Positions 1-64,000 of a stretch of 64,000 nucleotides of DNA are shown here, piece after piece. The notes beneath the pieces are model-generated. The model did not search any database. It worked only from the letters and a program-made list of their open reading frames with translations, and was not told the origin of the DNA. Positions within the stretch are counted from its first letter, which is position 1. Each line of letters opens with the position of its first letter. This DNA is from Isoetes taiwanensis. Lineage: Eukaryota > Streptophyta > Lycopodiopsida > Isoetales > Isoetaceae. The stretch is from contig JAJEKV010000075.1 in NCBI GenBank assembly GCA_021234155.1, forward strand, positions 3,939,720 to 4,003,719, written 5' to 3'. The position numbers and the translations under genes are program-made.

Positions 1-267
1 TTTCTTGGGAGCTTCATTACAATCCGACCGCCACTCAGAGGTCCTCACCGGGTGATCAAAGGCAGGAGAAATGTTATTTCAAGCCATTGGAAGGCTATTG
101 TTGTCGGGTTCGAGGTGAGAGGGGAAGTATATATCAAGGTCAGACACCTATACACACCGACAGACATGAGAAAAGAAAAGATAAGATCTCGACGTAATTT
201 CCCTGAGCTTCGTGCTAATTGTGAGTTTCATTATATCTGTGCTAATCCGTCATTCATTATATTTTGA
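1..267 (+). pseudogene. Exon relic of the transposon 'VRHLYTP' module
   Basis: The frame open from base 52 reads SSHWKAIVVGFEVRGEVY and then KVRHLYTPTDM. The same exon occurs on the minus strand at about 24,360-24,015 (GKEIFVQVRHVYTP), inside the large DNA transposon described below. Both copies run into a matching GTGAGT splice donor just after AN(C) (near base 220 here), so the exon edge is conserved. An indel shifts the frame between the two copies. The VRxxYTP stretch faintly recalls the RVRxFYRPED strand of BAH domains, but the similarity is too short to name a family. The plus orientation at the extreme left fits an outer transposon copy whose other end lies near 31.68 kb. The start of the gene is outside the window. 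Confidence 0.5.
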
Positions 268-329
268 AGAAATCAACTAATTGGGTTTACGGTATCTCGA
301 ACTCTGTATTTCCGATGTCTTTGGACCTG

Positions 330-560
330 GAACCATCGAGTTCTATCACAAGCATCTTCCGTGCTTTCTATTATGATATTGGATCCTTGCTTTTTGAAGG
401 TCTGTTTGTCACAAGCATCTTCCGTGCTTTCTATTATGATATTTCCGTGCTTTCTATTATGATATTGGATCCTTGCTTTTTGAAGGTCTGTTTGTCACAA
501 GCATCTTCCGTGCTTTCTATTATGATATTGGATCCTTGCTTTTTGAAGGTCAAACAGAAG
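330..560. repeat. Tandem repeat, unit of roughly 65-100 bp
   Basis: The phrase CACAAGCATCTTCCGTGC, followed by TTTCTATTATGATATTGGAT and a GCTTTTTGAAGGTC ending, recurs three times, with one extra partial unit near 440. Copies are almost identical, so the array is young. Confidence 0.85.
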
Positions 561-599
561 TGCAGCTGCTAGAACATGCTAAAAAGTTATGAATTTCAA

Positions 600-745
600 A
601 AAAGTAACTTGGTAGCTAGATTAGCTTTTTAATCTATTTGAACCTCATCTTAAAAGAATTCCCACAGTAGCGGGAATTGAACCTCCCACCCACAGGGTTG
701 AACCCCCCCAAACCCCCCCGTGCGAACCACTGAGGGCGGGCATCG
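600..745 (-). mobile_element. tRNA-derived SINE-like fragment
   Basis: On the minus strand there is a B-box-like GGTTCAATTCCC (within 670-687) preceded by an A-box-like CAGTGGTTCGCAC (720-732), the order and approximate spacing of an internal pol III promoter. A run of Ts follows near 600. There is no full tRNA cloverleaf, and a G/C-homopolymer stretch separates the boxes, so this is a weak SINE call. Confidence 0.35.
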
Positions 746-884
746 TTTGTGTTTGAATTATAATTATTAATTAGATTTAAGCTTTAATAATGTTAGATAA
801 TATTAATGGCTAAGCCTTAGACTTAGAACCAAGACCCTTAAGCTAGATAGAGACAGCATCTTGATAGACACCAAGACTCCGATC

Positions 885-1148
885 GACATGATGCGCACCA
901 AACAGACCGCTCAACTTCCTCGACAAGGCGAAACAGCCAGAGGCCAAGGAGGCCGAAGGAAACAAGAAGAGGAGAGGAGAGGGCGAAGAGGGGGAGGCCA
1001 AGGGTCAAGAAGCGTGAGAGCGGTGGTCCAATATTTTGAAGACTCAACAGCACTGCACAAGATTACGCCAAGGGGAGTAACTCTAATGAAGAAAGATATG
1101 CACTTAGCCATCATATCAAAGGAGAGCCTTATTAATTTAAGTAAATGA
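885..1148 (+). pseudogene. Histone H3/CENH3-like relic
   Basis: The frame reads MMRTKQTAQ at its start, matching the H3/CENH3 amino terminus (ARTKQTA). A basic Arg/Gly/Lys-rich stretch follows, and then a C-terminal part reads QYFEDSTALHKITPRGVTLM followed by KKDMHLA. That part matches the end of helix alpha-2, loop 2 and helix alpha-3 of H3 (FED..., RVTIMPKDIQLA). The VTLMKKD form is closer to plant CENH3 (VTLMRKD). The alpha-N and alpha-1 region, about 60 residues in H3, is missing, so the gene is internally deleted. An in-frame ATG lies upstream at 861. It sits next to the transposon exon relic at 1-267, which suggests it belongs to the same outer mobile element. It could instead be a host-derived pseudogene. 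Confidence 0.6.
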
Positions 1149-1261
1149 TAAAATTTGTTTAATACAAAGTGTTTTAGAGTAAATTATAAGTGTATAAAGT
1201 TACTTAATTAAGTTGAGTTAGTAAGTTTTAGCTTTTGTTTTAGTCAAAACAGATATCCTAG

Positions 1262-1545
1262 GCCAATTTGAGAGGATGTCTCACACGTCGCGCCAGGACA
1301 GAAAATGAAAAGTTCATTATCTGGCCCAGGCAACGTGAGACCATGCTGTGAGACCATGCCCCAAAAGTGCCCAAAACTGCTCCAAATCGACCAAATAAGG
1401 GGTCCATTCCGCCTAATTCGACGAGATAAGTAGGATTAGACCCTTATATCACCCAAATTGGACAAGTTTAACCCATTTTGAGCCAATGTCTCACACGTCG
1501 CGCCAGGACAGATAATGAAAATCTCATTTTCGGGCAACTTGAGCT
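1262..1545 (+). repeat. Duplicated leader motif of R1
   Basis: A block containing TGTCTCACACGTCGCGCCAG, then GACAG, AATGAAAA and a TCATT-like end, occurs at about 1,275 and again at about 1,490. It occupies the same position as the paired palindromes in the leader of the related element at 42,528-42,806. Confidence 0.7.
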
Positions 1546-1899
1546 ACAGAGCTCCAAATCGCCTAAAATTTGTTGCGTTGGGACCGTTAGACAGCCTAGA
1601 ATCCATTTATGACCTCAAATTAGGATAGAAATGTCAAACCCCATCTCAAAATGACTAAAATTGCTCAAACCCTTGAATTGTTTTTCCAAACTGTAGTTTG
1701 TTTGTAGATAGAAGCATACCCCATTAGTAGCTCGCAAGTATTGCTCTCCGCTCGAAGCTGATGCCTTACTCCTAGATAGATGTGCTCAAGAACACCCCGT
1801 TGGTATAGTCATCTAGACCTCAGCATAGCAACCCAAGTTCAACTGTTCGTGCATCACCTCTGCTCATGCCAAAGGCATAGATCTTGACCTAATTCTGTG

Positions 1900-4800
1900 C
1901 CCTTCTAATAGAGTTTGACTTATATAGCCGCCACATCGACACTCCCTATTGCCAGGATACCTAGAAAGGAGATAGAGTCTAGAGCTGCCCAAGTCACTCC
2001 ATGTGTAGAGATTGGACTCCCCCAAACCAACTTTGCTAGGACCTTAGAGTATGCCTCAAACATCATGGAGGTTTTGCAAAACAACCCTCATGTCATGACA
2101 TACCACACGTCCTAAAGCCCTTAGACTTGTAGATTATAGATATGTCTCCAGTAATGCTGCTCAGCCATCTTGCTTGCTTATAGAACCCAAAATGTTGTAG
2201 GAGAGCCCTTCAAGTAGACCCTTAGACTCTAGAACATACGAGCGTTACTTTCGAAGGGACAGGGCCAGAGCCATAGAAGAGCTAGAGGCGCAACTTCTTG
2301 TCCCAGCCGATGTACAGACAGATAAGGAGAGGAGACCGAAAAGGCAGACCCAAGAGAGGGAAGCACAAAGACAAACACCTCAACCGACAAACGAGTAGAA
2401 CGGGACACCACCGGCCTATCATCAATCTTTATCAAATGGGAAGAATATTTGGTAACCAACGGCATCAAGAATCTTCTAGATGTCAACCTCCCGGCTACCA
2501 CGTCCACAAGCTCACATCAGAAAGAGGATCTCGACGACGTACATGAGTTTCAAATGGAAGAATGCAAGGCAGCAAAATACAGGTGCAGGAAGACGTTAGA
2601 CATCGATGCCACATTGGCATCATGAGCTAAGGTCAGAGGGCATAATCTTTCATTGAGGAGAGAAGTCATGGCGACACATGAGCGTATAGAAACCGGAGGG
2701 AAGACAACCACGACCTTGCAGCCCAGCAGCTCAAGCGAACGTCATGCAACGTCAACAAAAGGAGCAACCAAGCTAGGCAACCACAAAGCACCTAAGGCTG
2801 ACCCGGACGAGCTTCCAGCTCCCTTGCACCAGCAGGAGAACTTTCATCGGTTCCAAAAGGTAGGAGACCATGAGGGGGAGGAGACACATATCAGGGAACA
2901 TCTCCGACTTGAAGGCCTATATCAGCATTAGGGGCAAGATCAAGGAGGAGAATATTCTGCTCGAACAAGAATTCTGGACCCAGAAACACCTAGAAACCAA
3001 AGGAAGGACGACCTTACTACGTCAGCCAAGGAGTGCGAGACTCGAATGGATAGGACCCAAGGGACGGAGGAGACGACCTAGCCAGCAGGTACAAATCACG
3101 CAAATGCGACTAGAAGGAGCCATGGTAGGGGCAATGGAGATGACCACACTTCCAGGCACAGGAGAGGCACCTCGGAATGAAGCAAATCCCAAGCAACAGG
3201 AGTCGCACTCAGAAATTCAACCTGCAGAGGAATGACAATGCCTGCCTACCGACCACGATCTCAGAGCTTCGAAGATATTCAAGAATGCTTGACTGCAACA
3301 GCCAGGTGATCCTACTCAAGCGATCAAAGGCACCCACATCGGCAACCTTGCAACGACACACCGCATGTAGGGACGTTGAGCGGTCACCGCATTCCTTACG
3401 ACGGACATACACATTAAGGAGGATCATCTTTTTCAAGGGATCAGATCGACGAACACTCTTCGCAACTTGGGGTGACGAGCTCGGATCAGACATGAAGCTC
3501 AACAATAGTAGCAGCATCTCAAGGAATCCCGGAGTCAACCAGAACGAAGAAGATGCAGCAAAACCGAAGAATCAAACGCTTTAGGAGGAGGGGAAACCCT
3601 AAAGGAGTATAAACATTTAAGTAGATCTTCGTAATTGTTTTGGAAAAGTGGATGAATTAAAATCCCAATGTAAATACGTATATGTCTATTGTATATCTCG
3701 GGGGCTCACAGATATAGTGGAGAAACATGAGTTTAAAGTCATGTTTTACGGATTTAGCGCTTAGATCAGGAAGCCCCTTCACTTCGACTACCAAATGAGG
3801 AAGCAAGGAAGCACAACTATAGCCCAAGATCAAAATGGAAGAGCAAGTACGAGGGAGAAACGACCAGAGCCCAAGCAAACCTTCGACTCCAAACACTTCC
3901 GGAAATGCCCTCAAGTAGAAGACTGCTCGTCCACCCAATGTCAGAATAAGAGACAACACCGGTCATGTCAAGATCATCAGCGCTGCACCAGGACATCGTC
4001 AGGATGCAACACTACATCTTGTGGCAGCTGCAACACTTGACGAACTAATGACATGAGTGGCCTCAACAATAGAAGGAGGAATGCCCGAACATCAACGAGC
4101 CAACTAAGAAGGCAACATCTCGACGACCATAATTCCACCTTGTGGTAATATAGGGTGATGTGCTATGACACGCGTATTACATGGAGATGCACTTACGAAA
4201 GGCACCGCGACGAGGAGATATGCCTTCAACGACTGGGTGATGGCTTCGTCAGGTACTCCTACCAGTAATTAGAAGAGAAGAAGCCGATCATATCTCCGAT
4301 ATGTGGCACGTCAAACGCCCAAGGTAGAAGCATTCGACACCTTAACGACAAGGATAGCAACTGAAGCACCTTCGGCAAAAAGAGAGTTCAAGATAATAGC
4401 CAGGCTATTCAATGACAAGAGTATATCAAAGGTCAGGAACTCAAAGCTGGAGAAGTGCTAGCAACCGACTTCTTCCACGAGCTCCCTAGAGGCAACAGGA
4501 GGATCAAAATTGACGAGCACAATCAAAGCCACCGGAAGGTACCTCAAGACAAGAAGACGGCATAGCACTGTGGAACGTGACAACGTCCAAGCCATGTGAT
4601 CGAGGGGATCAAACAAGCAAGTTTGGAAGCTCGATATGGAGAAGCAACTAGGCGAGGCGAGCCGATGACTTGCATGTGGACTTGCATGCAACTTGGTGAA
4701 CCCAAGGATGGACGATTCAAAGAACAACTGCAGAAGAGAACAACTCCAGAGGAGTATAGCCAAAGGAATCGCGCACAGCCTCAAGAGACGCCTTCAAATA

Positions 4801-7250
4801 GCTTCGAGTATCATGAAGGGGGAACAATTACCGCCCGAGAACAGGATCAGGAAGCAGACCGAAATGTCGAAGCATCAACGACCAGCACACCTTTAGTTAG
4901 AATGTGATGCAAAGCGTGTTGTGCCATAGCCGATAAACATCGGAGGGCCCAAGTATATCAACAAGTTACCCCGGAGTATGAGCTGACGTACAAATAGCAG
5001 GATATAGATCATCAACACCATTGCACCAGAGGAACACCGATGACATTTCCAAGGAGTAGGTGTGCAACTCGAAGGGAGGCACAAGGGGGACCTAATAGCT
5101 CTAGTACTAATTGTAATTATGTAAGTTATATGCTTTGCATATATAGTTCCCTTGTTATTCCTTCCCTCCCATAGCATAACAGATCAAAGGAAGAGATGTC
5201 AGGCAATTTGCAGGGGTGAAGCAATCAACATCCTCAACACTCTTCGGGCAACACGATAACGACAAGAGGACTTGACGTATGAGACGTCGATGGAGTCGAA
5301 GAAACAATATCGGATACAGAGTCGTCCTTTAGCTGCCAAGACAAAGAGTTCAAGATGAAAGATCTTTTTCAACGGTGCCACCTTCAGGCTTTTGAAAAGC
5401 GGCATGGAAGATTTTAAGTGATCAACTACACCATCAAGCCACCAGCAATGAGAGGCTTCTAAGAACAAAGTCAACCTCTACATCAAAGAGGATCCACCGT
5501 CAAGGGGATTGAAGTATCGAGCGACTCGGAAGAATGTTACCTTGCTACTTCAAGCAGGCAACGAGTGGATGAGCTTCTAGCAAGCTCAAGGATCTAAGGC
5601 CATGGGGCCTAGTAGGTTAATGTAGGGATGGTAACATCCATATTAGGATTAGAAGGCATTCTTAGATATTCTCGCCGAAAGGATTGCCCCAATATTGAGC
5701 TAAGCGTCAAGTATTGGGAAGGAAACGCATAGGAGTAACTAAAATTATACATGATTGTTAACAGTCATCCAACGTATTGAAACCACTTGGTGAGATTGAT
5801 CTCCTCGCTAAGAAGGAATCATTACTAGGATAATTGTTGACCATGAATAAATCTAGTACCTCCAAAGAATAATCCAACCGAAAGAAAAGAAGTAATCTAA
5901 CAAGTCCGGCCAACTTGTTACGATGGCATCAATTTGATTGGTAGGAATATTCCAAGAGTTTAAATAACTAAGAGAGGGGGAATCTCTAGAACATAAAAGA
6001 ATAATACATGTAAGGTACATCTAAAATAAGAATTATAGTAATCAAATAGTCTTTGGAGCCAAAAGGAATTGTCATGATGACAAAACCTTGTGGTTTAGAA
6101 TCGTTCTAGATAAGTAGGTAACCCATAACTATATTGAAATAAATGATAACATAAAACGTGCATCTATCTTAGATGGTTATATATGTTAGCTAAGGCTAGT
6201 AAATTAATGCGCTAAGTAAGAAGCATATAACCTCTTAAGGGGAGATAATAGATATGACGTTGTGTACAACGTCATTGAAGGGGTGCAGGACCATTTTCTT
6301 TTCGAAGAAAGTGGGAGGGATCAATCTTATGATTGAACGTACTTGCATCGAATTGACCGACCCGTAGAATAGAGTTCACTCCGGCAATGGCCGAAGCGAA
6401 TAGAGCGTAAGATAGATAGATACCTTAGTGCTCAGGAGGCCTTCAACGTGCGGGACTGACGTAGTAGCTAACTACACCAATGAAGTGGAGCAAAAGTATG
6501 GGAGCAATGCAACGACCAAGTCATCTCCAAATTACTCGACGCCGGCTCAATGGGTGGATGCGTTCTAGCCTTAGGTAAGGTGTGCCATGCATTATAAGCT
6601 TTAATGTGTCTTATTGATAAGTTAAATATAGATCCTAATAACTGCATAGAAGTTGCCGTACGTATATGTATCGTAGGGAAATAAGTTAAATAACAACGAT
6701 AATGTGAGGTAGCATGTTTATAAATCCTTCGCAAGGATGCAATTCCTTCCAAGGATAGCTATATGACCTCGGGGTCCTTATAAATATAAATAGAAAATAG
6801 AATTCGGATATACTTAAATACATCTTAGGGATATACTTCCAAGGGTAATGCAGGACCCAAGGAAGAGAATAAGAAGCACATCTAATTCTTGTGTATGATA
6901 ATTAAAACCTTGTCTATGTAACAATAGGTCGAAAGTAGGGTTATTGTTTAAATAATCGCGATCTAAAAGTCGTTAAATATTGCAAAGCTTAGAGTAAATA
7001 TAATTGTACTATCGGAAGTAATGTATCCGATACTATGATAGTGTTAATTCATAAATATTACCTTAGGGTAATTATGTTAATCACATGCATTAAAGGAGCC
7101 AGTAGAAATTGGCTCAGGCATGTCGATTGGTGTTTAGATTAGTCTCATGAGTAGTTACGATTGTGAGTTGCATGCGTATTTACCGATGATGGGACCACTA
7201 CGGTGATCTCTAGGACGTGGTGTAATGTCAATGTAGGCATGACCGCGTTT
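1900..7250 (+). other. Degraded internal region of R1, no intact gene
   Basis: Short frames near 2,298-2,546, 2,653-2,931, 2,870-3,235, 3,795-4,040 and 4,596-4,907 are hydrophilic and charged, as expected of decayed gag/linker sequence. I cannot match any of them to a domain. From 5.6 to 7.2 kb I see AT-rich sequence with no coding signal. Confidence 0.35.
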
Positions 7251-7649
7251 CCCGCTGACGAGTGGAAGGTAGATTAGAAAGTCTACTTACATCCCCGCGA
7301 AGTAGGCGACCTCGAGAGAAAGGAGGTCATTGAGAGATGCATTGATAGGAAATGCACCTTTAGCCCCATATATGCTTTGATAGGAGGAATCTATCCTTCA
7401 CGCCCCATATACGGGAAGGATATCCTCCACGCTGGGCAACTAGAGGTGTAGGCATGAGCGGCATATAGGCATATAAGCTGTCTCAAGACCATAATGGAAG
7501 ATCCACCCTCTTCCTATGCCGGGAGATTAGCCATGCATCCATGTAGATAGGTGGGGTGGTCACCATATAACCAAAATTTTTGTAATAATTAATAATAGGT
7601 AGTGTCGACCTGCAGGCCTAGAGCGCTCCGGAGGGCAAGGAGGTCGAGC

Positions 7650-8015
7650 TACGAAGGCTTGCAACACAAAATTTTGTATAATGTGTTGCAAGGGATGAAG
7701 AGTACCTTAGAAGTGTAAATTTTGTACGAAATTGATAAACTTTGATTAACTTAAATGTTGTATTAAGTAAGGTTAATAATTACCTTTATGTGGATTAAGT
7801 TATGAAGTGATAAGTAATTGGATAATGAAATAGTACAGTAATGTCTTAAACATTACCTTAGAGTTATTCTAATAAGTAAGATAGTAAGTAGGCAATTATA
7901 GATATTGTAAAATTAATGCAGGATTTTAAGGTGCGAAGATTTGCAACACAAACTTTGTTGGAATGTGTTGCAAGGAATGAAGAGTACCTTAAATAATAAT
8001 TGTATATGAAATTGT
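7650..8015. repeat. Direct duplication inside R1 LTR
   Basis: CGAAGGCTTGCAACACAAA with AATGTGTTGCAAGG and GAAGAGTACCTTA at about 7,655-7,715 recurs as CGAAGATTTGCAACACAAA with the same followers at 7,935-7,995. The flanking AT-rich spacer is also similar, giving two units of roughly 280 bp. Confidence 0.7.
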
Positions 8016-8449
8016 TAAATTGTGATAAACTAAATGTTGTGATAATAGAAACTAATAAGTACCTTGTTTTAGTAGAAGTTATGAATTGACAACCTATTTG
8101 ATAATGTAATGGCGTAATAATGATTTAAAAATATTACCTTAAGGTAATCGTAATAAACGTGTAAGTATTATAGTAGTATATCGTATGCATCAGGTTGATT
8201 GCAGGTTAGGAAGATTCCAAGGTGGGGAGACCCGCGATCTTTGCAGACGACATCATTTCAAGGTGGGGAGAATGTGGCGTTCCGGCCGATTATCTGGGTC
8301 CCAGGCGTATCTTTGTCTTTGCCCTAAATCGCAGCATTACCCACCCCAATCGACGCGATATATCGGCGTGTAGCGGGCTAAAGTAGCCCTAGGGGGCAAC
8401 TTGCTAGGTATGTGCATTTCTTATTAATGTGCACATGCACATTTATTAA

Positions 8450-8600
8450 GGTGCACGCATTTCCATGTGGGCACATTTAGGTGCACACATTTCCATGTGG
8501 GCACATTTAGGTGCACACATTTCCATGTGGGCCCATTTAGGTGCACACATTTCCATGTGGGCACATTTGGGTGCACACATTTCCATGTGGGCACATTTGG
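8450..8600. repeat. 30-bp minisatellite, about five units
   Basis: The unit reads ACACATTTCCATGTGGGCAC followed by ATTTAGGTGC, five near-perfect copies. Small changes (AGG to GGG) separate the last units. It lies within the R1 LTR-like region and produces spurious Cys/His-rich open frames on both strands. Confidence 0.9.
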
Positions 8601-10205
8601 CCACCTAGCCCTTAAAGGCAAGTGGGCCCATTTCCAATTATCCCACATGCCTAAAGGGGATAACTGAAAACCCTAGCCAACCCCTTGTCTATTTAAGTAG
8701 GAGAACCCTAACTTGCCCATTTTCGTTTCTAGGGTTTTAGAGCTCTGTTTTGACTGCCCCAAGGGTCAAAACCGCCTCCCAGACTCTGTCTGAGAGAATT
8801 GCATCATTAGTTTTCCTTGATTCGAGCATCTCAGCAGGATGGTCGAGCTCAGGTCAGGAGGAGGAACTCAAGGATCAGGTATTTAGGCAATTTAATAGTC
8901 TAAACCCCATTTCAGCCATCGAATCAGTAGGTTTAGCCTCTTAAATTGCCCATAGCAGCCCTCTAGATCTCTAGATAGCATATTCTAACTAAAGAACCTA
9001 ACTCTATGATGTAGATTAGATCTAGTTCTTTAGTTCTCTGTGAAGTATATGGATGATGTATCTCTATGAACTCCTTGTATTGGGAAGGGGGGTAGAGACC
9101 TAAAGCTTTGTAGTTGATGCTCCTAGAGTAGCCTCTCTAGCACACTGTAGATTCGGCCTGTGTACAAGAACCACACCTGGTTGTGGGTGAAGGGGCCGGG
9201 CCCGGCTAAGAAGGAGATTCATGTTCGACTCTTGAACGATCCCTATGGTGTGTTAGTGCTACCGGGGATCATTGTGACTAGGTCTAATGGCTTGCCACTG
9301 AGTGCGGGCAAGGCATGGGCTCGACACCCGTGGGGTGGGGTTCACCTTCCCCTACCTGCTCCATCGGGACTGGGGAGATGCAACCCAGGAATAGCCCCTT
9401 TGGCTATGCACCCGGAGAGCTCTGGTCCAGTCCCAACACTTTTCAGCCTACTGCGCAAAGTGTGCACAGGGAGGGGCGGATGGAGTGGACAACCCAATGC
9501 CATGTTCTTATGCCGGCCAAATCCATTGCCATGAATTACATGCGCAATGAACTCGGAGACCCCCGTCGGTCATCCCTTGATCCGAGCCACGGGTAGGATT
9601 TCCCATATGTATTGTGCTTTGATCTTTATCTATGCGGATGTTGATGGACCACCCTTCGAGGTGGATATGTGATGTTGATGTATGTACTACTGACATGTAT
9701 GTTTATGCTTCCGCAGCTAGGTAGGCCCTGAGGGAGACGGGGTAAATGACCCCTTCACTCTTCCCACTGGAACCCGTTACGGTTGCAGTGTTATGTGGAG
9801 GGCCTTGTATCGGCATGGAGCTGGTATGGGGGATGAACTCCTGTTTGCATACGGTGGAGTGCAGGTATCACAGTAGGGGCGTCCACGGTGGCGGTGGTCA
9901 TCGGTCTTCCATGGGTATTTCTCGCTTGCGACACTGCTTGAAGTTTTCCTGATTCATCTTGCAGGTAATGGAATCACGTTCAGGACCAGAATGAGACCAC
10001 ATGGCTAGATGGAGGCCAATGTTGCTGCACTCGGCAATTTGATGTATATTTATACGCACCAAAATTATTGATGGTATGTACCCACCAAAATTATTGATGG
10101 TATATACATAGAAATTATTGGATTATATACATACTTGTATGGTACTTTCATTATAATGGCATATATACCTGATTTCTCTTTAAATAGGCATCTATGCCTT
10201 CATTG

Positions 10206-10890
10206 TCTATCATTGTCTTTGCTTCTTGTTTGCTCATTGCCTCTTGTCTGCTTCTTGTCTGCTTCTTTGCCTCCTTCCCCCTCTTGTCTGCTCCTTGCCT
10301 CCCTGTCTGCTCCACTAATTTCTTGCAAATGGTAACTTTGCAAGAACATCCTCGGCCCAGGCTGATTGAATACACTGCAAAGCGTCGCGCAGAAATCGTG
10401 CACTTTTGATGATTTTTTTTGCAACTTTTGGGAGCATCGATGGCGTCCGCAGTCCAACCCACAGGCTTGCAAGGCAGCTGAGCAACTTCATTATCGATCG
10501 CTATACTCGTCATCTCCCTCCACTGGAGGAGATCAATTTGAGTCAGGCAAGGTTCACTCTAAGTGCTTTCATTGAACCCCCCTCAGATTTAAAGATAGGC
10601 TAGAACAGTTGAAGGACATGCTTTTCCATGGTTTCATGGCCTACTCTCTGGATCAGTATGCGCCTCTGGTCATTCCTACTAGTGAGAAGAATAGGATTTA
10701 TATCCTCATTGAACTTTACAACTTCCATTACAAATCTTTTGTGGATATTGGTAAGCTCCTATTCCGTTCCCTTGACTTCAACATCCCGTGGTTACTGTCT
10801 AAATTCCCCACCTGGGATACAATTCCTTGGGATACACGTGACCTATGGCTACATAGCACACAACACATAATAGGTACATATCACAGGTGA
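10206..10890 (+). pseudogene. Transposon 'YLAHSLDQY' module, diverged copy 1
   Basis: Frames at 10,406-10,603 and 10,609-10,890 together align with the intact 201-residue protein at 25,041-25,646: LARQLSNFIIDRY against LAMELINFILERF, YSLDQYAPLV against HSLDQYISEF, and WDTRDLW against WDTRELW. A frame break near 10,600 and an upstream shift make it non-functional. As in the other two copies, a CT-rich tract (10,206-10,310, repeats of CTTGTCTGCTTC) precedes the coding part. Function unknown. It lies outside the left terminal repeat of the inner element at 11,316, so it should belong to the outer copy. Confidence 0.6.
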
Positions 10891-10899
10891 AGATACTCC

Positions 10900-11300
10900 A
10901 TTGGAATATGTGTATAAACTGGTATAAAGATTTTCATAGAAATTAAGTATATAAGCAAGTGATTTTCGTGTAATTAAGTAACATCTTCATGTAATTAAGT
11001 GATTTTCGTGTAATTAAGTAATTAAGTAATATCTTCTACCATTTTCCTTGTTTTTTTTCATGTGATTGTTCTATTTGTGGTCATATTATTGCAGTAGCCA
11101 CGGTCTTGAAATCGCTTTCGATTACAAATTATTGAAGGGCCTATTTATGCCGTGGCTCACGATCTCTATGAGATCCCGTTTTGTTACCACCACCGAATGG
11201 TATAATACTTCAGCATTATTGGTATTATTCTTCATCATTCTTGGTATTATACTTCAACAGTATTAGTATTATACTTCAACATTATTGGATTCGTAGCTAT
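10900..11300. repeat. AT-rich short repeats
   Basis: GTGATTTTCGTGTAATTAAG is repeated at 10,960-11,030 and GGTATTATACTTCA-type units at 11,215-11,285. No gene is seen here. Confidence 0.6.
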
Positions 11301-11311
11301 AAATTCTTTCA

Positions 11312-11315
11312 GCTT
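11312..11315. other. Candidate target-site duplication, left (GCTT)
   Basis: GCTT directly abuts the left terminal inverted repeat and recurs at 24,751-24,754 directly after the right one. A 4-bp match can occur by chance (about 1 in 256). Confidence 0.5.
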
Positions 11316-11347
11316 CATTAGAGTTTTTTTGAGGTCAAATAAGGGCC
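11316..11347 (+). repeat. Left terminal inverted repeat
   Basis: This 32-bp sequence begins CATTAGAG, has a run of seven Ts, and ends CAAATAAGGGCC. Its reverse complement lies at 24,719-24,750 with one difference (GAGGTC versus GAGATC). Confidence 0.75.
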
Positions 11348-11799
11348 TCCTAAGAATATATTAAGGGGGCCACCACGTAGGATCCCGAACCTAGCTTCCC
11401 CCCTCCATACCTAAATTTCACTCTCCCTAACCTAACTACCTAACCTCCCAAACCTAACCCCCGAACCTAACCCATAATCATTATTTCCTAACGACACGAA
11501 TATTTGATGATTATATATCTAGGATTTTCGTTTTCCCACCTTGAGCTTATGCCATCGAAGCTTCAGCACCATCGATCGAGCTTGCCCTCGCCATCGACCT
11601 TGCCATCGCCATCATCGGCGTAGCGATCTTGCCATCAGCGCCCGGGCAGTTTTGAATTGAATTATGGCGGTTCTTGCCGGCAAATAGAGCGAAATTTTCA
11701 ATTTAAATTGCTTTTTTGGCAAGAATCTTCTAATTCTAATCTCCGCTCGGTTCTCGGTCTTTTTGCAACGTCAATGGCAAAGGTATTTGGTTTCCGAGT

Positions 11800-14215
11800 C
11801 GTCATTGCATTCCTTTGAGTGTTCTTCCTTCTAATACTTCTGTTTCAGGATCAAACTAATTCCGAGGGTCAATTTAGAGTGCAAGTGCCAAAAGAATGCC
11901 TGCCTTACAGGAATAAGTTCACTTGGAAGCAACCAATAGATGAAGATGCATTGCGAGCTTAAGAGCCATGAATATAGACCTCACGGGCTAAAGGCCAATC
12001 TGTATCCATGTGATCCTTTCACTCGAGCCCATCAAACTTCCACTCTGCATCCGGTCTTATTGAATTTGCTTGTAAGGGACAGCAAGGGTTACTAGGTTCT
12101 TGTAATAATTTGGTTAATGGTATCTTGATCCACATTTGCGTGCCATGTATAACCACTTGTATGGATTCAATTGCAAAGTTTTATCAGATGTTAATCAGCT
12201 CCAACAGGCGAACTACTTTCTGTCTCAACAATGCCGCTCAATCAATGAATTGGAGGTAGAAAATCAGAAATTGGTGGTGAGATGAATGCAACTGCAGCAA
12301 GGAAATGAAGAGGGTTCGCAAGAAAATGATTCCCTTCACAAGCGGGTTAAGCGGCTTAAAAAGAACTCCAGGGGATCGGGAGAGGGCAAAAACCTGAAGC
12401 CCATAAATATATTAGCCCACAGGGGTGGAGGCTAAAAAAAGGGTCATGGCTATTAAAAAGCTTGTTGATCCAAATCTTGCGAGAAGAAAATAAGAGAAAA
12501 CACGCTAATATTGCGGTTTATTAAAGAAATTAGTTACTAAAGATGATATATTGAGAATGTTAAAGCTTCACGGTAGCATTCAACTTAGGAAAGCTGTAGT
12601 ACATCAACTATTGCAGGAGTTGGGGAACAGTCAAACCTCAGAATCAGTGCAAGAACTGTGTGACAATGTCGGAATAAGTAGGCAAGCTTATATTGCTTTG
12701 TTCAGGTGCTTGCAGGATGGCTTTAAACAACAAGGCATTACCAAAACTATTCTACTACCAAGGATGACTAGTGTGATGACTTGTAGGTCATCGAGAAACA
12801 GACAAGTGCAAGAGCTTCTTGGTGATATGTATCGGTGACCAGCCGATGTCAACTTGGATACATTGGCATCCTATACCAAAGGTAAGAAGAAGTCGAAGTT
12901 TGGTGATACTTTCTGCCTTAATGAAAATAACAATTCTTTGGATAGACTTAACTAGAATGCTTCAGTTTTGGTTCGATTTTATGATATGAAGGTAGAAGAG
13001 TCTTGTTTGGCAAACTAAAGTCACGAGAGGGTTTATTTGAGTCTAATGAGCGAGCTTTGAATCACGAGGGAATGAAGAGTCAAATCTAGATGATAAGTGT
13101 TAGTCGGTCTGAAGATCACATTTGGTGGGTTGGTTTATTTCAGGTACCCGAGAGGAAAATCACGATTATCTTGAAATGGGTTTTGATCAAACACCCATTC
13201 CCACAATGATTGCCTCTCACGGAATCGGAGAAAAACTTGCAGTTCCCGGATATGGTGAGTCACGAGGTTGAATGGCATCTTCTTTGCGATTTGAAGACAA
13301 TAAAATGCATGTACGAGAATGAAGCATGGTGCTGGTAAGACTACTCATGCTTGTCCCTACTGTCTCTATACAAGAAGAGATTCAAATTGGATTGGACAAG
13401 AGTACATTAGACTGTGTCGGGGATGAGCCACCAAATAGAGAAGAGAAGGACACAACCTTGATGCCAATTGCCCAATTCCGTTAAGAAGAGTACACATATG
13501 CACCCTTCATGCTTTCTTTGAGAATCATAGACAAGATGGTTTACATGAGTATCTGTTTGCTTGGAATAAATCACCCCAAAGCTCTAGGGAAGCCGCCATG
13601 CATGAAGTTGAAAAGGTGCTATCTAATGTGGGACTTCATGGTGGGCACTACAAAATACTTCAAGATCCAAAGGTATCCGGCAAGGTTCCCCAAAACCCGG
13701 TATGGGTGGTCCAAAGGCTAAGAGGTTTTTGCCTCCCGCGAAAGAGAACTTATCACGGTGTTTGGGAAGCTTACAAGGATCTTATTGCAGGTGAGGATGA
13801 TCGAAATGATCGTGGCGCAGATCCGCCTTTGAAGAAAATCAAGGCATGGCAAGATTTCTCTCTTGGTAAAGGAAATGCGAAAAAAAGGTAGTGCAGGGAA
13901 AATGATGTTGCCAAATTCCGTGAGGCAGTCACAAACTTCACTAAGTCTTTCCCCGCGGCATGGGGTGAGGCCAATTTGACTCACTATGTCCATATTCTGT
14001 TCGCACATGGCGTGTGTTTTGTCGGGGAGTATGGAAGCACAGGAATTTGGAATACCACGGGGAATGGAGAAGTCCCATAAGCAAGCAAAAATGCATTCTT
14101 CCGTTTCACTCAACCTGAGAGGTTCAGTTTGGAATTCCTTGCAGCAGATGTGTCAATGGTTTCTGAAGGATGGTGTGCAAGTGGGTGAAGAAATCACGGA
14201 ACCAGAGTGAATCAA
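11800..14215 (+). pseudogene. Putative transposase gene, inner copy (decayed)
   Basis: Fragments align along their length with the minus-strand copy at 31.3-27.96 kb. They are: an N-terminal part (VQVPKECLPYRNKF, near 11,880); a coiled-coil-like stretch (12,180-12,370); residues at 12,551-12,838 with the shared ELCDNVGISRQAYIALFRCL; a DLKTIKCMYE...KTTHACPYC stretch (13,290-13,365) with a CxxC pair; IPLRRVHICTLHAFF (near 13,480); the 97-residue frame at 13,598-13,891; and an EYGSTGIWNT segment followed by a frame-broken counterpart of GMEKSHKQAK (near 14,030-14,100). The order of an Asp-containing DxK motif, CxxC, HxLH and a late Glu in EKSH recalls unclassified DDE transposases from other eukaryotes. 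That is my inference. Many stops and frameshifts are present. Confidence 0.55.
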
Positions 14216-14459
14216 CACTTGCTAAGTTGTTTAGACAAAAACCAGTGGGGAAAAAAAGAGGGCAACTTGGTATAAGTCCGCGCGGTGTTGGCGATCAAGG
14301 GAGTGGAGATCAATGAGATGTAGGCAAGGCAAAGGTTATGTCCGTATTGAGAGCTCTTGATAACGTCTCTACTGTAAAAGAGTTGGTTTATTTATCAGTT
14401 CGATAGTGCTCGATTAATGCGAAATCTTTGTGTTGTAAGTAAATTGGATGCATGTATTG

Positions 14460-14780
14460 CGCCATTGCCCGCGGTCGCGAAATATGGGCTGTAACTAAAA
14501 GCGGATCCATCGTATTTGCACCGTAGCCACCGCATCGAAATAGGCCCTTCAATAATTTGTGGCGAGTCGATTTAAGCACCGTCGGCGGTCTTGAAAATAT
14601 GGCCTCAGAACTAAACTGGACCCACGTATTTCGCACCGTAGCCACGGTGCGAAATAGGCCCTTCAATAATTTGTAACTTCGGTCGATTTAAGCCGTGGCT
14701 CACGGTGTGAAAGAGGCCCTTCAATAATTTGTACACGAGTCAATTTACCGCACCCGTGGCTCACGGTGCGAAATATATCA
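14460..14780. repeat. Palindrome cluster 1 (about six units, ~60-bp period)
   Basis: Units are hyphenated palindromes of the type CACCGTAGCCACGGTGCGAA, with centres near 14,470, 14,525, 14,585, 14,640, 14,698 and 14,760. They are joined by partly shared spacers (AGGCCCTTCAATAATTTGT). The cluster lies between the 3' end of the putative transposase (+) and the 3' end of the YLAHSLDQY module (-). Confidence 0.85.
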
Positions 14781-15002
14781 CCCAATAACTAGAGAATATT
14801 AACATATTAGAGAACATATTAACATATTAGAGAATATTTATAGAACATATTATCACGGTATCATATGAAATATTTATGATAGATAGCAAAGGTTACTAGA
14901 GACCATGGCAGTATGTCCCTAGTAACCTTCCCCTAGGTTCCTAACCCCTTCCCTTCCCCTTTCCCCTCCCTCATGCGGGTCTAACCCATGCATCCGGGTT
15001 AG

Positions 15003-15560
15003 GAGTCAAAGCTCACGCTCCTCCCAAAGTGATTCTTCCCACCGTATGGGGTACCTAGTCATTAGAAAAAGTAATTCCACAGGATGATACTCACGGAAGA
15101 AGAGCGGACCCAACTCCACAAAACCGTTGTACTCGTGGTAGTACACCCTAATAAGGCCATACATCTGTCCCCGGTTAATTTCATGAATGAACTCTGATAT
15201 GTATGCATCCAGAGAGTGTGCTAAATATCCAAAGCCGTAAGAAGAAGAGGCCTCAATTCTTTGTAGCATCTCGTCCGGATAAGGAGGGGTTCAAGAAGTC
15301 CCCTCATTGCGGTCTCCTATAACATTCGGATGGATTAATTTCCATCGGTGGCTCATGACCACAATCAAATCGCTCGAGAATGAAGTTGATCAACTCCATT
15401 GTAAGCTCCTTGGTGGGGCCCCGTGGCGCAACCTCCACTCCAAGAAATGGTCCCATAGCTCATCCATTCCAGGCCGCACAGAATGCCTGGGGCATGCTTG
15501 CAGGCCTTCTGGAGTAGCCCAGGGAGGATTGGGTCCAATCATTTGCACAAGCAAGCAAGG
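15003..15560 (-). pseudogene. Transposon 'YLAHSLDQY' module, copy 2
   Basis: The minus strand reads GPNPPWATPEGLQACPRHSV (near 15,540), then MELINFILERFDCGHEP, then GYLAHSLDAYISEFIHEI (15,006-15,269). It is over 80% alike to the intact copy at 25 kb by eye. A frame change near 15,400 and stops near 15,290 break the reading frame. The CT-rich tract (15,550-15,720, antisense of CTTGCTACTTGATC units) again lies just upstream of the coding part. Confidence 0.65.
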
Positions 15561-15725
15561 AACAAGGAGCAGAGCAAGGAACAAGGAGCAAGAAGCAAGG
15601 AAGAAGACCAAGTAGCAAGGAACAAGGATCAAGATCAAGTAGGAAGAAGCAAGGAACAAGGAAGATCAAGGAGCAAGAAGATCAAGGAACAAGGAAGACC
15701 AAGTAGCAAGAACCAGGTCCATAAC
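15550..15725. repeat. Low-complexity GA/CT-rich tract
   Basis: Units of about 10-14 bases such as AGCAAGGAACAAGGA and AAGATCAAG are present. The same kind of tract precedes all three YLAHSLDQY copies (10.2-10.3, 15.55-15.72 and 24.78-25.05 kb), so it is part of the module, probably its leader. Confidence 0.75.
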
Positions 15726-15732
15726 GTAAACC

Positions 15733-16180
15733 CTACAATAACCTAACGAGATGGCGATCACCTTCGACAGTCGGCTCTTCTGGAGCAACAAAAGCCCTCG
15801 GCTCACAAATAATATCTGTGTCGCAGCCACTCCCCTGCTCTATTTCCTCAGCGGCTACCTGGCTGCAACCAACATGTCCCTCTTCTGTGCGAGGCATTGC
15901 CACATCGCAGTCCTCAATCATGTTCACTTCAGCCCCAACATTGAAGCCAAGATTTGCATTACTTATGCGCAAATGCCGCAGATAATCTGCACGCCTAAAA
16001 GACAAGCCATGGGGATTGGCAAGAATACACCTTTGGCATTGGCAAATGCAATCCCTCACAACAGTGTTGGATTTGCGAAGGCTTGCCCTGAATGATGCCC
16101 ATTTGGACTCTCTATCGTGATCCCACCATGTTGAGTACGGAATCAAGACACCAACTGGATTCTTGGCTTCACACTTCTGG
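15733..16180 (-). CDS. Hypothetical CxCxxC protein, transposase-associated-like
   Basis: The frame of 137 residues (15,733-16,146) continues upstream in frame as NPVGVLIPYSTWWDHDRESK. It then reads a C-x-C-x2-C group (CICQCQRCILANPHG) and RADYLRHLRI. The layout of a Trp-rich start, clustered cysteines and a D-x2-x-H-L motif is like the transposase-associated zinc domain of plant CACTA transposons (Pfam PF13963), but spacing differs and I only suggest this. The C-terminal half is acidic (VAAEEIEQGSGCDTD, EEPTVEG). It lies inside the inner element, upstream of and on the same strand as the YLAHSLDQY module, and could be an earlier exon of that gene. Confidence 0.4.
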
Positions 16181-16439
16181 GCGAAGCAGCTTCAACTGCC
16201 TCTTGCTTGTGGATTGTGGCTTCTTCAAACCTAAACCTCTGTTACTCTTAGGTCATCGTAGCTAGGAGAGATAAGCTTGAGCGCCTCACTCCGTGACACT
16301 TCTAGCTTGCTTGAATTGCGTTCGGTGCATAAGATTGACAAGTGCAAGGTCTTTAATACAAGAAAAAATGCATCGTGCTTTAAACAACTTGCCTACATTA
16401 CCAAGTCGACAGTATGCTCCTTGGAGATGAGGTGCCTGA

Positions 16440-17590
16440 GATAGGAAGAGAAACAATCAATACATGTATTTCTTACTAGAATTTAATTTGAATCATGTAT
16501 TGGTTTCAATGGCCAGTTTTAACAAGTAAAAACAACCAAAGTTGTAAACTATGTAATTCTGAGGGAAAATACAAGAGGTTGCAATACAAGAGGTTGAAGG
16601 AGCGAACCAGCAATTGAACTAATATTATCTGAAAATATTTTAAGTAGCTTCTACTTGATAGGTTTGTACACACCCAATTAGTTAGCCAAGTCCAATTGCC
16701 CCCAGGCAAAGGAAGTAGTCCCTTTTGATCCCTGATGGAACCCCTGTGCCATCTATAATTCTTTACTTCCTATCAAGTTCTAAAGGGCATAAATAACTTC
16801 ACTTAGGGTCCTCCTTCCTTCGCATTCATGCATTCGAGCCTGATATGGTACAGCAATCACGTTTGTCATAAGCACCAAACATTCATGCGGATGTGGAGGT
16901 TCTCTTAGGAGTCTTAACAATTGTTTGCTTGTTGCATAAGTTGTCTAAGATATTATGATTCTTCATACAATCATGTCTTTGATACAACGTTTTCTATGGA
17001 GATTATAACCTGTAAAAAAGGAAGAAAGCACTTACAGCAGAACTCCAGCAAGATTGCCATTTAAACAAGAATAAAGGCCCTTAAGAGATAATCTTTCCAC
17101 CCAATTCATTTTGCAAAAAACCTACATATGCATAATGAAATATCATCCATAAGCATATTGAGAAATCCTCAAGCGAAGTATCTTAAAAAGGAAGTTACAA
17201 TGAGAAAGAATTAGATAGTTAGGCATTACCCACTAATCTAAATCTGAGAAAAGTTAGTGGATAAGGCTACTTGGCAGCAGTTCTACGATTCACGGTAGGC
17301 TGAACAATCCTGATGGGACATGAGCTGTAATTTTCACCATCGTCTAGATAAATCACACTAAGTCTAGACCGAGAAAATAATTTCAGATAAACAAATTAAG
17401 TAGTGCCAAATGGATAGTTAAGCTGTTTCAAATAGGAATTGTCAATTCTATTGCATCCATACTCCTTAGGAAGCTTAGTCAACGATTTAAAGGATTCCTA
17501 TGCAGAAGTATGACAAAGATATTCTGATGCAATTGTTTGGAATTGGGGAGCTGCCAAACTATAACGTCTAGCCACTAGTTTAGAGGATTA
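16440..17590. other. Non-coding AT-rich stretch
   Basis: No supported gene. On the minus strand a short frame near 17,350-17,270 reads SVIYLDDGENYSSCPIRIVQ and then stops soon after. This could be the end of a captured exon but I cannot identify it. Confidence 0.4.
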
Positions 17591-17689
17591 CCATGCAGAG
17601 GAGCTCTGATACCTTCGTGCACATGACTCGGAAGCAAGGTTTTCCCGAGCAAGGTTTTCCCGAGTTTGTGTTTAGGTTTAAGGTGTTAG

Positions 17690-17890
17690 CTGTGGTATTT
17701 TGCTTGATGGCTCCAACAATTACATCTCTAATTCTTAGTGCAAATCGTCTAAGTGCAATAAGTTATCTTGTTTTTCAAAGAACCATTGGATTCTTAGTGC
17801 AAATCGTCTAAGTGTAATAAGTTATCTTGTTTTTCAAAGAACCATTGGATTCTTAGTGCAAATCGTTAGAAAGAACCATTGGATAAGATA
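17690..17890. repeat. 62-bp direct repeat
   Basis: ATTCTTAGTGCAAATCGTCT with AAGT(G)AATAAGTTATCTTG and TTTTTCAAAGAACCATTGG occurs twice in tandem, with a third partial copy. Confidence 0.85.
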
Positions 17891-17989
17891 AATTAGATAC
17901 AATTAAAACCATTGGATGACGTGGATAACTATTGGATCGTCTATAGCGAACCTTAGTACCAACTAGATATAGGCATGGTTTAATGGTGT

Positions 17990-18500
17990 TCCACTAATGA
18001 TATCCAAAATGGGGGGATAATGTTAGGATATTGCGTAGTCTTGCCATTTTATAATGCTTGGGGATTTGTTGCAATGGTCCTATTCCCCATAAACAATTAC
18101 ATCTCAAATTCTTAATGGTCTAAATTATACCAAGATGTAGGAACGGTTTAATGGTGTTCCACTAACGATATCCAAAATGGGGGAATAATGTTAGGATATT
18201 GCATGGTCTTGCCATTTTAATGCTTGGGGATTTGTTGCAATGGTCCTTTCCTCCATAAAGAAATACATCTCACAATTCTTAATGGTTTGTTATGCAAAAA
18301 TGTAGGCGTGGTTTAATGGCCTCAGTGGACGATAAAAAATCATTCTCATTCTCATTCTAACAATATCCAAAATGTTAGGATATTGTTAGGATTTTGCGTC
18401 GTCATATGACATTAATGCTTAGGGATTTGTTGCAGCGGTCCTGCACCCCCTCAAGGAATACAAATCAAATTCTTGATGGTTTTGTTACGCAAAAATAGGC
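17990..18500. repeat. Triplicated block of about 150-180 bp
   Basis: GTTAGGATATTGCGTAGTCT-like sequence plus GCTTGGGGATTTGTTGCAAT and GGTCCT, ending in a '(T)ACATCT...TTCTTAATGGT' segment, occurs at about 18,020, 18,190 and 18,375. Confidence 0.8.
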
Positions 18501-18589
18501 GTTAAGTAATTGAAGTAGTTGAAGTAACTTGTCTTACATGGAATACTAGTATAAGGACATGTGATCGTGCACGTGCATCACATGTAGCA

Positions 18590-19060
18590 AATCAAGTACT
18601 CTGTCCTACCACTATAAAGGCCCGTGATATGGAAGGATAGGACATGTAGAGAATCGAGTATTCTTTCCTACTTCTATAAAGACATGTGACAATAGAAGTA
18701 TTACACATGTCGTAATTCATGTATTCTTTCCTACAATGCCTTAGCAAATAAAGTACTATGTCCTACTACTATAAAGACATGTGACATGGAAGCATACGAC
18801 ATGTAGAGAATCAAGTATTCTTTCCTACTTCTATAAAGACATGTGACAATAGAAGTATTACACATGTCGTAATTCATGTATTCTTTCCTACAATGCTTTA
18901 GTAAATAAAGTACTCTGTCCTACTACTATAAAGACATGTGAATGGAAGCATAGGACATGTAGAGAATCAAATATTCTTTCCTACATCTATAAAGACATGT
19001 GACAATAGAATTATTAGACATGTAGAAATTCAAGTATTCTTTCCTACAGTGGATTGTATT
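18590..19060. repeat. Tandem array with ATAAAGACATGTGA units
   Basis: Units contain ATCAAGTATTCTTTCCTACT, TCTATAAAGACATGTGAC and AATAGAAGTATTA, repeated five to six times with a period near 60 bp and higher-order pairs near 120-180 bp. The inner CACATGT and GACATGT parts are palindromic. Confidence 0.85.
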
Positions 19061-19250
19061 ATAAAATGACATGTCACAATAGAGGAAACTACAAAACAAC
19101 AGTGGATGTTTTAGTCCACTGAAAAAAGAACACCATTATCGAACAAAACCATACCTCCACAAGTCCACATGTAGGATTCTTTGAAAACAGGACATGTAGA
19201 CCTACCAAAACTGATGTTTTCCACAGTGGACCAAAAACCGGGGTGAGTGT
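19060..19250. mobile_element. End of an insertion that breaks the histone fusion copy
   Basis: GTCCACTG(TGG) motifs occur in opposite orientations at about 19,110-19,118 and 19,222-19,230. The histone-like frame (minus strand) stops matching at about 19,240, where this sequence begins. I read it as the right end of a repeat-rich insertion extending left into the tandem arrays. Its left end was not found. Confidence 0.4.
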
Positions 19251-20330
19251 GTCCTCTCAATAATTTCCTGCATCTCAAACCTGACCATTCTAGCGAAGGC
19301 AAGCTTGGGAATCAGAGGCTGGGTGCGTGCCTGCCAGTACCTAATCTCCCTCAAAGCCTGAGTGCCAGGAGGAGCACCCTTCATCTTCTCAGGGCCACCA
19401 TATCTAACACTAGGCTCCCCTTCCTTAGGCTTCCGCTTATTACCAAGCTTATCAGTCTCCTTGCACGCATCTCTCTCGGCTTGTCTCGCACTAGGAACAA
19501 GCCTAGGAGGCTTTTGCCGCTCGGATTTCTTCGGCTGGATTTCAGCTTTTAGGGGCTTCCTAGTACATGTTCCACTCGAACTAGGGTTCCGGGATCAACA
19601 TCTTTGGTCCACTGATGATGATCTTCTTTGGGGCGGCTGATCCTGGCGATCTTCTTTGGACCAGTGATCTTTGATCTTCTTGGGCCCGTCGATCCTGGCG
19701 ATCATCTTTGGACCAGGTGATCTTTGGTCATCTTTGCACTTCCATAGTCTGCGTTCTTCCTCCCCCCACCACTTGCCAAATGTTTGGGAATGCAATAGTG
19801 GTCCCAACGTCCGAGGGCGAGGAGATAGCGATTCATGAGCCCTTTGGGCACCATGGCCTGTCCACCGGCCAAAGCACACGGCCGTGTGTAGAACCCCCTC
19901 CCGTGGTTTCAACCGTAATCCAGACTCATTACACAAGAACTGGAATGGCGTGACTCCGTCTTGGGACATGGATGACATCAACACAGGCCACCTGACGTAT
20001 GACCCGACGGCTTCCTCAATGTCTCGCTCGGGGGGTGGGGAACGCCCGGTCTGCGGCTGTTGGATCGAGTTGTGTCCCATTGCTACCACAATACAGTCAT
20101 CTGGAACTGGAATATTGTGGCAGACAGTGGCATCACGGAAAACTCCTTCCCCAACAACCTTACCAGCGCTCAGCAAGGTGACCCGACTAGGAAGCACGGT
20201 CGGGTTTTCGAAATATTCGTCCACACTATTATTAATAGTGTGGGCGACGATTCCAAGGGTTTGCCCGAGTCTTACGTAAGGACAACCTCCTCCTCTCGTC
20301 CATCTGGCGGCTTGTGATGGGAATAAGCGC
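19203..20330 (-). pseudogene. DUF8039-like/histone H3-like fusion, disrupted copy
   Basis: The first part (20,330-19,900) reads NPTVLPSRVTLLSAGKVVGE, NIPVPDDCIVV and EEAVGSYVRWP. This matches the other fusion gene (PRRVYLFSSGHLVGEG, GVPVPDDCIGI) and the plant CACTA-associated domain I know as DUF8039. Frames are then broken. At about 19,390-19,250 the sequence reads PGTQALREIRYWQARTQP and LIPKLAFARMV, which is helix alpha-N and alpha-1 of histone H3 (PGTVALREIR...). The LIP variant is typical of plant CENH3. The preceding residues are Lys/Arg/Pro-rich, like a histone tail. The alpha-2 and alpha-3 part is absent because an insertion starts near 19,240. The first ATG of the 209-residue frame is at 20,224, but homology continues upstream in frame to about 20,330. 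Confidence 0.65.
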
Positions 20331-20499
20331 CTCGCCCTCGTGATTGGAATAGAAGTCTCCGGCTGCTAGTAATGACCTCATCAACATTCAGGCTTTCGTC
20401 AAAAGCCCTCATTTTGTGGGGATTTGAGCTAAGCGCCTTCCATGGACATGGCCGGTTTTAGCAAAGGACAAGAAATTCAATTAAGCAATATTGTGCGTC

Positions 20500-20835
20500 G
20501 ATCCATAAACCCCTAGGCTGAAAAATATTACGGTAGCCCGCGGTGCGAAATCGGGCGGTCAAAAACTGCCGACATCTGTTTTTAGCACCGTAGCCACGGT
20601 CTTGAAATAGGGCAGTCAAAAGCTGCGATAAACGACTTTTTTTCGCCGTACCGTATACCATCTTGTCGGGCAGTCAAAAATCGACATCTGTTTTTCACGC
20701 CGTAGCCCGCGGTCGCGAAATAGGGCGATCAAAAATTGCCCGACCGCTTTGTTTTACACCGTAGCCCGCGGTCGCGAAAATCGCCCGATCAAAAGCTGGC
20801 GACATCCTGTTTTTTACGCCTTTGTAGCCACCATT
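20500..20835. repeat. Palindrome cluster 2 (six units)
   Basis: Units such as ACCGTAGCCCGCGGTCGCGA are centred near 20,540, 20,592, 20,650, 20,710, 20,768 and 20,825, separated by spacers sharing AAATAGGGC(A/G)(G/A)TCAAAA and GACATCTGTTTTT. It lies between the 5' side of the histone fusion and the 3' side of the 21.0-22.6 kb gene, both on the minus strand. Confidence 0.85.
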
Positions 20836-21054
20836 AAAGAATACCTAACATATACATCTAACAAGGATTTATTGCTCACATTGAATTCTAACAATTAATG
20901 AATATCATAAATGAACATTCATACAAAAGCAATTTAGATCATATGAAAACAATTGATACATTATAGAAAAAGACAATTTATAGAAAAGACATTATATTAA
21001 TACATAAGTTTTTAAGTACATTTCCTTTTCTTGGCATCGAGGAACTGTAGTACC

Positions 21055-22529
21055 CGAATCAAAATCTTCTAAGTCCTCTTCTTTTACTCCCAATTGCATC
21101 TAACGGATACAATATGTCGGGTCCTTCACGTACCCGCAGGGACAAAAGCGAGTGTTTCCTTGTCCGCTCCACCCAAGCCTATAGCTGCTTTTATTTGCAA
21201 GGACATAGTACATTTTGAAGCCCCAGAAGGCGTACATTCGCGATAGCCCTATCTCTTGCTACCACTTTCGATCATAGTTTGAGGCTAGGGGCACGTGGTT
21301 TTGCCGACTAATGTGAGCCTTAAGCTTGAGGGACCTCCTGTACTCGGATGGACTATATTTATTGTGAAACACAATAATTTCCCCTTGTGAAGGTAGCCCA
21401 TATAATGTGCAATCTTGGCGTCCCTACCTAGGGTGACTCTCACGATGCCTTGCCTGAAGTCATCAATAAATAACTCTGCATAAAAGAAACATCAGATTCA
21501 AGAAGAAATAGAAAATGAAACCGGATAAATACCTCTGTTTTGTCCCGATTCGACAACAATTTGGGTTTGTTATTTTGAAAGAGGACTTGCGGCTCCGTTC
21601 TATGAATTGAAGCGGTGTTTGAAGAGCTAGCAGCTTCAAATTTGACATCTTTCAACTTTACTTCATACCACCTTCACTTTTTGCATGACAATTTCAAATG
21701 CATCCTCTGGAGGTATTGAGGATCCATCATAAGTCACAGCCTCCATCATTTGTCTGGGGACATCAGTCTCAAAGTCTATAAGTCCTCCCAGGCCTACAAC
21801 ATGGGCATATATCTGGCCCAATATCTCGTCTTCTCTCAACCCTGTCACTTCAGATATGTCCGGCAGCAACAAGTATGGTTTCCCACCTACATGGATGGGA
21901 TATGCTTCTGATAGCCCCCAAGTAGATAACTTTTTCTCGGAGACCTCCTCTTCCACAACCTCGATCTCCTCATTTTCCAGTACGAGCTTCTCTTCCTCAG
22001 GATCTATCGGCTCCTCTACTGGTGAGGTGGGGCGTTCTGTTTCAGCGACCTGTGCACTTGAAGAAGAACTGGCATCTTTGCTTGGCTTAGTGTAAATCAT
22101 GTATGTGCTGAACATGATATCTAGGCCGAAAAAACTTTCCTTCCCCTCTTGCCTGCACAGTTCTGCAGGTAGTTTCTTCAAGGACCTTCTAATTCGGTCA
22201 TGATCAGGTTTCGGAAACATCTTAAGAAAAGCTTGGATGCTTAGTGAAGGCAAACCCGATCCGCGGGGACATGGTTTCCGCGTCGGGACCAGCTCCAGCC
22301 ATGAAGCTATGAAGGATGCCGCCATATGCATCGATAAACTGTTACACTCTGCCATAATGTCTACGCTCGGGCAAAAATTATTATGCCGCGGTGGTTGCAT
22401 CCACGGCTCCTCTAGCTCCTCCTCGAACTTTTCAGGATGCTTCTGACGAAAATCCCGTTCTTTCTCCACTATTTTGTCATACCATGCGCTAAACAGCTCC
22501 CATGCCTTATCTGACCCGCTATTTGCCAT
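21055..22529 (-). CDS. Transposon accessory protein of unknown function (325-residue frame plus exons)
   Basis: The main frame (22,640-21,663) is open for 325 residues. I favour the internal start MANSGSDKAW at 22,529 because the upstream residues look like untranslated Arg/Ser-rich sequence. It has an amphipathic N-terminal part, a middle segment ending FFGLDIMFSTYMIYTKPS, an acidic linker (EEPIDPEEEKLVLENEEIE), and a C-terminal part YPIHVGGKPYLLLPD...LREDEILGQIYAHVVGLGG. A further exon (about 21,660-21,530) reads FEAASSSNTASIHRTEPQVL and ends LLSNRDKTE at a GTATTT donor. The next begins LFIDDFRQGIVRVTLG after ATGCAG. A possible tail exon reads YDRKW...YAFWGFKMYY and CPCGYVKDPTYC, but with a stop and frame change. 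No known family. It lies between two palindrome clusters. Confidence 0.5.
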
Positions 22530-22654
22530 TCTCGTGGAGCAGCGCCTCGATTTATGACACTTAGAATGTGAGCGCCTTTGTAGCGGCTTGATTTGCAATA
22601 GAGACTTAGAGCGTGGCAACGCAGCGATCGAAAATAACACTTCCTTAATTTATG

Positions 22655-22985
22655 CTATGCACAAATTAAGCACCGTATACTCTGGTCGCGAAAAACAAGA
22701 CTTCGATAAGTTATTCTATTCACAATTTCGCACCGCGTGGCTCACGGTGCAAAAATACCATTCCATTTTTTATTACGTGCACATTTTACACCGCAGGTGG
22801 CTCACGGTCTTGGCAACTTCTTCAATATCTTATTCTATGTATAACCGCGCACCGTGGCTACGGTGCGGAATATACTCTAGTTTTTATGCTATGCACATTT
22901 TTCAAGCACCGTGGCTACGGTGCGAAAATGGCCCTTCCATATTTTATGAGAGCCACAATTTCGCGCAAGTAAGTGCGGTGTGAAA
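22655..22985. repeat. Palindrome cluster 3 (six units)
   Basis: Cores such as GCACCGTGGCTACGGTGCG are centred near 22,678, 22,740, 22,803, 22,860, 22,916 and 22,970. Shared spacer words include TTTTATGCTATGCACA and CTTCCATATTTTAT. It lies between the 5' end of the 325-residue gene and the 3' end of the VRHVYTP gene. Confidence 0.85.
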
Positions 22986-23080
22986 ACACATCCACAATCG
23001 AGTTGTATATACATGGCTACTTTAAGTCTTATATCCCAATGAAAGCAAATGTTTGCAATTAATATACAATAGATCTCCAG

Positions 23081-24365
23081 TTAACAATCACTTATATTTA
23101 TATTAGAAAGATTCATATACGGATATATGACTTTGGGTAGCATGCATGACCCCAATTTATAGCATTCTTCTCTGCGCTTTCCCCACCTTCTCCGCCATCT
23201 ATCATGAAATGGAAGAAGTTTAAGTCTGCTCAAACTCCAATTCTTTGCCGAACATCGAATAGAGACCACTAAGCGCTCGGCTCTCGGACTTTTGAACAGC
23301 TGATTATCCTTATGAATGTTCAAGTCTATGACAACGGAATGAGTGCCATCATTGTCATCTTGTTCGACAGAATCGAGCGATACTTTCTTCCTTCCGCGGA
23401 CATTTAAGCCATCTCCTATACTTAAAAGTGACATCTGAGTTTGCTTCCGAATGCAATATCTGGAACCAAATCGTGTCTCAACTTATCCTCGCATTCATTA
23501 CACATTCAGCTCCATCGTTGAAGTCGAGCACTCCAACCTTCAAGAAATACACTATCTAAAAAACTATCTGTACCCATTTGTTGAATAAAACATCTTCAAG
23601 GTCTTCTTTACATTGTCGGCTCTTGAATATGGCAATGAACAGATCAATTCCTAAATTTATCTTCACATGCCCGCAGACTCCTCCCTTCTCCTTCAATGCC
23701 GTGAACATTTCCTGCGACAACTTACTCCGTGCTAATAAGATAGAAGTGGCACCTAGAGGCCTGCGATTATAAATCGATGTGGTGGGCAATGGAAGCTCGG
23801 TTAGCTTGGATCTTAGGTGGAGAGTATTCATACCTCGAACTACTATATACCCCTTTCTCGAGCTATCTTGGTGTGCCACCTTCGAACAACAAGCAGCCCA
23901 TATCTTGGTGAAAGCAATGGAAAACACTGCTTATCGAGTGTGAAGAGACAGTGTTTTCCACATCAGATATACACAAACCTGAGAGAATAGGAATGAACTG
24001 GATAAGTAACTGAACTAATTTGAATATGAATTGCATAGAATTACATACTCACAATTTGCTTCTAACCGTGGGAAAGTTAAATTAAACTTGCTTATTTTTC
24101 TTTTGCCATATCTGTTTGGAGTGTATACATGCCTTACTTGTACAAATATCTCTTTGCCTGATCGAAAAATCGACCACCAAAGCCTTCCAATGTGCGAAAC
24201 ATCATTTCTCCTGCATCTTTTTGACTTCGCCATTCACCTCGCATTGAGGTTGGAGTGTAACAAAGCTCCCGGTCGATACCACGCAAGCTTTCAAACTCAT
24301 TTCCGAAGCGTGATAGAGCTTATAGCCATCTAGTCACAGAATTCAAATCAGAATGTGGAGCGGAA
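23081..24365 (-). CDS. Transposon 'VRHVYTP' gene, multi-exon, unknown function
   Basis: Three blocks on the minus strand look like exons. Block 1 (24,360-24,015) ends FPRLEANC at a GTGAGT donor that is conserved in the relic at 1-267. Block 2 (23,927-23,556) reads KGYIVVRGMNTLHLRSKLTE and VCGHVKINLGIDLFIAIFKS. Block 3 (23,434-23,081) reads SVVIDLNIHKDNQLF and then a basic stretch (RWRRRWGKRREE). Block 1 has an indel relative to the other copy that shifts the frame. Nothing here is a clear known domain; a resemblance of VQVRHVYTP to BAH-domain strands is weak. The gene is transcribed inward from the right terminal repeat of the inner element. Confidence 0.4.
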
Positions 24366-24718
24366 TCGAAATACTAGGAAAGGCTACGCAATTTTACCTT
24401 GATCGAAGTTTTTTCCGTGGTCGAAACTCCCTTTAAGCGGAGTTGAAGCGGTTCAAAGTGAACCGAAGCTCCCTTGGCGCGGGCAATCGATCTTCGCGCA
24501 AACTCTGTTGTGGAAAACACCTGAGCGGGAATTGAGGGCGGGAGCTAACGGTTATAATTGCCACGTGTGTAATCTGACACCCAAAGCTAGAGGCACGGAT
24601 ATTACCGAAGCTACGTGCAGTCGACACCTGGAAAGGCGAAACCAAGGCTCGGTAAAAAAGTTCTGTACAAGCTCGGCTCCCCATTGGCCGCGAGTTTTTT
24701 GACGTGGCATCGAGTAAG

Positions 24719-24750
24719 GGCCCTTATTTGATCTCAAAAAAACTCTAATG
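24719..24750 (-). repeat. Right terminal inverted repeat
   Basis: On the plus strand it begins GGCCCTTATTTGA and ends CTCTAATG. It is the reverse complement of 11,316-11,347 except for one base. GCTT follows at 24,751-24,754. Confidence 0.75.
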
Positions 24751-24779
24751 GCTTTCACTTCTCACCTTTGTTCCATGTT

Positions 24780-25050
24780 TTCACCTTGCTTTCACTTCTT
24801 GGTCTTTGGTCTTCCTTGTTCCTTGCTACTTGATCTTGATGTTTGTTCTTCGCTACTTCATCTTGTTCCTTGCTCTTGATCTTGCTACTTGATCTTGTTC
24901 CTTGCTTTCTTGCTCCATGATCTTCCTTGTTTTTTGATCTTCTTGCTCCTTGATCTTCCCTGATCCTTACTTCTTGCTACTTGATCTTGATGCTTCTTGC
25001 TACTTGATCTTCGTGCTCCTTGTTCTTTGCTACTTGATCTTTGTGCTCTT
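24780..25050. repeat. CT-rich leader tract of YLAHSLDQY copy 3
   Basis: Irregular units of CTTGCTACTTGATCTT and GCTCCTTG type occur over about 270 bp. They end at the coding start of the module. Confidence 0.75.
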
Positions 25051-25646
25051 TGCAAATGATTGGACCGAATCCTCCCTGTGCCACTCCAGAAGGCCTGCAA
25101 GCATGCCCCAGACATTCTGTGCGGCCTGAAACTGATGAGCTATTTGACCATTTCTTGGAGTGGAGGTTGCACCACAGTCCCACCAAGGAGCTTGCAATGG
25201 AGTTGATCAACTTCATTCTGGAGCGATTTGATTGTGGTCATGAGCCACTGATGGAAATCAATCCATCTGAATGTTATAGGAGGCTTGCAATGAGGGGAAT
25301 TCTTGAACCCCCTCCTTATCTGGACGAGATGCTACAGCAGTTGAGGCCTCTTCTTCGTGCTGGTTATTTAGCACACTCTCTGGATCAATACATATCAGAG
25401 TTTATTCATGAAATTTCTAAGGGACAGATGTATGGCCTTATTAGGGCGTACTACAACGAGTACAACGGTTTTGTGGAGTTGGGTCCGCTCTTCTTCCGTG
25501 AGTATCATCATGTGGAATTACTTTTTCTAATGACTAGGTATCCCATATGGTGGGAAGAATCAGGCTGGGATACGCGTGAGCTCTGGGTTCCTAACCCAAA
25601 TGCGTGGGTTACCCCTCATGAGGGAAGGGAAGGGTTAGAAACCTAG
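25041..25646 (+). CDS. Transposon 'YLAHSLDQY' protein, intact copy
   Basis: The frame encodes 201 residues. Translation could start at MCSLQMIGPNPP or at the second Met (25,056). The protein is mostly alpha-helical by eye: a helix with MELINFILERFDCG (about 54-68), a Pro/Met stretch, then GYLAHSLDQYISEFIHEI (about 107-124), GLIRAYYNEYNGFVELGPLF, and a Trp-rich end (RYPIWWEESGWDTRELW). It has no signal peptide and no transmembrane segment. I do not recognise the family. Two other copies lie at 10.2-10.9 and 15.0-15.56 kb. The aligned copy at 10.2 kb is much more diverged, yet the LDQY and WDTR(E/D)LW motifs persist, which suggests past selection on the protein. Confidence 0.6.
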   Translation: MCSLQMIGPNPPCATPEGLQACPRHSVRPETDELFDHFLEWRLHHSPTKELAMELINFILERFDCGHEPLMEINPSECYRRLAMRGILEPPPYLDEMLQQLRPLLRAGYLAHSLDQYISEFIHEISKGQMYGLIRAYYNEYNGFVELGPLFFREYHHVELLFLMTRYPIWWEESGWDTRELWVPNPNAWVTPHEGREGLET

Positions 25647-25774
25647 GGGAAGGTTACTTTGACATACTGCCGTTACTTGCCGTTCTCTAAATGTTCTCTA
25701 ATATGTTAATATATTCTCTAACATGTTAATATGTTCCCTTTGATCTTGTGGTTCACCTTCTATGGAATGATTCA

Positions 25775-25925
25775 ATTTAAGCCGCGGGCCACCCGCGGTC
25801 GCAAATTGCCTCGCCTCGGTAACTACGAGGAATTTCAAGCCACCGTGGCCACGGTGCGAAAATACCTGCCCTCACAAAGTAATTTATACCCATTTCGCAC
25901 CGTGGCAACGGTGCATTGTAAGTAT
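25775..25925. repeat. Palindrome cluster 4 (three to four units)
   Basis: GCCGCGGGCCACCCGCGGTC, CCACCGTGGCCACGGTGCG and GCACCGTGGCAACGGTGC occur within 150 bp. The cluster separates two convergent genes, YLAHSLDQY (+) and the histone fusion (-). Confidence 0.85.
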
Positions 25926-26006
25926 ACATAGAGAATAGATACAATGAAAATACTTAGCAAGCAAACAAAATATACAACAAAGATCATTTCATTAATATCA
26001 AACACT

Positions 26007-27155
26007 TTACATGCCTCGGAAGTAATTTGTCAAGGCAACATCCTGCCTCATTATTGTTACTCTCTTGGAATGCACAGCACATTTCACACAGTCTTCGAAG
26101 AGCCTGACCATGTGATTCTCAACGGCCTCGTGCAGAGCATCAAGGGCATCTGCAGTGAATCGAGTCACCTCTTCTGGCATTGGAAAACGGTAACCAGCTT
26201 TCCGGTACCTTGCACCATCCCTCTTCATCTTATTGTATCTCTCTTGAACCACCTCCTTACATATTCTAGCCATTGTGAGCTTCGGAAGCACCCACTCCAC
26301 GTGGTTCTGGAAGTGGCGGATTTCCCGAATCCATCTTAACTTTTGCTTAAACGGCTGGCCCTTCTTATTCAGCTTAGGAGGGCCTTTACAGAGAACCTGT
26401 TTCTTCTGCAGCTGCTTAGGCTTAGTCTTCCTCTTATGTCTACTGGATTCCCCGACCTCTAAAGTCTGCTCAACAACAGGAACCACTACTGCATCTGGTA
26501 CTACGGTTTCAGGTACAACCGTCACAGGTACTGCAGTTGCCTCTTGTAGAACGATATTTTCTTCGATTTGAGCTGTCAGAGGGACCTGGATAGGGACACC
26601 CTGATACATAACATTCAGGGGTTCAAATACATTCTGAACAGCAATAGGAACGTTCTGGACAGGCATATCCTCATTCTGAACCGCAACAGGAACATTCTGG
26701 ACATGCACATCCTGATGGTCATCCTCTTGGGGCTTAGCATTCTCATTGTCGGCTCCAAGCAAGTCTGGCCCCTGGTTTATCTCCACCAATCCAACTTCCG
26801 GCACTCTACGAGGAAGTCCGGTGATGTAATCTATCTCATTGGCCAGTACAGAGAATGTGTTAGGAGTTGGCGTCAAAGAAGCCATCAACCTGAGCCACAC
26901 GACGAAGGAATGGAGTGCCTCAAGCAAGTTGTCAGCTCCCATCGAAGGAACAGGCAACTGCGTGTCTGGTGCAACTACCACATCGACGTTAATGCCGATG
27001 CAATCATCAGGCACAGGAACTCCATGACAGATAGCTGTCTGCACAAAGGTTCCTTCTCCGACTAAATGGCCAGAAGAGAACAGGTAAACACGCCTTGGCT
27101 CCGAAGGTATGTCTCTAAAAATCTCCTCTGCGTCATTGGCAACATTCTCGAACTA
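26007..27155 (-). CDS. DUF8039-like domain fused to CENH3-like histone fold
   Basis: The first ATG gives 345 residues (27,044-26,007), but homology to the other copy continues in frame upstream to about 27,155, where an acceptor-like GCCGTAG precedes it. Upstream exons are therefore likely. The N-terminal part reads PRRVYLFSSGHLVGEG, HGVPVPDDCIGI and LLEALHSFVVW, like the DUF8039 domain of plant CACTA-associated proteins. A linker contains VQNVPVAVQN-type repeats. A basic tail (SSRHKRKTKPKQLQKK) leads into a complete H3 fold: alpha-N REIRHFQNHVEWVLPKL; alpha-1 MARICKEVVQE; a long basic loop 1; alpha-2 RFTADALDALHEAVENHM; then LFEDCVKCAVHSKRVTIM and alpha-3 RQDVALTNYF, ending at RGM. EIRHFQ, the Pro in alpha-N, TA(D/E)AL and the non-Pro residue before (K/Q)D resemble plant CENH3 more than H3. 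The frame is open throughout. It lies inside the transposon array between two palindrome clusters. Confidence 0.8.
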
Positions 27156-27469
27156 CGGCGTCCGGACACCTTTGATGGATGTTTTAAACGGAAGACGGTG
27201 CTCTGCTCGATTGTTAGAAGCACCGACATAGTTAGTGGCGCCCCCTCGCTGTCTTCACCATGATGTGTGCGCCGGGCGGCGCCTCTCTCTTCGTTCTTTG
27301 GTTGTTGGGATTGTTAGATCCGCATTACCGCTATTCTCGCGCCATTGTCTCTCGAATCGTAATGCAACAAATGAGTGGACAAGATTGATAAATATGCAAT
27401 GTAATGACTTAGAACAAATATCAAAAGCGGACAACATCGATAACAAAGATAATTATATAAAGAGTACCG

Positions 27470-27655
27470 CTGCTACCGTGCGAAAAACGGCAAAAAGATA
27501 GCCACGGAAAACAAATGCTTTCGCACCGTGGGCCACGGTCGCGAATAGCGCTTAATCTATAACTAATTCCCAACTTCATTTTCGCGGGCCGCGGTGCGAA
27601 ATACTTGTCATTCATCAATTGAATACCAACTAAGTTTAGCACCGCGCCCACGCCG
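27470..27655. repeat. Palindrome cluster 5 (three to four units)
   Basis: CGCACCGTGGGCCACGGTCG, CGCGGGCCGCGGTGCGAAAT and degraded GCACCGCGCCCACGCC units occur here. The cluster lies between the 5' side of the histone fusion and the 3' end of the putative transposase on the same strand. Confidence 0.8.
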
Positions 27656-27962
27656 CCAACCTAACATATTTGAAACATTATAGTTGCACATCATGGTCTA
27701 TAGTTATACATTAATATGAATTTGTTCATATAATTGATTCCCCAGAAGTATATCTTCTACCCTGTCTGATCCTTGTGGATCGCCACTGCCTTAACTTGTC
27801 TGCTGCACTAGAGCTACACCATATCTCGTTTTTTTTTTCCCCGCTCAACTTTTCTCCTCAATATTCTAGCCAACGCCGTGTGTCTTGTTTAGCTTTATCT
27901 TTTTTTCTCTAGCTTGCGCGATAATCCTTCTATAGAACCATTGGCACATCTGTTGCAATGAG

Positions 27963-30900
27963 TTACCACACGAACCTCAATGTTGTGTGAACCTGAAAAA
28001 AAGTATTCTTGGCTTGCTTATGTGACTTCTCCATTCCCTGCGTATTCCATATTCCTAAGCTCCCGTACTCTTTGGCAAACCATAAGCCATGGGCGTGAAG
28101 TATATGAATGTAATGTGTGACATTGCATTCTCCCCATGCTTGTATAAACGACTTCGTGAATTCAGTTACTGCTACTTTGAATTCATCTAACTTTCCACCC
28201 ACCATTTTCTTCTCTGCCATCAAAGTTACCAGACTGCTCAGATTCTGCCACGCTTTAATTTTCTTTAGTTTTGCCCTCCCACGTGAAGTACGGTCCTTAT
28301 ACCCCTCCCACTTTCCAGTTGGCAATGATCCATTCTTACGTAATTTAGTACAAGGCAGAAATCTTTTCGCTTTCACCCCACCCATGGATGGTTTACAAGG
28401 AACCTTGCCTCCCTTCTTAGGATCTTGCAAGATTTTATAGTCACCACCAAAGATCAGAAAGCACGTTCTCAACATCTTTCATACACTTTTCTCTGGTTGA
28501 TTGTGGAGACTTATTCCAAGCAAAAAGAATGCTCATGTACACCATCTTATCCACTATTCTTAGAAAGGCATGGAGAGTGCAAATATGTACTCTCTTCACA
28601 GGAATTGCAAGTATGGGGATCAAAGTTTTGTCCTCCTTCTCACGCGTTGGTTCAGCATCCTGGTCACATTCGAGAGTACTCATTCCCTTCCCCTTATCAT
28701 CTACCCTAGCATACAAACAATTTAAGGACATGCGTGGGTAGTCTTACCGTAACCATGTTTCATGTTATACATGCACTTGATGGTCTTTAGATCAGCAGAC
28801 CAAATGCTATTCAACCTCGTAATCTCCTACAAAATGGTAGCCGGGAACCCCAAGCTTCTCTCCACTCCATGAGCAGCAATAATAGTAGGAATAGGTGTCT
28901 GCTGAAAGACCCAATTAGAAGAACACCATGATTTTCTTCCCAGAAAAAATATCCCTATCCACCAAATATGGTCCTCTGATTGAACAGAGAACTTCCCTTC
29001 CTCATTATCAGAATTTGACAACGCCCTGTTCATTAATGTCAAAGAAACCCTCTCATATTTCTCACCTTTGATCAGTTCCATCTCATCCAACTTTATAGCA
29101 ATTTGGAGTTTCCCTCCACATTCTTCCACTTTCATATCATAGAAGCGAACTAACAGAAGAAGCATTTTAGAGAGATCCATCCAACAATTATTCTTCTCAT
29201 TAAGAACAAATAGATCATTTCCGGAGCCACCCTTCTTCTTACTTTTCCCAGTGATTAGTGATCCCAAGTGCACGGATGTGGTGATCTGGTACATCTCTCC
29301 CAAATGTTCGATGTACTTCGCATTCCTCTTTGTTCCTTGCTTTGCTCGACATAACCGAAGTCTTGGCAGTATGGTCTTCGTAATACCCTGTTGCTTGATA
29401 CCATCCTGCAAACATCTAAAGAGAGCAATGTAAGCTTGTCGACTGATACCCACATTGTCACATAATTCTTGCATGTTGGGCAAAAGTATGCTGGTGGGTA
29501 TCAAATAAACGCCATGATCAAAAGACACCAAAGACCCAAAGACTTTCCAGCACTTTTTTTTTTTTTGTTTTTCATAATCGGCCATGCAATTCGATCATAC
29601 ATGCAAAATTTCAGGGCCTAATTTGGGATATTGAGTAAGCAATTAGAGAAAACCCATTTCTGCAAAGAATTTTGGTAAAAAGCAAACAAAATTTCTTAAT
29701 TCAGCCCAAATTAAGCTAAATTAGATGGGGCTTTTCAGATTTTCATAATCGGCCATGCACCCATATCCTACGTGCAAAATTTCAGAACCTAATTTGGGAT
29801 ATTGTGTGAGCAATTAGAGAAAAACCATTGCTGCAGCAGTTTTGGTACAGTGAAAAATTTTTTAATTCAGCCCAAATTAAGCTAAATCAGCTGGGGCTTT
29901 TTAGATTTTCATAATCGGCCATGCACCCATATCCTACATGCAAAATTTCAGAACCTAATTTGGGATATTGAGTGAAAAATTAAAGAAAAACCATTCTTGA
30001 AACAGGTTTTTTGTAAAACAGTGAGAAATCTCTTAAGTCAGCCCAATTTAAGCAAAATTAGATGGGGCTTTTAGGCTGAATATGGTCGAAATGACAATCC
30101 TACCTTGGTGGATAAGTTTTATGAAAAGATATGATGGATTGAGCAACTAATTGAAGATTCACATGCCAATTTGGAGTTTGGGTCATTTCTGCACACTAAT
30201 CAGACTCCAATCTAATGAAATCGATGCTAATCTGTTGAAAAATTCAAGCAATGTGGAACGATTCTTGGCTGAAGAATCATGAAGGGTGTAAAAAAACGAA
30301 CCCACGAGCACCCACCAGCACCCAAAAAAAAGCAGGAAGCAGGGGTGCTAAAAGCATGCGTCCGGACGCGTGCTTTTGCACCCCACCAGCATACTTTTGC
30401 CCTGCTATCAGCACTTTGACACTTTCCCAATTCAGTAAGCACCTGTTCAACAACAGCTTTTCTTAAATGGTTAGCTCCAGGAAGCTTCAACATATCTATA
30501 ACATCATAATTAGTTACAAGCTTTTTCAACAAACTAGCCATATTACAAGGTTTTCTCTTCTTCTTTTCAGCCATAGTAGGATCCATCAGATTTTTAATAG
30601 CGTGGATTCTTCTTCTAGAGCCCCCACCACTAGGGGCAAGTATACTTAGGGCCTTCAGTTCTTTTTTTCTCTCCCTCATGCCCAGTGGTGTCTTTTTCAG
30701 TCTTTTTGCAGTTTGTCATTGTCCTCAGAGCATCTCTTCAATCCTTGTTTAAGTGACTCCACCTCCATAAGCAACCTTTGATTGGAAGCTTGCAGTTCTT
30801 CTGTATTCTTAGACCCGTTGGTTAAGAAATAGTTACAATTGTTGGAGGTAATTACAATTGTGCTACCATATTGCAATGCACTCCACACAATTGATTGTAC

Positions 30901-31290
30901 ATTGTTCTCAAATGCACATCGAATTACTTGAAATATTATTGCAATAGCCAAGCGCACCTTGATTACCCTTACGGGCAAAATGAATAAGCCCATGGAGAAT
31001 GAAATTCGTGCTGTCTTACGGTGATCGGATCGATGGGATACAGCTTCCCCACGCCCCGAGAGATCAATATTCATTGCACCGAAGCTCGAAGAGCATTCTC
31101 ATCGACTGTTCCTTCCGATTATATTGATTTTTGTAGGGCAAAAGCGGTTCTTGGCACCTCCACACCAAATTGGCCTTTCAATTTTACGTATTCAAAAAGA
31201 ATTACTCATTGTCATTGCCCGAAATTAATAGAACAAGTTACCTCCGCCATAGATCGAATTCAGAGTCGCTATGATCGCTTTCCGAAGCTC
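27963..31290 (-). pseudogene. Putative transposase gene, outer copy
   Basis: Segments in transcript order are: an N-terminal exon near 31,290-30,700 with a coiled coil (EELQASNQRLLMEVESLKQG); MRERKKELKALSIL...KKLVTNYDVIDMLKLPG (30,679-30,440); a 252-residue frame (29,585-28,827) with ELCDNVGISRQAYIALFRCL, LVRFYDMKVEECGGKL and EDHIWWIGIFF; a DLKTIKCMYN...KTTHACP stretch (28,790-28,735); VKRVHICTLHAFLRIVDKMV (near 28,570); and the 170-residue frame (28,475-27,963) with ILHAHGLWFAKEYGSLGIW and GMEKSHKQAK. About 0.8 kb of tandem repeat (29.6-30.4 kb) separates two coding blocks that are contiguous in the inner copy, so it is an intron or insertion. Proposed role: DDE-type transposase, by motif order only. 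Some frames are long and clean, but breaks exist. Confidence 0.55.
29570..30090. repeat. Triplicated ~170-bp repeat in the transposase gene
   Basis: TTTTCATAATCGGCCATGCA, then a CAT-rich word and GCAAAATTTCAG(A/G)(A/G)CCTAATT, ending with CAGCCCAAATTAAGC, occurs at about 29,570, 29,740 and 29,910. Confidence 0.85.
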
Positions 31291-31649
31291 CACAAACCGT
31301 GACGAAATTGATGCAATTCTTCGCCAAAAATACGAAGGAAAACTAGAGAATTCCTTCGGTTTGGGCGCAGGATTGACATCAAAACTAAATTGAAATGCCC
31401 TCCAAAGCTTTGGCCCAATTGAGGCATTCTTGAGGTGTCATTCCGGCTACTCCTTGTAGCTTCGGTTGATGGGAAGGTGGGGGAGGAGGGAGTTTAGGCG
31501 TAATGAGTAAAACAACAAGTAATAATGACGTTTACCAGGTTCCGGTTGCTCGGTATCGAGGTTCTGTTAAGGTTCGTGGGGGCTTTTTGCCCATACCTGC
31601 AGGTTCGGGTACCAACTAAAATCCAAATTTGGGAAGGGCTTACAAGGGC

Positions 31650-31682
31650 GTTAATAGACTCCACCAAACCTCTAATGCCATG
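31650..31682 (-). repeat. Diverged terminal inverted repeat of the outer copy
   Basis: The 33 bases ending CCTCTAATG match the right terminal repeat of the inner element at about 22 of 33 positions by eye, in the same orientation relative to an adjacent transposase gene (-). This would be the end of the outer transposon copy. No target duplication can be tested because the other end is outside the window. Confidence 0.4.
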
Positions 31683-32080
31683 GCCACATTAAACCATATT
31701 GGTTAATGTGACCACTTTAGCCCATGGCCACATTAAAATCAAAGTATTAATGGCTTTTCCTTTATAGTGTCCATGATCTAAAGTGTTACTATGATAAAAA
31801 AATGTGGTATTCAATGGTTGGCACATGGCCACAGTAACCCATGGCCACATTAACCCATGGCCACATTAACCATTGTCCACATTAACCCATGGCCACATTA
31901 AACCATGGCCACTGAAAGCCATGGCCACATTAACCATTATGGTTTAATGTGGCCACTTTAACCCATGGCCACATTAACCCATGGCCACTGAAAGCCATGG
32001 CCATATTAAACCATTATGGTTAATGTGACCACTTTAGCCCATGGCCACATTAACCCAAAGTATTAGCCCATGGTCACTTT
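31670..32080. repeat. Minisatellite CATGGCCACATTAACC (about 16-17 bp)
   Basis: Many irregular copies of ATGGCCACATTAACCC are interleaved with AACCATTATGGTTAATGTG inverted copies. Related single units occur at 32,920-32,960 and 33,290. The CCATGGCC centre is palindromic. Confidence 0.9.
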
Positions 32081-32148
32081 AGTCAAAATTCAATTCAATA
32101 GTAATGTAATATAATATATTTCAAAGGTAATACAAGGCTAATGGTAAT

Positions 32149-32747
32149 TCAATCTGAAACAATTTCAGTGGCTGTCTGCATGGCCTCTGCCTGGACACTC
32201 TCGACGGTAACATCAGGCACAGATATGGATTCCCACCACAACATGTGGTCGAGGACTTCACAAAGACTTGCATCCCATCCCTGCATCACATCTTTGATGA
32301 GGCGCTTCTTCTCCAACTTGCGTGTCTCATACAGTTTAACAAAATAGGGCTTCAGGGTGTTGCCCTGCCACAGGAAGTCCAAGGCCAGCAATTTCTTCAA
32401 TGCCTTCGCCTGGATAATGCGCATTTTCAATTCAGCTATCATTGCTCCGTCTGTCGGCCTATCATTGTCATCTATGTAATGCCGGGGCTGGTTCAATTTG
32501 ATCTCACCTTTCTCCACTCTCTCTGTATAAATAAAACGTGTAGCTACAATCGTATCACAACAACAAATAAACAATTCATATGAAGGAAAACAAGCAGATG
32601 CTCACTTGTAAATGTGTGGATGCTGTTATCCTCAGCAAGAAGTGTTCCAACGTCCTCCTGAAGCTCATTCAAGTGCACTACAACATCTTCAATAGTGTGA
32701 ACATTGTAGAGACTGCCCTCAGCAAGCTGTTGCCTGGTCCTCACCAT
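32149..32747 (-). CDS. Hypothetical two-exon gene
   Basis: Exon 1 starts MVRTRQQLAEGS at 32,747 and reads IEDVVVHLNELQEDVGTLLA up to a GTGAGC donor near 32,609. Exon 2 begins after TTATACAG near 32,531 and reads ERVEKGEIKLNQPRHYID, KMRIIQAKALKKLLALDFLW and KLYETRKLEKKRLIKDVMQG, ending TATEIVSD at 32,149. The product would be about 170 residues, largely helical and charged, with no known domain. Exon borders are by eye. It borders the minisatellite and the outer transposon end, so it may be an accessory gene of a mobile element or a captured fragment. Confidence 0.4.
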
Positions 32748-33332
32748 CTTTCTTCGATTCCTTGATCTCAACTGAATTGAAACCCAATGAATTGGCTTAA
32801 ACCCTAACCCACGACAACCAATATATACCCTATAGCCCATGACCGTTGTAGTAGCCGTTGTTGTTGTAGTAGACGTTATACAATGCAACCATGGTCATAA
32901 TTCGGTTCAAATTCTATGGCCACATCAACCACTACGAGATAATGTGGCCACATTAACCGTGGTCCCATGTGGCATTACGTGGCAAATAAAAGGGCCTAAT
33001 TCGCTTGGTATCCACTGGTACATACGGTTGAAGGGACAGAAAGCGATGGCAGGAGCGCAGGACAGATACGATTCGGTTGAATGGGGCAGGGTTGGCAGGC
33101 TCAAGTGACTTCTGCAGGTACGGTTGGCAGGTTGCAGTTAATGGGGATGGATGCATAGCATGGGAAGCAGCATGGGATATCCATATCCCCTCTCGCATGG
33201 CATCCCCCTGCCCCATGAATGCGAGAACCCGTGGCCATCAATGGGATCGATGGCGTGCATGGCGACGAAGTAGTCGATATCGGGATTTCTGGCCACATTA
33301 ACCAGATCCCGCTTGAGATATACGGAGTTCCC

Positions 33333-33440
33333 CTTCTTTGTATCTAAGTTCCACTGTTCATTGCCTAAAAGACACTATTCATGTCCACCCATCTGTTTCA
33401 CATAAGCCCCCATCTGTCCCTTCCCCATTCAGTGCAGTCT
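33333..33440. repeat. LTR 5'-end fragment, shared with 48,975-49,085
   Basis: CTTCTTTGTATCTAAGTTCC and CCTAAAAGACACTATTCATG, then TCCACCCATCTGTTT, are nearly identical in the two places. The second copy is the start of an LTR that begins TGTAACAGGG on the minus strand. Confidence 0.75.
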
Positions 33441-33599
33441 GGCGGCCACCCTCGGCTCATATCGATGCCCCGATCAGTATACAAAATCGAGATCATCCTC
33501 AAACCAAAGATTCGCCTGGCCGATGTGAGGCCGTCCACCTAACATCGGGCCCTCGATGGTGGCCAAGAACCCGACGGGGAAGAATGGACGTGTCATTCA

Positions 33600-35690
33600 T
33601 CCCGTCTCCCTCGGGATCGACCTAGCAACGGAAGCGTAAACAAAATATGAGCACATAGCATCAAACAATAATAGTATGCCCACCTCGAAGGGTGGTCCAC
33701 CATATCACGATGTTGCATCACACATCAAGACAACAACATAACATAGGAAGATCCTACCCAGCTCGGACTCAAGGGGTTCGACCGACATGCTTGGGGGTCT
33801 CCGAGAACAATGCGCATGCGAATTCATGGCAAATGAATTTGGTCGGGCAAAGGAACATGGCCGTTGGGTAGTCCACTCCATCCCCCTCCCCTGTGCATAC
33901 TATGCGATAGGGTCAAAAGTATTGGAGCCCCGACCGTAGCTTCGCCGGGTGAATAGCCGGGGGCTACTACTCACCGGGTTGCATCTCCCGGTCCCAATGA
34001 GGCGGGAGGAGATCTCTCCTCCGGAAGGTTCATGCTACCCACGGGCGAAGCTAGAGAGCCACCGCCCAGATATCACGACTTGAACTCCACCGGAAGGCGA
34101 TGCATCACCCCACGAGTGTCGAGCCCCCATACCCCGCCCTCACGCGATTGCCGTGGTATTAGGCCTAGCTCACAACGCGTTCCCAGCCGCCTTTACGCCA
34201 CGCCACGGATCAACCGTGAATAGACAAGCCCTCCCTTGTCACCGGGTCTAGCTCCGCCACCCACGGCCAAAAGGGCTCCTATGCATGTGCCGCATTAATT
34301 GGGAATTAATGGGCTAAAACTATGATCATACACTACTTGGGCTCGGGTCTCTACCCCCTTCCCAATACACAAGAGTGGCGCATAGAATGTCACAATAACA
34401 TCACATCGGAATCTGAAACAATAGAATACATCTATTCTAATCTACCTAATCATACATGGTTAGGTTCCTTTGTTAGTATCTATCATTCTTAGGTCAGTAG
34501 GGGGTCGCCTATAGCCAAGAATGAACACTAATCCCATGGAATGAGGGCTGAAAACTCGGATCTAACTATCGGATCAATCACTAACCCAGCTTCTTGGCTG
34601 GCTCCCACTCCTCTGGCGTCCATGCCGCCAATCTCGAGATTGCTTGGCTTGGATGGTGCTTTCTTGCTAAGGAATGTCTGTTCCTCTGCCATCGCTCACG
34701 CTCCTGAAATCGTCCACCGCCGCTCCAATCCGACCTATGGGGCTGGAACCGAAAGGGTTTCCCTTTTTAGGGGTTTATGCCCCTTTATCCCCACGACTTT
34801 AGGGCTGGGCCCCTGATTGGTTAATGGGCTATTGCCACATGGCAAAAGGGTATTATATTCACATGTGGTCTTAGCATGTGCAATATAATCGGTCACAAGG
34901 TTGTACCCTAGGGTACTACCCTTTTATGGTCGATGCGCGCATATGTCGCCTAAGTCGACATGTACTAGTGACGGTCGGTATAATATAATGATTCATGCCG
35001 TATACTATCCCCGAACGCCACATTCTCCCCACCTTGGATTGATGCTGTCCGCAGCATCACGAGTCTCCCCACCTTGGAAAGATACCTGCAAAAGGAAGCT
35101 TGGATGGTACATGTAATTAACAGAATTATTATAAGATAATACTTAAAATTCCAATTGTAATGTTTACAATCACCACATGGTAAGGCATTTAATTTATGCC
35201 TTAATTCAACATTAGGTAAAATTATCAACATTAAAATATTAAGTTAAATTATCAAGATTGAACATCACAAAAAGTGTTCTTAAAGTTCTCGTCCCCTTGT
35301 AGCATTTATTCAGTACATATGCTACAAGGTGTTGTAGTGCAACCTCCCTGCTTTTCGGCTGCCTCTATTGGCCCTTGGGTTCAACACTACATTAGTATCA
35401 TTTAATTATTAATAAAATTTTTGGTTATATGGTGACCACCCCACCTATCTACATGAATGTGCGACTAATCTCCCGGCATAGGAAGAGGATGCTTCTTCCA
35501 TCGTGGCCGTGGAGACAGCCCCTATCATGCCTATATGCCGCTCATGCCTACACCTTTAGTTGCCCATCGTGGAGGATGAGGTCCTTCCCGTATATGGGGC
35601 GTGAAGGACAGATTCCTCCTATCAAAACATATATGGGGCTAGAGGTGCTTTTCCTATTAATGCATTCCCCGAATGACCTCTTTTCTCTCA
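33600..35690 (-). mobile_element. 3' LTR-like region of R2
   Basis: It is collinear, in reverse, with 7,290-9,740 and with 43,090-44,042. It includes a GGTGGGGTGGTCACCATATA block, a minus-strand CTACAAGG...CCTTGTAGC hairpin near 35,300, and the CACCTTGG(A)...GGTGGGGAGA pair near 35,030-35,080. Limits are inferred from homology only. Confidence 0.55.
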
Positions 35691-35733
35691 AAGTGACTAC
35701 TTCCGTGGCATCGAAGTAGACTCCTACTTTACC

Positions 35734-37974
35734 TCACTCACCCATCGGTTCGAGTTCCACCACTTCCGTGACGAGCTGCCCCTTGCATTGCTCCATGAAT
35801 TGTGGGTACTGCTTCTCAAGATCTGATTGTAGTACCCACGTAGCGTCCTCCACTGGTAAGTGCGTCCATTTCACAAGGTACTGGAGAAATTGAGATCTTC
35901 TCGTCTTCTTATAAGATCGGTCGAGAAGAACCTCAGGGACAATCTCAAGTTGATCGTCTGTTAATTCCAGTAAACTCGGTGTCTCCAATACTTCCTCTGG
36001 ATTAGGAGTGTGTTTCTTTAGGAGACTTACGTGAAAGACTCTATGGATCTTGAGGTGTGCTGGTAAGTCCAATTTGTAGGCTTGGTTACCTACTCTTTTG
36101 ACAATTTTAAATGGACCAGCCCACCTTGGAGCAAGCTTCTTGCAATTGCCGATGCGGAGTTTCGCTTGTTTGACTTTTATCTTTAGCCAAACATTGTCCC
36201 CTACTTGGAACTCCCTTACTGTTCGGTGCCGATCAGCTATGCTCTTTTGCCTGCTTCTTGCTGCTAAGAGGTATCCTCGCACCTCTTCAACCAATTGTTG
36301 CATCTCGGCGAGCATCTGCTGGGATACTTCTACCTTGGACACAGGGTTGTGCCAAGTGTCTGGTGTCAAGCACTGATAGCCGTAGTTGATCATAAACGGC
36401 GACATTTGGGATGACTCTTGCTTGGTGCTATTGTATGCAAACTCAACCAAGTAAATGAAGTCGTCCCACTTTGATTGCTTGTTCCAGACATAATTACGCA
36501 ACATATCTTCGAGTATCCGATTGGTGCGCTCCGTCTGCCCATCTGTCTGAGGGTGATAAGCCGTGCTCATCGACAATTTCGTTCCGATGGTGCTGAAGAG
36601 ATCCTGCCAGAATGCACTCATGAACTTCGAATCTCTATCAGAGATTATTTCTCTTGGCATCCCATGGAGTCTAAAAATCTCCTTTGTGAATAGCACCGCT
36701 GTGTCTAATGCCGTGTCGGTGCTCCTACAAGGCACAAAATGCGCCATCTTCGACAATTTGTCGACTACGACCATTAAGGCATCTTTGCCCCTTATGGTTC
36801 TAGGGAGCCCTGTAATGAAGTCCATGCTTATTATCTCCCACTTGGAGTTTGGTACTGGCAATGGCTCTAATGCTCCTGGAATTCGTAGTTGTTCCGCTTT
36901 GGTCTGCTGACATAGCTGACACTCGCGTATGTACCTTGCTATCTGCTTCTTCATGCCTGGCCAATAGTAACTACTTCTTATCTTGAAGTAAGTTTTCGTA
37001 AACCCTGCGTGGCCGGCTATTGGGCTGTTGTGGGTGTCGTGGAGGATCAACCTTCTGACTCCGGATGATTCTGGCACACACAACTTATTTTTATGGTACA
37101 AGAGCTTTCCTTCCTTTTTAAAATGTTTGAAGGCTTCTCTCTCTTTGTCCGTTCTTGCCTCTTTAGAGAGGCTAGCCCATACTTCCTGGAAATCCTTGTC
37201 TGTTGGCACCGTTTCTTCTATTTTCTTGCCAAACTCACTGGTGAGTGTTGATATGGCATTGCAATGCACCCTTGTTGTTAAGGGGTGCCTTGACAGAGCG
37301 TCTGCGACCACATTGAGTTTTCCCGGCTTGTATACAATCTCGAAGTCGTATTCTTCGAGGAACTCCATCCATCTTCTTTGTCTTAGATTCAACAATGGTT
37401 GCGTGAAGATGTACTGCAGACTCTGGTGGTCGGTATCTAATTGGAACTTCCTTCCCAATAGATAGTGTCTCCAGATCTTTAAAGCTCTTACTACTGCCAA
37501 TAGCTCCTGATCATGTGTCGGGTAGCGAGTCTCTGCGTCATTCATCTTTCGTGAATCGTATGCTACAACTCTTTCCTCTTGCATTAAGACTGCTCCCGTC
37601 GCAATCTTGCTCGCGTCCGTTGCGACTAGCTTGTCCTTCTCTGGATCAGGCAGTGTTAAGACAGGGGCGGTTGTTAAGGCCTCCTTTAACTTCTCAAATC
37701 CTGCTTGAGCCTTCTTTTGCCAATGTGCCACCCAGTCTTTTATCTTTTCTGCCTTGGTGAGGTCCGTTAAGGGGGCTGCTATCTTAGCAAAGTTCTTGAC
37801 GAACTTTCTATAATATCCTGCCAAGCCTAAAAAACTTCTCACCTCGTGTATGTTCTTTGGTGCTGGCCATTCAATCACCGCTTGGATCTTTGCCGGATCG
37901 GTGGAGATGCCATCCGCTGATATAATATGCCCCAAGTATTCCACTCTTTCGGTGGCGAAATGACATTTCGACAA
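35734..37974 (-). pseudogene. pol: R2 pol: RT end, RNase H, integrase, chromodomain
   Basis: One open frame of 746 residues. Residues 1-100 finish the reverse transcriptase ([22 protein letters not shown]). RNase H follows with [12 protein letters not shown] and DTDHQSL (about 115-185), ending VADALSRH. Integrase has the HHCC zinc part (H...H near 310-315, CQLCQQTK) and the catalytic core with DFITGLP, DRDSKF and a late Glu in [10 protein letters not shown] chromodomain ends the protein ([18 protein letters not shown]). These are enzymes for reverse transcription and chromatin-directed integration. The frame is separated from the upstream RT by a frame break at about 37,975, so this copy looks inactive as it stands. 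Confidence 0.9.
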
Positions 37975-37975
37975 T

Positions 37976-38374
37976 TTAATAAAGCTGGTGCCTTCTCAGC
38001 TTCTCAAGTACCCTTCTCAAATGTTGAATGTGCTCCTCTAGGGACTTGCTATACACTAAGATGTCATCGAAGAACACGATAACAAATGTGTCAAGGAATT
38101 CCCGAAAGATATCGTTCATGAGTCTCATGAATGTTGCTGGGGCGTTTGATAGGCCAAATGGCATGACTGTGAATTCATAGTGGCCGTATCTTGTTCGGAA
38201 GGCCGTCTTGTGAATATCTTCCTCCTTGATTCTAATTTGATGATATCCAGACATTAAGTCTATTTTGGAGAAGACCCTGGCACCTTGTAACTGATCCATC
38301 AGATCATCTGCTCTGGGTAAGGCATACTTGTTCTTGATTGTGTGTTTGTTTAATTGACGATAGTCAATACACAT
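37976..38374 (-). pseudogene. pol: R2 reverse transcriptase core
   Basis: The frame holds [47 protein letters not shown] and [11 protein letters not shown], the last being the catalytic YxDD-equivalent box. It follows the protease frame and precedes the RNase H/integrase frame, each in a different phase. The split is by small indels rather than large loss. Confidence 0.9.
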
Positions 38375-39105
38375 CCTCGAAAGCTTCCATCTTTCTTTTG
38401 GCCCGAATAAGATGGGGGCCCCGAACGAGAGACACTAGGTCTTATGAACCCTAGGTCTAAGAGCTCTTGCAATTGCTTCTTCAACTCTGATAGTTCGTGA
38501 GCTGTCATTCTATATGGTGCCTTACTTGTGGGCTTAGTGCCTGGTTCAAGTGCAATTTCGCACTCTACTCCCCTATATGGCGGAAGCTCCTTGATTTCGT
38601 CGGGGAACAAGTCATGGAATTCCTCTATTAGCTTGGCTACCTGCTTGGGTAGTTTGCTTACTGGTTTATCTTCCTTATCTTCTGGTGCCTCTTCCTCGGC
38701 AAGTTCTAATTTGAAGATGTATGCAACTTGCTCCCTTTTGATGCATCTAAGTAATTTCTTACTCGACATGCATTGCATTATAGGTGTCACTTGCTTACCT
38801 GAGATTTCTATGATTTTTCCGTTAGGCGCCGTGAGCTTCACCTTCCGCTCTCCACAATCTATTTGTGCTTTCGCCGGGTTGAGGTATTCCATACCTATGA
38901 TGAGGTCATATTTTCCTATGCTCATGATCTCTGCTCCCATTTCAATATTGATACCCGGTAAGTCTATATTGAAATTCACCCTCTTGCCGGCCGTGTGCCT
39001 TATGGCTCCGCTGGCTAACACTACTGGTCTGGGCTTAGACTTTAGTGTTTTCAACTTTAGCATTTGTGCCATCCTTGGTGGCCTTAAAATTGTGGGAACT
39101 GCCAC
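38350..39105 (-). pseudogene. pol: R2 protease and N-terminal RT
   Basis: The frame contains YDLIIGMEYLNP, typical of the second half of retrotransposon aspartic proteases, and then VECEIALEPGTKPTSKAPYR and [17 protein letters not shown], the start of Ty3 reverse transcriptase. The catalytic DSG motif would lie upstream of the frame start and is not seen, consistent with a break near 39,100-39,360. Confidence 0.8.
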
Positions 39106-39361
39106 GCCTATGAGGACTATAAAGATTTGGCGGCTATTTTACCAATCGTGGATATCACTTGGTACTGGCTCTCTGGCTTTTCGTGTCTATGGCGGCAAAG
39201 ATGTGACACTCACCATGGATATAGTCGCGTCCTTCGTCCTCTTCTTCTTACGTCTTCGGTCTCCCAACCTCCCATCTCCGCTGAGTCTTTGCATTGATCA
39301 CGAGCAGGCGGTTGTGTGTTCTATGCCCCTACTGGAAACACCGGAAGCTTCAACTGTTTTT

Positions 39362-41797
39362 CTATACATTCCCGCCGCTTTTCTTTTCGGGATGGAGTTG
39401 AGGAACTGCTTGGATGTCTTTGAGTAGTTCGAGCCTCCCCTTGTCCTTTATCTTTGAAGTGACTTGCTTTTCTCCATTTGTTTCCATTGATTTCCGTTGT
39501 ATGGAGTCTTTGCGGCGATGGACCGTTTGCTCTTGGGCTCGACCTCCATATGCTTTTCCCCTTGTCATACCACCGTTTGGGTTAAACTTTTGAGGCCCCC
39601 GTCCCCTGTAGGCTCGGTGCCTTCGCTTCCTCCCGATATCTTGGCGTGGGTTGAGGGGCTCGGACTATCTTCCGTAGGTCCTCATTCAACCCCTCCACAT
39701 AGCCTTCCACCTGCTCTTCTCTCGCTTTGAGTTTTGGTACATATAGCCTCAACCTCATGAACTCTTCCGTATATTTAAAGACGGATTTGTTCCCCTGTTG
39801 CAATCGTGGAACAGCTTGCATCTGGTGACACTTGTGTTCTCTTGGAACATAGTGCTTTTTGAAGGCCCTTGCAAATTTTGTGAACTCCGCACTTGTCTCT
39901 GCTCATCCCATGGGCTTTAGCATAACCCTCCACCAAATACGGGCTGCCCTTTTAAGTTTCGCGGGGTGGCTACCCTGCCCTTATCTTTATCTTTCATCGC
40001 GTAAGCATTTCGGTACTCACTCATCTCGTCTAGCCATGCCCGGCGTCCATCCACGATCTGTTTTGAAAACTGTTCGGCTTAGTGCTTTCGGACATTACTT
40101 AAGGCCGAATCGACCTTCTTACGGTAGTCGGATTGGCCTTCTTTGCCTCCCCTTAATCTTTCTTTCTTCCGGTCGTTCTTCTTTGTTTCCCCTTCGGACT
40201 TCGATTTGAATCAGAAGCTGTCGGAAGAGCTGGAACTAGAAGACCTGGGTCGGTTCCTCTTTTTCTCCTTTCCTTTGTGCTGAGAACGGGCTTCTGGGAC
40301 CTGTACATTCTGGTCTTGTCTGTTTCTTCCTCTGCCTGCCAGCATGGCTTTGATCTCCTGCAGATCTGACCTCATCTGCGAGATTTCTTCTTCCGGTGTC
40401 GGTGCGTAATACTCTTCGAATAGTTCCCGAGGGCTGGAATTATGCGAAGGTGTCGATACGCCTTGGGCTTGGAACTCAAGGTCGACATTTCTGGCTGCTC
40501 TGACTGCACATATTACATTGGCACCATTTATCATGAGTTCCTTTTGTTGGTTGCATTAAGTGTTTAAATGATATGATTGTTAAGACAACGATACCAAAAA
40601 AACATTTGGAAATGCAATTCAAAAAAAAGGATCTTATATTAAATATATATAGCCGATATATCTTAATACAGTAGTCATGACTTCCATTACATTAATTTAC
40701 TGATAGTCGGGGTGATCCTCAAGGAACTTCTTTACTTGGGCTGTACCTACTGTACTTCCCAAGTTCCTGAGTACATCCCTTGCTGATCCCCCTCGGATGG
40801 CGGATGCTAAGTCTTCCACCCGTCTATGGGAGGTATGAGCTGCTGTTACTGCCAACCTACCTTGTCGAAGGTGGGGTACTGCAAAGTCGAAAATGCCCAA
40901 GGCTGTTTTCCGCTTCACCAAAATGACATGGTCCACCTTTTCTCGATAGGCGCGTGCATGCCAAATCCCGAAAGTGCTACCGGCATCTGCCGCGACTTCC
41001 TCTCCGTGGGCTGAAGCGCTTGTGAAATATTATTACTCTACCGTGCATTGGGAGCGGAAGGTAATATTTGAGTGCTGCTCCCGGTACTCCTCCACGTGCC
41101 CCTGAGGTGCCCCCGCCCTTGATGCATCTTGGTCGTGGGGTACTTGAACTAATTCCTTGTAATCGTGGAAGAGCGTTAGGTACACTTGTCGGGTTTGTGG
41201 CTCTCCCTTGGAATTTTGCTACTGTTCTTGTGAGGAAGAAGACTCCCCTTGAAGTACTCTTGTTGTCTTCCCCTTATTCCCATCTGCTCCCGAGTGCTAT
41301 AAACTCCTCCTCGGTAGGGAAGTTCTTACGTCATCATACCTCGATAGTCTTGTGCCGTAGCTTCAAGGTCCGAGATGGTGTGTCCTGTGTAAGTAGCTGC
41401 CTCTCGTATTTGTACCGGAAAATCTTCCGTTTCTTGGTCGATGAAGTCTTCTAGATCCGGCTGTTGCCGTAGGAGGTGAAGGAGTTCATCGGCCTTGCAG
41501 GTAGTCTGTCCCTGCGTTCGGGGAGGTTTTTGATGTCATTTAGCAGCAAGTATTCTTGTCCTTCGACTATGACTGGTGCTAGACTTGTTATTCCCAGCCC
41601 GATTGGTTGTGCAATCCTCGGGGTGGTCTGTCAGCTTCGAAGCGGGTGATGTCTTGTTCCGCTTCCCGGCGTTCCTCCTCTGGGTCCACCTCTATGTCAT
41701 CCTCGCTTTCCTGCTCGGAGTCTTCACTCTCTTCGGATGCTTCTGCTATGGTCTCTTCGTACTCAAGCAGGAGGCGTTCGTCCGCTGCTGCGTCCAA
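39362..41797 (-). pseudogene. gag: R2 gag fragments
   Basis: Pieces in order are: an acidic stretch (41,797-41,588, EDSEQESEDDIEVDPEEE), a frame at 40,936-40,697, a linker at 40,534-40,211 (EEEISQMRSDLQEIKAMLAG then Lys/Arg/Ser-rich), a piece at 39,821-39,582 with NKSVFKYTEEFMRLRLYVP and EGYVEGLNEDLRK, which matches the Ty3-type gag core, and a basic tail at 39,568-39,362. Several frame breaks are present. No CCHC knuckle was identified. Confidence 0.65.
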
Positions 41798-42527
41798 GGG
41801 TGTGACCTCTAGTGGCTGAATTGATGGTTCACCTATTACGGTTTCGCCCTATATACTAGATATAGCTAAAGGTCGTGTTGTAGGAGAAGAAGACTTTGCC
41901 ATTGCTTGTTAGGGTCATGTAGGTTGGTAAGCGGTTGGTTCCGTTCCTCAATGCCTTGGCAACATTGGGTACATGATCGAGGGCTGTTTGCAATCGCGGT
42001 CCTTGGTACAAAGTACCCTATGCATGGCGGTATCTTCTCGTAAGCTAGGGACAACTTTCTCTTGAAATTCTTACTTGGGACTTGGCCGGCGTAAAGGATT
42101 GGAGTTCGGGGTTGCTTTGAAAGGTCAAATTCTTTTTGAAATACTTGAATACTATATTGACATCAACTTCAAGTGATGTGGGGGAGGCGCTTATACCAAC
42201 CTGATGAAGGCTTCAGTAGCCATGGCGAAGAGTGTGTTTGCCATGTCAAACTAACTGGGAGCCGCTTTGAGTAAGGCGGAAGATCGCCTCAATTGCGTGG
42301 CTTGATTACGTGGTTGAGGTTTAGGGGTTATGCGGGTATATATAGGGAATTTATGCCCTAAAATTTTTAGGGTTTCTAAAACTCCTGACATTTGGGATGA
42401 AGGCTAATGTTTCTTGGTTAATTTGAGGCTCGAAGTGGCTTGCCTACAGTCTTAGGGTTCTAATGCAACAAATTTTGGTCGATTTGGGTATGTCTAGCTC
42501 AAGTTATGATCTTGGGAAGTTTGGGCG

Positions 42528-42827
42528 GCTCTAAGAGTGCGCGGGAGGGGTGTTAGGTTGTGACCTAACTATGCTCTGGCGCACTCTTGGAGTCGTCGGC
42601 CTTCTCTGCTCGAACACACCCAATTTACACAATTTACATGTTGTTACTCACTAACTTAAACATTTTAAGCAAGATCCTATCATTACTTTGACCCTTTTTA
42701 TTACTTTATAATCAATTTTAAGGGTCACTTTTGGGGATGACTCTAAGAGTGCGCGGGAGGGGTGTTAGGTCGGGACCTAACTATGCTCTGGCGCACTCTT
42801 GGAGTCGCTGTTCCAAAAGTGACTTGT
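42528..42827. repeat. Paired long palindromes in the R2 leader
   Basis: Two copies (42,528-42,595 and 42,739-42,806) of a 68-bp hyphenated palindrome. CTCTAAGAGTGCGC pairs with GCGCACTCTTGGAG, and TTAGGT(C/T)(G)..ACCTAA forms the inner arm. The second copy is enclosed by GTCACTTTTGG (from 42,724) and CCAAAAGTGAC (to about 42,827), lengthening the inverted repeat to about 100 bp. Confidence 0.85.
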
Positions 42828-42913
42828 ACTTACTATTTTTTTGATGTTTTAACATACAATTCTAGCTATTTCGAGCTTTTTGATTGGGATTTCATCTTTT
42901 ATCTACCTAATAG

Positions 42914-44042
42914 ATTGACGCACTTACCAGTGGAGGACGCTACGTGGGTACTACAATCAGATCTTGAGAAGCAGTACCCACAATTCATGGAGCAATGCAA
43001 GGGGCAGCTCGTCACCGAAGTGGTCGACTCCGAACCGATGGGTGAGTGAGGTAAAGTAGGAGTCTACTTCCGATGCCACGGAAGTAGTCAGCTTGAGAGA
43101 AAAGAGGTCATTCAGGAATGCATTAATAGGAAAAGCACCTCTAGCCCCATATATGTTTTGATAGGAGGAATCTGTCCTTCACGCCCTATATACGGGAAGG
43201 ACCTCATCCTCCACGATGGGCAACTAAAGGTGTAGGCATGAGCGGCATATAGGCATGATAGGGGCTGTCTCCACGGCCACGATGGAAGAAGCATCCTCTT
43301 CCTATGCCGGGAGATTAGTCGCACATTCATGTAGATAGGTGGGGTGGTCACCATATAACCAAAAATTTTATTAATAATTAAATGATACTAATGTAGTGTT
43401 GAACCTGCAGGCCAATAGAACGACGAAAAGGCGGGAGGTTGCACTACAACACCTTGTAGCATATGTACTGAATAAATGCTACAAGGGGACGAGAACTTTA
43501 AGAACACTTTTTGTGATGTTCAATCTTGATAATTTAACTTAATATTTTAATGTTGATAATTTTACCTAATGTTGAATTAAGGCATAAATTAAATGCCTTA
43601 CCATGTGGTGATTGTAAACATTACAATTGGAATTTTAAGTATTATCTTATAATAATTCTGTTAATTACATGTACCATCCAAGCTTCCTTTTGCAGGTATC
43701 TTTCCAAGGTGGGGAGACTCGTGATGCTGCGGACAGCATCAATCCAAGGTGGGGAGAATGTGACGTTCCAGGATAGTATACGGCATGAATACGTATATTA
43801 TACCGACACGTCACTAGTACATGTCGACTTAGACGACATGTACGCATCGACCATAAAAGGGTAGTACCCTAGGGTACAACCTTGTGACCGATTATATTGC
43901 ACATGCTAAGACCACATGTGAATATAATACCCTTTTGCCATGTGGCAATAGCCCATTAACCAATCAGGGCCCAGCCCTAAAGTCGTGGGGATAAAGGGGC
44001 ATAAACCCTAAAAGGGAAACCCTTTCAGTTCCCAGCCCCACT
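42914..44042 (+). mobile_element. Inverted fragment of the R2 family 3' end
   Basis: It starts inside the chromodomain ([19 protein letters not shown]), passes the pol stop (EPMGE) and the purine tract, and covers about 950 bp of LTR-like sequence. It is nearly identical to the reverse complement of 34,740-35,875. It stops abruptly at CCCAGCCCC near 44,042. R2 and this fragment therefore form an inverted repeat around the gag-pol interior. Confidence 0.9.
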
Positions 44043-44100
44043 GAATCTACACTTAAAAGATAATAGATTGACAATGCTAATAGAGACTGGCTAGTGTACC

Positions 44101-44181
44101 TGCCGAAAGCTTATCACCGGGATTAAAAAACCCCGCCCTTTCGGGTTTTCGAGGAAAAACCCTAGTGATAAGCCTTCGGCA
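44101..44181 (-). ncRNA. Branched hairpin element, copy 1
   Basis: The arms 44,101-44,118 and 44,164-44,181 pair over 18 positions. On the minus strand the two non-Watson-Crick positions become G-U pairs. Inside are two smaller hairpins: GGGTTTT(T)/AAAACCC around CCTCG, and CGGG/CCCG around a T-rich loop. The same layout with different arm sequence occurs at 57,336-57,414 and 58,862-58,940. This suggests a minus-strand structured RNA, with an upstream promoter-like unit to its right. Confidence 0.55.
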
Positions 44182-44930
44182 AGGGGCTTGGACAAACGTA
44201 AGGCATAAAAATCGCTCCCAAAACCCACGAATGGAAAAGTCGAAACAGATGCCGCTCGCTAACCTGTACCTGCACATCACCAACAAAACAACAAGACAAA
44301 CCAAACCTCCCATAGTGGAGGGGCTGATTACGCGCGTGCCACGCGATAAAAATACAATAACAAAGAAGGGGGAGGGTGGGTTCAAAGAGAATAAGGTACC
44401 GGCGAGAGAGAAGAAGGGAAGCGCCGATGAGAAGTCGGGCAGCGTAAACGCCGCCTAAAATAGCGAACTCCCAACTGAACGGGCATGCGCCGCCCGCATG
44501 CATGCAAAACATGCATGCTCGTCCCATTCTAGAATGGCGATCCGATGTCTCGGATCGATGGGATTCTAGAATGGGACTCGCATGAAACCAACAAACCGCC
44601 CGAATACCAAAGGACTTCCTTAACAAACTAGGATCGAGGACGAAGGTCACAGGATGAAGGCTAAAGGCCGAGAACGGATCGCATGAAAGAAATGCCAAAT
44701 TGGCCAAACCAGGCAGGAAGAAGCCCCTCCCCTGCCTGGAAACAATTCAAAGAGAATAAGGTACTGCTGAGAGAGAAGAGGAAGCGCCGATGAGAAGTCG
44801 AAGCAGAAACGCGCCTAAAATAGCGAACTCCCAACCAGAACGGGTATGCGCCGCCCGCATGCATGCAAAACATGCATGCTCGTCCCATTCTAGAATGGCG
44901 ATCCGATGTCTCGGATCGATGGGATTCTTT
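44182..44930 (-). repeat. Repeat unit upstream of hairpin copy 1, partly duplicated
   Basis: AGCGCCGATGAGAAGTCG, CCTAAAATAGCGAACTCCCA and CATGCTCGTCCCATTCTAGA with ATGGCGATCCGATG occur at about 44,420-44,570 and again at 44,785-44,930. They resemble the single unit at 57,590-57,720. Perfect or near-perfect palindromes stand out: GCATGCATG/CATGCATGC around AAAA, CCATTCTAGAATGG, and CGATCCGA/TCGGATCG around TGTC. On the minus strand CTATTTTAGG sits where the 57.6-kb copy has CTATATAAGG. Confidence 0.7.
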
Positions 44931-45029
44931 TTCTCACCTGGTTACCTTTCAATTGTAACTATTTGATTATGCTTCTTTTCTAAATTTCAGTTTTGTTGTA
45001 GGATACGCCAGTGGATAAATAAGTCTTGA

Positions 45030-47136
45030 AACTAAAGTCCACCAAAAAAATGAAGTTGGAAAGATCATATACTTAAAACAGCACTGCAAATATCAATTTT
45101 TTCATGGTTCCAAGTTTCCATACCAACTTCATGACGAGGACAATGGTCGGTGTTATGTCTTCAAAATGTCCACAACAGGAGCTGGTTCTGGAGTGGAGCT
45201 CGTCAACGAGAATCGTCCGGGGAGGAGACTTAGAAGACTTTTGGGTCCATTTTGACCACGTAAAAACGACCTTTGTTGGGTGGACTACTTTAGCATGCCA
45301 TGTGTACGACCCTAGGTATATTTGTTTTCTTTCCACTTTTCAATGGCCATTTTAAAATATTAAAGCAATCTTTGGAAATGTTCAGTATGCGTTGTCTTCT
45401 TACAATAGCAACATGTGATATGAAAACCGGAGGACACGGAAGCTCGGATAAAGTTCGGAATAAGCTAAAATGCAGTCATGGTACTAAAGAACTCAACACC
45501 GCCAGTTCAAAGGGATTCATGGCGCATTTAAGCTCAAGCTAATTGAATGCCATTCGAAATGTGTTCAATGATGGCCAGCCCATGGAAGGAAAGGAACGTG
45601 GTTGTAAATTCCATTGGGAACAGTGTCTTCAAAGACACACAAATAAGTACATATCATAAGAACATAGACAAGAGCATTTGAATTTGTGCAGGGCCTGGAG
45701 ATCCGCACCCACTGCGGAAGATGCTGAAGTTGCTTTTCAGAATATTGTCAATTGGTGGCCTGGAAAAACTACCCCTTCAGACATAAGTTCCTTAGGTTCA
45801 TGGCTAGCATGGTGGCATCAAAGAGTGAGCAGATGGGGCAACTTTATGGAGGATGGAGTGAATCTAGCAACTGCAGCTCAAATCCCTAACACCAATCTAT
45901 CTGAATCTGTGCATGCTAGTTGGTTGGCATCAAGAGGGTATGTGAATAAATTATCCTTGTACGATCCTTGTATCTGACAGAAGCTGTGCTGCAAAGTGCA
46001 AAGTGCAAAGCCCATAGAGAACATAATTTTGTTGGAATAGGTCCAGGTATGGATACCTTGATGCGCAGAATGGGCACTTCAATGACTAGTAATGTTACCT
46101 GTCCGCCACGCTTGTGTCAACAAATGAACTTCGGCAGCTTTTACATAGTGGAATACTGACCCGCTCATGCCGGTTCAGGAGGAAATAATCAGACTATTCT
46201 AAAAAGGACCAGAGATAGCACAGAATATAGCAAGGATGTAGGTTCTGGTAGTCATCGTCCCGACAAGAGGGCCCATACTCGCTCTAGAGTTAGGGTAGAT
46301 GCTTCAGCAAAACGGAATATAATTTTTGATGATGCTACATATCTTGTACAGGAGTATGATATGCCGCCAGAGGATTGGGCTATCAGAAGAACAGAGCCTG
46401 GTAGTAAAATAAGATGTCAAGGTAGAATCAAGTCCAATGGTCGAAGATGCAATTCTGAAATTAATAGGGTAGTACAGAATCCACTATTGTACCAATGGTT
46501 CACTGGGCAAAGGAAAGCAAATGGTAGAGAGGTCACACAAAGGTTTTGGTTTTGTCCTCAAAATGTGCAGCATACCTACTATCCATTCTAGGGCATCATA
46601 GCCACACCTACTGGCCCAAATAGATTGGCACGTGGCAAAGGGTGTGAATATCACTAGTGCAGAGTTGGAAACATTGGAGAAAGGAAACTTTTCTATTAGA
46701 GGGATTAATCCAAGGAGCTCAATTCCCAATGTGACTAGTGTGAATTCTCCTACTGTTAACAGCTCTTCCCACTTCATGGAACATTTTGGGAAGCGCATGA
46801 ACAGACGAGGGAAGCTTTGTGTAGAAGCTGAAACAAAGCTTAATTAATCAAGCTTTACAACTAGAGTGTGATATTGAGTCCATAAAGGTCAATATCCACC
46901 ACACGGATGTTGAGTACCAGGTGCGTCGACCAGATGAGACTTATACAGTAAGGGTCTGCAAGCATCCCACATGCACATGCCCGGATTTCATGGTCAGAGA
47001 GCAGAAAAGGGTATATATTCCATGCAAACATCTGATGTACGTATTTGCGAAAGTCCTCAACCATGACCCTAGGTTTTTTTTGGACATCATTCAGCCTGTA
47101 TTGACAGAGGATGTTCTACATAGGCTCCTTCCTTGA
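45030..47136 (+). pseudogene. MULE-type transposase relic with SWIM zinc finger
   Basis: Fragments in order are: FVGWTTLACHVYDPRY (near 45,270) from the DDE core region; GKERGCKFHWEQCLQRHTNK (near 45,590), a typical MULE segment; WPGKTTPSDISSLGSWLAWW and NTNLSESVHASWLASRGYV (45,678-45,977); KIRCQGRIKSNGRRCNSE (46,361-46,591); and a SWIM finger with CTCPDF...CKH (46,921-47,136, RVYIPCKHLMYVFAKVL). MULE transposases cut and move DNA flanked by long inverted repeats, and FAR1/FHY3 factors derive from them. Stops and frameshifts separate the pieces. I found no terminal repeats. Confidence 0.75.
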
Positions 47137-47394
47137 GGAAGAACGACAGTTTTTTGTACGCATCGTACAGATTTCATTCTGGCATATGTTCCTTCTGATA
47201 CATGTTACCAAAAAAATGGCAACTAAAACAATATGGCATAACAAAATATTCTAAGGAATATTCTCTTGTAAAACCCTCCAAGCCATCCACAAAAAAACCC
47301 TCCAAATAAAATTCCCCTACATAAGTTATTGTACTTCCACAGTACCTTATACCCATTGGAACCTCCACGTCCCCATTCTTTTAATTCCTGCAAA

Positions 47395-47560
47395 ACTCTA
47401 GAAACAGTTATGGATATCCACGTACTTCCACAGTACGATATATCCTTTGTACCTCCATGGTACGTTATTATCTTTCGTACTTCTACAGTACTACTTAATT
47501 GTATCGCCACCACGATACAGTGTATCTCCAAGATACAGATGTAACTTTGTCAAGCCAATT
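47395..47560. repeat. Dispersed repeat, also at 59,830-59,990
   Basis: TATGGATATC, GTAC..ATATATCC.TTGTAC, CATGGTAC and AATACAGTGTATC.CCAAGATA are shared in order with the second copy. Several small GTAC-centred palindromes are included. Similar CAAGCC(A/G)..TGTGTTGCAAT units continue to about 47,720. Confidence 0.7.
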
Positions 47561-47939
47561 GTGTTGCAATCACAATTACTAATCTTCCAAGAAGTTACAT
47601 CTTATGCTCTCTTGTTCAAGCCGATTGTGCTGCAGACACAACCACTAATCTACCAAGAGGCATTCCCTATCTAGTATACCATGTTCAAGCCGGCTACGTT
47701 GCAATCGTAGTCACTAATCTACCATGGATATACACAGCAAAAGTATCTATTCTTTATTTCAAATAAAGAAATTCAACTTAGGAACTTTACCCATAAGCCT
47801 GTCCCATAGAAAACAATTTGAGATTCCACATCCAAATTTTTGCGCCCATATCCTTGACAGCTTGTACGTAAAGTTTCCTCCCCAATGCTTAACACTATGC
47901 AAACCTGCAAATAAGGTCAAGCGTTAATATAATTGACTT

Positions 47940-48437
47940 CCCAAGCCAAATATTTATACCACAGCCAACCGGCCTCCCAGATCACCACGATCTGACTCTG
48001 CAATCCCAAGCAAGAGGCTTTTATTTATTCCATAATCCCCAAAGGATTATAGAAATTTCCCCAATAATCCGAACTCGTTCGCAACAAGTTGGTCCATATA
48101 CTTCGAGCATTCCCCACGGAAGCACCAAATTTAATCTGCTACTGATGCCCCAGCCTCATTTGTAGCAGTAGTCACCAAATCCAATGTATCGGAATAATAT
48201 GCTTATTCATCAGACACAAGATCTTTGTCCCAGACTTTCACAAATCCTTCGGCTCTAGAATTCCACTTTGGACGCCACACTCCAAGATTCACCTGTTTAC
48301 CCATATACTTCGCCCTTAACACTTCTTTGACGAAGTTAAACCCATCTATACTTGCAGCACAAGCTTGCAAGGTTCTTGGTATTTCGCAGCCTTGATGTTC
48401 CCATAGCCCATAGATTCCCAGAAGAATCGCAACTTCG
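47940..48437 (-). other. Internal sequence after a retroelement primer site
   Basis: Immediately downstream (minus strand) of the primer-binding site, a frame reads EVAILLGIYGLWEHQG and then KYMGKQVNLGVWRPKWNSRA and EGFVKVWDKDLVSDE before a stop. I do not recognise it. It could be the start of gag or captured sequence. Confidence 0.3.
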
Positions 48438-49083
48438 CTCTGATACCACGATGCAATTTATTGCTTATGGGAAGCTAAACAACTGAACAATAGCATCTCA
48501 TTTGAAGAACAAGATCCAAGAGCATCATATATATATCAGATAAATACATTGACGTTTAACCACCCGGTCCACAGGGTTATGGCAATCAATGAGCAACTGG
48601 CTTGGCAAACAATCTCTAGCTACTCCACGTAGCTCTTGAGCAAACTGATAATCCACTTACCAGATAAGAAGGAACATCTTCAGGACAAAAACATAATGGC
48701 CGCTGACAAGAGGATCTCATCAGACAAATCATGGATCTCCTGGCTATCGAATGGGTCAGCCTTCATCTAAGCTGATTGACCGCTCCTCTTCCACAGAAAG
48801 GATGCAGATCTATTATGCTTTGCTGGGAAGCAGGAATCGGACACCAAATAGATAATCGGCTACTCCTGCATCCTTCCAGATTTTCTGTATCTTCTTCTCA
48901 ATCTTCTACAGGCTTGTAGATCTGTTGCCGTAATCAATCCGCTGAGCAATTCTGTGTTCCGGATGCCGGAATGATCACCCATCGTCCTTCTTTGTATCTA
49001 AGTTCCACTGTTCATCGCCTAAAAGACACTATTCATGTCCACCCATCTGTTTCCTGTCGCCCATCTGTCCCTTCCCTGTTACA
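48438..49083 (-). mobile_element. LTR with tRNA-iMet primer-binding site
   Basis: On the minus strand the LTR starts TGTAACAGGGAAGGGACAGA (near 49,083) and ends ...AAATTGCA near 48,456. After TCG comes TGGTATCAGAGC, the standard plant retrotransposon primer site matching the 3' end of initiator methionine tRNA. The LTR is about 630 bp. No coding region of the element is recognisable beyond the short frame that follows. Confidence 0.75.
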
Positions 49084-49459
49084 GGTCGGTGCCTTATATA
49101 ATATCCTTGGCTTTGAGAAAAAGGTAAGCTCCCGTAATATCCATTCACCCTTTTATTTCATATAAAGGTCTATCGTTTTATAAGGTTACCTTATAAATGA
49201 AATCTTAGCCCTTTTATCCATAAATAGTCATGCCCCTTTTTGTTATCCCCACGACCCATCTTTGGGTTGCATCCTTAGCCCCAATAAAGTCAATGGTCCT
49301 TTATTGTTCAATAGTTCATAACTATGCCCATGTCTCATAATAATGTTCCTTGCCCATATAACACTAGGAACAATTAGAGATGTTTGCACAACTTTGCCAT
49401 ACTTTTGCCATGCCCCCATAACCCTGGCGCCGTGGACCACTCCCCCGTGCTTGACCCTG

Positions 49460-49705
49460 TATCACTTTCGGGAGTTCATGGACATTTTTGTTATCATCTA
49501 TTTGGATGATATTTTTATTTATTCTAAGACTCTCAAAGAACATGAGAGGCATATTCGACAGGTCCTTCAAAAGCTTCGTGAGCATGGGTTATATGCCAAA
49601 CTTGAAAAGTGTCAGTTCAAGAAGGATATTATAGAGTTTCTTGGCTATCATATCGCTCCACATAGAGTCTCTATGGATCCAGAAAAGGTCAGAACTGTTT
49701 TGGAG
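49460..49705 (+). pseudogene. Ty3/gypsy reverse transcriptase fragment
   Basis: The frame reads DIFVIIYLDDIFIYSKTLKE with the YLDD catalytic box, and then HGLYAKLEKCQFKKDIIEFL and LGYHI. It ends MDPEKVRTVLE and is followed by a stop. It belongs to a different lineage from R2 (FFDD). Flanks carry no further RT. Confidence 0.85.
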
Positions 49706-49899
49706 TGAGGCAGTGTGCACTAATATGAATGAACACAATTGTTTTATGCCTCTTCGTGAGCAAATGTGATAACATGTACCGGTGCGGGCCATGGGCAAGT
49801 GTGGGATTAATCTAGCTTTTTATAGTATGCATGAACCTTACCAAACCGTACCAAGGAAGCATGTATCGAGATATTGCTTTAGGTTATTATGATCTTTAT

Positions 49900-52214
49900 T
49901 CTGCACCTATACACATTCTTGCTCTTGGACATTCCATCTGGAGAACCAATCTGCACGTTTCACCTTCCAACAGGCTTTAATACAGTGTATGGAGGCCACA
50001 TTTAGAAGTCGAATGTCTCCCATGTCCACCACCTCCCATGTCCAAAGTAGTACGTTGGAGGGGCAAGAATCTTGTTTCTTAGAGAATAATTGGGTACGAA
50101 ACCCTGAACTCGACTCTAAGAGCCCAAGTTAGAAATCCTCCCAAGTGCAAAGGGATATCACTAGGCCCCATACCCTGAAGAAGTATACTTCATAGGACCA
50201 ATCATAGAGCTCTACATGGATATCACTGGCCCCCATGTTTCTACTCTTCATACCTCTAGATCAGGAAAAGATCCAGTATTCATCTAAGAAAAAGGCACCT
50301 TAGAGTTAACAGTCTTTCAATCATTAGGGTGCTTGTGTTGATCTGAACCTCATGTGTGATCTTAGTTGGAAAATAGTAGATAAACTTAAGGATGCATTTA
50401 AAATCATTGCAAATTCAATATTTTTTGTGACCAGACTGGGACTAAATAATATATGATAAAGAAGGCAATTATATATAAACACCCCAAGATAGATAAACAA
50501 AAATAGTCAGTCAATGGATATTATGCCATTTTTTGTCGATTAAGAAAACTTTAAACCTTATAAGGAAAATAATGGAAGTTAAATTTACACAGCAAATACA
50601 GTCCGTTAAATTCATTATCTAGGCAGACGCGTTTTATGTTGAAAAATAGTAGGAACTTATTACAAACATACCTTGGTGTAAATAATCAAAACAATTGCAC
50701 TTCTTGTTGTATGTCCCAGATACATGTAAAAAGGTCAAGGAATTGTCAAAGCCTTATACAAAAAAGTGCTAGGAAGTGATTTGCCACTGAGAAGACCAAA
50801 GTCAGGATGATGCTTTTCCAAGATGGCAAAACAATAACATGTTACAAAAAAGCATCGTGTGGATGTCCATGATCACATTTACGTCCTAGTAGATATATAT
50901 CACCAATTATATAGGTCTAATTATGGATATATCTAATGCAGAACTAAATTAGACTTACTTATAGAGAAGGCTAAGATCTTTAAAGCTAAAAAATGATTAA
51001 CTTGCACAGCCACATCAAAAAAAGAAGAACCTATTGTGATTTGAAAACTATTCAAATTGGAGTCTCCATTTGAGTTGAAAGATGCATCCATTTCCTATTA
51101 TATCTGCGAAGCAAAGCCACTGATTTAGGCCAATAGCTTTCTTATCACGACCAACTGCTTACCCTAGACCTTACCTTACCAATCGCTCCAGAAAGTAGAA
51201 GTGTGGACATGGAACGATAAGGCAAATGTTGCCGTTTAGAAAAATATTATTTAGGCCCCAAACCTCTTCAATAGGACAAGTTGTTTCATGTATATGTTGA
51301 TGTTCGAGCATTTGCTACTGTGCAGTATTGGTTATGAGCTTTCAAACAATCAAGACAAACCAATCTGGTTTGCTAGTATGAAGTTCAATTCTCAAAACAA
51401 CATTATTCTGCCATGAAGCATGGAAGTCTTATAACTCATTTTCTACATGCAGAGGTTCAGATAGTATATTTTGGATAGCAAAAGCAAGTTTTCCATAGAA
51501 CATCAAGCTCTCCCATTTGATCAAAAGTCCAGCCCCACAAGCTTACTTTTGGGATGGGTGCTTCTTCTTAGGGAATTCGTCTCTTTGATATCATCCATAA
51601 CTTGGTAAATCATACATTGTCCCTTACTATCTCTTGAAGTACTCAAAAGACATGTTTACTTTCCCAGATGCTCTTGCTCACAGTGTATTGGTATGAGGAT
51701 TATTACCAGTTCCTTCTCAAAATCCAACTTCCACCCCCCGATCTTCATAGTCCCCAATTAAGAAGCACATCAAAGAGGAACAATATGTTCCGGTGTTCAA
51801 GTTTATACTATGGTTGGTAGATACTTATACAAGCATTGCAAGGCCAATATTATTCGAAGATATGTTCTCCCTCATGAGATACATTCCACATGCATGCTAA
51901 TGCACTTATTTTCTTGGTTGAGAGACGAGGCCATCTGCTGTTGAGGAAGATACATTCTATTTTGGAACAAGCACATGAAGGTCCTAGTCGAAGGCATTTT
52001 GGTAGATCGGCCTTTTAAAGTTTACATTACAATCATAAAGAAGGCCAGAGAAGAAAGATATCCCAAACTGGAAAAACATGCTATTGCACTTATTTTCTTG
52101 GGTGAGAGACGAGGCCATCTGCTGCTTAAAAGTTCACAACTTAGTGTTCACAAAGCAGTGCTCAGTTTTAACCTAAAGCAAACTTCATTTCAATGCATAC
52201 TATGCAAAGAGTGA
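49900..52214 (+). pseudogene. Scattered retroelement relics (RT and RNase H)
   Basis: Small recognisable pieces are FHLENQSARFTFQQALIQCM (near 49,940, RT-like), LLREFVSFDIIHNLGK and FPDALAH (about 51,565-51,690, end of RNase H), and REERYPKLEKHAIALIFLGE (near 52,040, Ty3-type RNase H). Everything else between is AT-rich without usable frames. More than one element may be mixed. Confidence 0.5.
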
Positions 52215-52345
52215 AATTCTAGTTTTTTCTTTTTTATTACAACACACGACTAGTCATTCCAATCAATGGTGTCTAAGGGGTTTCGAACTTAGGTGGAATA
52301 CACCCCAATCGAAAAGGCTAACTATTAGGCCACCACCATGACAAA
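52215..52345 (-). mobile_element. tRNA-derived SINE
   Basis: On the minus strand an A-box-like GTGGCCTAATAGTTAGCC (about 52,340-52,323) and a B-box-like AAGTTCGAAACCC (about 52,290-52,278) lie about 35 bp apart, followed by an A-rich tail (GTAATAAAAAAGAAAAAAC). This is the classic layout of a plant SINE. It is not a functional tRNA. Confidence 0.7.
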
Positions 52346-52349
52346 CAAT

Positions 52350-53560
52350 ATTTGGCTCTTATTTCCATTGTGTATTCATATTTGAATGAAAGACTTAAGT
52401 TTGAGGGAGAGGTACTAATGTCTCTTAATCTTGATAACAATCTGTCAAACTTGTGTGCATGACCAAGTCTTACCAGAGAAGGTAACTAATAGACAGGAAG
52501 GTTCAAAGAGGAATGTCGTCAAGTATTCTAGCAAGGTATTTTCTTTGCGGGGCCGGGGGGAGGGGGTGGTATTTTATTACGATTTTTGGACGAACAAGTT
52601 AGGTTGATTATAAAAGAATGCCACAACAGTATGTGGCCATTTTTATGCAAATGCCATTGCTAAGAAACTGTTACGAGCAAACTACTTTTGTCCTATTCTT
52701 CTCTTCAAATCAAATGCATGTAAAAATTAAATTGCTAAGAAACTGTATGACATACGTAAAATCAAATTTTTTGTTAAAAGCCAAGCCCAATTAAATACAT
52801 GGCATGTTTAGGCAGATGTTCAGCCCAGAAAATGATTATGCCAAAATCGATATCACACGATTTTTTTTTTAAACCTTCCACGTCATCTGCCATGCAAGAA
52901 GCAATAACCACAGCAGTGGCGATTTTTTATCAAAGCTGCCTTCATCAATCATAATCCTTCTGATTTCTTCTGTTCTTCATAGAAATTAAATCAGCTCATA
53001 CTAAAATCTTGATCGAAACAGTTTTTCGCTCATGTATAACCCAAAAGCCCTAATTCCAATTACTCCAAATTTGAAGGAAATCGCAGTTCCAGGATTTTAA
53101 AACTCATCGCAATTACATGTTTAAAAAATTCAAATTCAATCTACTTCGAATACCATCTAGGTCGAAATTGATTTATGCTCATATAGAAGCCAAAAACTCA
53201 TCGCGATTACATGTTTAAAAAATTCAAATTCAATCTACTTCGAATACCATCTGATTTATGCTCATATAGAAGCCAAAAGCCCCATCACCGTTAACCCAAA
53301 TTTGATCAAAATCAGAGTTTCAGAGTTTAAAAAACATGTTGACGATTTTGATTCATTCAAAAATTTCGATCCATCATTTTGAAAGCTTTTGGTAGGCAAT
53401 ATCACCTGTCCAAAAATCTCAAGGTGCCAAAGCGCTACTATATCATTGGCATTGTAAGTGTGATAGGGTTAGTGCCTAAACAATCACCATGGCATAAAAT
53501 CATTGCTATTATTTATGATTTTCTTAGTTTAGACCTTAGTGTGATTTCGCCATTAGTTTT
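52350..53560. other. AT-rich stretch with a 60-bp direct repeat
   Basis: No supported gene. CAAATTCAATCTACTTCGAA with TACCATCT, preceded by ACTCATCGC(A/G)ATTACATG, occurs at 53,100-53,162 and 53,188-53,252. A short G-run lies near 52,552-52,568. Confidence 0.6.
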
Positions 53561-53564
53561 TATA

Positions 53565-54440
53565 TGATTTAAAAAAGGGAAATTTCTAAAATTGCCCCTA
53601 TATTTCCTAGAAATTATGAATATACCCTTGTATTTATTTTAATTGTTAAAATGCCCTTACGTCACATACAACTAAATACGAAAACAGGATTTTCCACATC
53701 GTTCTTTGTCTTCGGATCTGCGAAGCAGGGGCGTGAATGATTCAATGCAGATCTACTTGTTGCTCTCACAAGCATCATTACCATCTTGCCAAGATAAGGA
53801 TGATGCAACAATTATTCAGTTCGCATCTTTTAAACATTCAGTTTGATTTGCTGTAGTCCCTTCCGAAGCCCTTTGCAGCCAATGTTTCTGTAAGAAATGG
53901 AGGCATTGTGAATGTTGTTATCCCTGGTTGCAAGCAGAAACAGATTGTATGGGGACGTTATTCAAATAATCAAGCTAGTTTTGATGCGGGATGGAGTGAT
54001 TTCTGTTTGTTGCATCGTATAAAAGAGGAACTGAATAAGTGCAACAATATTAAGTGATAAATCCATTACCATCTTGCAAAATAAGGATGATGAAATTATT
54101 GAGACAGAACGTTTCCTTATTCCACTTTTCGTTTTCACATGCAGCATCATACCCAAATCACCGAAATGCTAAAGCCACAGAAAAATATTCACCGAAAAAA
54201 GGCAACAAATCCTCATCTTCATGGGCAAGGCATTTTATGATGAGATCCTTCTCAATGGGACTGATATAGCAAGAATTCGTGGCCTGATTTGAAAGAGCAT
54301 TCCATGTACGACTGAATTGAGAGGGGTCGCAGGCACAAAACAACAGAACAGGGGCATTTTGATAATTTATTAAAATAAAGGGACATTTTAACAATTTCAC
54401 CAAAATACAAGGGCATTTTTATAATTTGCCCTTTAAAAAA
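53565..54440. mobile_element. Inverted-repeat element, about 870 bp
   Basis: The left end (AAAGGGAAATTTCTAAAATT, then GCCCCTATATTT, 53,575-53,610, continuing AATTGTTAAAATGCCC near 53,650) is the imperfect reverse complement of the right end (54,435-54,345: AAAGGGCAAATTATAAAAAT, GCCCTTGTATTTTGG, AATTGTTAAAATG). The interior has no clear transposase, so it would be a non-autonomous element. Confidence 0.6.
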
Positions 54441-54444
54441 AGAC

Positions 54445-55330
54445 ATGACTTGGTAGTGATTTCAACATAAAGTCCTTTTTAATGCAATGACACTTTTTAT
54501 TATATGAAATTTTACTTTCAACTAATTGCATACTATGAAACTCTTGAGATATTCGTTGGGTTTAACTGTTGCCTGATTCCTTATGATCCTGAATTCAATA
54601 AAAAATAACAAATATTTACATAATTCAGTTTCCACTCAGGGTTCTATAATTATGAATATAAGAAACACAATTAGAGGTTAGATCAAAATATGACTGTGTA
54701 AACATTCAATATCCCTACAAAATACTATTCTTTCAGAACTGTTACACGTGCTCTAATATTTTGTCAAAGTACTTTTGCTGATAGAATTCTTTCTATACAA
54801 ACACGCCAAAAACAATTGCCCACAAGGTACAATTGTATTTACAACGAAAGACATCTCCTCCTGCTCCGTCCATTTGACCTTCCAAAAGTAATAAAAAATA
54901 GATTGCGTAAAGTCCTGATCTGTTGGGTTGGATATACCTTTATTTTCATCACATGGGTCGTACATAATTTCGTTTGCCTCCTGACAAACATTTAACACTT
55001 CCAGCCTTCAAAACGTGTGGAAGACAATTCTGATTTCCGTCGATAGGACTGAGCCAGAGGTCCAGATATTTCACAATCTTGTTTCTTGATGCCAATGAAC
55101 ATGCACTAAAAATCACTTGCTAACAACAAAAATCATCAGCACTGCATTTGCATACAGGAAACAACACAGCTAAAAAAAGAATGTAAAATAAAATTGATTT
55201 CAGCTTTCTTTCAATGATGGCATGCAAAGAATTTACAAGGCTTCTTTGTTTCCTATCCTCAAATATACAAGCATGATTACACCTGGAGAATAATCATGGA
55301 AATGCTTTCATGCATCCTCATCATCCTCAC
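54445..55330. other. Intergenic region 3' of NC2-alpha
   Basis: I see no gene. A short minus-strand frame (54,998-54,753) has no family signature. The 3' untranslated region of NC2-alpha should lie in the right part. Confidence 0.5.
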
Positions 55331-55346
55331 AACAATGAAAATGCAA

Positions 55347-56689
55347 TCACGCATCCTCGTCATCCTCGCAATCATAGTCATCTTCATCTTGAACATGTCT
55401 TTCTGGATTAAGATGCAATTGCACTGCCCCTATATCTACATGGTCCCCGCCTTCATGGGACCAATCTAAAGGTTGTGACTCTTCTTTAGCCTCCACTTGT
55501 GGGGCTGCTACATCACCATTTTCATCTAAGTCCATGTTAAGGTCAAAATCTCTTGGCTGAGGCCTAGTTAATTCTTTAGTCTCTAATTCCTCTGCTTGTT
55601 GCTTTGGACTACCATTTCCTAGATTGGAGTCGAATCTGTCATTTCTATCAGAGCCAAAATCTAAGTCTGCATCTTCATACTTATCTTCAGTAAGTTCTGC
55701 TCTACGACTTCTACCGCCTCTACCTCTACCTCTTCCTCTGCCCCTGCCAGATGGGTGTGATATTGTTTCCTGCAAGCACAGAATATAAAAGTTAAGCTTA
55801 AATAGATAATAAAGTAAACAAAAGATGTGCACAGACAGACAAATACACGTACTGCTTTCGGACGTTTTACATCTTCATCAGAATCATTATCACCATCAGA
55901 GACTTTTCTGTTGCAACAACATCAAAAATATTTCACTTGTTAGACCATTCTATATATTAACCCAGCAAAGATACATGCTGTATTTGACTTTCCAATACCT
56001 TCTTCTGCCTCCATTTCGTTCTTCATCTCCAGTTTCTGCTCCAATATCAGGAACCTTTGAGACTATTTCTTGTAAGAAATCGAAAACGCTATTTGTCTGT
56101 ACACACTGTTTCCTGAGAAAAGAAATATGCAAGACATAATAAACTAAGTACAAAGGTCCAACATCCACTAAAGATGATTTTTGCACCATACTTACAGGTG
56201 CAAGGCGCTCAAAGTCTTTGCCCCTCTCCTCAGCGTTATTTCGTATGTCTTATCACAAAGGTCCTGAAGAAACAACTCCAGAGCTTTGGCTGCAAACATT
56301 AAGGTATTAATTTTTTTACTTAACCATTAAAAAGTTCAGCTGCTAACCTAACAACTGGAAAGCTGCTTTGCTTACATATTAATATAGGTGTTGCTAATGC
56401 TATTTTTCCCACCTCCTCGTCGGCTTGCATGATCTTCTTTATGCGAGCCTGTAGTTTTTCAACACTCAGTTCAAGATCTTTCAATTCTAAACTATGATCT
56501 GAACGCAAATACAAATAAATCAACATGCATGACTCAATCTTTAAGCAGATAACAACACAGCCTACCAGAAAAAATATTCGATGACAAAAAAAATCAAAAT
56601 AAGGGCAAGAAACATCAAGTTTTTCCGAAAAAACAAACAAAGAAAAGAAATCTTACAGCGGGAAAACGCGTATCCAATTTTTTCCTCAT
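55347..56689 (-). CDS. NC2A: NC2-alpha / DRAP1 (NF-YC11-type) transcription corepressor, six exons
   Basis: NC2-alpha pairs with NC2-beta (Dr1) through a histone fold and binds TBP on promoter DNA, blocking TFIIA and TFIIB. Exons by splice signals are 56,689-56,657 (MRKKLDTRFPA), 56,448-56,376 (ARIKKIMQADEEVGKIAL...), 56,289-56,196 (KALELFLQDLC...), 56,112-55,999 (VQTNSVFDFLQEIVSKVPD), 55,907-55,853 (VSDGDNDSDEDVKRPK) and 55,769-55,347. All introns have GT donors and AG acceptors and phases agree. The total is 759 nt, encoding 252 residues. The last exon carries a Gly-Arg repeat, a DFDLNMDLDENG motif as in plant NC2-alpha, and an acidic tail (DEDDYDCEDDEDA). Length and order match the plant family. 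It appears intact and is the clearest host gene in the window. Confidence 0.93.
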
Positions 56690-57050
56690 ATTTTAGTCGC
56701 CGGAACAGCCAGGTAGAAAGATTTGTTTCAAAAACTTCAAGCGGCAAGGCGGAGGGCAACAGAGTTTCAAAAAGACTCACAAAAACGGCAAAAATCGGTG
56801 AATCCAAGCTCCTAAAAGCTCACCCAACAAAAAGGCAGCCCCAAAAAGCTCCAAAACGCCATAGCCGCGCGCGCCATAGCCCGAGCCTCCGCCCCTCTCC
56901 TTCCATACACCAAAGGGACGACCAGCCTTTCGACGCCATCCAATAGGATAATGACACGTCAGCTAAGAGCTTTAACAGTGCTTTCCAGGAACTAGTTATC
57001 AACGGCAATATGTGAGGCCACGTTTATTAGTGGCGCAATATCAGCGGTTG
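56690..57050 (-). promoter_or_regulatory. 5' untranslated region and promoter of NC2-alpha
   Basis: This lies directly upstream of the start codon and is more GC-rich than its surroundings (GCGCGCGCC near 56,870). I see no convincing TATA box, so a TATA-less promoter is possible. Confidence 0.4.
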
Positions 57051-57335
57051 AGATCATATGTTTTGGGGGCCGTTTTTCCCTTCTAAAATTAACGAAGGCC
57101 TAGTAAACATTCATAGAAGCACGACGAAGGTCATCTAATCTTATCTTATCTTACACAAAATAAAATTTAGCACTATAATAAACATGTCATTCTGGGAAAG
57201 GACTCGCAAGAGGCTTGTCATTCATCACAGCAGCAGTATACAATGTTTTGAAGAATAGAGAGGGGTAGCCGACCATAGGAACAATATCAGACTACCCCGT
57301 AAAAAGAAATGTGCACAGGCAATATAGAAGGGTAA

Positions 57336-57414
57336 TGGCGACAACTTCTCATCGGGATAAAAAAACCCCGTCCTTTCGGGTTTTCGAGGAAAACCCTAAT
57401 GAGAAATGGTCGCC
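57336..57414 (-). ncRNA. Branched hairpin element, copy 2
   Basis: Arms 57,336-57,353 and 57,397-57,414 pair over 18 positions. On the minus strand only one true mismatch remains (C-U), with two G-U pairs. The core (GGGTTTT/AAAACCC and CGGG/CCCG hairpins) is nearly identical to copy 1, but the arms differ at about seven of 18 positions with matching changes on the other side. Confidence 0.55.
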
Positions 57415-57725
57415 AACAACCTTGAATGTGTTGCCTGGAAAACCGAAGGAGATGAGTTGATGGCGAACACAAAATATAGCAGGACCCCAGAAGACGGCGG
57501 AAGCCTGCAAGCAACACAAAAAACCCCTAAAAACACCCGTGAATGGTTAGAGAAAAGCAAACTCATGCCCCTACGCAGCAGGGCGGGAAGGGAGGGAAGC
57601 AATGAGAATAGAAGAAGAGCAGCGTTGAGAAGACGCCGATAACCGGTCCGAAAGAGGAAATAGCCTTATATAGTAGCTCGTCCCTTCCCAGAATGGCGAT
57701 CCGATGCCTCGGGTCGATGCAATTT
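57415..57725 (-). promoter_or_regulatory. Promoter-like unit upstream of hairpin copy 2
   Basis: On the minus strand CTATATAAGG (57,673-57,664) is a good TATA box, followed by a pyrimidine-rich leader. Upstream, CGGATCGCCATTCTGGGAAG (about 57,705-57,685) is shared with the 44-kb units (CGGATCGCCATTCTAGAATG). From TATA box to the end of the hairpin is about 330 bp. Small open frames inside are not conserved with the 44-kb copy, so the product may be non-coding. Confidence 0.45.
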
Positions 57726-58024
57726 CTCTTGATACTTGTCTCAATGCCGTAAAAGTGTTGTTTGGATTTAATTAAAAGTGCTGTTTGGATTGATTTGATA
57801 ATTGTTCGATGATTCGATAATTGTTTGCATGGCCCTGTTGATTCAATACACGTACTTCAAGCATCTAGTTGAGTTTATGAGAGTATAAACAACATCCATG
57901 ATTAAGAAGATCATGGTGCTTCATGGACCTGTAAAGAAAGTACGAGAACTTTCGATATGTTTTAAGGGTCTTTGATTCCATCTCTAAAAGAAAGGAAATC
58001 TATTTAGAACCAAACGTTTCATGG

Positions 58025-58240
58025 TGCTTCATGGACCTGTGTTAGCTCGCAATGTGGTCTCGAGTTCGAGACCGCCCAGAATCGCACTCAGTACTGTTGG
58101 GGGTCAAATCCCAACAGACGCAAGGTAAGGTGGTTGGGGGCAGGGCCCAACCAAGCAATGTAGTGTGGTGTGTGGTCACATGTCCAGTTGGATGCTGCCT
58201 AGTGGCGTGACGTTAAAACTACTATCTATCTATCTCTAAA
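58025..58240 (+). mobile_element. SINE-like repeat with TATC tail
   Basis: A B-box-like GGTCTCGAGTTCGAGACC lies near 58,052. The 3' end is ACTACTATCTATCTATCTC, a simple-repeat tail typical of some plant SINEs. The A box is not clear. Confidence 0.45.
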
Positions 58241-58599
58241 GGAAGTACGAGGAATTTCAATACATTTTAAGGTGTTTGAGTCCATCTATGGAGAGAGAGA
58301 AAATCTACTTATAACGGAACGTTTTATATACTAGTCTTCATTTTGATTATGTAGTACTCCTTCACTAATTTTTAGCATTGTGGAAGAGATGTGAAACAAG
58401 ACTAGTAATGCGTTGGCATTTAGAAACGCATTAATGATCAATGAGATACATATGGTATGAGAAAGTATCATGTGCTTTTGTTGCCTCATATACATAGTCC
58501 AATTAGCTAGTTGTTGCTAGGAAGCCTAAAAAACTATTGTTTGGTGAAAAATGAATGCATGCTATAGGATTCAAGTCCAAAACTCCTGTTACTTGGTTA

Positions 58600-58750
58600 C
58601 ATATAGATAGCTGTTATCGTTTAGTTTCATTAGGTTAACAATTATTAGATTGCATGTTCAACTCTCGCTAGGGATAATTGGGAGGCCATCATATATCCTA
58701 TGGCATGTCACCAATGGTACGTAAAAGATACTATCTATCTATCTATGGAG
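58600..58750 (+). mobile_element. Second SINE-like repeat with TATC tail
   Basis: It has TGCATGTTCAACTCTCGCTA (B-box-like), and then GATACTATCTATCTATCTAT at the 3' end. The tail matches the one at 58,215-58,240. Confidence 0.4.
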
Positions 58751-58861
58751 ATGAAGTTGGAGTATCGATATGAAATTGGAATTGGAATTGGAATTCGTTT
58801 TTATCTTTCGTAGTGACCAAATCGCCTATGGGATCCAAACAAACAAATAAGCAAAGAATAG

Positions 58862-58940
58862 CCAACCCATTACTTCCAGGATTTAAAAACACCTGCTCTG
58901 AAGGTTTTTCAGGGGCAAAACCTTAGCAGTAATAAGCTTG
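58862..58940 (-). ncRNA. Branched hairpin element, diverged copy 3
   Basis: The minus strand has the arm CAAGCTTATTACT pairing with AGTAATGGGTTGG (12 of 13 counting G-U), an inner hairpin AAGGTTTT/AAAACCTT and a second CAGG/CCTG hairpin round a T-rich loop. Compared with copies 1 and 2, both inner stems show paired changes (GGG/CCC to AGG/CCT and CGGG/CCCG to CAGG/CCTG). Confidence 0.4.
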
Positions 58941-59499
58941 TTTATGAACTGTACATTTGTACATGTCAATATTCAGGGGCACAATTAAGTCTGCATGTCT
59001 AGCACATCCAAAGTATAGGATGCAGGTGTTCCTGTTGAAGGCGCTCCTACTGAAGGCGTATTCATCATCACATGTAGTTGTCGATTAGGTTTAATAAATC
59101 CAACATATTGTGCTCAAGTAGGTGCAAATGCTGGGCAATTCAAAAGAGTGTGGCACTCATCTTCAATTAACACCAGTTAGTGGCATTGGCAGATTCTGCT
59201 TTCATGCTCTTCCTAGGCCCATATATCTGTTCACATATTCCTTTTCTGCAAAGTGAGTCCAACAAAAATCGAATGTAGCTATGTATGGGTTCTTATGATA
59301 TGCCTTTTTTGTATAGCAAGAATTTGTGAGGCGACGTGCTCCTGTGCGAATGGATGCAATCATTCTCCATTTTTCATGGGTAAATCATTTGGACCTCTGG
59401 CAAGCGTGGAATGAATTTGATTTTTGTAGTATGATGTCTTGATGTGATTCAAAGCACTGTTATCCCAAATCTTACTTAGAAAGAATGGGTCCAGATATT

Positions 59500-59825
59500 G
59501 TTTTAGGCAATTGTGACCTTCATTAGTATGCACCCATGTTCCTACACATTTCATCTGGAGAACCAGATGGATCATTTCTCCTTCTAGGAAGCTTTAAGGC
59601 GTTGTGGATCCATTACTATCATTTGTGAATGGTCTATGTTATCTTATGCCCCCTTTATATATACACTTGGGAAAGCATTAGGAACAATATGTACATATAT
59701 TTTTTGCCATTATATTTTCATAACCCATCCGTCATGGGCTACTCTCCGTGCTTTCTCTATATCAATCCATCCTTCTCAAGATGAATCACTTGCAACCGTT
59801 GATAACCTGGAAATTTTATAATCCT
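59500..59825 (+). pseudogene. Short RT-like retroelement relic
   Basis: TTTCATCTGGAGAACCAGAT matches the stretch near 49,950 (FHLENQ). The following frames are broken. Too short to classify. Confidence 0.35.
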
Positions 59826-60030
59826 GCACAATCCAGCAATATGGATATCGGCGTATTACCAAAGTATGATATATCCCTTGTACTACTATAGTACATCATT
59901 ATCTTTCGTACCTCCATGGTACTACCTGATCGTATCATCACAATACAGTGTATCACCAAGATACAGATGCAACTTTTGTCAAGCCTAATGTATTTCACAC
60001 ATGTATTTCGTAGAATACATGTGCGTGGAC
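59826..60030. repeat. Dispersed repeat, second copy, plus a palindrome
   Basis: Matches 47,395-47,560 (CATCATTATCTTTCGTACCT, AATACAGTGTATC, CCAAGATACAGATG). It is followed by CACATGTATT...AATACATGTG, a hairpin with a short loop near 59,998-60,026. Confidence 0.7.
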
Positions 60031-60799
60031 GGAGAAGGGGTTTTTTTGAAAAAAAAAAGTACGTATACATGTGGTATCTCTTATGTTTGGCCGCCTTGGG
60101 TGTAAGGATTTTCACCGTTCGGGGGGTTCTTGGATCAGCTAAAGGGTTAGAATACGTTTTGAGGGTCAATCGAAGCTTGTGCATACATATATGCTTAAGG
60201 GATTTGGTGTTATGGACGTAATTTTTGAGGTTTTTTTGTCATGTTCCCTTGCCCCATAAAACTCTGTTCTAGAGTTTGGTCATGAATGGAGGCCCTAACT
60301 ATAATGATTTCTTGTGAGGAGCCCAATGCTTTATTTCGTGGCTGTTAATGTTGATACAACAATTTGGAGCTATGCCTGAATGGCAGCTGTTAGATGTATC
60401 ATCAACAATGCCAAAGAATGCTGCACAAAAGCCACGAAATACTAGTCAAATGCCGAATATGGCACTATCACATTTCGTTTTCCCTGAAACGACTAGGTCA
60501 GGATCGCCATAGCTAACCCTTGTTGGTTGTTGCAGATGGAGAAGAATAAACGAAACGGACATGCTAGTAGCAGATGATATATCTGTTGAAGGTCTGTGCC
60601 TCAGCAAAAATCAGTGATATTGGAGTAGGGGTTTCAAACCTGTTAATAACTTTTTTGCCTTGGATGTTGCAGCTACTCAGAGCATAGTTGATGCTTATGT
60701 TATTCAAAAGACAGGTTATTTGAGGGCCAGTGACACTGATATGGCTAATACATAGTTTTACATGAGCAGAGGTAAACATCTGTTACCTTGTTTGTTCCT

Positions 60800-62345
60800 G
60801 CAAGTTAGATCGTATTATACCTATTGCTTTGATTACAAACAGAAATGATACATATTTCAAAGGCATATTTCAAAGGGCTGTTTGGTAATGATACATTTGA
60901 CCTGAAATAACGGGCTTGCATGAGCACGATATGAATGCTCCTTGCCATAACAAAATTTTGTTTTATATTACAGATGCTTTTGGAGGCAGATATTGGCACA
61001 AGCAGCATCAGCTGGAGAATAAAACATGGTTGTATGCCACTGTATATGTTGGAGTTGTCAACTTATTAGGTCAGAAAGTATTTTTAGTTGGCATATTTCA
61101 TTTGGATGCAACAGTGAATTAGGTCTTTTGCAATTTCGTTGCAGTGGAAGGTTTAGGTGGAAAATATTTCATGTTTAACTAATCGTAGCTTTTCCTTAAT
61201 GACTAAGAGCACCATCACCACTTCAAGAACAATTCTACTCTCTTTTCTCCCATGTTAAAAATCTATCCCCACTTCTATGCTACCTACATATTTAGAAAAT
61301 AATTAGATCTAATATGCAAAAACGGACTTTAGCTAATGGTCTATTGTTCCCATATAACTTCATTTCAGGATCATGCTTAGCTGCATATTTGATGGACAAG
61401 CAAGGGCGACGCCTCTTGATGATTATGAGTTTCTGTGGCATGGTATTATCTTATGTACAATTGCATTTCCTTCTGCAAATAAAGATTGACATTTATCTAA
61501 TACTTTTTAACAAGTTGTAGGACATACAGGGTGCGGCGATGGTAATGCAGGCAACTGGAGCGACATTCTATATGCTAAAACCTGTACAAGGATCTGTGAC
61601 ACTCATGGGAACGTTATTGTAAGTTTGGAAGTTTTAGTTTCCATGGTCAATTCATTTGTGTTACTTTTCTTATGTTTATGCAATTTAGGTACGTCTTCTT
61701 GTTCTCTGTTGGGGCAGGGCCTGTACCAGCCCTTTTACTGCCTGAAATTTTCCCAACTCGCATTCTTGCCAAAGCCATGGCTGTGGCCATGTGTTCCCAT
61801 TGGGCGAGGAAGCTGATTCATCACAACATTGTTTATGGCTTATTTGTGTTTAGACCTCAAATTGGTTTTTTCTTATTTATGCTTGTTTATGTTTAGATTT
61901 CAAATTTTATGATGGGATTGACATATCTGGAACTGCTAAAATGGCTTGGAGCTAGTAACCTCTATTTGCTCTTCTTTACGACTTGCTTTGGGGCAGCCGT
62001 GTTTGTAAAGAAATATGTGGTGGAGACAAAGGGACGTTCTTTGGAAGACATTGAAACATTATTATTGCCTGATCTACCACTCTAAGCTCATCAGATATCA
62101 TTCATGGATTGAAATGAAAAGAACCTGCAATGAAAAGAAACCGCATCTGTTACCTTATTTGTTCCTGCAATTGCTTTGATTACAAACAGAAATGATACAG
62201 GTAGTGATACCTTTGACCTGAAATAACTGCTTGCATGAGCATGATACGAATGCTCCTTGCCATAACAAAATTTTGCTTTATATTACAGATGCTTTTGGAG
62301 GCAGATATTGGCACGAGCAGCGTCAGCTGGAGAATAAAACATGGT
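60800..62345. repeat. Direct duplication (60,800-61,040 and 62,150-62,345)
   Basis: GCTTTGATTACAAACAGAAA, GATACNTTTGACCTGAAATAA and TATTACAGATGCTTTTGGAG, then GCAGATATTGGCAC and AGCTGGAGAATAAAACATGG, occur in the same order at both places with a few changes. The sugar transporter exons lie between them, as expected if a segment was duplicated or inserted. Confidence 0.85.
61369..62085 (+). pseudogene. Plastidic glucose transporter-like C-terminal exons
   Basis: Exons read: SCLAAYLMDKQGRRLLMIMS (from 61,369, after TTTCAG); DIQGAAMVMQATGATFYM...LMGTLL (61,521-61,619, ending at GTAAGT); YVFLFSVGAGPVPALLLPEI and FPTRILAKAMAVAMCSHW (61,689-61,803); and LFFTTCFGAAVFVKKYVVE with TKGRSLEDIETLLLPD (about 61,911-62,085, stop). 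The MDKQGRR, GAGPVPALLLPEIF and VETKGRSLEDIE motifs are those of plastidic glucose transporters of the sugar-porter family, which export glucose across the chloroplast inner envelope. The N-terminal half is absent, and frame breaks follow CSHW, so a pseudogene is likely. Confidence 0.75.
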
Positions 62346-62582
62346 TGTATGCTACTGAGATTACATGAACTGGAGCAAAAAGTTCGAATCATGCCAGATG
62401 CAGCTTGAAAAAATGGAAGACACATTCTAAGGTTTATTCAACATTTTGAATTTTATGGATTGGAATATCTTGCATTGATCGATTTACTGATTTAGGTGTT
62501 GCATCCATAGCTGTTGCCTATCACTAATGTTTTGTCCCATTGGGTTGGTTGCAAATCTTATGGGTTTATCTGAAATAACTCC

Positions 62583-63554
62583 AAGAAATCCAGTACTGAT
62601 CATGGCCCTGAAACTACAAATTGTGTTGTTGAGTTGACATATAGTAAGTTTGGCATGCCTTTATTTACTATTGTCAGGTGTTTATGTCTAGAGTGCATTA
62701 TTCTAAGAAGATTAGATCATTTACCTTCCAGATTATGGTGTGGACAAGTATAATTTGGGAGATGGATTTGGCCACTTTGGAATTGCAGTTGAGGATGTAA
62801 GTATTCCATTGAACTGTAAAATAAAGAAGCATGCACATTGTTCCTGACTGATTATGTTGGCTATGGTCTTGGATATCCTAAGATGATTTTGAACTTTATC
62901 TATACTCTTATGAGGGCAAGAAAACCAACAGCCAGAATAAATGAAGCCTGGTACCAAAAGTTCCAGTCCATACTAAAAGATTATAACAACACACATCTGA
63001 TTCTATTGATCTTAAGCACTTCATTTGCTTCCTTTGATAAGTGAAGATCAAGAAGCACAACTGCGGTTGGTATAATGTAACTCTGAACCATGTTACTTTT
63101 GTAAACAAACGCTGAGATATTGAATGGTGGAAATCGTGCTGAGGCACCTGGAACAATGTATCGAAATGATGAGATATGCTGCCATACCCAGTTAACATGA
63201 CCCAGGTTATCCTCGATTACACACCATTGAAGTTTTGAAGTTGATCCACACCTTGATAATTTTGTTTTTTATTTTAGTTTTCTAATCTGTGGCACGATGA
63301 TGTGCAGGCTTTTGGTTTGAAATGTCTACGTAGATGGGATAATCCTAAGTACAACACAAAATTCTAAAACTTCCATATTTGTTAATGTGCTTGCAGCGCA
63401 TTGTTTGTGCACCATGTAAATGCATGTTGTGGTTTCCATTATGTACTATACAATAGCAATGCTCGGTTATGGGCCAGAGGATAAAACGACTGTTTTGGAA
63501 TTGACATACAACTATGGCGTGACAGAGTACAAGGAGGGAAATGCATATGCTCAG
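62583..63554 (+). pseudogene. Glyoxalase I (lactoylglutathione lyase)-like exons, incomplete
   Basis: Exons are: an end with GPETTNCVVELTY (to about 62,643, GTAAGT); YGVDKYNLGDGFGHFGIAVE (62,732-62,796, GTAAGT); AFGLKCLRRWDNPKYN (about 63,308-63,350); and YTIAMLGYGPEDKTTVLELT then YNYGVTEYKEGNAYAQ (63,447-63,554, GTAAAT). They match the first and second domains of plant two-domain glyoxalase I, which isomerises the methylglyoxal-glutathione adduct with a metal held by His and Glu. The exons between the two domains (with DPDGY and the metal Glu) are not found in 62,800-63,300, and the N-terminal exons are missing. It is probably a pseudogene; if real, the gene continues past the window. Confidence 0.7.
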
Positions 63555-63559
63555 GTAAA

Positions 63560-64000
63560 TTTCCATTGTACATATTGGTCGCCCTTGTGTGTCAAATGTT
63601 TTGACATTGTATTGGATGTTAACCTTATCCTCATGGGTAACTAACGTGGTAAAGTTGCAGTGGGGGAAGAAACCAAAATGGCCAGCTTGGACTTGGGAAT
63701 ACTGAGGATGCGCTTGTCCCATAGAAAGTAATTGCCTTTGAGGTTCGTAAGTGAGGTTTGGGGTTATTCTCATGCATAAAGATAAAGCAACTCTCTAGAG
63801 GGATGATTGAATTTAATGGGTTGAGCAGAAAAAGAAAGAAAGCATGCAACTATCTTCAAATATTGTTTCTCTAGATATTAAACTGATATGCTGATATGCT
63901 GAATTTTGCTAGCCATGGAGAATCTATTTGGTTCTCTTTTCATTGTTTCTAATATGGGATTAAATGAAATTCTAGTTTCGAAATCCTAATTCTAGTTTCT
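63560..64000. other. Unassigned sequence at the right edge
   Basis: No exon I can support. The expected next glyoxalase I exon is not seen here. Confidence 0.4.

Follow-up and report, generated by a model that had tools for sequence, protein, structure and literature searches.

The window, a 64,000-nucleotide stretch of the Isoetes taiwanensis genome, contains a gene in which a transposon-type N-terminal domain, a repetitive linker and a basic tail are followed by a histone H3 fold (Table 1). That the feature is a mobile-element gene with an H3 fold, as a sequence-only reading of the window had proposed, is strongly supported by the Pfam match, the copy number, the shared termini and the presence of the fusion in the fetched copies. 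The gene belongs to an element termed family 1, into which a related element (family 2) carrying a second, broken fusion has been inserted.

Table 1. Features of the two elements and their H3 fusions in the window
Feature	Position	Strand	Remarks
Main part of the family-1 element	24751..31677	-	5′ terminus CATTAGAG at 31677
Same element, beyond the nested insertion	9890..11315	-	91.5% to the C1039 copy
Same element, further piece at the window edge	1..402	-	94.6% to element positions 11214-11621 (of 12070) in the C1039 copy
Transposase-like ORFs, family-1 element	27963..29594	-	Three frames; homologues in the nested element at 12644-14125 (+)
DUF8039-like/H3 fusion gene, window copy	26007..27152	-	Open for 381 codons between stops; N-terminal portion lies out of frame
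Transposon-type N-terminal domain (DUF8039-like)	26823..27152	-	Common to the second window copy; no Pfam match above cut-off
Repetitive linker	26448..26822	-	TRF repeat 26629-26713
Basic tail	26334..26447	-	No H3 K4, K9 or K27 site discernible by eye
H3 histone fold, alphaN to alpha3	26013..26333	-	Pfam PF00125 3.4e-18; PDB H3 1.6e-13
Loop 1, insert of ~20 residues	26166..26240	-	Missing in host H3; from alignments
Gene 3 ORF, 202 codons	25038..25646	+	Homologues 14961-15548 (-), 10451-10851 (+)
Nested related element, family 2	11316..24750	.	13,435 bp; ends CATTAGAGTTTTTTTGAG...; target-site duplication absent
Transposase-like ORFs, nested element	12644..14125	+	With stops; homology to family-1 27963..29594
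Gene-5-type ORF, nested element, 328 codons	21663..22649	-	Corresponds to C1039 element 8963-10083
Second DUF8039-like domain, nested element	19925..20242	-	Similarity to the window fusion
H3 alphaN-alpha1, second copy	19268..19405	-	Fold broken off after alpha1

The single open frame of the earlier reading is present (26007-27152, minus strand, 381 codons from stop to stop), and its repetitive linker corresponds to a TRF repeat at 26629-26713. No start codon precedes the conserved part in the window frame, whereas the open copy L021 continues in frame for 68 further N-terminal residues up to a methionine, so the window copy is damaged; its element is additionally split by the nested one. The name DUF8039 is not backed by profile searches: in the Pfam copy searched, no DUF8039 model was matched, either by the whole ORF (E ≤ 1) or by the N-terminal part (E ≤ 10). 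"DUF8039-like" is accordingly a label for a domain that recurs in the window at 19595-20365 (36% identity over 107 aligned columns, E = 1e-16).

The C-terminal part (residues 240-375) matches the Pfam Histone profile (PF00125, 3.4e-18) with 66.5 bits against a gathering cut-off of 26.4, a match that the reading had anticipated in proposing an HMM search. Among solved structures in the PDB an H3 chain scores best, with 1.6e-13 for the whole ORF and 6.7e-15 for the H3 part alone, and the best 60 of 185 PDB matches are all named H3, placing the fold with H3 and not with H4, H2A or H2B. Because loop 1 carries about 20 inserted residues, the match is divided into two pieces, in the PDB alignment alphaN-alpha1 (242-304) and alpha2-L2-alpha3 (330-380); the full H3 fold described earlier is confirmed, and the insert had been missing from that description. 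A reading of the alignment by eye indicates that the window copy keeps, in H3 numbering, C110, H113, K115, R116, T118, D123 and L126. Since the H3-H3′ contact residues and loop L2 are retained in this copy, pairing of its protein with H4 would be plausible. The nearest database protein (P0001), a 138-residue H3-like sequence and the sole protein found in a set of 5.8 billion sequences (one of nine candidates), is 38% identical over 106 aligned columns, and no relative of the whole fusion was found at E ≤ 1 among the best 8,000 candidates.

The fusion is one gene of a multi-gene DNA transposon of about 12 kb with inverted CATTAGAG ends. Ten of 20 fetched copies reach the 5′ side, and all of these begin at the base of window position 31677 with unrelated flanks; the terminus is intact in nine and lacks its first three bases in L014. 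The far terminus of the window element falls outside the window. Four copies were traced downstream: two end in CTCTAATG at a matching point and are thus 12,070 and 12,220 bp long, while the other two diverge from these before that point. Read by eye in the orientation of the H3, the gene order is transposase-like ORFs (+), H3 fusion (+) and four ORFs on the opposite strand. A transposase role for the first of these is suggested by their position and a resemblance; no Pfam cut-off was reached by them, and DUF4322 appeared below threshold only. Tandem arrays occur inside the elements, with 166-bp units at 29561-30072 and 157-bp units at 18585-19054. Neither Rfam nor tRNA scanning of the window gave a match.

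The nested element has its own CATTAGAG ends and breaks the family-1 element at 24751/11315. Among the 20 fetched copies, 11 run uninterrupted over this junction (GTGAAAGCAAGCTG) and a twelfth (L015) is one base off, so the nested insertion duplicated nothing; the string is absent from the other eight. No target-site duplication is visible in any of the three insertions with both ends (two full elements and the nested one), the empty site being known for the nested element. CACTA (EnSpm) transposons have CACTA/CACTG termini and a 3-bp target duplication, and membership in that group is ruled out by the CATTAGAG termini and the absent duplication in all three insertions. Spy (PHIS) transposons are likewise not known to make a target-site duplication, a likeness shared by the family-1 and family-2 elements in these three insertions.

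Compared with family 1, the H3 fusion of the nested element lies on the opposite strand and at a different place. The fusion query matches 20239-19265 (minus strand) as the N-terminal domain, then a stop, then alphaN-alpha1 (...PGTQALREIRYWQARTQPLIPKLAFARMVR...). This second H3 is matched by P0001 (phmmer, 1.1e-8 among 1,663 window ORFs) and by PDB H3 (9.3e-6), while its Pfam match is under the cut-off (1.2e-4, 22.7 bits), with alphaN-alpha1 alone left; a complete relative (L052) matches Histone at 3.1e-18 and again has the loop-1 insert. The 157-bp array lies downstream of the cut-off H3. Elsewhere in the window, a chromodomain Ty3-type pol (35734-37995, minus strand) is flanked by repeats of about 1 kb (34808-35869 and 42914-43972; 96-98% complementary) that are inverted, unlike LTRs, and a frame at 55347-55874 (minus strand), with no Pfam match above cut-off, presumably resembles the C-terminal end of the plant NC2alpha/DRAP1 corepressor.

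Across the genome sequence (1,658,258,908 bases, 1,110 contigs), the 146-residue H3 part of this DUF8039-type fusion, termed class A, has at least 151 matches (the best 150 of 6,037 candidates were scored), some of which are pieces of one copy, and 146 H3 places from these matches are spread across 83 contigs. Both parts of the fusion are present in all 20 copies fetched with ten-kb flanks, several with frame breaks, the 20 having been chosen non-randomly from the better, more open H3 matches. From the opposite end of the gene, 84 DUF8039-like places were taken from 152 matches: at least 49 of 60 close places (48% identity or more, the type of family 1) are followed on their own strand by an H3 match at 517-1637 bp, as are at least 8 of 24 distant places (about 34-47% identity) at 786-893 bp, both counts being lower bounds since the H3 partners came from the list of at least 151 matches. 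An assembly artefact, which the reading had named as grounds for abandoning its claim, and chance are ruled out by this copy number over many contigs and by the 20 copies with both parts. A one-off capture of H3 is ruled out by the second window copy and the other H3-bearing classes. A histone carried by a virus was likewise rejected, the element having inverted repeats in a plant-sized assembly, and viral contigs containing no relative of the fusion, of gene 3 or of the class B domain.

Several kinds of repeat-borne H3 fusion are present in this genome and number in the hundreds, with at least two further H3-bearing repeat groups beside class A. P0001 has 15 genome matches at 68% identity followed by at least 135 at 56-70%, with frames of up to 567 codons. 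Both of the 68% matches that were fetched (L043, L044) are canonical H3. In 10 of 10 copies fetched with upstream sequence, a near-canonical H3 core is preceded by an N-domain of about 270 residues without known identity; these repeat-borne genes (L033-L042) fall into sub-kinds B, C and D, homologous in the N-domain. The class B-D cores compared (six sequences) are 85-88% identical to host H3, and an ARKS-like motif ahead of the core in class C is not conserved. Two copies of this type share a 5.24-kb unit with differing flanks and a second gene, the C-terminal part of which resembles a class A gene, gene 5 of the C1039 element (31% identity, E = 3e-7); the gene-5 counterpart in the nested element was assigned by eye and by short DNA matches. 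In the protein database, the best 120 of 4,379 matches to a class B query cover 21-36% of it, a coverage that would fit matches to the H3 end alone, and proteins named CSE4/CENH3 among them are 75-84% identical to the H3 part of the query and were omitted as CENH3 references.

Class E was found through an H3-like relic in L027 and has at least 150 genome matches at 77-100%. Two fetched members start with MARTKQTAR and then K (L058) or M (L057), the tail being followed by 320 and 286 mostly charged residues, respectively, and by an H3 fold at the end (Histone, 1.2e-21 and 2.1e-18). The tails of L057 and L058 are separated by seven silent changes and one amino-acid change, K9M, a form of H3 that inhibits H3K9 methylation. 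An exact-peptide search of the genome found MARTKQTARK 1,051 times, host H3 genes included, and MARTKQTARM 80 times, against zero for reversed-pattern controls, in a search blind to tails with other changes. Most full H3 tails thus counted carry K9 rather than K9M, and the 1,051 starts far exceed the 15 canonical-type H3 matches that head the P0001 list; the one fetched K9 start (L059) belongs to a gene in decay. By an eye count, the 80 K9M starts (for example G000:C907:46752587-46752616) are spelled in roughly two dozen synonymous ways, and at least 18 of them lie 741-1040 bp upstream of a class E H3 match (84 of the at least 150 class E places used).

Between subfamilies the H3 helices are constrained, with dN/dS of 0.20 (L028) and 0.17 (L027) against nine open family-1 copies (dS about 0.7), L028 and L027 being 70%-type copies of another subfamily than the family-1 set. 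In the same two comparisons the basic tail has values of 0.18 and 0.13, the N-terminal domain 0.33 and 0.35, the linker 0.88 and 0.52, and the loop insert 0.64 and 0.74. Comparisons inside family 1 give near-neutral values (0.65 for the H3 helices and 1.11 for the DUF8039-like domain), with 1.52 for the whole H3 core when loop and helices are mixed, and L027 against L028 gives 0.68 for the helices. The comparison of dN/dS across copies that had been suggested thus returned constraint between subfamilies but near neutrality within family 1. Because of the near-neutral values within family 1 and between L027 and L028, most family-1 copies, the window copy among them, look dead or decaying, and the constraint would reflect an active past. 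The class B/C cores have dN/dS of 0.01-0.05 in 7 of 14 pairs with unsaturated dS.

Loop 1 has a different record. On a tree of 19 family-1 copies without L027 and L028, the loop insert has 40 amino-acid changes and 3 silent ones (loop 1 N/S, 4.65 per site), of which 24 and 1 fall on inner branches, compared with linker counts of 134 and 51 (Fisher p 0.003); these are parsimony counts on a gene tree open to disturbance by conversion among copies, and the difference from alpha2-alpha3 is not significant (p 0.11). The loop-1 changes would be consistent with adaptive change.

The histone had also been described as CENH3-like, a claim on which the evidence is divided. The window copy shares with plant CENH3s a Pro for Arg-63, the motif T-A-D/E-A-L (T-A-D-A-L in the window) and a longer loop 1; its loop-1 insert is far longer than theirs, its N-tail is divergent, and L028 lacks the Pro. 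Identity of the class A cores is 37-48% with host H3 and 33-48% with the three plant CENH3s compared, so that CENH3 is no closer than the host protein. The phylogeny that had been suggested is similarly divided: the best tree sets classes A and E with plant CENH3 apart from H3, CENP-A and classes B-D, but at a support of 83/82 that is below the 95/80 mark of the tool. The pairing of class A with CENH3 alone is absent from the best tree and is neither shown nor rejected (p-AU 0.10), the corresponding values being 0.08 for class A with host H3 and 0.13 for class A with classes B-D. No host CENH3 was met in the genome searches for H3. A CENH3 ancestry of class A may be weakly favoured over the others.

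The best explanation, given slightly less than an even chance, is that transposon-encoded histone mimics act against silencing. The fusion protein would use the H3 dimer and L2 residues that it retains to pair with host H4 and would enter nucleosomes or, by another route, compete for H3 chaperones and modifying enzymes. As read from the sequences, the tail bearing K4, K9 and K27 is lost or replaced in classes A-D, and class E keeps the first ten residues. In classes A-D, transposon domains in place of the tail would thus yield nucleosomes that lack H3K9 and H3K27 silencing substrates and display the transposon domain. The retained tail of class E would mimic the K4 and K9 substrates, its K9M form possibly inhibiting H3K9 methylation; K9 mimicry does not apply to class A, because no recognisable modifiable tail is kept there. 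The net outcome would be an element shielded from heterochromatic silencing, and a second benefit may be that chromatin of the element is marked for the transposition machinery. A broader proposal is possible but rather doubtful, namely that several mobile-element lineages each run on a self-encoded H3 and are in an arms race over the methylation of H3K9. As many as a thousand element genes would then start with the exact H3 tail, some as natural K9M inhibitors, and others would swap the tail and evolve loop 1 adaptively.

Other roles for an H3 fusion can draw on the same evidence. The H3 part might serve to tether the element at target sites, lodging the transposon protein in nucleosomes where the DUF8039-like domain would recruit the transposition complex, perhaps in centromeric or otherwise special chromatin. 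Such tethering would suit a fused domain standing where the tail would be, a loop 1 (the targeting part of CENH3) that is enlarged and rich in amino-acid changes, and a tree leaning weakly toward the CENH3 side; it is unlikely, however, given 146 H3 places scattered over 83 contigs, which offer no positional support, and a CENH3 ancestry that is weakly favoured at most. A centromere parasite derived from CENH3, in which a CENH3 relative would bias the inheritance of the element itself, is more improbable still; neither centromere targeting nor biased inheritance, both raised by the sequence-only reading, gained support from the sequences. The window copy's Pro-63, T-A-D-A-L motif and longer loop 1, the grouping of plant CENH3 with classes A and E in the best tree (83/82) and the loop-1 N/S of 4.65 per site are set against an identity to host H3 (37-48%) that is not lower than to CENH3 (33-48%), the position of class A with CENH3 alone outside the best tree (p-AU 0.10, with long branches), the Pro-less L028 and the failure to find a host CENH3.

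A fusion that does nothing for the element, captured long ago and copied as a passive passenger, would account for the within-family dN/dS near 1 and the many copies with stops, and gene capture is a known theme among plant transposons (PMC13317346, a 2026 review). It is disfavoured because of the constraint between subfamilies (dN/dS 0.17-0.20 and 0.01-0.05), and the presence of the fusion in every one of the 20 fetched copies, its occurrence in two element families and the several H3-bearing families in one genome also speak against it, leaving it little probability. A protein acting as a decoy only, which would titrate histone chaperones or H3 modifiers off chromatin with no entry into nucleosomes, could be reconciled with the large class A loop-1 insert and diverged C-terminal helix, features that could disfavour nucleosomes, and with the exact H3 tail of class E, K9M included. 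The retention of C110, H113, K115, R116, T118, D123 and L126 in the window copy points the other way, and such a decoy is improbable.

If transposons do deploy their own H3 variants against silencing, chromatin itself would be a weapon in the conflict between host and transposon. Natural, evolution-tested tail-swap and K9M histones would then be at hand for dissecting plant silencing, and the extreme H3-like gene count in one genome would be accounted for. The counts call for caution in annotating H3 or CENH3 genes in lycophytes. The main text of the Isoetes taiwanensis genome paper (1658.30 Mb, 204 scaffolds, 909 contigs; PMC8566536) does not contain the word histone, nor does that of the 2026 review on gene capture by plant transposons (PMC13317346). 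The statement of the sequence-only reading that no transposon with such a fusion had been described agrees with a literature search over titles and the starts of abstracts, with subscription papers largely outside its scope, in which no transposon with an intact histone gene was found; the nearest cases are the Culex fragments, the viral histones and the VANC proteins described below, and the most direct query returned the Culex paper alone.

Compared with H3 and CENH3 themselves (PF00125), the window fusion has the same alphaN-alpha1-L1-alpha2-L2-alpha3 order, with REIRHFQ, RF, KRVTIM and the D and L of alpha3, and it differs in being transposon-borne at high copy, in having its tail swapped for a transposon domain, in its loop-1 insert of about 20 residues and in its 37-48% identity to host H3. 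Histone folds are likewise carried by other selfish elements, sometimes at the C-terminus of a long unrelated protein: viral examples include the bracovirus H4 and the NCLDV doublets, and the last 200 of the 1111 residues of nudivirus Orf1 form an H4-H3-like doublet (PMC9145170). The Isoetes case differs from those described there in being a plant DNA transposon, with H3 only, in many copies and with several unrelated N-terminal parts. Pieces of histone genes also lie inside Helentron-Cq-32A of Culex, where H4 and H15 gene fragments with a premature stop, a frameshift and indels are reported in eight copies (PMC4067079), whereas the Isoetes genes are open and show constraint between families. 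As an element-encoded protein countering host silencing, a known analogue would be the VANC proteins of Arabidopsis VANDAL elements, which are transposon-encoded, sequence-specific anti-silencing factors; their abstracts mention no histone fold, in contrast to the Isoetes fusion. The pairing of a DNA transposon with an epigenetic accessory gene is likewise found in the fungal DNA transposons that are reported to encode TET/JBP dioxygenases (PMC12730594), the accessory protein there being an enzyme acting on methylcytosine and, in Isoetes, a histone.
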